A DNA stretch of 32,409 nucleotides from positions 1 to 32,409 of the forward strand of contig JAUIFD010000020.1 in NCBI GenBank assembly GCA_030429485.1, in the 5' to 3' direction. The first letter of the stretch is position 1. Each line of letters begins with the position of its first letter. Positions 1-32,409 of the stretch are shown in pieces. The notes below the pieces were generated by a model. It did no database searches. It had not been told where the DNA came from and saw nothing but the letters and a program-made list of their open reading frames with translations. The translations under genes and the position numbers were made by a program. The stretch is from Phycisphaerae bacterium. GTDB taxonomy: Bacteria; Planctomycetota; Phycisphaerae; Phycisphaerales; UBA1924.

Positions 1-1503
1 AAAGATCGAAAGCAACTCGCGGTACCCGGTGTGCTTCGCGGCAACCGAGAGCCGCGCGAGGTACTCCCACTTCGAGCCGGGCGAGCGGCGTGGGAGCATC
101 GAGGCGGGGATCAGCGCGAGCAAGCGTCGCCGTCGATTGAGCATCGGCGTGATGACGTGTCGGCGATACCCGCCGAAGAGTTCGTCGCCACCGTCGCCGG
201 AGAGCGCGACCTTGACGTGCTCGCGGGCCGCCTTGGACACCCAGTAGGTCGGCAGGAGCGACGAATCGCCGAACGGCAGTCCGAGTTGGTGGATGAGGTG
301 CACGAGGTCGTCGGCGGGCGTGGGTGTGCAGTCGAGGATCGTGTGGTCTATCCCGATCGCGCGTGCCGTTTCCGCTGCCACTTCGGATTCATCGATGCGT
401 GAGTCAGGCATGCGGACGGTGAACGTGCGGATGTCTGGCGCGTGTTGCTTAGCGATTGAGGCGATGAGACCGGAGTCGATTCCGCCAGAGAGGAAGACGC
501 CAAGCGGGACGTCGGCTTCGAGACGAGAAACAACAGCCCGTTCAATGATCTGTGCATTCTTGTCGAGTGCCCCCCGACTAAATCGCTCACCAGAATCACT
601 CACCTCGGGAATGCCCAACCTACGCTCAGAATGGATCGATTTACGACCGATCTGGACGGGTACCTCCCCTCCGCGCTTGGGGCTGTTCGGCCGCAAAGAC
701 CATTCTGCGGGCCCTTGCTGGAAGTGCGGAAGTGCTGGGATGGACCGCCATCCATCCTGAATCCAACACCCAATGCTCAGGTAGTAGGGCTCAGTGGACG
801 CTGGGTACGAAGGAGCGCAGAGCTTGGTTACTCCGGGTGTTTGACTACTCCAACACGCGATGCCCTTTCCAGGCTTGCTGGAGTAGAGCGGCTTCTCCCC
901 CGCCAGATCCCGTCCCCATGCGAGTTGCCCCCTCCGTCGATCCCAGACGAGGGCCGCATACATCCCGTCGAGTTGGTCCTGGATGTAGAGCCCCCACTCC
1001 CTCCACCCATGCACCAGCACTTCCGTATCCGAATGATCCGTGCAGAACTTGTGCCCCAGCGCCTCAAGCTCGGTGCGTAGCTCGCGATGGTTGTAGATGC
1101 ACCCGTTGAACACCACCGCCACCAGCCCGCGGCGCGCGCCTGATTCGGTGTCCCCCTCGCCCGCCGCTGGGCACAGCTCGTGCGCAAGCTTCGGCTCCTC
1201 GCCCCGGCGATAGACCAGATCAGGTCGCTGGCGCTCGCCGTCGTGGACCATCGGCTGCGCGCCGCCGGCGTGGTCGATGATCGAGAGTCGTCGATGCACG
1301 AGCGCGATATCGACGACCGCGCCATCCGAGCGCACCGCACGATCGCGAAACCGCCCCTCGCCGTCCGGCCCGCGGTGCATGATCGAATCGTCGAGCGTGT
1401 CGAGCCAGGCCTCGGGGATCGCCTCGAGTGGGTGGGGCACCGCAGCCGCGGCCACGTCCGCGCTCGCTTCGTGAATCCGAAGCACCCCAGCGATGCCGCA
1501 CAT
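1..1503 (-). CDS. asnB: Asparagine synthetase, glutamine-hydrolysing (AsnB type), 3' end beyond window
   Basis: It transfers the amide nitrogen of glutamine to beta-aspartyl-AMP to make asparagine; homologues in polysaccharide loci may amidate other carboxylates. The frame is open for 501 codons from the ATG at 1503 to the left edge, so the C-terminus is missing. Cys2 of the N-terminal MCGIAG is the class II glutaminase nucleophile. RGPDG lies at residues 44-48 and a variant NGCIYN (usually NGEIYN) at 133-138. The synthetase domain has the PP-loop SGGIDS at 339-344 and SGDGGDELFGGY at 435-446. About 35 residues are inserted between the GAQPM and NGCIYN segments compared with E. coli AsnB as I remember it. 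The start overlaps the stop of the upstream membrane-protein gene by one base (TGATG), implying translational coupling. Base composition drops within about 400-870. The family is certain; the exact acceptor is not. Confidence 0.95.
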   Translation of the reverse strand, partial: MCGIAGVLRIHEASADVAAAAVPHPLEAIPEAWLDTLDDSIMHRGPDGEGRFRDRAVRSDGAVVDIALVHRRLSIIDHAGGAQPMVHDGERQRPDLVYRRGEEPKLAHELCPAAGEGDTESGARRGLVAVVFNGCIYNHRELRTELEALGHKFCTDHSDTEVLVHGWREWGLYIQDQLDGMYAALVWDRRRGQLAWGRDLAGEKPLYSSKPGKGIACWSSQTPGVTKLCAPSYPASTEPYYLSIGCWIQDGWRSIPALPHFQQGPAEWSLRPNSPKRGGEVPVQIGRKSIHSERRLGIPEVSDSGERFSRGALDKNAQIIERAVVSRLEADVPLGVFLSGGIDSGLIASIAKQHAPDIRTFTVRMPDSRIDESEVAAETARAIGIDHTILDCTPTPADDLVHLIHQLGLPFGDSSLLPTYWVSKAAREHVKVALSGDGGDELFGGYRRHVITPMLNRRRRLLALIPASMLPRRSPGSKWEYLARLSVAAKHTGYRELLSIF

Positions 1504-2051
1504 CACAGCTGCCCCTGCATCGGCGGCGGGTTCTCCGCCGGCTCGCTCGACGCGGGTCGCGCCTTCGGACGCTTGAACGTGCCCGTCCGGAGCCCCCACC
1601 ACGTGTGGATAATCCGCGTCAGCACGATCGCCGTCGCGAACGCAACGACGAACGCCCAACTCGCGCGCATGCCCCAGTGCTGCAGCCCGTACATCCCCCC
1701 GATGCTCACCAGGTAGAACAGCGGCGTGAGCGCGAGCCTCTGAAACTGCACCACCGACGCGTCGCGCCAGAAATCCGGGTGCGTGTCGTCGTCGCCTGGT
1801 TTCTGTGCCGTCAGGGGGCGCCAGTGGTTGGCGACCCAGTGCAGCACGAAGTAGATCGCGATATCCGCGAGCCCGTCGATCAGGGCCGCCGCGACCGAGA
1901 TCAGGAGCTTGTGCTGTTCCCCCACCCACACCGAGAACGCATGCACGGGCCACTTCGCCAACGCGATCGCGAGGAACCCCGCGCCGATGACGTTGAGATT
2001 GATGTTGATGATGCGGTGCTGCTGGTAGAGGCGGAAGAGCCGGTCGTGCAT
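1503..2051 (-). CDS. Small multi-pass membrane protein, unknown function
   Basis: This is a 182-residue protein that I do not recognise. It has about four hydrophobic stretches, near residues 16-35, 47-70, 105-120 and 130-150. The loop after the second is hydrophilic and Asp-rich (PGDDDTHPDF), and the tail is Pro/Glu-rich. The first segment follows a basic N-terminus (MHDRLFRLYQQHR), suggesting that end is cytoplasmic. The gene starts 6 bases after the UDP-glucose dehydrogenase stop and its own stop overlaps the asparagine synthetase start by one base, so the three genes are probably one transcript. A role in assembling or exporting a sugar polymer is only guilt by association. Confidence 0.8.
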   Translation of the reverse strand: MHDRLFRLYQQHRIININLNVIGAGFLAIALAKWPVHAFSVWVGEQHKLLISVAAALIDGLADIAIYFVLHWVANHWRPLTAQKPGDDDTHPDFWRDASVVQFQRLALTPLFYLVSIGGMYGLQHWGMRASWAFVVAFATAIVLTRIIHTWWGLRTGTFKRPKARPASSEPAENPPPMQGQL

Positions 2052-2057
2052 GGCGTG

Positions 2058-3401
2058 CTACACGATAACGGGCGCGCGCCCCACCGAGTAGTAGGTAAAC
2101 CCGAGCTCTCGCATCTGCTCGGGGTGATACAGGTTGCGCCCGTCGAACACCACCATGTGGTTGAGCCCCTCCGCGAGGCGACGGAAGTTCGGGCTCTTGA
2201 ACTCGTCCCAATCCGTCGAGATCACCACCGCGTCGGCCTCCTCCGCGGCCTCGTACATATCGTCCGCGAGCGCGAGCGCGTCACCGATCTCCGCCCGCGC
2301 GTTGCGCGACGCGACCGAGTCGTACCCCACGCACGACGCCCCCGCCTCGAGGCACTTGCGCACGAGCGTCAGGGCCGGCGCCTCCCGGATGTCGTCGGTC
2401 CGCGGCTTGAAGGCGAGCCCCCAGAACGCGATCCGCTTGCCCGCGAGCCCGCCGTGCGCGTCGAAATGCCGCGCGATCTTCTCGAAGAAGCGCACGCGCT
2501 GCTGTTGATTCACCTCATGCACCGCGCTCGACACCGGCGTCGGCAGCTCCGTCTCGCGGCCCATCTGGATGCACGCGAGCGTGTCCTTCGGGAAGCAGCT
2601 CCCCCCATACCCGAGCCCCGGGTAGAGGAACTGCCCGCCGATGCGCTTGTCCGAGCACATGCCGCGCCGGACCTCGTCGATGTCGGCGCCGAGCTTCTCG
2701 CAGAGATTCGCCATCTCGTTGATAAACGAGATCTTCGTCGCGAGGAAGTTGTTCGACGCGTACTTCACCATCTCCGACGACGCGATATCCATGATGAACA
2801 CCGGGTGCCCGTTGCGCACGAAAGGCTCGTAGATCCGACGAAACACCTCGGCCGTGCGCTCGTCCTCGACCCCCACCACCACCCGGTCCGGCTTGTTGAA
2901 GTCGTTGAGAGCGTCGCCTTCCTTGAGGAACTCGGGGTTGTCGGCGACGGAGAACGGGATCTCCGCCCCCGCTCGCTCGCGGATGCGGTCGCGCACCGCC
3001 GCGGTCGTGCCCACGGGCACGGTGCTCTTGACGACCACGATCTTGGGGTCCTGATCCGGGCCCAGGGTCTTGAGCACTTCCGCGATGTCGTCGGCCGCGG
3101 CCATCACGTAGCGCAGGTCCGAGCTCCCGTCCTCCCCCGTCGGGGTGCCGACGCAGATGAAGATCAGTTCCGCGTCGCGGTAGGCCTGGGCCTTGTCGAG
3201 TGTAAACGTCAGACGCCCCGCGGCCATGTTCCGACGCATGACCTCGGTGAGCCCCGGCTCGTAGATCGGGCACTCGCCCGCCTTGAGCTTGTCCACCTTC
3301 GCGGGGTCGACGTCGAGGCAGACCACGTCATTACCCGTGTTCGAGAAGCACACCCCGGTCACGAGCCCGACGTACCCCGTCCCGACCATCGTCATCCGCA
3401 T
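2058..3401 (-). CDS. ugd: UDP-glucose 6-dehydrogenase (UDP-glucose/GDP-mannose dehydrogenase family)
   Basis: It performs the NAD-dependent four-electron oxidation of UDP-glucose to UDP-glucuronate, a precursor for acidic polysaccharides. The protein has 447 residues, the usual family length. The N-terminal Rossmann fold opens with GTGYVGL at residues 7-13, followed by VCLDVD (27-32). Further family blocks are FICVGTPTGEDG (81-92), STVPVGTT (126-133) and NPEFLKEG (155-162). The catalytic cysteine is C269 in GYGGSCFPKDT. The C-terminal UDP-binding domain includes the block FWGLAFKPRTDDIREAP. A strong GGAGGAG ribosome-binding site precedes the ATG, and a -10-like TAGAGT lies about 35 bases upstream. 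It is the first gene of the ugd-membrane protein-asnB group. A relative using another nucleotide sugar, such as UDP-ManNAc, is less likely given the motif set but not excluded. Confidence 0.93.
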   Translation of the reverse strand: MRMTMVGTGYVGLVTGVCFSNTGNDVVCLDVDPAKVDKLKAGECPIYEPGLTEVMRRNMAAGRLTFTLDKAQAYRDAELIFICVGTPTGEDGSSDLRYVMAAADDIAEVLKTLGPDQDPKIVVVKSTVPVGTTAAVRDRIRERAGAEIPFSVADNPEFLKEGDALNDFNKPDRVVVGVEDERTAEVFRRIYEPFVRNGHPVFIMDIASSEMVKYASNNFLATKISFINEMANLCEKLGADIDEVRRGMCSDKRIGGQFLYPGLGYGGSCFPKDTLACIQMGRETELPTPVSSAVHEVNQQQRVRFFEKIARHFDAHGGLAGKRIAFWGLAFKPRTDDIREAPALTLVRKCLEAGASCVGYDSVASRNARAEIGDALALADDMYEAAEEADAVVISTDWDEFKSPNFRRLAEGLNHMVVFDGRNLYHPEQMRELGFTYYSVGRAPVIV

Positions 3402-3437
3402 CGCCGACTCCTCCGGGGCACCCTCCGCGCCCGCCCC

Positions 3438-3443
3438 ACTCTA
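3438..3443 (-). promoter_or_regulatory. -10-like box for the ugd operon
   Basis: On the minus strand this reads TAGAGT, matching TANNNT, and it sits 36 bases before the ugd ATG. The GGAGGAG ribosome-binding site lies in between. The 119-base gap separates divergent genes, so a promoter is expected here. No clear -35 is visible. Confidence 0.4.
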
Positions 3444-3506
3444 GGGAAACCGCCCCGCCACAGCCCGCCCCGCGAGATCGCCCGCGCACGCCGCACACGC
3501 GCTCAC

Positions 3507-3512
3507 TACACT
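3507..3512 (+). promoter_or_regulatory. -10-like box abutting the methyltransferase start (possible leaderless transcript)
   Basis: TACACT ends 8 bases before the ATG at 3521, and no Shine-Dalgarno sequence lies in that space. A TANNNT element normally starts transcription about 6-8 bases downstream, which would place the start on or next to the ATG. Five other genes in this window show the same arrangement. Confidence 0.45.
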
Positions 3513-3520
3513 CCGCCCCG

Positions 3521-4357
3521 ATGCCCACGACCACCAAGCGCAAGCGAAAGACCGAGAAGCGCTCCCGCTTCACCGCCGCCACCGCCGACCGCCACGTGCT
3601 CTATCAGCTCGCGGTGCAGGACGTGGAGACCGAGATCGACTTCGTCGACGAGACGTTCAAGGAGCTCCGCGGACGCCACGCCGTCACGCTCCGCGAGGAC
3701 TTCTGCGGCACGGCCAACACCGCGTGCGAGTGGGTCCGCAGGCGATCGAGCAACGTCGCCGTCGGTGTCGATCTCGACGGTGAGACCCTCGCCTGGGGCC
3801 GCGAGCACAACATCGAAGCCCTCAAGCCGGCGCAGCGCTCCCGCGTCACGCTCCTGGAGCGCGACGTACGCGACCCCGGCCCCAAGGGGCGCAACGTCGA
3901 TTGCGTCCTCGCGATGAACTTCTCCTACTGGATCCTCGACACCCGCGAGGCCCTACGCGAGTACTTCGAGAGCGTCCGCAAGTCGCTCGTCGCGGGCGGG
4001 ATCCTCTTTCTCGATTTCTACGGCGGGTACGAGTCGATGAAGGAGACCAAGGAGACTCGCCCCCTCGACGGGTTCGACTACGTCTGGGATCAAGCAAGCT
4101 ACGACCCCATCACCGGCAACATGAAGTGCCACATCCACTTCAAGTTTCCGGACGGTTCGAAGATGAACCGGGCGTTCTCCTACACCTGGCGCCTCTGGAC
4201 GCTCGCGGAGATCCGCGAGTTGCTCGCCGAAGCCGGGTTCGCCCGCTCGACCGTCTACTGGGAAGAGGGCGAGGACGACGACGATGTCGAGTACAAGCCC
4301 CGCGAGCGCGGCGACGCCGATCCGGCCTTCATCTGCTACATCGTCGCGGAGAAGTAG
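3521..4357 (+). CDS. Class I SAM-dependent methyltransferase
   Basis: This 278-residue protein is predicted to transfer a methyl group from S-adenosylmethionine; the substrate is unknown. After a basic N-terminus (TKRKRKTEKR) comes the SAM-binding motif I region as LREDFCGTANTACEW (about 57-71). The acidic end of strand beta-2 is GVDLDGETLAWG (about 81-92). A block CVLAMNFSYW then corresponds to the motif after beta-4. The C-terminal third holds a FxDFYGGYE segment and ends in an acidic loop (EEGEDDDDVEY). The variant DFCGTA in place of the usual glycine-rich ExGxGxG is typical of a methyltransferase subgroup that I recognise only generically. The start is supported by the -10-like box just upstream. 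The gene stands alone between the divergent ugd operon and the ABC importer. Confidence 0.8.
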   Translation: MPTTTKRKRKTEKRSRFTAATADRHVLYQLAVQDVETEIDFVDETFKELRGRHAVTLREDFCGTANTACEWVRRRSSNVAVGVDLDGETLAWGREHNIEALKPAQRSRVTLLERDVRDPGPKGRNVDCVLAMNFSYWILDTREALREYFESVRKSLVAGGILFLDFYGGYESMKETKETRPLDGFDYVWDQASYDPITGNMKCHIHFKFPDGSKMNRAFSYTWRLWTLAEIRELLAEAGFARSTVYWEEGEDDDDVEYKPRERGDADPAFICYIVAEK

Positions 4358-4371
4358 AACCCGCCTGGCGC

Positions 4372-4377
4372 TATCCT
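4372..4377 (+). promoter_or_regulatory. -10-like box for the ABC importer operon
   Basis: TATCCT lies 16 bases before the ATG at 4394, with a GAGG ribosome-binding site between them, in the 36-base gap after the methyltransferase stop. It suggests the importer has its own promoter with a very short leader. No Fur-box-like palindrome is evident in the gap. Confidence 0.35.
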
Positions 4378-4393
4378 CGGGCGAGGTACGCCC

Positions 4394-5347
4394 ATGAAGC
4401 TCACGCGCATTGCAACGCTGGCCGCCGGGATCGCGGCCATGCTCACCCTCTGCATCACGCCCGCCCTGGGCGCCCAGACAGACTCGATCACCGTCACCGA
4501 CGCACTCAAGCGCAAGGTTGAGGTCGAGGCCCCCGTCACCCGCGTCGCGGCGTTCAGCCCGTTCGTCGTCGACGCGATGCTCGACTTCGAGACCAAGCCC
4601 GTGCTGCGCCCGACGCTGCCGGGGCCAAACCCCGAGCGTTGGAGCGAACTGGAGACCGTGCCGTTCGATCACTCGGCCGGCCCGCCGCTTGAGTCGATCG
4701 TCGTCACTGATCCGCAGGTGATCATCCTGCCCTCGATGTACGCGCGGTTTGTGTCGCCGCTGGAGCGCTCCACGGGCGCCCCCGTGCTCGCGCTCGACGT
4801 CCTAAGCCTGGAAGAGCTCGACCGCAACGTGCGCACGCTCGGCAGGCTCCTCGGACGCACCGCCGATGCGGAGCAGTGGATCACCACCCGCCAGGAGCAC
4901 CTCGAGACGCTCCGCGAGAACGCCGGCGACACCGAGCCGCGCGTCTTCGCCATGTTCGGGACGTCGCGCGCGTTCTACGGCTTCACCTCCAACAGCTACC
5001 TCGGCGATCTCATCAACAAGCTCGGAGGCTCGCTCGTGGAGCCGCCCGCGCAGGGGTCGCGGGGCTTCCCCGGGCTCGCGCAGATTTCCCTTGAGAACAT
5101 CATCGCTGCCGATCCGGACGTCATCATCCTCGTCCGCCACGCGACGCCACGCGAGGGCGAGGAAGGGCTCGAAGGGCAACCGGCGTGGCGCGAGCTCTCC
5201 GCCGTCAAGTCGGGTCGTGTCATCACGCTTCCGGACCGACTGTTCGTGACGTGCCCCGGATCAGAGCCGACCGCCGCGGCCAGTCTCGTCGCCGAGGCGC
5301 TCCGACCCGCGGCCCTCACCGCCGCGGACACCGACGGCGAGCGCTGA
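4394..5347 (+). CDS. ABC transporter periplasmic substrate-binding protein (FecB/BtuF type)
   Basis: It is predicted to capture a metal chelate (iron-siderophore, haem or cobalamin) outside the inner membrane and deliver it to the permease encoded next. The 317-residue protein begins with a signal peptide: basic MKLTR, a hydrophobic core to about residue 22, and a likely cleavage site near PALGA-Q at 26-27. The family layout follows: ITVTDALKRKVEVEAPVTRV as the first beta strands, a VVTDPQVIIL strand, a long central helix around DRNVRTLGRLLGR, and a second lobe containing IIAADPDVIILV. No lipobox is present, so it is probably a free periplasmic protein. The stop overlaps the permease start by one base (TGATG). 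The ligand cannot be read from the sequence. Confidence 0.88.
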   Translation: MKLTRIATLAAGIAAMLTLCITPALGAQTDSITVTDALKRKVEVEAPVTRVAAFSPFVVDAMLDFETKPVLRPTLPGPNPERWSELETVPFDHSAGPPLESIVVTDPQVIILPSMYARFVSPLERSTGAPVLALDVLSLEELDRNVRTLGRLLGRTADAEQWITTRQEHLETLRENAGDTEPRVFAMFGTSRAFYGFTSNSYLGDLINKLGGSLVEPPAQGSRGFPGLAQISLENIIAADPDVIILVRHATPREGEEGLEGQPAWRELSAVKSGRVITLPDRLFVTCPGSEPTAAASLVAEALRPAALTAADTDGER

Positions 5348-6348
5348 TGCGATTCGGCGCGCTCGCGTGCGTGCTCATCCTGCTGACCGTCGGCGGCATC
5401 GCCGCGTCGCTCGCGCTCGGCTCGGTCCGCATCGCCCTGCCCGATGTGCTCCACGCCCTCACCGACGCCGAGCCGCAGACCCCCGAAGCCAAGGCCCGCC
5501 GGACGATCGTCTATGACCTCCGCCTCCCCCGCGCGCTGCTCGCGGCGACGGTCGGCGGGGCGCTCGCCGTGTCGGGCACGCTCCTTCAGGGCGTCATGCG
5601 CAACCCGCTCGCGGCGCCCAACATCGTCGGGCTCACCGCCGGCGCGGGGCTCGCCGCGACGATCGTCCTCGCCTTGCGCCACGACGCGATCAACGCACTC
5701 CCGCCGTGCGCCTTTGTGGGCGCGATCGGCGCAGGGCTCGTGGTCTACGCGCTCTCCATCCACCCGACGCAGGGCGCCTCGCCCGTGCGCATGGTGCTCG
5801 CGGGTGTGGCCGTCACCGCGGTGCTCACCGCCATCACGACGCTCCTCATGGTGCTCAACCCGACGAGCGTGCAGTCCGTGGTGCTCTGGATGTCTGGCAC
5901 GCTCAACGGGCTCATGTGGCGCGAGCTCTGGGCGACGCTCCCGTACATCGTCGTCGCGACGGTCGCTGCGCTCGCGCTCGCACGCCCGCTCGATCTCCTC
6001 CAACTGGGCGACGATCACGCCCGATCGCTCGGCGTGCGCGTCGAGCCCGTCCGTTTCGGCACGGTCGCCCTCGCGGCCGTCTTGTGCGGGGCGGCGGTCT
6101 CGGTCGCGGGGATGATCGGGTTTGTCGGCCTCGTCGTGCCGCACTTGCTCCGGTTCATCGTCGGGCCCAAGCACCTCACGCTCATCATCGCGTCAGCGCT
6201 CGGGGGCGCAGCCCTGCTCGTGCTCGCCGACCTCGCCGCGCGCACGATTCGGGGCGATCAGGGCGAGCTCCCGGCCGGCATCCTCACCGCCCTGCTCGGT
6301 GGGCCCTACTTCATCTTCCTCCTCCATCGCGCGAGGCTCATCCGATGA
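5347..6348 (+). CDS. ABC transporter permease, FecCD/BtuC family
   Basis: This is the inner-membrane channel of the importer, with 333 residues, the usual family length, and predicted to have about ten membrane helices. The family signature GTLLQGVMRNPLAAPNIVG follows the second helix. The cytoplasmic coupling region reads LGDDHARSLGVRVEP, and the late block GMIGFVGLVVPHLLR is also diagnostic. The frame is open further upstream, but the ATG at 5347 gives the right length and overlaps the binding-protein stop by one base. The stop overlaps the ATPase start by four bases (ATGA). Substrate class is iron chelate, haem or cobalamin by family. Confidence 0.93.
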   Translation: MRFGALACVLILLTVGGIAASLALGSVRIALPDVLHALTDAEPQTPEAKARRTIVYDLRLPRALLAATVGGALAVSGTLLQGVMRNPLAAPNIVGLTAGAGLAATIVLALRHDAINALPPCAFVGAIGAGLVVYALSIHPTQGASPVRMVLAGVAVTAVLTAITTLLMVLNPTSVQSVVLWMSGTLNGLMWRELWATLPYIVVATVAALALARPLDLLQLGDDHARSLGVRVEPVRFGTVALAAVLCGAAVSVAGMIGFVGLVVPHLLRFIVGPKHLTLIIASALGGAALLVLADLAARTIRGDQGELPAGILTALLGGPYFIFLLHRARLIR

Positions 6349-7100
6349 CCGCCCGCCTCACCGCGACCGACCTGCGCGTCACCCTCGGCCCAAACGAGGT
6401 CCTCAAGGGCGTCTCCATCGAGCTCCACGCGGGCGAGGTCCACGCCCTCATCGGGCCGAACGGCTCGGGCAAATCCACGCTCATGCGGTGCCTCGCGGGC
6501 ATCCTCCGCCCCAAGGGCGCGGTGCAACTCGACGGGCGCGCGATCGCGCACCTCGCCCCACGCGAGCGAGCGCGCGTGCTCGCCTTCATGCCCCAACGCC
6601 CCGACGCCCCGCCCGGGCTGTGCGTGCGCGAGTTGGTCGAGCTCGGGCGCTTCCCTCACCGCGGGCGGTGCCCCGCAGCGCACCACGACACGACCGTGTG
6701 CGCATGCATGGAGCGCTGCGGCGTCGAGACCCTCTGCGAGCGGTCCACCGCGACACTCTCCGGCGGCGAGCTCCAGCGCGCCTTCCTTGCGATGGCGCTC
6801 GCGCAAGACCCGAGCGTGCTGCTGCTCGATGAGCCGGTCAGTGCGCTCGACGTGGGTCATCAGCTCGACGCCCTCGCCCTGCTCCGCGAGCTCACGCACG
6901 AGCGCGACCTTGCTGCGGCGGTCGTGTTGCACGACCTCAACCTCACCTCCCGTTTCGCGGATCGCGTCACGCTCCTGCACGCCGGCGAAGTGCTCGCGAC
7001 GGGTGCGCCGAGCGACGTGCTCACGAGCGCACACGTCGAACGCGCCTTCGGCGTGCGCGTGCTCCCGCCCGATGAGCGCACGCTCCGCTTCCAGAAGTGA
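6345..7100 (+). CDS. ABC transporter ATP-binding protein (FecE/BtuD type)
   Basis: This is the nucleotide-binding subunit that powers the importer. In its 251 residues the motifs run in order: Walker A GPNGSGKST (37-45), Q-loop Gln84, signature LSGGELQR (138-145), Walker B VLLLDEP (158-164) and H-loop His196 in VLHDLN. The start was placed at the ATGA overlap with the permease stop. A Cys/His cluster between the Q-loop and the signature (RGRCPAAHHDTTVCACMERC) is richer in cysteine than usual for the family. The operon ends here, and the next gene converges on it from the opposite strand after 15 bases. No outer-membrane receptor or TonB gene is nearby. Confidence 0.93.
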   Translation: MTARLTATDLRVTLGPNEVLKGVSIELHAGEVHALIGPNGSGKSTLMRCLAGILRPKGAVQLDGRAIAHLAPRERARVLAFMPQRPDAPPGLCVRELVELGRFPHRGRCPAAHHDTTVCACMERCGVETLCERSTATLSGGELQRAFLAMALAQDPSVLLLDEPVSALDVGHQLDALALLRELTHERDLAAAVVLHDLNLTSRFADRVTLLHAGEVLATGAPSDVLTSAHVERAFGVRVLPPDERTLRFQK

Positions 7101-7115
7101 AGCGGGCGTCGAGAG

Positions 7116-7901
7116 TCAGAAGTCCACCAGCCGCTCGGCCCACGCCCCGCGGTCGCGCACCCCGACTTCGCCCCTCCGGAGTACATAGACCGGCGCGTGC
7201 GCGGGACAGTTGATCCGGAAGTGGACCGCAGCGGTCCCGATCCCCCGCGTGGTGCATACGAGCGACCCCCCAAACCGCACGATCCCCCACGCGAGTTCGG
7301 CCGGCAGATCACAAGACGTATGCGGCGCGAGGCTCGGCCCGAACCGCCACTGCCCGCCGTGCGTGTGTGCCGCGAGCACGATCGGCGCGCCGAGCTGCGC
7401 CATCGCGAGCGCCCCGGTGGGGTGATGCACAAGCCCCAGGACAAACGCCCCCTTGCTGCCACCTTCCGCCAGGGCCCGGGCCGCGGAGAGCGCATCCTCC
7501 GGGTAGCTCGCACCAAACACCCGCATTCCACCGATGTGCTCGACGCCGGCTTCGATCCACTGCACGCCGCCGATCCGCTCTCGCATCAGGTCGCGCGTGC
7601 GCCCGTCGTCGTGGTTGCCGAAGACCCCGACGCAACCAAGCCTCGCCCGGCAGGCGGCCACCACCTCGGCGACGACCTCGGTCGCGGCTTCTCCATCGCC
7701 CGCGTTCTCCGCGTAATCACCCCCAAGGCACACCAGATCGACCTCGACCTCCGCGACCGACCGGAGGAGCTGCCGGACCACCCTGGAATTCGGGCGCCGC
7801 GCGCGAACGTGGAGGTCCGCCAGGTGCAGCACGGAGAGCCCGTCGAGCGCTTCCGGAACCGCCGGATGGCGGACCTCGAACCGTTCCAGAGGGGCGGGCA
7901 A
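7116..7901 (-). CDS. Metallophosphoesterase (YkuE-like, calcineurin-type)
   Basis: This is a two-metal phosphoesterase of unknown substrate; some relatives act on UDP-diacylglucosamine or other lipids. Motifs in order are DLH (residues 29-31), GGDY, GNHDD, VHHP and AHTHGGQ, the last a GHTHGGQ variant with Ala in place of the first Gly. I chose the TTG at 7901 as start because AGGAGG lies at a spacing of 8 bases and the domain begins a few residues later. The frame stays open to an ATG at 8036 and a TTG at 8042. Those longer forms add a low-complexity Ser/Gly/Pro/Ala tail, have no ribosome-binding site, and overlap the start of the divergent HTH gene. There is no signal peptide in the short form. 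Confidence 0.87.
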   Translation of the reverse strand: MPAPLERFEVRHPAVPEALDGLSVLHLADLHVRARRPNSRVVRQLLRSVAEVEVDLVCLGGDYAENAGDGEAATEVVAEVVAACRARLGCVGVFGNHDDGRTRDLMRERIGGVQWIEAGVEHIGGMRVFGASYPEDALSAARALAEGGSKGAFVLGLVHHPTGALAMAQLGAPIVLAAHTHGGQWRFGPSLAPHTSCDLPAELAWGIVRFGGSLVCTTRGIGTAAVHFRINCPAHAPVYVLRRGEVGVRDRGAWAERLVDF

Positions 7902-7909
7902 GGTCTCGA

Positions 7910-7915
7910 CCTCCT
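7910..7915 (-). promoter_or_regulatory. Strong ribosome-binding site deciding the metallophosphoesterase start
   Basis: The minus strand reads AGGAGG, eight bases ahead of the TTG at 7901. It is the only good Shine-Dalgarno sequence upstream of the conserved domain, and it argues against the longer reading that begins at 8036 or 8042. Confidence 0.5.
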
Positions 7916-8034
7916 GCGCACCGGCCCTGCTTCGGCTAGCATGGGCTAGCTCGGGCCCTGAGGCCCGCGGCGCGTCGCGAGAAGCACCCGAAACAGGCCC
8001 AGAGCCGGGCCCTGAAGTTGGCGAGGTATCCGTC

Positions 8035-8892
8035 ATGGCCAAGATGTTCTACACGCTCGAAGAGGCCGCCGAGGTGCTCGGCAAGTCGACCGACGACGTC
8101 AAGGCCATGGCCGACCGCGATGAGGTCAACCTGTTCAAGGACGGCGACCGCCTGATGTTCAAGAAAGAGCAGATCGATCTGCTCGCGGGTGGCGACACGG
8201 ATTCGGGCATCGGGCTCGCGGGTGACTCCATGTCTCTCGCTGACGATCTTGAGCCGCTTTCCCTCACGTCCTCCGGCTCGGGCAGCGCCATCGGGCTCGC
8301 CGGGCAGAGCGGCTCCCCCGCTGGCGACGCCAAGGAACAGACCGGAATCTCGATCTTCGACGCCGAGGAGACCGAGAACGCGGACCCCGCCGCCCAGACG
8401 CAGGTCTCCGAGCTGGGCGAGATCGGGGCCGACTTCGCCTCGGGTGATGCAGCGAGTTCGGGCTCAGGCCTGCTCGATCTGACCCGTGAGGCCGACGACA
8501 CCTCCCTCGGCGCCGACTTGCTCGGCGACGACGTCTACGGGCAGGACACGATGAGCGCGACTGCGGCCGACACCGGCGCGTTCTCCGACGACGCGGGTGG
8601 GGCGCTCTTTGAATCCACCGAGCCGGTCGAGACGGCCGCCCCGGCCGCCATCTCGTCCGCTCCCATGGCGGCTGAGGCGTACGACGGCGCGGGTTCCGGG
8701 CTCGTTGGCGGCCTCACCCTCGCGATCGCGATCACGACGCTTCTCGCCATGACCACGCTCCTGCTGTCGATGACCGGCTCGGGCGCGATGGTGCAGCCGC
8801 TCGGCGCCAACTGGGTGGCCGTTGCGGGCGGGCTTGCTGTCGCGACGCTCCTCTTCGCCGGGCTCGGTTGGTTTTTGGGACGCAGGTCCTGA
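8035..8892 (+). CDS. HTH-like (MerR/excisionase fold) domain protein with acidic linker and two C-terminal membrane helices
   Basis: The 285-residue protein begins with a region resembling the winged-helix fold of MerR and excisionase proteins: FYTLEEAAEVLGKSTDDV, then a wing-like FKDGDRLMFKKEQIDLL, about residues 5-50. A long acidic Ser/Gly/Asp-rich linker follows. It contains two copies of a short motif, GIGLAGDS (58-65) and AIGLAGQS (85-92). Two hydrophobic stretches near 223-248 and 260-282 would form a membrane hairpin. It could tether a DNA- or protein-binding head to the inner membrane. The function is unknown, and DNA binding is an inference from the fold resemblance only. GAGG ten bases before the ATG supports the start. 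Confidence 0.78.
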   Translation: MAKMFYTLEEAAEVLGKSTDDVKAMADRDEVNLFKDGDRLMFKKEQIDLLAGGDTDSGIGLAGDSMSLADDLEPLSLTSSGSGSAIGLAGQSGSPAGDAKEQTGISIFDAEETENADPAAQTQVSELGEIGADFASGDAASSGSGLLDLTREADDTSLGADLLGDDVYGQDTMSATAADTGAFSDDAGGALFESTEPVETAAPAAISSAPMAAEAYDGAGSGLVGGLTLAIAITTLLAMTTLLLSMTGSGAMVQPLGANWVAVAGGLAVATLLFAGLGWFLGRRS

Positions 8893-8924
8893 CCATCGCG
8901 TCGGTTTCTGATTGAGTCCAACAA

Positions 8925-9023
8925 CCTAACTCGTTAGCGTCACCGGGTGGATCGCCTCGCGATGCCCAGGCTTTCCTGTGGCGTGGCAAGTTAGGCTAAC
9001 CCTGCTGGCCGGAGCTTTCGGCC
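8925..9023 (+). promoter_or_regulatory. Structured leader / paired palindromes upstream of the PEP-CTERM gene
   Basis: The 155-base gap contains two inverted repeats with the same half-sites: CTAAC-TC-GTTAG at 8926-8937 and GTTAG-G-CTAAC at 8990-9000, with centres about 63 bases apart. CCTAAC (8925-8930) can also pair with GTTAGG (8990-8995) and enclose hairpins ATCGC/GCGAT (8951-8963) and CAGG/CCTG (8967-8978). A separate GGCCG/CGGCC hairpin lies at 9007-9023, 24 bases before the ATG. It could be a structured 5' leader RNA or a pair of operators. I do not recognise a known riboswitch class. Confidence 0.45.
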
Positions 9024-9047
9024 GCAAACCAACGGACGGGCTCAATC

Positions 9048-9716
9048 ATGAGAAGTTACATCTCCGCCCCTCTCGCACTCATGGTCGCCTCAGCGGCGGC
9101 AAACGCCCAGGTGTTCGATGCCGCTGCCGACTTCTCGGCGAGCAGCAATCCGAACGGGGCGTGGAGCTACGGGTACACGACAAGTCTCGGATCGGCGCTC
9201 AATACCTACTCCACGAGCCAGACCCCCACCGTGACGTACTGGACAGAGCCTGCACTCAACGGAAGTCCCTATCCGAACGTGGCGCACAACGGCACCGGTT
9301 CGACCTATGTCAACGTCGCCAGTTCGATCACGTGGGCGACGGGGCAGTTGTCGATCCATCCCGGACCAGCCAACGAGAAGAGCGTGGTGCGCTGGACCGC
9401 GCCCGCGGCTGCCACGGTGGACGTCGCGGCGTCGTACACGCCGCTCGATGCGCAGGCGGTCGACACCGACGTCCACATCCTGATCAACGGCGCGTCGGTC
9501 TATTCACAGATCCTGGGTGCGTTCGGCGACGTGAAGTCTCACACGACCACCGTCAGCGTCAACGCCGGCGACACGATCGACTTCGTGGTCGGGTACGGCA
9601 CGACGAACTACTTCGAGGACACGGTCGGCGTTGACGCCACGATCCGTGTTCCGGCTCCGGGGGCCGCGGTAGTGGGCATCGCGTTGGTCGTCGGGTGGTC
9701 GCCACGCCGCCGCTAG
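9048..9716 (+). CDS. Secreted protein with PEP-CTERM-type (VPAPGA) sorting tail
   Basis: This is a 222-residue exported protein of unknown function. Residues 1-20 form a signal peptide ending in ANA before Gln21. The mature part is Ser/Thr/Asn/Gly-rich and looks all-beta, with strand-like blocks such as VVRWTAPAAATVDVAAS and DTDVHILINGASVYSQ; this resembles carbohydrate-binding or adhesive domains, without a family I can name. The C-terminus carries the variant PEP-CTERM signal: VPAPGA, a hydrophobic stretch AAVVGIALVVGW, then SPRRR. Proteins with this tail are normally cleaved and anchored by an exosortase-type system and are often linked to extracellular polysaccharide. No exosortase gene is in the window. 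Confidence 0.85.
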   Translation: MRSYISAPLALMVASAAANAQVFDAAADFSASSNPNGAWSYGYTTSLGSALNTYSTSQTPTVTYWTEPALNGSPYPNVAHNGTGSTYVNVASSITWATGQLSIHPGPANEKSVVRWTAPAAATVDVAASYTPLDAQAVDTDVHILINGASVYSQILGAFGDVKSHTTTVSVNAGDTIDFVVGYGTTNYFEDTVGVDATIRVPAPGAAVVGIALVVGWSPRRR

Positions 9717-9738
9717 CCAAGCTCGAACCCAGCCCGGG

Positions 9739-9744
9739 TATTGT
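9739..9744 (+). promoter_or_regulatory. -10-like box abutting the 9750 start (possible leaderless transcript)
   Basis: TATTGT ends five bases before the ATG at 9750. Transcription would start at or next to the start codon, although the intervening TGGGG could also act as a weak ribosome-binding site. It belongs to the recurrent TANNNT-start pattern of this window. Confidence 0.4.
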
Positions 9745-9749
9745 TGGGG

Positions 9750-10115
9750 ATGCCGGACAGCCCATCGCAGGCAGACCGCGACCGACGAATCCGTCTCCGA
9801 GCGGCGGAGATCGATTGTGATCGCGCCGAGCGAGACCGCATCGAGGGGCAGCGGCTCGCCCGTCGCATCTTTGTCGCGGGCGCCCTGATCCTCGTGACGG
9901 CGGTGATCTGCTTCGTCGTCCTCCCGGCGATGAAACTCCACCTCCCCCCCGTGGTCCCGGTCGTCGCGTTCGGGGCGATCACGCTCGGCGCGCTCCTCAC
10001 GGGGCACGCGGAAGGCAAGGTCGGGGCACACCCACGCAAGCCAGCACCCGACGACGGCTGCGCCGTCGGATGCTGCTCTGGCCCGCGCCCGCCACGGTTC
10101 ACTCGTGACCAGTGA
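9750..10115 (+). CDS. Small membrane protein, unknown function, Cys-rich tail
   Basis: This 121-residue protein is not recognised. Its N-terminus is strongly charged (ADRDRRIRLRAAEIDCDRAERDR) and probably helical. Two hydrophobic segments follow near residues 39-59 and 65-85, separated by a short KLHLPPV turn, giving a hairpin with both ends in the cytoplasm. The tail has three closely spaced cysteines (CAVGCC) that could bind a metal. I chose the ATG at 9750 over an in-frame TTG at 9741 because of the promoter-like TATTGT directly upstream. The last 11 bases overlap the start of the DUF1275 gene, so the two are probably co-transcribed. Confidence 0.65.
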   Translation: MPDSPSQADRDRRIRLRAAEIDCDRAERDRIEGQRLARRIFVAGALILVTAVICFVVLPAMKLHLPPVVPVVAFGAITLGALLTGHAEGKVGAHPRKPAPDDGCAVGCCSGPRPPRFTRDQ

Positions 10116-10812
10116 CCGCGCCGATCGCCACCTGCCCTACTGGATGATCTGGGCGCCGGGCGTCGCGCTTGCTGCGACCGCCGGTGCGGTCAACGTCGTC
10201 GTCGTGCTCGCGGGCGGCCCGCCGGTGACGCATGTCACCGGTTCGCTCACCAGACTCGCGGCCGATCAGGACGCGGCGCGGGGTGTTCACGGGCTCGCGG
10301 TCCTGGGCCTCATCGGGTCGTTCGCGGGCGGAGCCATGCTGTGCGGGCTCATCATCCCGGCCCAACGCCTCCGCATAGGACGACGGTACGGGCTCGCGAT
10401 GGTGATCGAGGCGGCCCTCCTCGCCCTGGCCGCCGCCGTTTCCTCGCACAGCCCGCTCGCGATGGCGATGCTCGCGGCCTTCGCGGCGGGTTTGCAGAAC
10501 GCGCTTGTCACGTCGTACGGCGGGCAGATCGTCCGCACAACGCATGTCACCGGCATCGTGACCGACCTCGGCTTCCTCTTCGGACACATGCTGCGTGGTG
10601 AACGGGTGGAGGCTTGGAAGCTCGCGCTGCTCGCTGGGCTGCTCGCCGGTTTCGGGTTGGGCGGCTTCGCGGGATACGAGTGCTCCGCCCTTATGGGCGC
10701 CGCTTCGCTCTACCCGATCGCCGGGCTGGTGGGCACGATGGGGGCCGCGTACTTCGCCTGGCGTGTGATGGCAGGGCGGCGTTCGGGCGTGAGCGGAGAT
10801 GCACGCGAGTGA
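10105..10812 (+). CDS. DUF1275 (YoaK-like) membrane protein
   Basis: This 235-residue integral membrane protein is predicted to have about six helices. It matches the DUF1275 family: an early helix followed by HVTG, and the family block AFAAGLQNALVTSYGG ... VRTTHVTGIVTDLG near residues 125-157. Family members are inner-membrane proteins of unknown function, sometimes suspected of transport. The start is a GTG at 10105 inside the end of the preceding small membrane-protein gene, which suggests coupling. The alternative of an unrelated six-helix transporter is unlikely given the duplicated HVTG motif. Confidence 0.85.
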   Translation: MTSDRADRHLPYWMIWAPGVALAATAGAVNVVVVLAGGPPVTHVTGSLTRLAADQDAARGVHGLAVLGLIGSFAGGAMLCGLIIPAQRLRIGRRYGLAMVIEAALLALAAAVSSHSPLAMAMLAAFAAGLQNALVTSYGGQIVRTTHVTGIVTDLGFLFGHMLRGERVEAWKLALLAGLLAGFGLGGFAGYECSALMGAASLYPIAGLVGTMGAAYFAWRVMAGRRSGVSGDARE

Positions 10813-10861
10813 CTTCCGGTCCCTGCCGTGCCTACCATCCCCGCTCCCTCGGAGACCGACC

Positions 10862-11245
10862 ATGGGCCGCCAGCAGATTCTCGAAGACATCAACGCCGAA
10901 TCGCTCAAGACCGATATCCCTCTGCTGTGCATCGGCGACACCATCAAGGTGCATGCCCGCATCGTCGAGGGTGAGAAGGAGCGCATCCAGATCTTCGAGG
11001 GTGTGCTGATTTCCCGCAAGGGCCGCGGCATCGGTGAGATGATCACCGTGCGTCGCGTCGTCGACAACGAGGGCGTGGAGCGCACGTGGCCCATCAACTC
11101 GCCCCTGATCGCGAAGTTCGAGATCGTCCGCCGCGGCGACGCCCGGCGTGCGAAGCTCTACTTCCTGCGTGATCGCGTCGGCAAGTCACGCCGACTTCGC
11201 GACCGCCGCCGCGGCATGAAGCACGTCACCACCGACAAGGCCTAG
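10862..11245 (+). CDS. rplS: 50S ribosomal protein L19
   Basis: This is a structural protein of the large subunit at the 30S-50S interface. It has 127 residues against the usual 115-120, with the extra length at the basic C-terminus. Family blocks are FxxGDTIKVHARIVEGEKERIQIFEG-like sequence near residues 25-50, GVLISRKGRG, and the conserved end of the core VRRGDARRAKLYFLRDR. GGAG seven bases before the ATG at 10862 sets the start, and a TACCAT box at 10833-10838 could be its promoter. Neighbours usual in other bacteria (rpsP, rimM, trmD) are absent, so the gene is isolated from its classical operon here. Confidence 0.96.
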   Translation: MGRQQILEDINAESLKTDIPLLCIGDTIKVHARIVEGEKERIQIFEGVLISRKGRGIGEMITVRRVVDNEGVERTWPINSPLIAKFEIVRRGDARRAKLYFLRDRVGKSRRLRDRRRGMKHVTTDKA

Positions 11246-11281
11246 CCCTTCGGCTCGGTCGACGGTCGGGTCTCACTCCAA

Positions 11282-11533
11282 CTAGCACTCGTCGAGCTGC
11301 GCCTCGAACGCGTCGCCGGTCCAGCGTACGCGCACGCCGTCGCTGACGAGCTCCGCCCCAGCCCCCACGACCTCCTCGATCAGGACCCGCGGCAGGTCCG
11401 TCACCCGCGCGTGCAGTTCGCGGATCACCGCTCCCTCACGCGTGACCAGCTGGAGTCGCTGCACCCCGCGCTCCGCGAGCGCTCCTGCGATCTCCACCGC
11501 GCGCGCGTGAGCCGCGTCATCCATCCCGTTCAT
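11282..11533 (-). CDS. Small hypothetical protein
   Basis: This 83-residue soluble protein has no recognised family. It starts with an Ala/Arg-rich helix (DDAAHARAVEIAGALAERG), then strands around VQRLQLVTREGAVIRELHAR, and ends in an acidic VRWTGDAFEAQLDEC. The reading starts inside the end of the upstream membrane-protein gene, with a 17-base overlap; a second in-frame ATG at 11524 would shorten the overlap to 8 bases. This makes translational coupling likely and supports it as a real gene. Its stop faces rplS across 36 bases. Confidence 0.6.
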   Translation of the reverse strand: MNGMDDAAHARAVEIAGALAERGVQRLQLVTREGAVIRELHARVTDLPRVLIEEVVGAGAELVSDGVRVRWTGDAFEAQLDEC

Positions 11534-12602
11534 TCACGCCGCGCGGCCAGAGGTCCGCCGGCTCGTGCCCGTCGGCAACCCGGCGCATCGAGAGGTAGAG
11601 CACCGATCCCGCACTGAAGAAGTAACTCAGCGCGATCGCGTGGGGCACAAGACGCAGCGCCCCGGTCCAGAACGACACGACGGAAGGCGCTCCGTCGCCC
11701 TCTGCCGCGTTGCGCATCGCGCGGAGCGATTCGTCGTCGCCGATCCACGCGCCCATTGCTCCGGCGCAAACGCCCACCGACCGCTCGATGATCCACGAAG
11801 CGGCCAAGACCATCGCCGCGCCGAGCACGCCGAGCACTACGACGTACCACGCGTAGCGCAAAGGGCGGTGCAGCACATACGCGAGCACCCGCTGAGCCGC
11901 GTCCAGACCATCCGAATCCTCGCACGCCATCGCGCCAACCGTCATCGGAAGGCCCGTCGCCCAGAGTGCGAGCACAAACACCGCGAAGCACGCGAGGATG
12001 GCGCACGGACCGAAGAGCAACCCGCCGAGCACATCGCTGATCGTGAACCCCGCCCATCCGACCGCGGCCACAACGAGCAGCAGGATCCCCGCGAGAACTG
12101 GCGCGGCGATCAGCGCCGCAGCGGTCTGTGCGCTCCGGCGTACGGCCCAGGCAAGCGTGCTCTGCACCGAGAGCAGAAGCCCGAGCCCGAACTGCCCCGC
12201 GGCAGACCGGGCGATCGCGCCGCCCACCACCACAAGCACGACCGCCGACACCACGAACGTCACGCTCGCGCTGACGGTCCGCTCGCGCATGAGCTTGGGA
12301 ACGATGCCCAGCACCCGCTCGAACCCGAAACGGACGGCCGACGCATCACGATCCACGACCCCGATCAGGACCGCGCGCCCACCGTTGTGCGCCGCCTGCC
12401 CCACTCGGCCCCATACGCCGGCATCCCCATCCGCCCCCCAAGACCACCCAACCAGCACCATGATCGCGCACGCGAGGTAGGCGAGCACAAGCCGCCCTGG
12501 ACGCCAGGCCATCGCCGGCGCATGCACGAGCCGCGGCCAGACAAGATCGCTCGCCAGCGCGTCAAACCCACCGCCCGACTCTCGCTCACGTGACCCGATC
12601 AT
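11517..12602 (-). CDS. Multi-pass membrane protein, unknown function
   Basis: This 361-residue protein has about six hydrophobic stretches. The first is LAYLACAIMVLVGWSWG (about 39-56), others are VTFVVSAVVLVVVGG and VLAGILLLVVAAVGWAGF, and three more lie towards the C-terminus. After the first helix comes a soluble segment, VGQAAHNGGRAVLIGVVDRDASAVRFGFERVL. The overall plan resembles uncharacterised planctomycete membrane proteins; I cannot name a family or a catalytic residue. A GAGGG ribosome-binding site sits just before the ATG, and a TACGAT box lies 21 bases before it. The downstream small gene overlaps its 3' end. Confidence 0.75.
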   Translation of the reverse strand: MIGSRERESGGGFDALASDLVWPRLVHAPAMAWRPGRLVLAYLACAIMVLVGWSWGADGDAGVWGRVGQAAHNGGRAVLIGVVDRDASAVRFGFERVLGIVPKLMRERTVSASVTFVVSAVVLVVVGGAIARSAAGQFGLGLLLSVQSTLAWAVRRSAQTAAALIAAPVLAGILLLVVAAVGWAGFTISDVLGGLLFGPCAILACFAVFVLALWATGLPMTVGAMACEDSDGLDAAQRVLAYVLHRPLRYAWYVVVLGVLGAAMVLAASWIIERSVGVCAGAMGAWIGDDESLRAMRNAAEGDGAPSVVSFWTGALRLVPHAIALSYFFSAGSVLYLSMRRVADGHEPADLWPRGVNERDG

Positions 12603-12653
12603 GCGCCCTCACAAGTGGCCGCCATCGTACCGGCACTCCGCTGCACCCTGCGC

Positions 12654-14072
12654 TCACCCCTGAAGCGCCCCGAGCTCGCGCCAGAACCCCGGGTAGGTCT
12701 TCCGAACGCACCCCGGATCGCGCACAAACGTGTTCGGCCTGCGGAGCCCGATCAACGCCAACGACATCGCCATCCGGTGATCGTCGTAGGTGTCAAACTC
12801 CACACGCGGCGCGCTCGTCGAGCAATCGATCCCACCCTTGGGCGGCGTGATGGTGATCGTGTCGCCGTCGCCGAGCGTGCTCGCCGTCACCTCGACCCCG
12901 ACCTTCGCCAGTTCGGCCTGCATCGCGGCGATGCGATCGGTCTCTTTGTCCCGCAGCGTGCGCAGCCCGCGGATGATCGACGTGCCCTCCGCAAACGCGC
13001 ACACCGACGCGAGCGTCATCGCGGCGTCGGGCATCGCGGCCATATCCGCCATCACCGGGCCGATCCGCGGCGCGCCCCCGACCTCGATCCACTCCTCGGG
13101 ACTCCCATCCGCGGAGTAGCTCACCCGTGCGCCCATACGCGACAGCACGTCGCCAAAGTCTGAATCGCCCTGGAGCGAGCGCGCCCCCACGCCGAGCACC
13201 CGGCACGTCGCGCCCGGCGCCATCGCCGCTGCGGCCCAGAAATACGTCGCGCCAGACGCATCCGGCTCGATCGTCAGGTCAAACGCGTCGACCCCAAGCC
13301 CGCCCGCGGCACGGCGCGACTCGGACGCGCTCACGCGCACGACGCGCAGGTCCTCCGTCGAGCGCACGCACGCGCCCACCTCGATGAGCAGCGCGATCGT
13401 CATCTCCAGGTACGGTCGGCTCGTGGGCTCCGCGTCGAGACGGAGCGTCAGCCCGCCCGGAAACCACGGGGCGGTCAGGAGCACCGCCGAGAGGAACTGG
13501 CTCGAGCGCGTCTTGCCAAACCGCAGCTCGCGCCCGGGCTCACCCTCCATCGGCATCACCCGGATCGGCGGGTACCCGGGCTCGGCGAGGCTCTCGATCC
13601 GCGCGCCCAACGCGAGCAGCGCCTCGGCAAGCTCGCCGATGGGGCGCTCGCGCATGCGGGCGTTGCCATCGATCACGACCGGCACGGGTGAGAGCACGGA
13701 CGCAGCGGCTAGAAAGCGCGTCGCGGTCCCCGCGTTGCCGAGGTCGAGGCGGACCTCGCTCTCGTCGCCCGGCTTCCACCGCCCACCGACGCCCGTGATG
13801 CGCACGATCTCGCCGTCGTCCGAGAGTTCGACCTTCGCCCCCAGCGCGCCCAGAGCGGCGATCATCCGCTGGGCGTCGTCGGCTTCGGTGAGGGCGTGGC
13901 GAAGGGTCGACTCGCCCTCCGCGAGCCCCGCGAGCAAGAGTGCGCGGTTGGTCAGGCTCTTGGACCCCGGCGGGCGCACGCGGGCTGCGAACGGCGCCAC
14001 GCCCGTGCGCACGAGCACGGGCACCTCCAGCGGGTCGGGCAGTTCATCAATCGGACGATCCAGCACACTCAC
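12654..14072 (-). CDS. aroA: 3-phosphoshikimate 1-carboxyvinyltransferase (EPSP synthase)
   Basis: This is the sixth step of the shikimate pathway: it joins phosphoenolpyruvate to shikimate 3-phosphate to make EPSP, the precursor of chorismate and the aromatic amino acids. The 472 residues include the PEP- and shikimate-binding motifs: PPGSKSLTNRA (34-44), LGNAGTATRF, MRERPIGEL, DASGATYFWAAA, RDKETDR, and DDHR at 430-433. About 25 extra residues precede the domain. The start is a GTG at 14072. A TACGCT box ends five bases upstream of it, so the mRNA may be leaderless. In LGNAGTATRF an Ala lies between Gly and Thr, as in many bacterial enzymes. Confidence 0.96.
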   Translation of the reverse strand: MSVLDRPIDELPDPLEVPVLVRTGVAPFAARVRPPGSKSLTNRALLLAGLAEGESTLRHALTEADDAQRMIAALGALGAKVELSDDGEIVRITGVGGRWKPGDESEVRLDLGNAGTATRFLAAASVLSPVPVVIDGNARMRERPIGELAEALLALGARIESLAEPGYPPIRVMPMEGEPGRELRFGKTRSSQFLSAVLLTAPWFPGGLTLRLDAEPTSRPYLEMTIALLIEVGACVRSTEDLRVVRVSASESRRAAGGLGVDAFDLTIEPDASGATYFWAAAAMAPGATCRVLGVGARSLQGDSDFGDVLSRMGARVSYSADGSPEEWIEVGGAPRIGPVMADMAAMPDAAMTLASVCAFAEGTSIIRGLRTLRDKETDRIAAMQAELAKVGVEVTASTLGDGDTITITPPKGGIDCSTSAPRVEFDTYDDHRMAMSLALIGLRRPNTFVRDPGCVRKTYPGFWRELGALQG

Positions 14073-14077
14073 GACCC

Positions 14078-14083
14078 AGCGTA
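14078..14083 (-). promoter_or_regulatory. -10-like box abutting the aroA start
   Basis: On the minus strand TACGCT ends five bases before the GTG start at 14072, with no Shine-Dalgarno sequence between. This is one of six such placements in the window and suggests a leaderless aroA transcript. Confidence 0.4.
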
Positions 14084-14106
14084 CGCCGCTGCACGGCTGG
14101 GAGGCC

Positions 14107-15543
14107 CTAGGCCTTGGCGAGCCCTCGTTCGAGGACTTCGAAGACGCCGTCCCAGTGCGCGTCGGTCATCACGGGGAGCGGCGGGAGCATGCGGATGTGG
14201 AACGGCCCGTGCCCGCAATAGAAGAGGACGAGCCCTTCGTCGTAGCACGTCTTGCATGCGGACCACACCTTGGCCTTGTCGCCGCCGAAGGGCGTGAACT
14301 TGACCATGCCGCCGACGCCGCCGACGAGCTCCTTGCACCCGGGCGCGGGCGGGAACCAGTCGGGGTGCTTGGCGATCATCGCCTTCATCCGGTCGCGGAA
14401 CTTCGCGTGGTGCTTGGCGAACTCGCCGGACTTCCCGTAGTAGTCGCCCGCGTCCAGCAGATCGAGGATGCGGTTGCCCACTGTGAAGTCGGTCGTCGAA
14501 CCGGTGAAGGTGCCGGAGAGGAGCCCGCCCTTGGGGTTCATCGCTTCGGTCCAGAGGGTGGCGCACGCCTGGGTCATCTTGCCGACGCAGAAGACGTCGA
14601 TGTAGTCGCCAAGCTCGAGCATCTCGTAGGCGAACATGCTTTCTGTGCGCCCGAACGCCTGGATCTCGTCGTCCCAGATCGGGATGCCGTGCTTGCGGCA
14701 GCACTCCATCAGCGCGACGAAGAACGCGCGGGGCGCGGTGTTGAACCCGCCCTCGCCCTGCACCAGCTCGAAGATGAAGCACGCGTGCTGGCCGGGATAG
14801 CGGGCGATGTACTCCTCGAGTTTCGCGACAGACCGCTCGATGTACGCCGATTGCCCGCCGGCGCGCTCGGCTTCGCACTCGTCCCAGAACGGCATGTAAT
14901 CCACCTGTGTCGAGAGCGGGATGCCCTCGCGCCCGGCTGCCGAGTCGCCGATCTGCGCCATGGTGACGGTGCGTCCCATGAAGCAGTTGCTAAACGCGAT
15001 GACGCGCGACGCCGGTGCGCGCTTCTGATAGCAGACCTTGATCGCGCTCTCGTTCGCGACGGCGCCGGAGGTCGTCACGAACGCGTGCTTCAGGCGGCTC
15101 GATCGCCCCGCGAGCTGCACAAGCTTCTCACCAAACTCGTACGCCCCGAAACCGGATTGCAGGTTGCCGTGCTTGGCGGTGTCTTCGAGCCCGCCCTCGA
15201 TCGCAGCCCGCACGAGCTCCGGGTGCGAGTGCCCGAAGAAGTGGACCCCGATACCGCAGATCATGTCGTACTTGACCGAGCCGTCGTCGAGCTCGACGAG
15301 CGGCCCGTTGCCGAGCCCCGAACCGAGATAGGGATAGAGCAGCGGGCGTCCCTTCACCGCGGCGCACCGTGCGAGCAGGTCCTCGTACTCCACCTTGAGG
15401 TCGGGGTTCGCCGGACGCACGCCGGTGATCGCGGCGGAGTGGGCGCCCACGCGCTCGACCAGCGTGTCGATCGCCTCGCGAAGCTGCGGATCGTGCTTGA
15501 GCGAGGTGCCGTGCGTGGTCGTCGAGCTGCCGGTTGCGGTCAT
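14107..15543 (-). CDS. Class III (ornithine/lysine-type) PLP-dependent aminotransferase
   Basis: It transfers an amino group using pyridoxal phosphate; the family covers acetylornithine, ornithine, lysine-6 and omega-amino acid aminotransferases. The 478-residue protein shows the cofactor site in order: TTSGAVANESAIK (about 157-169), a glutamate in ELVQGEGG, the PLP-ring aspartate in DDEIQAFGRT (291-300) and the Schiff-base lysine K322 in VGKMTQ. The start at 15543 has GGAG at seven bases; a longer in-frame start at 15621 is possible but has no such support. A peptidase M20 gene lies 77 bases upstream on the same strand, so the pair might act in arginine or lysine metabolism. The precise substrate is undetermined. 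Confidence 0.85.
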   Translation of the reverse strand: MTATGSSTTTHGTSLKHDPQLREAIDTLVERVGAHSAAITGVRPANPDLKVEYEDLLARCAAVKGRPLLYPYLGSGLGNGPLVELDDGSVKYDMICGIGVHFFGHSHPELVRAAIEGGLEDTAKHGNLQSGFGAYEFGEKLVQLAGRSSRLKHAFVTTSGAVANESAIKVCYQKRAPASRVIAFSNCFMGRTVTMAQIGDSAAGREGIPLSTQVDYMPFWDECEAERAGGQSAYIERSVAKLEEYIARYPGQHACFIFELVQGEGGFNTAPRAFFVALMECCRKHGIPIWDDEIQAFGRTESMFAYEMLELGDYIDVFCVGKMTQACATLWTEAMNPKGGLLSGTFTGSTTDFTVGNRILDLLDAGDYYGKSGEFAKHHAKFRDRMKAMIAKHPDWFPPAPGCKELVGGVGGMVKFTPFGGDKAKVWSACKTCYDEGLVLFYCGHGPFHIRMLPPLPVMTDAHWDGVFEVLERGLAKA

Positions 15544-15620
15544 GGTGTTCTCCGTGAGGCGATCCGCGCAAACCATACGCGATGCGCGCCGTCCCCCACC
15601 GTTACAGGGGACGATCGGCA

Positions 15621-16859
15621 TTACTCATCGGTCGGAGTTCGGAGCCGCCCCTCCGCAATCCGCATCATGAGGATGGCGAGCAGCTGGCAGCGCTCGACGA
15701 GGCTCGCGAGTTCGATCCACTCCTGAGGGGTGTGCAGCCCGCCGCCGCGGACGCCCAGGGTGTCGATCGTGGTCAGCCCGGCGGCCTGGAGGATGTTGCC
15801 ATCGCACACGCCGCCGGTCTTGGCGAAGGGGAGCGACTGGCCCAGGTCCTCGGCCGCCGAACGAGCGAGCTCGGCGAGCGCCCGGACCCCCACCGTCAGC
15901 GGCTTGGCGGGACGGTTGAAGCTGGTGAACACGTCCACCTTCGGTAGACCAGGCCCGTCGGTCGCGAGCGCCTCCACCATCGACTCAAGTTCGTCCGCAA
16001 CGGCCTGGTTGGGGTAGCGCACGTTGCCCCAGGCCCAGGCCTCGTGCGGCACGGCGTTGGTCGCCGCCCCGCCCCGGATCGGCCCAACGTTGATGATGCG
16101 CCCGTTCTCCACGTCCGGCATCGTGCCGATCTCGACCAGGCAGCGCCCGAGCGCTGTGACCGCGGAGACTCCCTCCTCGAATGCGCGGCCGACGTGCGCC
16201 GCACGCCCAGTTGTCCGCACCGCGAACTGCCCCGATCCGAGCCGCTCCACGGCGAGCTCACCGCCAGCCAGCGCCGGCTCGAGCGCGAGCCCGATGTCGT
16301 GGTGCTTCGCCTCGGCGGTGAGCGCCGCGCAGGAGTGGTAGCTCCCGGTCTCCTCGTCGGAGTTCATCAGGAACGACCACGAGGTCTCGACACCGCACGC
16401 CTCGAGCGCCTCAAGGGCAGCGATCGCGATCACCAAACCGCCCTTCATGTCGACGCACCCGGGCCCCGTCGCTGTGCCGTCGTCGCGGATCGTCAACTCG
16501 CGGAAGTCGCTCGCCGGATCATGCACCGTGTCGAGATGTCCGGCGATCAGCACCCGCGGAAGCCCGGAGCGCCCCCGACGACACACCGCGGTCGGCGGCG
16601 CATCCTCATCTTCCCCACCACCCAAGAGCCACCACGGGCGCGCCTCGCCCAGTATGAGATCGGTCTCGGCGCCGAGCGCTTCGAGCCTCGCGCGGAACCG
16701 GTTGCGCGTCTCGTCGAGCCCCACCCGCCCTCTGCCGACGTACCCGCCGCCCGTCGCGGTGCCGACGTGCAGACGCAGGTCGTCGAGCAGCGCGTCGCCA
16801 CGCGCCTCGATGTTGTCGGCGACCCGCCGCTCCGCCTCGCTCAGTGCGCCGAGGTTCAC
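15621..16859 (-). CDS. Peptidase M20 family metallohydrolase (carboxypeptidase G2 / ArgE / DapE class)
   Basis: This is a di-zinc hydrolase that cleaves an amide bond of an amino-acid or acyl-amino-acid substrate. Of 412 residues, metal ligands and catalytic residues are visible in AGHLDTV (His108, Asp110), GPGCVDMKGG (Asp137), NSDEETGS (Glu169 and Glu170) and a late GGGLHTPQEW (final His). The lid/dimerisation domain starts near RAAHVGR. Most similar in layout to glutamate carboxypeptidases; ArgE or DapE activity is possible given the neighbouring class III aminotransferase, but the gene pair alone does not settle it. The start is a GTG at 16859, four bases after the stop of the thioredoxin-fold gene, so the two are co-transcribed. 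Confidence 0.87.
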   Translation of the reverse strand: MNLGALSEAERRVADNIEARGDALLDDLRLHVGTATGGGYVGRGRVGLDETRNRFRARLEALGAETDLILGEARPWWLLGGGEDEDAPPTAVCRRGRSGLPRVLIAGHLDTVHDPASDFRELTIRDDGTATGPGCVDMKGGLVIAIAALEALEACGVETSWSFLMNSDEETGSYHSCAALTAEAKHHDIGLALEPALAGGELAVERLGSGQFAVRTTGRAAHVGRAFEEGVSAVTALGRCLVEIGTMPDVENGRIINVGPIRGGAATNAVPHEAWAWGNVRYPNQAVADELESMVEALATDGPGLPKVDVFTSFNRPAKPLTVGVRALAELARSAAEDLGQSLPFAKTGGVCDGNILQAAGLTTIDTLGVRGGGLHTPQEWIELASLVERCQLLAILMMRIAEGRLRTPTDE

Positions 16860-16863
16860 GCGC

Positions 16864-17415
16864 TCACGACTTCCACTTGATGTTGCATCCGATGCTGGGC
16901 TTCTGCTCGGTCGGCGCGTCGCGCCCCGCGACGACAGCGTCGAGCGCCGCGCGCAGGTCGCGCCCCGTCACGGGCACGTCGTTGCCCGGGCGGGAGTCGT
17001 CGAGCTGACCGCGGTACGCCAGGCGGTGCGACGCGTCGTACACGAAGAAGTCGGGGGTGCAGGCGGCCTCGTACGCCCGGGCGATCGTCTGCGTCTCGTC
17101 GTACAGGTAGGGGAACGTGTACCCCGCCTCACCCGCCTCGGCCTTCATCTTCGACGGCGAATCGTCGGGGTAGTTGTCCACGTCATTCGAGGAGATCGCC
17201 ACGATCCCCGCCTGATCGGCGTAGTCGCGCCCGATCGCGGCGAGCTCGTCCCGCACGTGCTTGACGAAAGGGCAGTGGTTGCAGATGAACATCACGAGGA
17301 CCGGCCGCCCCTCGAAGTCGACCAGAGACACGGTCTCGCCTGAGACCGTGTCGGGCAGGGTAAAGCCCGGGGCCGGGGAGCCGAGCGCGACCATCGTCGA
17401 AGGCGTGCGTGCCAT
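16864..17415 (-). CDS. Thioredoxin-family protein (AhpC/TSA-like, CxxC)
   Basis: This 183-residue redoxin starts LGSPAPGFTLPDT and carries a thioredoxin-type active site ICNHCPFVKH, with C45 and C48 after the first strand. The C-terminal block PSIGCNIKWK adds a third cysteine and is typical of a bacterial redoxin subgroup annotated only as thioredoxin family. It probably acts as a cytoplasmic thiol reductant or peroxidase-like enzyme; the reaction is not established. The ATG at 17415 has a GAAGGAG ribosome-binding site, better than the in-frame start at 17457. A TAGGCT box lies about 25 bases upstream. It is the first gene ahead of the M20 peptidase. Confidence 0.87.
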   Translation of the reverse strand: MARTPSTMVALGSPAPGFTLPDTVSGETVSLVDFEGRPVLVMFICNHCPFVKHVRDELAAIGRDYADQAGIVAISSNDVDNYPDDSPSKMKAEAGEAGYTFPYLYDETQTIARAYEAACTPDFFVYDASHRLAYRGQLDDSRPGNDVPVTGRDLRAALDAVVAGRDAPTEQKPSIGCNIKWKS

Positions 17416-17485
17416 GAGCGTCTCCTTCCGTCGCGGGAAGCCTAGCGCCCGCCCCACCGATCTCCCCCCACGGCGTGCTTTCCCC

Positions 17486-17491
17486 TACCAT
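17486..17491 (+). promoter_or_regulatory. -10-like box abutting the beta-helix protein start
   Basis: TACCAT ends six bases before the ATG at 17498, the spacing expected if transcription begins on the A of the ATG. It also marks 17498 as the true start although the frame is open upstream to 17261. Confidence 0.45.
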
Positions 17492-17497
17492 CCGCTC

Positions 17498-19696
17498 ATG
17501 CTGCACACCGCTCTGGCTCTTGCCGTGCTCGCCCCGACCAACCCCGAAGCCCTCAAGGACGTGGTGGTCGACCGCGACAACATCACCGTCACCGAGTCCT
17601 GCCGCCTGATCGTGCCGGAAGGCAAGGTCATCCGCGACGCGGACGGCAACGGCGTGATCCAGGTTGCGGCCGACGGCATCACCATCGAGATGGGCGATGG
17701 CACGCTCCGCGGCGCGGAACCCGGGACGCCCCACGAGATCGTCCACGGCATCGCCGTCTCGATTAACGGGCACGACAACGTCACGCTCAGGGGCCTGCGG
17801 GTCGCCGGGTTCAAGGGCGGCGTCGTCGCCACCGACGCCGACGGGCTGACCATCGACGGCGGGTCGTTCTCCGACGGGTACGCGATGCACCTCAAGTCCA
17901 CCGCGGAAGCCGAGAACACCGACGACTGGCTTTGGCCCCACAACAACGACGGCGGCGAGTGGTACAAGCGCTACGGCGGGCAGATCACCATCACCGACGC
18001 GGACAACGTGACGGTGCGCGGCGCGACCATCCGCAGTTCGCAGAACGGCATCGTGCTCTCCAACGTTGAGAACTCGTCCGTCTACGACAACGACGCGTCG
18101 TTCCTCTCTGGGTGGGGCATCGCCATGTGGCGGTCCTCGGGTAACACCGTGACCCGGAACGCGACGGACTTCTGCATCCGCGGGTACTCGCACGGCAAGT
18201 ACAACCGGGGGCAGGATTCGGCGGGCATCCTCATGTTCGAGCAATGCTCGGACAACCTCATCGCGGACAACTCGGCCACGCACTGCGGCGACGGCATCTT
18301 CATCTTCGCCGGGCGCGACGCCCTCGGCGAGGGACGCAACGCCTCCGAGATCGATCGCAAGCGCCTCGGATGCAACGACAACCGCATCCTCAACAACGAT
18401 TTCTCCTATGCCGCGGCCCACGGGCTTGAGCTCACCTTCTCGTTCGGCAACGTCGTCGCCGGCAACCGCCTCTCCGGGAACGCCATCTGCGGCATCTGGG
18501 GCGGGTACTCGCAGGACAACGTCATCGCTAAGAACACCATCGAGAACAACGGACGCGTCGGCGCGGGCGAAGGCGGCGGCATCAACATCGAGCACGGCGC
18601 CGGCAATGTGATCCGCGAGAACAACTTCGCGGGCAACTCCGTCGGTGTGTATCTCTGGACCGACGCGGACGAGGCGCTGCGCGCAACGCCCTGGGCCAAG
18701 GCCAACTACCGCGGCTCGGTCGACAACCTGATCGCCAAGAACACCTTCGATAACGACACCGTCGCGATCAAGCTCCGCGATACCGGAGCGACCGCGGTCG
18801 CCGCCAACACCTACCTCGGCGTGGACACCGAGATCGAGGCGACCGACGGCTCGGCGCCCGACGAGTCGATGGTCACGATGGAGGTCTTCGACGTCCCGTC
18901 CTACGCGGCGAAGGGCGAGAACTCGCCCATCGGCGCACGGGCTGCCCGCGGCGGGCGCAACGCCATTCTCATGGGCGAGTACTTCCCGTGGGATGGAGAC
19001 CAGTTGATCTTCCGTGCGGTCAACACCCGTGGCTCGACGCACACCTACGAGGTATACGGCGGATCGGAGATGCTCTGGGCCGCCCTCACCTCGCCGACCG
19101 CATCACTCCGGTGGACCTCCCCCGATACCCCCGGCGATCCGACCATCATGGAGGTCAATGGCCCGGCGGGCGTGCATCCCTACAAGCTCCGCATCGCCGA
19201 GAACGGCAAGCTCGATAAGACCATCACCGGCACGCTCATCCGCGCCCGGTGGCGCATGCAGGTCTTCAGCTACGAGAACGACCCGCGCGAGAATCTCGAA
19301 GCCTGGCGCGCCGAGAGCGAGGGCGACAACGCCAAACGCGCCCGCACCTCCTCGCTCGACTTCGACTTCGGCGGCGGATCACCCTCCGACCTGGACCTCT
19401 CCGGGGCCGTGATCCGCGCCAAGTTCTCGCCCGATCACTTCGGCATCATCGCCAAGGCCACCGTGCCCATGGCCAAGGGGCACTGGCGCTTCCGCACCCG
19501 CTCCGACGACGGCGTCCGCGTCATGGTCGACGGCAAGACGATTCTCGAGAACTGGACCCACCACGGGGCCGAGACCGACACCGGTGAGTTCACCGTCGAC
19601 GAGGATCGCGACGTGGAGTTCACGGTCGAGTACTTCGAACTAACGGGTGCCGCGACGCTGAGCGTGGACCTGGAGATGGTGGACGACGCGTCGTAA
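17498..19696 (+). CDS. Secreted right-handed beta-helix protein with C-terminal PA14-like domain
   Basis: This 732-residue extracellular protein probably binds or modifies a polysaccharide. The N-terminus MLHTALALAVLAP is a short signal-like segment. Residues from about 25 to 440 form parallel beta-helix repeats of the NosD/polysaccharide-lyase type, seen as recurring turns such as NVTLRGLRVAGF, DNLIADNSA, NDNRILNNDFS, GNVVAGNRLSGN, DNVIAKNTIENN and DNLIAKNTFDND. A middle beta-rich region follows. The last roughly 120 residues read as a PA14-type sugar-binding domain: AKFSPDHFG, GHWRFRTRSDDGVRVMVDG, then DVEFTVEYFE. Enzymatic residues are not identifiable, so lyase, epimerase or pure binding roles are all open. 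The gene runs divergently from the redoxin gene, with 82 bases between. Confidence 0.83.
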   Translation: MLHTALALAVLAPTNPEALKDVVVDRDNITVTESCRLIVPEGKVIRDADGNGVIQVAADGITIEMGDGTLRGAEPGTPHEIVHGIAVSINGHDNVTLRGLRVAGFKGGVVATDADGLTIDGGSFSDGYAMHLKSTAEAENTDDWLWPHNNDGGEWYKRYGGQITITDADNVTVRGATIRSSQNGIVLSNVENSSVYDNDASFLSGWGIAMWRSSGNTVTRNATDFCIRGYSHGKYNRGQDSAGILMFEQCSDNLIADNSATHCGDGIFIFAGRDALGEGRNASEIDRKRLGCNDNRILNNDFSYAAAHGLELTFSFGNVVAGNRLSGNAICGIWGGYSQDNVIAKNTIENNGRVGAGEGGGINIEHGAGNVIRENNFAGNSVGVYLWTDADEALRATPWAKANYRGSVDNLIAKNTFDNDTVAIKLRDTGATAVAANTYLGVDTEIEATDGSAPDESMVTMEVFDVPSYAAKGENSPIGARAARGGRNAILMGEYFPWDGDQLIFRAVNTRGSTHTYEVYGGSEMLWAALTSPTASLRWTSPDTPGDPTIMEVNGPAGVHPYKLRIAENGKLDKTITGTLIRARWRMQVFSYENDPRENLEAWRAESEGDNAKRARTSSLDFDFGGGSPSDLDLSGAVIRAKFSPDHFGIIAKATVPMAKGHWRFRTRSDDGVRVMVDGKTILENWTHHGAETDTGEFTVDEDRDVEFTVEYFELTGAATLSVDLEMVDDAS

Positions 19697-19763
19697 CCGC
19701 GTCGGTGAGCACGGATTACCCCGGTGCGAACGACCCCGCTTTGTCGTCCTCGCCCTGTTCGCC

Positions 19764-20165
19764 TCAGCTCACCACCGACCCCGGCGCGATCGCGCTCATC
19801 GGCGTCATGATGACCACGTTGCGCTCGTCGCCGCCCTTGGGGGCGTCGCTCGCGGCGAGGAGCATCCCGTTGGATTCGACGCCGCGGATCTTGCGTGGTT
19901 CGAGGTTGGCGACGACGACAATCTGCCGCCCGATGAGCGACTCGGGCTCGTAGAACTCGCGCACGCCGGCGCAGATCTGGCGGCCTTCGGGGGTACCGTC
20001 GTCGAGCTTGAGGACGATCAGGCGGTCGGCGTTGGGGTGCGGCTCGGCGTGCTTGATCGTCGCGACGCGCAGGTCCACGCGCGCGAAGTCATCGAACGTG
20101 ATCTTCGCCTTGCCCTCGGGCTCGGTCTTCGCGTCGGGCGTGGTCGTCTCGGGCGTGTCGCTCAT
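19764..20165 (-). CDS. Stand-alone tRNA-binding domain protein (MetG C-terminal / CsaA-like OB fold)
   Basis: This 133-residue protein has a disordered acidic N-terminus (MSDTPETTTPDAKTEPEG). An OB-fold domain of the EMAP-II/MetG-C type follows: ITFDDFARVDLRVATI, then HPNADRLIVLKLD, ICAGVREFY, GRQIVVVANLEPRKIRGVES and NGMLLAA. In many bacteria this domain is the C-terminal part of methionyl-tRNA synthetase, where it dimerises and binds tRNA; as a separate gene it can serve as a trans-acting beta subunit. A CsaA-like chaperone role is the alternative. A TAGAGT box ends five bases before the ATG at 20165. An in-frame GTG at 20186 would overlap that box and is disfavoured. metG itself is not in the window. 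Confidence 0.85.
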   Translation of the reverse strand: MSDTPETTTPDAKTEPEGKAKITFDDFARVDLRVATIKHAEPHPNADRLIVLKLDDGTPEGRQICAGVREFYEPESLIGRQIVVVANLEPRKIRGVESNGMLLAASDAPKGGDERNVVIMTPMSAIAPGSVVS

Positions 20166-20170
20166 GCGCG

Positions 20171-20176
20171 ACTCTA
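20171..20176 (-). promoter_or_regulatory. -10-like box abutting the MetG-C-type gene start
   Basis: The minus strand reads TAGAGT, ending five bases before the ATG at 20165, without a ribosome-binding site in between. It fits the leaderless pattern seen at five other genes. Confidence 0.4.
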
Positions 20177-20224
20177 GGTCGCGCACTTGGAGCGGCGTCG
20201 CACTCGCCGCGGACGAACGCCTTG

Positions 20225-21166
20225 CTATCCCTCGTCCTGCACCCCGGGGGCTTCCTCGCCATCCGGCGTATCAGGGACGACCCAGGCTCCATCGCGCCAC
20301 AGCACCGCCCGCGGGTCAACCCGCATGAACGCAGCGAGCTCGTCCGGCTCGGGATCGCGCAGCGGGGCCCCACGATCCACCGCGAGTTGGCCCGCCCACG
20401 ATCGCACGTCCGCGTCGAGCAGTCTCGCCTCGAACCGCATGTGTGCCGCAAACTGCTCGGGCGTGAGCGCCGTGCCCGGGTCGCCCTGGCACGTTGGACA
20501 GCGCTCGACCACGACCGCGCCACCCGGCGCCCGCCGATCGACCACGCGCTCGCCGTGGCACTGCGGGCAGGGCCAACCGCGGGCCAGCGCCTCGACGTAC
20601 CTCGCCACGCTCGACGCCCCGCCGAGTCCGAGCGCGCCGGAGAAGCGGTTGAGCGCCTCGGGCACGCCCGGCTTGTCGACACCGCGTCGCGCGCGCACAC
20701 CATCGCCCGCACGCGCCGCGCCGATCGCCTCGGCCGCCTCAAGCCGCACCTCTGCGGGGATGGGCGGCCCCTCTCCTGGAAGGGCGCCTGTCTCGGGCTT
20801 GCGGTACCGCGGATCCACGCGCGTCGCCAGGGCGCGCAGCCACCGACGTTCGTCGTCGAGCGTCTCCAACGCCGCGAGCCCGAGGCACGCGCTCCCACCC
20901 ACGCGAGACTCCCACCCGGACGCCCGGTCGACCTCGAACGCCAGCGTGTAGAGCGCGCGGGCGAGGCGGACTTCAACCGCTGAGGTCGCTTCGTCCGCGA
21001 CCTCTTCCGCCAGTTCCAGGTAGGCGACCGCGTCCGTGCCATCGAGCCCGCTCAGTCGGCGTTCCAAGTGTGGCACGCGCGAGTCGATCCCTGCCTGCTG
21101 TGCGCGCGCTGACCCACTCGCGAGCAAGCCGATGGACATGATGATCAACCACGCGGGTTTGCTCAT
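20225..21166 (-). CDS. Secreted protein with two CxxC motifs, last gene of the ExbBD/VWA operon
   Basis: This 313-residue protein of unknown function begins with a signal peptide (MSKPAWLIIMSIGLLASGSA, cleavage near ARAQ-Q). The first two thirds are helical and Ala/Glu/Arg-rich. The C-terminal third holds CPQCHGE (C200, C203) and CPTCQGD (C223, C226), 19 residues apart. CxxCxG repeats like these occur in the zinc-binding region of DnaJ; here they could bind zinc or form redox pairs in the periplasm. The ATG overlaps the preceding stop by four bases (ATGA). As the last gene of an eight-gene unit, it probably works with the ExbB/ExbD machine, but nothing shows how. Confidence 0.75.
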   Translation of the reverse strand: MSKPAWLIIMSIGLLASGSARAQQAGIDSRVPHLERRLSGLDGTDAVAYLELAEEVADEATSAVEVRLARALYTLAFEVDRASGWESRVGGSACLGLAALETLDDERRWLRALATRVDPRYRKPETGALPGEGPPIPAEVRLEAAEAIGAARAGDGVRARRGVDKPGVPEALNRFSGALGLGGASSVARYVEALARGWPCPQCHGERVVDRRAPGGAVVVERCPTCQGDPGTALTPEQFAAHMRFEARLLDADVRSWAGQLAVDRGAPLRDPEPDELAAFMRVDPRAVLWRDGAWVVPDTPDGEEAPGVQDEG

Positions 21167-23985
21167 GAGGCGCCTCCGGAATCGAACCGCAACGCCCAGA
21201 GGCGCGCCGCGGCGAGTTCGGCTGCGAGCACTTGCTCGATGATGTCGCTCGTCTCGCGCCGCTCGCGGGCGAGGGTGTTCAGCACGCCATCGACCGCCGG
21301 CGCCCGCTCGGGACGCTCCGCGATGAGCGCGAGCGCCATGCACTCGACCGCTGTCACTTGCTCGGCGGCGAAGCGCTGGATGGGGCCGACCGCGAGCTCG
21401 CGCCGCGCAGCGCCACGTCGATCGATGCGCGCCAAGCGTGCGCTCAAGTCCGCATCGCCGCCACCGGCGGCCGCGAGGCTCCGCCACCTCGCGCGGGCCA
21501 GCGCCGCTGCGCGCCGCGGATCGGACGCATCGGCGGAGAGACGCTCGCCCGCCGCGTCCGCACGCTCCATGTACGCGTCGGCGATTTCCTTCGCCATCTC
21601 GTCCACGCCGCCGATCGCGTCGCCCGCCATGCGCTCGAGTATCGCCGCGACGAGCCGACGGCGGACCTTGAGGCGCCACTCGGGATCATCCGCAGCAAGG
21701 CGCGGCGTCAGCGTCATATCCGCTACAAGCTCGCTCGCGCCGGGCGTGCGCGGCATGGTCGGGGCGAGCTCCAGAAGCGCGTTCAGCACCGACACCGTCC
21801 CACCGCTTGCCTGCAAGGCGGTGATCGCGGCTGCGCGAACCGTGCCGGGCGAGCCACGAACCGCCTCGCGCGCGATCACCTCCGCGTCGATTGCATCGTC
21901 GATCGGCCCGGCGTTGCGCTCTCCGAGCAACTCCAACCTCGCCGCAGGATCACGCCCGGCTTGCAGATACCGAGTCGCCCACTGCCCACGTCCCGCGCCG
22001 ACCTCCGCTCCACGGAGCAACCACACGCCGGGTGTCGCGGCCCCGGAACCGGAAAGCTCGCCGAGCGATTCGGCCCTCGCGAGCGAGGTCTCCGCGCGCT
22101 CCAGTTCGCCTCGCCAGCGCCAGGCGGCTGACGCGTTGAGGTGCGCGAGCGCTGCCGCTCGCTGGGCCTGGCGGTCGCGCGTCGCCTCACCAACGATCGG
22201 GCTGCTCCATCGCTCCAACGCCTGCCGCCACGCGTCGGCGATCGCGTCATTGGTGTCCCTATCGGCGAGCCCCCACGCTGCGCTGTATCGCTCGGCGATC
22301 GCCCGTCTGTCGGTCTCACTCGACTCACGCCGAACGACCATCGACGGGTCGACCCCGCGCGCGGACGACGCGGTGACAAGGGGGAGCGTGAGCGCGTGCA
22401 GATCGTCCGTGGAGTAGCGCGGGTCGACCAGCGCTCGCGTCACCCAACGCCGCGCCGGCGAGTCCTCGCCCCACTCGCACCCGAGAACAAGACCGCGCAC
22501 AACCCCGCGCAGCGTCTCCGACGATGCGGGCTCCGGCCCCCAAACGAGGAGATGGTCGATCGCCGCCAGCCGCCCGCGCGTGGCGAGCCGATCGCTCGCA
22601 CCCGCGGCCGCATCCAGCGCCTCGCCCCACTTCTCCCACGCCGCCAGCACGCGCTTCGCCTCCTCGCGCGTCTCCGGGCTGTCGATCGGCGGAGTGAGTC
22701 GCGGGATCATCGCATCGAGCGCGAGCAGCACCCCCGAGTCGAACGCACCGAGGGGGCGCGTGGGCGCAGCATCGCCCAACGCGCTTGCGAGAGCCAGATC
22801 GACCTCCTGCGACATCGACACGAGCAGGTTGCGCTCGCCAACCAATCGCGAGAGCACGCCCACCGACCACGCGGCCGCCCACACATCGGTATCCGCGCTA
22901 CCCGCCAGATTCCGCGCGGGCGCCGCGATCGCACGCACCGCGGGCGGACCGGCGCCGGCCCGGCGCGCGGCCCGGAACAAATACTCGGTCACCGCCCCGT
23001 TTGCGGCGCGCCGACGATCAACGTCGAGATCGCCCCACGTCCGACCGAGGAGTTCGACGGCTGACGCGAACACCTCGCCGGCGGCGTCTGGATCATCGTC
23101 GAGCCGGGCCACGGCCGACGCCAGCTCCGCCAGGACATCGCGCTTGACCGCGACCTCCGGCGCCGGCTTGCGCTCCACGTGCTCTGTGGGCGCCGGGTCC
23201 TGCGACTGCACGATCGGCGCAGGCTTCGGATCGGGCGCCGTCTTCTGGCGAAGCCCCAGGGCGCCGGGCAACACGATCACCGCCGCCGCCACCGCGACCA
23301 CGAGGACGAGCGCCGCGAACGCGAGTGCAAGCCCGCTCACGTTCCCGCCACGGTCGGATGCAGCCGGCGCGTTGGCCGTCGGTGATCGCGGCTCGGTCCG
23401 CTGCCGCGTCGGTTCTGCGGCCGCGCCCGTCCGAACCGACGCGACGCGCCCCCTCCCCAGACTCGCCACCGCTCCGACGGCCGCCTCGGGCCCGAGCCCG
23501 TGCAGGCGTGCCAGCTGCGCGATCCGGTGCGCCATGTGCGGCTTCCATCCTCCTGCGTGCGCGAGAGTCAGCAGCACGTCGCGTCGGAAGGCCGCGGGAA
23601 TCACCGCGTCTTGTGCAGGGGCCCGGACGTCGGCCCGCGCCGGCGGCTGACTTGTTCGCACCGGCGGAGCCGGCGCGCCGGAGGGCGCCCGCGAGCTCGT
23701 TCGCTCTCGGTCATTCGTCTGCGATCCACCGCCCCAACGCTCACGAGCCCGCGCGGCCATCACAGGATCGAGCAGCTGCGCCGCCGACGCATGCAGCGCA
23801 AGCCGCACTTCATCAGCGTCGGGCGTGTCGGCGTGCGGGTGCGCGTCGATGACCGCGAGGCGCTCCGCGAGCGCCGCGGTCACGGCATCCGCGGACGCCG
23901 ATGCGGGCTCTACCCCGAGCAGCGCGAACGGCCCGCCCGACGCCGCGCCGACTCCCAGAAACTGCGCGATCGGCCCACCGCTCAT
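21163..23985 (-). CDS. Large single-pass membrane protein with degenerate J-like N-terminus
   Basis: This 940-residue protein is not in a family I can name. Residues about 18-85 (PFALLGVEPASASADAV, then ERLAVIDAHPHADTPDADEV and AAQLLDPVMAARARERW) follow the helix order of a J-domain. The catalytic HPD is absent; the position reads HPH. A Pro/Ala/Thr-rich linker and a second helical block (FRRDVLLTLAHAGGW ... ARLHGLGPEAAVGAV, 133-175) come next. One membrane helix lies at about 217-243. The rest, some 690 residues, would be periplasmic and is helical, Ala/Arg/Glu-rich, probably TPR- or HEAT-like. It begins at an ATGA overlap with the preceding stop. The J-likeness is an inference from pattern only. 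Confidence 0.75.
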   Translation of the reverse strand: MSGGPIAQFLGVGAASGGPFALLGVEPASASADAVTAALAERLAVIDAHPHADTPDADEVRLALHASAAQLLDPVMAARARERWGGGSQTNDRERTSSRAPSGAPAPPVRTSQPPARADVRAPAQDAVIPAAFRRDVLLTLAHAGGWKPHMAHRIAQLARLHGLGPEAAVGAVASLGRGRVASVRTGAAAEPTRQRTEPRSPTANAPAASDRGGNVSGLALAFAALVLVVAVAAAVIVLPGALGLRQKTAPDPKPAPIVQSQDPAPTEHVERKPAPEVAVKRDVLAELASAVARLDDDPDAAGEVFASAVELLGRTWGDLDVDRRRAANGAVTEYLFRAARRAGAGPPAVRAIAAPARNLAGSADTDVWAAAWSVGVLSRLVGERNLLVSMSQEVDLALASALGDAAPTRPLGAFDSGVLLALDAMIPRLTPPIDSPETREEAKRVLAAWEKWGEALDAAAGASDRLATRGRLAAIDHLLVWGPEPASSETLRGVVRGLVLGCEWGEDSPARRWVTRALVDPRYSTDDLHALTLPLVTASSARGVDPSMVVRRESSETDRRAIAERYSAAWGLADRDTNDAIADAWRQALERWSSPIVGEATRDRQAQRAAALAHLNASAAWRWRGELERAETSLARAESLGELSGSGAATPGVWLLRGAEVGAGRGQWATRYLQAGRDPAARLELLGERNAGPIDDAIDAEVIAREAVRGSPGTVRAAAITALQASGGTVSVLNALLELAPTMPRTPGASELVADMTLTPRLAADDPEWRLKVRRRLVAAILERMAGDAIGGVDEMAKEIADAYMERADAAGERLSADASDPRRAAALARARWRSLAAAGGGDADLSARLARIDRRGAARRELAVGPIQRFAAEQVTAVECMALALIAERPERAPAVDGVLNTLARERRETSDIIEQVLAAELAAARLWALRFDSGGAS

Positions 23986-26714
23986 CCGCCGCTCCCCGCG
24001 CCCAGGCGCACGCTCAACTCCTCCAGCTTCGTTCCCCACGGTTCGGCTTGAATCTCCGGGTAGAGCACGAGGAGTTGCTGGAGCGCCGCTCGTGCTCGCA
24101 CCGGGTCGTCGTCCGCGAGCAGCCGGATCGCGTTGTACCTCGCCTCCAACCACCCGTCCGTGCCGGGCGCGAGTGCCGAGCCGAGCGTCCTCCACGCCTC
24201 GATCGCCTCCGCGGGGTACCCGCACTCCTCGGCCATCGCTCCGAACCGGCGCAAGGTGTCCGCGTTGGCGGCGCCCAGCTCCACCGCCCGGCGATCGAGC
24301 CCTAGCGCGGTGTCCCGCATCACCTCGTCGTCGTTCGCCTCCCATACCGCCGCGGCGGCCGCCGCGGTGCGCGACAGAACCGAGCGCATCGTCGCATCGC
24401 TCTTGTGCTCGTCGAGCGGCTCGAACTGATCGAGCACCCTCAGCCCCGCGCGCACAAGCAGGTCTGCGGCGCTCACGTCCTCGGGGCTCTCAAGCCAGCG
24501 CTCGAGCGCCCGCCGATACAGCAAGCGATCGCCGGCCTCAACGAATCGCCCTCCGGTGGCGATCAGGTCGTCCATCGCGCGTTCGATGCGCGAGTCGTCG
24601 TTCCGGGCGATGGCGATCTGAAGCCACCGAAAGGCCAACTCGCCCTCGAGTTCGCTCGCGTTCTCACCCAGGATGTTGATCGAGTCGCGCACCACACTCA
24701 TCACCCGCTCGGCGCGCTCCGCGTCGGGCGCCGCGCTCGCGAGAATCGCGTCGAGCATCTGGCGTCCGAGCGTCACGAGTCGGCGAGCGGCCTCTCCCGA
24801 AACCTCGGGATCGCTCAGATCGCGCGCGGCCAGCACGTCGTGATCGAGCAGCTCCGAAGCGACCCGCACGAAACGGTCGCCCAGACTCTCGGTAGTCGCA
24901 CCGCGTGCAGCCGACGGCGCCCTGCGAAACACGCGGTAGAGCAGCGTCGCCGCGTGCCGACGCGCCGCCCAGTACACCTCTGAGCTCTTCGGCACCGAGA
25001 GCAGTATCTCGATCGCCTCATCGTCGGAGACCAGCCCGGCGGACGCACGCCGCAACAGCAGACGCGCAGCACGCTCGGTGCCCGGAAACTCCTCCAAATA
25101 CAGGGCCGTGAGGCGTTCGCGCCGCGGCTCCTCCGAGACCCTCCCGCCGTCGATCGCCCGGTCCAACGCGAGCAGGGCAAACCACAGCGCGTCGTCGCGT
25201 TCGCCCGGGTCGCGGGCGGTCGAGGCGCCCGACTCAAACGCGAGACTCGCCTCCATGAAGTCGCCCGCGTAGAACAAAGCGAGACCACGCACCTGCTGGG
25301 AACGCGACGCCTGCTCGGTGTACTTCCCCGCGTCGTCCGATTCGCTCGCTTCGTCAAACGCACCGGCCGCGGCCCGATACCGGTTTGCAACCTCCGCCTT
25401 CTGGGTCGGTTGCTCGGTGTCCTCTCCGGCTTCGGCGTGTGCCTGGCGGGCGCGCTCGTAGGCCTGCACCGCGCGCACGTAGCGCACGACGAAGCCCTCC
25501 TCCCCGATCGGGGCCGTGCCGTACCGAGAGACAAGGTCGAGCACGTGCCCGAGCTCCCCTCGCTCCACGAGGTCGCCAAGCCCGATCTGCGCGAGGGCCT
25601 CAAGCAGTCGATCACGCTCGGGAAGGTTGCGTGCCCCCGGGTCGGCGAGCCCCTCCAATGCCACGATCGCAAGCAGACGCGCTTCGAGCGGCTTGAGCGT
25701 CCGCTCACCGTCATCGCCGGCGGTCGGCGGGCGTTCGCGGTGGCGCTCGTTGACCATCGCTTCGAGGTCCGCCCAACGCCTCGCGCGCCCGAGCACGAGC
25801 AGGCGCCTCGCGAACACCTGCGGTTGGACGCGTTCGGCGACCTCGGCGTCCTCGCTCTCGAGTACGTCCATCCACCGCACCGCGTCGACATGCTCATCCG
25901 CGAGCGAGCAGGCCAGCGCGCACCCGATCACCGACCTGGCGACGTGGTCGTACCGCAGCAAACTCACAGGCGCTCGCTCCACCGAAGGGCGCCGCTCGCC
26001 CGGCGAGTTGACGAGCCAAGCGAAGTCCTGGAGCGCATCGTCCGTGTACCGGCGTGATCTGGTGAGGATGGCCATGTGCAGATTGGTCCAACCGGAGTAG
26101 TACCGCGCAAGCGAGCGCACGCGCCTCGCCTCGCCCAGCTCGTCGCGCACGAGCTGCTCATCGACGCTCGCGCGCGGTGATCGCTCCAGACGCTCCAGCT
26201 CGCCGATGCGTCGATCGACGCGCGCGACAACCTCCCGCAACACAGGGAGCACCTCGCGCAGCACGCCCGTCGCCTCCTCGATCTCCTCCGGAGTCGTCAG
26301 GCGTAGGAGTTCGTTCTCGCCCACCTGTTCGACGCGCAGGTACCTGGCGCGAGCGAGCGTCACACGCAGCTCGTTCGCCTCACTCTCCGGCACGTGGCTG
26401 AGCAGGTCGCGCGCCCAACGCTCCACACGCGAGCTCGCGTCCTCGGACTCCGACTCGTTGAGCTGCGCCGCGTAGAGCTTCGCGAGACGCTCGGCAATCT
26501 CCGGGCGCTCCTCGGGGGGTGCGCTCGCGAGACGGTCTCGCAAGTATGCGCCGAGGAGATCGTCGAGCCCAAGCGACTCGAGGTATCGCTCAAGCGGGTC
26601 AGCCGGCGGCGCGTCCGCTTCATCCTGCGCGGACGCCTCAAGGCACGCGAGGGCGCACACGACCGCCGCCAGACACGCAAACCAACGGGCGTGCTTACTC
26701 CGCCGCGGGGACAT
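23982..26714 (-). CDS. Large secreted TPR-like protein of the ExbBD/VWA operon
   Basis: This 910-residue exported protein begins with a basic N-terminus (MSPRRSKHARW), a hydrophobic core and a likely cleavage after LEASA near residue 29. The mature part is almost wholly helical, with the Ala/Leu/Arg/Glu spacing and paired-helix segments of tetratricopeptide repeats. Examples are ALFYAGDFMEASLAFESGA and EECGYPAEAIEAWRTLG, the latter near the C-terminus and matching the TPR pattern well. It is probably a periplasmic scaffold. The start overlaps the upstream ExbD-like gene by 20 bases, with AAGGTGAG as ribosome-binding site; the stop overlaps the next gene by four bases. No catalytic motif is visible. 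Confidence 0.78.
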   Translation of the reverse strand: MSPRRSKHARWFACLAAVVCALACLEASAQDEADAPPADPLERYLESLGLDDLLGAYLRDRLASAPPEERPEIAERLAKLYAAQLNESESEDASSRVERWARDLLSHVPESEANELRVTLARARYLRVEQVGENELLRLTTPEEIEEATGVLREVLPVLREVVARVDRRIGELERLERSPRASVDEQLVRDELGEARRVRSLARYYSGWTNLHMAILTRSRRYTDDALQDFAWLVNSPGERRPSVERAPVSLLRYDHVARSVIGCALACSLADEHVDAVRWMDVLESEDAEVAERVQPQVFARRLLVLGRARRWADLEAMVNERHRERPPTAGDDGERTLKPLEARLLAIVALEGLADPGARNLPERDRLLEALAQIGLGDLVERGELGHVLDLVSRYGTAPIGEEGFVVRYVRAVQAYERARQAHAEAGEDTEQPTQKAEVANRYRAAAGAFDEASESDDAGKYTEQASRSQQVRGLALFYAGDFMEASLAFESGASTARDPGERDDALWFALLALDRAIDGGRVSEEPRRERLTALYLEEFPGTERAARLLLRRASAGLVSDDEAIEILLSVPKSSEVYWAARRHAATLLYRVFRRAPSAARGATTESLGDRFVRVASELLDHDVLAARDLSDPEVSGEAARRLVTLGRQMLDAILASAAPDAERAERVMSVVRDSINILGENASELEGELAFRWLQIAIARNDDSRIERAMDDLIATGGRFVEAGDRLLYRRALERWLESPEDVSAADLLVRAGLRVLDQFEPLDEHKSDATMRSVLSRTAAAAAAVWEANDDEVMRDTALGLDRRAVELGAANADTLRRFGAMAEECGYPAEAIEAWRTLGSALAPGTDGWLEARYNAIRLLADDDPVRARAALQQLLVLYPEIQAEPWGTKLEELSVRLGAGSGG

Positions 26715-27120
26715 AGCTCACCTTTGTAAACCCGGCGTTCTTGCAGGCCTGCAACGCCGCGGCCGCCGAGTCGACCGTCGCGAGCGGGAGCACCCGCACA
26801 AACACGCCGCCCTCCTTCGGGAGCTGGCGGAGGATCGCCTCGAGGTCTTCGCGCGTCGAGACCTCGCGCGAGCCGATCGCGAACCGAGCTCGGGCCCGGC
26901 CGTCACCGACCGTCACGACCTGGGGCTGGAAGTCGGCCGCCCGCCCCGCGCCGGCTTCGGACTCAGCTTGCAACGCCGACGCCAGATCGCGCTCGGGCTC
27001 AAGCACCGACGCGGTCAGCATGAAGTAGATCAGGAGAAGGAACACCACGTCGATGGTCGCCGCCATCGGCAGCACCGCGGCGTCGCGCCACGACTGGGTT
27101 CGCACGGGCTCGAAGCGCAT
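26695..27120 (-). CDS. ExbD/TolR family protein, second copy
   Basis: This 141-residue protein has a short cytoplasmic N-terminus, one membrane helix (about 23-42) and a periplasmic domain. The proton-pathway aspartate is D24 in ATIDVVFLLL, the position of the essential Asp in ExbD and TolR. The usual TPxIDV is altered: the Thr-Pro step is replaced by Ala-Ala-Thr, an oddity compared with the first copy. The C-terminal VDSAAAALQACKNAGFTKVSYV matches the conserved end of the ExbD domain. It starts directly after the stop of the first ExbD gene with no spacer. Two different ExbD-type proteins would form a heterodimer inside an ExbB pentamer. Confidence 0.88.
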   Translation of the reverse strand: MRFEPVRTQSWRDAAVLPMAATIDVVFLLLIYFMLTASVLEPERDLASALQAESEAGAGRAADFQPQVVTVGDGRARARFAIGSREVSTREDLEAILRQLPKEGGVFVRVLPLATVDSAAAALQACKNAGFTKVSYVPAAE

Positions 27121-27552
27121 CTACCTCCCCTCCGGAGGCAGGGCTGTACCGAGCTTCCACCGGCGGACGCCGATCTGTGCGAGGCGTCCGGCGACCTCAT
27201 TGACCGTGGCTGCTGTGGAGGCGCCGTCCGCGCGCACGAGCACCTCGATCGCCTCGGGCCCGCCGGCGCGATCCGCCTCGACGACAACGAGCGCGACGAA
27301 CTGCTCGACGGAAAGACGCCTTCCGTCTGACCAGAGCGTGCCGTCAGCGGAGATATCGAGCACCATGTCGCCAGACGAGTTCGTTGAGCTGTCGTCACCG
27401 GCTTGCTCGGGGAGCTCCACCGGCGTGCGCACGGCCTGGGCGAACTGCGACGTAAACAGGAAGAAGATGATGAGGAGGAAGACCACGTCGATCATGGGGG
27501 TCAGATCAAACCCCAGCGCGTGCTTGCGCGATGGCGCGCGGAACTTCATCAT
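27121..27552 (-). CDS. ExbD/TolR family protein, first copy
   Basis: This 143-residue stator-type protein carries the classical motif DLTPMIDVVFLLIIFF, with the essential aspartate D22 at the start of the single membrane helix. The periplasmic domain runs from about residue 50. Its block IEVLVRADGASTAATVNEVAGRLAQIG has the ExbD fold signature. In the ExbB-ExbD complex this protein conducts ions and converts ion flow into movement of a TonB-like partner. The ATG overlaps the ExbB-like stop by four bases (ATGA). The second ExbD gene abuts its stop. Confidence 0.92.
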   Translation of the reverse strand: MMKFRAPSRKHALGFDLTPMIDVVFLLIIFFLFTSQFAQAVRTPVELPEQAGDDSSTNSSGDMVLDISADGTLWSDGRRLSVEQFVALVVVEADRAGGPEAIEVLVRADGASTAATVNEVAGRLAQIGVRRWKLGTALPPEGR

Positions 27553-28373
27553 CGAGGCGCCACCCCTGGCCTGAGCCCCGCGCCCGGCGCGCCGGGAGCC
27601 GAGGGCGTCTGTCGCTGCTGCGCCGCGACCGCTGCGTGAGAGGGGCGCTGCGGTGGCGAGCCCGCGGGCGCACGCCCGGGAGCTGCGCCCGGCGCGCCTT
27701 CCAGGCGCGAGGCGAGCTGATCGACCACCGTCGCCGCGTCGCCCGCGAGGCCCTCGATTCGGTTACGCAGCCAGGCGTCCACAGCGGTGCAGGGGATCGC
27801 AACGATCAGGCCCATGACGGTCGTGATGAGCGCCACGGAGATGTCGCCCGCGAGCTGATCCGGCCGCGCCACGCCCTCGCCGGCGCGCAGCGTGTCGAAG
27901 GCGCCGACCATGCCGATCGTGGTGCCGAGGAGCCCGAGCATCGGCGCAACAGTCGCGATCACGCGGATCGGGTCGGTCTGGCGGTGCAGGCGTGCGACCT
28001 CGTGCGCACCGGCCTCCTCCAGCACGGTGCGGAGTTCGAGGAAGCCGAACGGCGAGCGCGCGCAGCGCGTCAATCCCGCGCCCACCACACGGGTCAGGAA
28101 GCTCTGGTTGCCCTCCGCCTGGCAGTAGGCGACAGCGCCCTGCACGTCGTTGGCGCGGAGCAGCTCGTCGAGCCGGGTTGCCTGCTCTTCGGGGACCAGT
28201 TGTGTACGCCGGAGACGCACGAGCTGCGCGATGATCAGCACCACCGCCGTGAACGACAGCCCGATGATCACAAAGCCGACCGCGCGCCCCTCGGCGATGA
28301 AGTCGAGAAGCGTGCGCTGCGGCGGGGCCACAGGCGTCGCAAGCGTCCAAGCGAACACACTCGAAAGGTCCAT
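27549..28373 (-). CDS. MotA/TolQ/ExbB proton channel family protein
   Basis: This 274-residue inner-membrane channel protein has a first helix near residues 31-52, a cytoplasmic loop, and the paired helices of the family. The blocks are IATVAPMLGLLGTTIGMVGAF (139-159) and ISVALITTVMGLIVAIPC (178-195); the Thr residues within them line the ion path in ExbB and TolQ. An unusual C-terminal tail of about 60 residues is Ala/Pro/Gln-rich and low-complexity. It would assemble as a pentamer around the ExbD-type proteins encoded immediately downstream. The start lies four bases before the preceding gene's stop ends the intergenic gap, so coupling is likely. Being a flagellar MotA is ruled out by the ExbD neighbours and length. 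Confidence 0.93.
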   Translation of the reverse strand: MDLSSVFAWTLATPVAPPQRTLLDFIAEGRAVGFVIIGLSFTAVVLIIAQLVRLRRTQLVPEEQATRLDELLRANDVQGAVAYCQAEGNQSFLTRVVGAGLTRCARSPFGFLELRTVLEEAGAHEVARLHRQTDPIRVIATVAPMLGLLGTTIGMVGAFDTLRAGEGVARPDQLAGDISVALITTVMGLIVAIPCTAVDAWLRNRIEGLAGDAATVVDQLASRLEGAPGAAPGRAPAGSPPQRPSHAAVAAQQRQTPSAPGAPGAGLRPGVAPR

Positions 28374-28377
28374 CAGA

Positions 28378-29439
28378 TCAGTTCTCCAAGCCGGCGGATG
28401 GCGCTGTCCGTGCGGTCAGTTCGGCGCGCAGCACCCCCGCGCCTTCCGTGTCGCCCATCTGCTCCATGATGCCCGCCGCGTCGCGCAGCGCGAGGGCCGC
28501 GAGGGAGGGCGCGATCGCCTCAAACTGCGCAGGCACGCGGAGCAGGTGCAGCGCGCCCAGTTGCCGTCGCTCAGGCGTGGCGTCGCGCGCGAGCCCGCGC
28601 CCGATCGCCACGTGCGCCCAGGCTTGCACCCATCCCTCCTGCTCGCGCTCGATGACCTGCTCGAGCGCGACGATCGCCTGCGTGCGCGCGCCGCGATCAT
28701 CCGACTGGGCGGCGACCAAATCCCACACCAACGCTGCGCCGCGATCGGCGGACGGTCGGGGCGGAAGGTCCGCATCAAGCCCGGTCGCAAAGCACGCCGC
28801 GGCGTGGTAGAGGGCGGCGAGCTCGCCCGCGCGCCCCGTCCACTCCTGGGGCAGCGGCGCGGACGCGAACGCGCGCACGGCGTCGTCGTCGCCCCAGATC
28901 GGAGGGAGATCGGTGACCAACGCGTAGCGAGGATCCTCAACCGGCCCCCACTGCCCGCCGGCTCGACGCTGGTAGGGCTGCGGGCCGGGCGCGGGGGCGG
29001 CCGCGTGTTGCCAGGCGAGCCAGGCCTCAAGCGCGAGTGTGCGCGCCCCGCGGTCGAGCCGGCACCGGAGCAGACCCTCGGCGGCTCGCGCGGTGGTCGG
29101 CCCCTGGGCGCCCTCCCGCGCACGCAAGACGTCCTCGAAGAGGGGCTCGGCGGCGAGGGCGTCGCCCCGCTCGAGGCGCGCCCACGCGCGCCAGACCTCG
29201 TCGCCCGTGTCACGCCAATCGGAATCGCCCTGCTCGCCCTCGATGCGGAGCACACGATCCCACGCGACGATCACGGGCGCCGCGGTTTCGCCATCGACGA
29301 CGACACCTTCGGGCGTGAGTTCGACGACCGTGCCGGCGGGCGCGGGCTCGGCGCGCCGGAGCATGAGCGGTTGCGCCCACGCAGCCGGCGCGGCGGCAAG
29401 CGACAGTGCGATCGCGACCCCGGCGTTGCGACCGATCAA
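28378..29439 (-). CDS. Secreted helical-repeat protein of the ExbBD/VWA operon
   Basis: This 353-residue exported protein has a signal peptide MIGRNAGVAIALSLAAAPAA ending in AWAQ near residue 22. A short beta-rich segment follows (GTVVELTPEGVVVDGETA, then VIVAWDRVLRIEG), reminiscent of small beta-barrel modules. The remainder is helical and TPR-like (DEVWRAWARLERGDALAAEPLFEDVL, with an Ala/Gly pattern). No catalytic residues are evident. The start codon is TTG and overlaps the VWA gene's stop by four bases. The next gene, the ExbB-like channel, starts four bases after its stop. It is probably a periplasmic partner of the machine. Confidence 0.75.
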   Translation of the reverse strand: MIGRNAGVAIALSLAAAPAAWAQPLMLRRAEPAPAGTVVELTPEGVVVDGETAAPVIVAWDRVLRIEGEQGDSDWRDTGDEVWRAWARLERGDALAAEPLFEDVLRAREGAQGPTTARAAEGLLRCRLDRGARTLALEAWLAWQHAAAPAPGPQPYQRRAGGQWGPVEDPRYALVTDLPPIWGDDDAVRAFASAPLPQEWTGRAGELAALYHAAACFATGLDADLPPRPSADRGAALVWDLVAAQSDDRGARTQAIVALEQVIEREQEGWVQAWAHVAIGRGLARDATPERRQLGALHLLRVPAQFEAIAPSLAALALRDAAGIMEQMGDTEGAGVLRAELTARTAPSAGLEN

Positions 29440-30386
29440 GGCCCACCCCCACCACCGGGCGCGCGCACGTAGGTGTACGTGCCGCCGCTGTCCTGCGCGA
29501 TGCGCCGCATCACGGGCTCAGACGCAGTGCTGACGAGGGCGATGCAATGGACGGGCACGGTTGCGCTGGCGTTGAGCTGCGCGATGTTGTCCGCGATTGT
29601 CGGGTCGAACTCGCCGTCGGTGAGAAAGTAGATGGCGTCAGCGCGTGGGCGCAGCGCGAAGACGAGCTCAAAGGCCGGCATGGGGTTGGTGCCGCCCGAG
29701 GGGTTGATCTGCTGCACGGCGCTTCGCGCGCGGCGCTTCTCCGTCGGGTTGGCGCCGACCCAGCGGCTGCCGCCGCTGATCGGCGTGGCGGAGTCGGAGT
29801 AGAGCACGACGTAGAACTCGGCGGCGTCGTAGAGGTCGTTGAGCGATCGGGTGAGTTCGGTGCGGAGCGCTTCCATCTTGCCGCCGATGGCCATCGACCC
29901 GGAGATGTCGAGGACGTAGGCAAATCGGTTGCCGGTGGCTTCGACGCCGAAGAACGACGCGCCCTGGCCCTGCGCGCCTCCCGAGCCGAGCCCTTCGCCC
30001 ATGCCGATGTCGCCGGAGCCGAGGTCCTGGGCGAGTTCGGTCAGGTCGTCGAGCGAACCGGAGGCGTCGACTTCGGGGAGCGACTCCTCGATCTCGATCT
30101 CGGGGATCTCGTCGGTCTCGGGTGCTGCGGGCGTGTCGAAGACGACGGCGTCGGCCTGGAGTGCGGCGAGTTCGGCGTCGGTCGTGATGGCGAACTCGAC
30201 GACGGCTTCTTCGGTGCCGCGCGGTCCGGCCCCGCCGCCACCCACCCCGATGAGCGCCGCGAGGACCGCGGTGATGAGGTGAAAGGCGAGCGAGGCGACG
30301 ATGCCGACAACGGTGGCGCGACGCACCCAGCGCCAGACACGATCTGAGATGACGTGTTCGGGTCCTGCCCGGTCCGGCGCCGTCAT
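29436..30386 (-). CDS. Membrane-anchored von Willebrand factor A domain protein with TonB/TolA-like membrane helix
   Basis: This 316-residue protein is the first gene of the unit. A basic cytoplasmic segment (RVWRWVRRA) precedes a single membrane helix at about 24-48. Within it Ser32 and His36 form the S-x-x-x-H pattern that in TonB and TolA contacts ExbBD and TolQR. A Gly-rich and then acidic linker (ETDEIPEIEIEESLPEVD) leads to a VWA domain from about 140. Its metal site is intact: DISGS, GGTNP for the distal Thr, and LTDGEF for the Asp. The C-terminus is Gly-rich. VWA domains bind proteins through a divalent metal. An ExbB/ExbD-driven role is an inference from the motif and neighbours. GAGG precedes the ATG. 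Confidence 0.88.
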   Translation of the reverse strand: MTAPDRAGPEHVISDRVWRWVRRATVVGIVASLAFHLITAVLAALIGVGGGGAGPRGTEEAVVEFAITTDAELAALQADAVVFDTPAAPETDEIPEIEIEESLPEVDASGSLDDLTELAQDLGSGDIGMGEGLGSGGAQGQGASFFGVEATGNRFAYVLDISGSMAIGGKMEALRTELTRSLNDLYDAAEFYVVLYSDSATPISGGSRWVGANPTEKRRARSAVQQINPSGGTNPMPAFELVFALRPRADAIYFLTDGEFDPTIADNIAQLNASATVPVHCIALVSTASEPVMRRIAQDSGGTYTYVRAPGGGGGP

Positions 30387-30474
30387 GGTCTGCCTCGCGT
30401 GGGCTCGCGTCCCCCTTCCCCGGGAGACGGTGTTGGGCTGACGTGGTTGTCGTCCGCCCGCCTGTGCTCGCGAC

Positions 30475-30480
30475 AGTCTA
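30475..30480 (-). promoter_or_regulatory. -10-like box for the ExbBD/VWA operon
   Basis: The minus strand reads TAGACT, 88 bases before the VWA start, in the 206-base gap between divergent genes. It would give a leader of about 80 bases. No convincing -35 is seen. The gap also holds the pyrH promoter and nothing else I can support. Confidence 0.3.
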
Positions 30481-30580
30481 CCCGTAGGGCGTGCGGGTGT
30501 TGCCGCTCTTGCACCATTCGTGCGGGTTTGGGTGGCAGTTGCCGCGGTGTCGCGAATGGGCGGGGACGGGCTGCGCGACG

Positions 30581-30586
30581 TATCGT
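30581..30586 (+). promoter_or_regulatory. -10-like box abutting the pyrH start
   Basis: TATCGT ends six bases before the GTG at 30593, the spacing expected for transcription starting on the first base of the start codon. This supports the GTG as start, although the frame is open upstream to 30491. Confidence 0.45.
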
Positions 30587-30592
30587 GCCCGC

Positions 30593-31351
30593 GTGACCAC
30601 CACCGACGTCGAGCCGAGCCCGTCCGCCACGCAGCGCCCCGGGTATCGGCGGGTGCTGCTCAAGCTCTCGGGCGAGTCGTTTGGCGGCGAGGGCAAGTTC
30701 GGGATCGACTCGACAGCGCTCGATCTGATCGGTCGCGAGGTCGCTTCGGCGGCGAGTGTGGGAGCGAAGGTGGCGGTGGTCGTGGGCGGGGGCAACATCA
30801 TCCGCGGCGCGGCTCTTGCTGCTGAGGGGCACATCGAGCAGGCGACGGCCGACTACATGGGGATGCTCGGCACGGTGATCAACGCGCTGGCGCTGCGGGA
30901 GAAGCTATTGACCCTTGGGGTCGATTCACGCGTGCTCTCGGCGCTCGAGGTGCGGAGCGTGGCCGAGCCCTTTATCCGCGGGCGGGCGCTGCGCCACATG
31001 GAGAAGGGGCGCGTGGTGATCCTCGCGGCGGGTGTGGGCAGCCCGTTCTTCACGACGGATACGTGCGCGGCGCTGCGGGCGAGGGAGCTCGAGTGCGACG
31101 TGCTGCTCAAGGCGACGAAGGTGGACGGCGTGTACACGGCTGACCCCGCGAAGGACCCGACCGCGACGCGCTATGAGCGGCTGACGTTTTCGGAGGCGCT
31201 GGAGAAGCAGCTGCGCATCATGGACATGACGGCGCTGGCGATGTGCCGCGAGCACCGGATCCCGGTGATCGTGTTCGACTTCAAGAAGGCGGGCGCGATC
31301 CGGCAGGTGGTGGACGGGGCCAGCGTGGGGACGCTGGTGACGGCGGATTGA
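30593..31351 (+). CDS. pyrH: UMP kinase
   Basis: It phosphorylates UMP to UDP with ATP, an essential step of pyrimidine nucleotide synthesis, as a hexamer in the cytoplasm. The 252-residue protein has the amino-acid kinase fold: LLKLSGESFGG (22-32), VVVGGGNIIRG for the phosphate loop, then ATADYMGMLGTVINALAL, GVGSPFFTTDTCAALRA for the UMP site, and KATKVDGVYTADP for the ATP site. About 16 extra residues precede the core. The start is a GTG. It is not next to tsf or frr, its usual partners. The exported VOC protein gene begins 29 bases after the stop. Confidence 0.96.
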   Translation: MTTTDVEPSPSATQRPGYRRVLLKLSGESFGGEGKFGIDSTALDLIGREVASAASVGAKVAVVVGGGNIIRGAALAAEGHIEQATADYMGMLGTVINALALREKLLTLGVDSRVLSALEVRSVAEPFIRGRALRHMEKGRVVILAAGVGSPFFTTDTCAALRARELECDVLLKATKVDGVYTADPAKDPTATRYERLTFSEALEKQLRIMDMTALAMCREHRIPVIVFDFKKAGAIRQVVDGASVGTLVTAD

Positions 31352-31380
31352 AGCAAGATACGGCTTACCGGAGTTTGACT

Positions 31381-31881
31381 ATGGCATTGGCGAAGCTTGG
31401 GGGCTGGCGCGGCGGTCGTGTGTCCGGCGCGGCGTTGGGAGCGGTGGCAGCATGCGTGCTTGTCGGCGCGGCGCTTCGGCCTGCGGCGGCGCAGGAAACG
31501 GTGGAGAAGGGGGCTGCGGAGAAGGAACCCGCGATGCGCGTGCATTACCTGGAGATCGTGACGAAGGACGTGGACGCGGTGTGTGCGACCTATGCGGAGC
31601 AGCACGGCGTGGAGTTTTCCGAGCCCGTGCCGGAGCTTGGCAATGCGCGCACCGCGAAGCTCGCGAAGGGCGGGCTGGTCGGCGTGCGCGCGCCGATGCG
31701 CGAGGATGAGGCACCGGTCGTGCGCCCGTACATGCTCGTGGACGACCTCGCGAGCGCGGTCGCGGCGGCGAAGGCTGCGGGGGCGGAGATCGCGATCGAG
31801 TCGATGGAGATTCCAGGGCGCGGGACGATCGCGATCTACGTGCAGGGCGGGGTGCAGCAGGGGCTGTGGAAGGCTGATTGA
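31381..31881 (+). CDS. VOC-fold (glyoxalase/bleomycin-resistance-like) protein with apparent signal peptide
   Basis: This 166-residue protein has the paired beta-alpha-beta-beta-beta modules of the vicinal oxygen chelate fold. The first module begins at MRVHYLEIVTKDVDAVCATYAEQ (52 onwards), the second at VVRPYMLVDDLASAVAAAKAAG (about 117), ending IAIYVQGGVQQGLW. Family members are metal-dependent lyases, dioxygenases or binding proteins; the expected metal ligands are not all apparent. Residues 1-37 form a signal-like sequence with a hydrophobic core and PAAA-Q cleavage site. GGAG seven bases before the ATG at 31381 supports the long form. A cytoplasmic form starting at the internal ATG 31534 cannot be excluded. 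It is probably co-transcribed with pyrH. Confidence 0.72.
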   Translation: MALAKLGGWRGGRVSGAALGAVAACVLVGAALRPAAAQETVEKGAAEKEPAMRVHYLEIVTKDVDAVCATYAEQHGVEFSEPVPELGNARTAKLAKGGLVGVRAPMREDEAPVVRPYMLVDDLASAVAAAKAAGAEIAIESMEIPGRGTIAIYVQGGVQQGLWKAD

Positions 31882-32043
31882 CCTGAGCTGGCCGCCACGC
31901 CCGGAGCTTGGCCCTGCCACGGGTATTCCGCTCGCAGATGCCCTGATGCCTGATTCACGCCCCGATCCGTCCCTCGCCACGGGCCGGACATCGCCGCCGG
32001 CGGCAGGAACCTGACTGAAGCTCACCGCACCGCCGGAAAGGCG

Positions 32044-32211
32044 CGCCGCACAGCGCTGGTGGCACGCACCACCGCCCCGGCGCCACGCACCAAGCCCCGG
32101 ATGGCGCGCACTCCACCCCCCATGCCGCGCAGCACGCGGGCGGCGCAGCGCAACACGGGGGCAAAACCTCGCAACATCGGCGCCGTGTTGCGAGCTTCTG
32201 GCCGGTCCGGC
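32044..32211. repeat. Degenerate tandem repeat with 21-bp period, about eight units
   Basis: A CGCA tetranucleotide recurs at 32065, 32086, 32107, 32128, 32149 and 32170, exactly 21 bases apart. Flanking degenerate units are at 32044 (CGCC) and 32191 (CGAG). The remaining bases of each unit vary but stay G/C-rich. Translated, the period is seven codons: R-T/S/N-x5 on the plus strand, or V-L-R-G/A-x3 on the minus strand. The exact phase and multiple of two helical turns suggest either a short coding repeat or a phased protein-binding array. Confidence 0.65.
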
Positions 32212-32299
32212 GACCCCAGAACCCCCTTCCCGGCCTCAGAACACGGTTTCCACCGACCACGACCTACCGGAACCCGTCCCAACGCGAGCATCCCGTCAA

Positions 32300-32327
32300 G
32301 GCGTCCCGCCCGGGCGGGCTGGACGCC
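32300..32327. other. Near-perfect 28-nt inverted repeat (hairpin)
   Basis: GGCGTCC at 32300-32306 pairs with GGACGCC at 32321-32327. GCCCG at 32308-32312 pairs with CGGGC at 32315-32319. There is one C/T mismatch and a two-base centre. Twelve of thirteen possible pairs form. There is no T-run on either side, so a classical terminator is not supported. Confidence 0.5.
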
Positions 32328-32350
32328 CCGCACGGACCTCCGAGAACGGG

Positions 32351-32403
32351 CCCCAAACCCCCAACGACTCCCCCAGAACCCCGGCGGCCCCGTGGTTCCC
32401 CCC
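32351..32403 (-). other. G-quadruplex motif on the minus strand
   Basis: The plus strand has six runs of four or more C at 32351-32354, 32358-32362, 32370-32374, 32379-32382, 32388-32391 and 32398-32403, with loops of 3, 7, 4, 5 and 6 bases. The minus strand thus satisfies the strict G4-N1-7 rule with two spare runs. Confidence 0.6.
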
Positions 32404-32409
32404 GGAGAC

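Follow-up and report, generated by a model that had tools for sequence, protein, structure and literature searches.

What does an ExbB-ExbD-ExbD motor drive when no TonB or TolA is encoded in the same operon? This question is raised by eight ORFs at positions 20225-30386 on the minus strand of a 32,409-nucleotide stretch of contig JAUIFD010000020.1 from a Phycisphaerae bacterium (the window), all of which were confirmed to be present. In gene order, the junctions measure -4, +4, -4, 0, -20, -4, and -4 nucleotides, exactly the set of overlaps (4, 4, 20, 4, and 4 bases), zero-base abutment, and 4-base gap given in an earlier note on this DNA, and from this packing we infer that the eight genes share one transcript. 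Significant Pfam matches bore out the channel protein, the two ExbD/TolR proteins, and the VWA protein recognized in that note. The curated NCBIfam cut-offs were passed by 0/8 proteins, and neither an Rfam family nor a tRNA was found in the window.

Two genes outside the machine flank it: a divergent UMP kinase (pyrH)-like gene (30491..31351, plus strand; AA_kinase, E 3e-35) and, downstream, a gene for a tRNA-binding domain protein (19764..20186, minus strand; tRNA_bind, E 1e-29). Both positions are conserved, the former adjoining the locus divergently in 112 loci and the latter lying beside it in 61 loci.

The motor genes retain their functional residues

Gene 3 (27549..28373, minus strand) encodes a 274-aa ExbB/TolQ motor ring subunit (Pfam MotA_ExbB, 7e-25), followed by two ExbD/TolR genes on the same strand, gene 4 for the 143-aa ExbD1 (27121..27552; Pfam ExbD, 1e-18) and gene 5 for the 141-aa ExbD2 (26695..27120; Pfam ExbD, 3e-11). 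Among the aligned ExbB proteins (PF01618), the channel residues T151 and T185, Pro194 of TM3, and Ser40 of TM1 are each invariant (34/34); the Trp of TM1 is not conserved. ExbD1 (PF02472) keeps the membrane aspartate D22 in 33/33 proteins and both L47 and P48 of the Leu-Pro linker in 31/33. In ExbD2 (PF02472), the membrane aspartate D24 and E43 are retained in 31/31 proteins and the Leu-Pro linker motif is missing. The functional roles of the docking and channel residues of ExbB and of the ExbD aspartate follow PMC12905483. Since ExbD1 has the linker motif and ExbD2 does not, the two are not interchangeable copies, and they could possibly form a heterodimeric axle.

The VWA protein carries a TonB/TolA-type docking helix

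Gene 1 (29436..30386, minus strand) encodes a 316-aa protein with a TM helix ending near residue 47, a linker of ~100 residues, and a VWA domain (VWA_3, residues 157-305, E 1.7e-13). The helix contains a Ser32-x3-His36 motif of the TonB/TolA docking type (30279..30293, minus strand), and alignments place these residues with S16/H20 of E. coli TonB and S18/H22 of TolA, in which the SHLS motif contacts TM1 of ExbB/TolQ (PMC12905483). S-x3-H is conserved in 40/41 aligned gene 1 proteins, and the exception (L068) lacks a TM segment at the N-terminus as called. In the named set it is conserved in 77/78 proteins, Thr replacing Ser in the exception. By comparison, the motif occurs in 5/563 (0.9%) of the TM-like segments taken from the other ORFs of these loci. 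Neither the Leu nor the final Ser of SHLS is retained, with Ala at H+7 in 30/41 proteins, and a Ser at H+11 shows no conservation among the aligned proteins.

Shortly after the helix comes a motor-box-like strand, VVEFAIT (30183..30203, minus strand), found by alignment with TonB and TolA and judged by eye beside ISVTMV of TonB and IDAVMV of TolA; E64 is conserved in 27/41 proteins and A66 in 34/41. The VWA domain (29463..29930, minus strand) has a complete MIDAS (D160, S162, S164, T233, and D257), of which all five residues are invariant (41/41). Because the docking helix S32xxxH36 and the motor-box-like strand are both present, gene 1 would fill the role of TonB or TolA and is, as far as its sequence tells, their counterpart with a different end domain. 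The earlier note had made the lack of TonB and TolA the key oddity of the locus, a view that these two features do not support.

TonB, Tol, and other motors in the genomes

The same note held that neither TonB nor TolA is encoded here, and the operon indeed encodes no TonB_C protein; it also named a complete TonB encoded elsewhere as a possible partner of the motor. That partner was rejected for lack of any TonB_C match (PF03544) in the own genome, which is 90% complete. PF03544 also had no match in 12 of 14 relatives. A search for the TonB-receptor plug, covering 15 genomes in all, had no match in 12 of them and none in the own genome. TonB_C is present in 7 of the 10 genomes of families f5 and f6. 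Two f5 genomes, G040 and G056, encode it together with a VWA-ExbB-ExbD locus, so that the VWA system does more than stand in for Ton.

OmpA/Pal-type proteins are encoded elsewhere in every genome tested, the own genome included. The other ExbB-type genes of the own genome are a flagellar MotA gene in a flagellar motor cluster, an ExbB-type gene of ambiguous kind on C238, and the one in the ExbB-ExbD pair of L104. In this last locus (L104:4627-10132, contig C107), the ExbB and ExbD genes are joined by one for a 1051-aa TPR protein and one for a TolB-like protein that has a PD40 propeller and an N-terminal TM segment. Similar clusters are found in L107 and L117, and the L104 cluster may be a separate Tol-like system. 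Elsewhere in the window, periplasmic-binding and permease-like genes at 4394-8042 resemble, by their translations as read, a metal-siderophore or B12 ABC importer; they occur in a genome with no TonB or TonB-dependent receptor matches.

The partner genes encode exported proteins and a membrane protein

Gene 2 (G2; 28378..29439, minus strand) starts with TTG and encodes an exported 353-aa protein that is conserved in 36 loci, with no Pfam family common to its members. Gene 6 (23982..26714, minus strand) codes for an exported protein of 910 aa, predicted to be an all-alpha TPR-like solenoid (AF2, pLDDT 89). Its TPR character lies in the C-terminal part, its profile matches TPR structures, and the nearest folds of the predicted structure are TPR-type superhelices.

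Gene 7 (21163..23985, minus strand) encodes a 940-aa single-pass membrane protein (AF2, pLDDT 79). Its predicted structure begins with a helical head and another small helical unit; behind the TM helix (~217-238) come a disordered stretch and then ~660 residues of all-alpha domain. Pfam matched 0/24 members, and the fold search returned no match at E <= 0.001. The J-like head proposed for this protein in the earlier note was not upheld, as the Pfam J domain is found in 0/24 members, the HPD motif is unconserved, and only a helical hairpin is predicted there. The fold matches for genes 6 and 7 were rejected as uninformative, being only generic TPR or armadillo-like solenoids with TM-scores of ~0.2 or less by query length.

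Gene 8 (20225..21166, minus strand) encodes an exported 313-aa protein with two zinc-finger-like CxxC pairs, whose four cysteines are present in 30-31 of 32 proteins; its match to DnaJ_CXXCXGXG (0.0045) is below the cut-off. In loci L056-L058, L061, and L063 of family f4, gene 8 has a third CxxC motif and is nearer to a DnaJ-type zinc finger. Inspection of the gene 2, gene 6, and gene 8 products showed Sec-type signal peptides, which are retained in relatives; a lipoprotein reading of the three was discarded, as their N-termini contain no conserved lipobox Cys.

The eight-gene locus is conserved in the Phycisphaerales

Of the 61 genomes searched with the VWA protein, 60 contain a match, in-frame TGA flags being read as matches extending beyond the gene end. 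All eight genes occur in the same order in 28 of the 40 loci fetched from relatives (25 by single-sequence search, and L052, L062, and L064 by profiles). Four of the 40 lack the ExbB-ExbD-ExbD block only, and the remaining incomplete loci are cut by contig ends or more divergent. In the named collection, the VWA matches are almost all Phycisphaerales, Phycisphaerae, or Planctomycetota records. Of its Phycisphaerales loci of sufficient length, 50/60 have all eight genes, five of these with overlapping stop-to-stop frames listed in a different order, and 10/60 have the non-motor genes only; the fetched and named sets overlap in some genomes. The gene order, which the earlier note had proposed to check across relatives, is thus conserved in both sets. 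The identical order and the odd overlaps, such as that between ExbD2 and the TPR gene (-17/-20/-26), recur at ~25-50% protein identity in ~30 genera, which excludes a chance arrangement. The eight-gene envelope machine is deeply conserved in Phycisphaerales planctomycetes and near-universal within one family.

Full-length versions of the gene 6 protein occur everywhere in the window's family and also in families f2, f3, and f4 of the same order, and no full-length counterpart was found outside the order; gene 7 has the same reach. Family f5 has a shorter module, in which a single VWA gene or a pair of them is accompanied by ExbB, two or three ExbD genes, and genes for two exported proteins, of 345 aa and 905 aa. 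The larger of these proteins is a homologue of gene 6 (hhalign E 2e-10, 800 columns). Homology of gene 2 with the 345-347 aa protein in the same position of the f5 module was undetectable (hhalign E 0.12). One f5 locus (L069:7398-9690, genome G056) has a tandem pair of VWA transducer genes, followed by one ExbB and three ExbD genes.

The motor block was probably lost or relocated several times

On a gene 6 tree (FastTree), 16 of the 81 loci lack the motor block, a few of them being partial contigs, and parsimony counts six changes. As mapped on this tree, the block has therefore probably been lost or moved repeatedly as a unit, the other five genes staying together. In genome G012, ExbB, ExbD1, and ExbD2 are kept together at another chromosomal site (L109:6982-8678), and the relocated ExbB clusters inside the operon clade. 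No operon-type ExbB or ExbD2 was found anywhere in genomes G004, G015, and G019, which retain the other five genes and S-x3-H, and therefore the transducer there would either borrow another motor or need none. These three genomes have a second type of ExbB-ExbD-ExbD set that the tree places with the f5 VWA-linked motors, with a support of 93/87 and long branches flagged. The S-x3-H motif is retained in motorless loci in which the N-terminus is present.

An ExbB-ExbD-ExbD set with no adjacent VWA gene, grouped by the ExbB tree with the f5 VWA-linked motors, was observed in L106, L110, L112, L114, L118, and L120, in some cases near a tsaE-like gene.

Comparison with known systems

The earlier note could name no system that the set matches; such a class was described in 2025. 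Williams-Jones et al. 2025 (PMC12204202) proposed for PVC bacteria a class of vWA force transducers whose genes adjoin a TPR gene, tolQ, and two tolR genes. In that paper the class was predicted independently, with AF3 docking via a conserved His; many of its members, not all, carry the SHLS motif, and gliding is suggested as their function. Gene 1 shares with these transducers the TM helix with S-x3-H, the linker of ~100 residues, and the VWA end domain, and the locus shares the adjacent tolQ-like gene, two different tolR-like genes, and TPR gene, Planctomycetes being among the hosts reported for the class. The class is also described there as having a motor box after the TM helix, to which the VEFAIT strand of gene 1 was matched by eye. 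The SHLS Leu-Ser half found in many of the transducers of PMC12204202 is missing here. Unlike the arrangement given in that paper, the VWA gene leads the operon, the TPR gene lies downstream of the ExbDs, and genes 2, 7, and 8 are further fixed members that its text does not mention. Judged on the features tested, gene 1, the ExbB-ExbD-ExbD genes, and the TPR gene fit the vWA transducer class, the absent Leu-Ser half of SHLS being the one departure.

The motor residues, the docking Ser-His, and, as judged by eye, the post-helix strand resemble E. coli TonB-ExbB-ExbD, from which the locus differs by its two ExbDs, its VWA end, and the lack of TonB_C and of any TonB-dependent receptor match in the own genome. 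A ring/dimer motor, a TolA-like docking helix, and an exported TPR protein (CpoB in that system) recall Tol-Pal (TolQRA-TolB-Pal-CpoB). However, the TPR protein here has 910 aa, the operon has no TolA C-terminal domain, and tolA, tolB, and pal are not found among the eight genes. With Myxococcus AglRQS-Glt, the locus has in common one TolQ, two TolRs, and several exported TPR proteins, but it has no FHA-TonB_C protein (GltG) and no recognized barrel proteins, and its large subunits have no detected relation to that system.

In the literature searched, we did not find a description of the eight-gene layout, of genes 2, 7, and 8, of the family-wide conservation, or of the motor loss. What is new is the layout of eight genes, three of which encode partner proteins of no known family, together with its near-universality in one family and the fact that the motor block, as a unit, was probably lost or relocated more than once. 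The proposed VWA transducers thereby gain a full, strictly conserved gene set that includes three such subunits and makes the question of their client testable, in a lineage where the VWA system is near-universal and TonB mostly missing. The natural loss and relocation of the motor block is a test of motor interchangeability.

A proposed mechanism and its alternatives

The motor residues, docking motif, MIDAS, and operon conservation, which are read directly from the aligned genes, make it likely that an ion-driven motor of ExbB and two ExbDs drives a TonB/TolA-like transducer ending in a VWA domain. From these features, we infer the assembly, the heterodimer, the passage of force, the client, and the job as follows. 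Five ExbBs would surround an ExbD dimer, possibly an ExbD1-ExbD2 heterodimer, in a 5:2 motor driven by protons or another cation. The helix of gene 1 would dock on TM1 of ExbB through S32 and H36, and its motor-box strand would be taken up by the periplasmic domains of ExbD. Motor action would then move the VWA domain, which may grip its client via the metal site of the MIDAS; this client could be among the exported solenoids or lie in the outer membrane or wall. The periplasmic scaffold, or the client side, would consist of G2, the gene 6 solenoid, the Cys-rich gene 8 protein, and the large portion of gene 7 that lies in the periplasm; gene 7 may also link this scaffold to the cytoplasm. The machine probably serves the envelope constitutively, for instance by anchoring or remodeling the outer membrane or wall, and not in nutrient uptake. 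This explanation also draws on the lack of TonB_C and TonB-receptor plug matches in the own genome, on the motor that G012 keeps together at another site, and on the independent prediction of the class in PMC12204202. Against it stand the Leu and last Ser of SHLS that are not kept, the unconserved Trp in TM1 of ExbB, and the three genomes (G004, G015, and G019) in which no operon-type ExbB or ExbD2 was found. More tentatively, the VWA domain, pulled by a motor with an ExbD1-ExbD2 axle, might make and break metal-dependent contacts with the TPR/alpha-solenoid scaffold in an essential envelope task, the motor being exchangeable and either encoded elsewhere or borrowed.

As a special case of this explanation, the machine may functionally replace Tol-Pal by pulling an outer-membrane- or wall-bound client at constriction. 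This is a possible reading that we hold loosely: the operon has no tolB or pal, yet OmpA/Pal-type proteins are encoded elsewhere in every genome tested, and both the TonB/TolA-type docking helix and the broad conservation of the locus agree with it. There is, however, no direct link to Pal, the L104 cluster of the own genome, with its ExbB-ExbD pair, TPR gene, and TolB-like propeller gene, could serve instead, and Pfam alone cannot rule out TolA. A surface machine of the Agl-Glt type appears unlikely; in it, gliding or adhesion would come from TPR-rich proteins of the periplasm and a VWA domain in contact with the surface, all driven by one TolQ-like protein and two TolR-like ones. Its motor make-up of one TolQ and two TolRs and its several TPR or exported proteins are those of AglRQS-Glt (PMC3169522), and gliding is what PMC12204202 suggests for vWA transducers, but no GltG-like TonB_C protein was found in the own genome, which does encode a flagellar motor cluster, and no outer-membrane barrel family was recognized among the eight genes. 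The near-universal presence of the locus in the family also looks like housekeeping.

The persistence of the five non-motor genes without the motor block in 10/60 loci, with S-x3-H kept in motorless loci wherever the N-terminus is present, would agree with a VWA protein that is a static, BatA-like membrane scaffold, S-x3-H being a packing motif and ExbBD having no transducer here. We regard this as quite improbable, given the rarity of S-x3-H in other TM segments (5/563), the motor-box-like strand and conserved ExbB partner residues that accompany it, and the motor that G012 keeps at an unlinked site.
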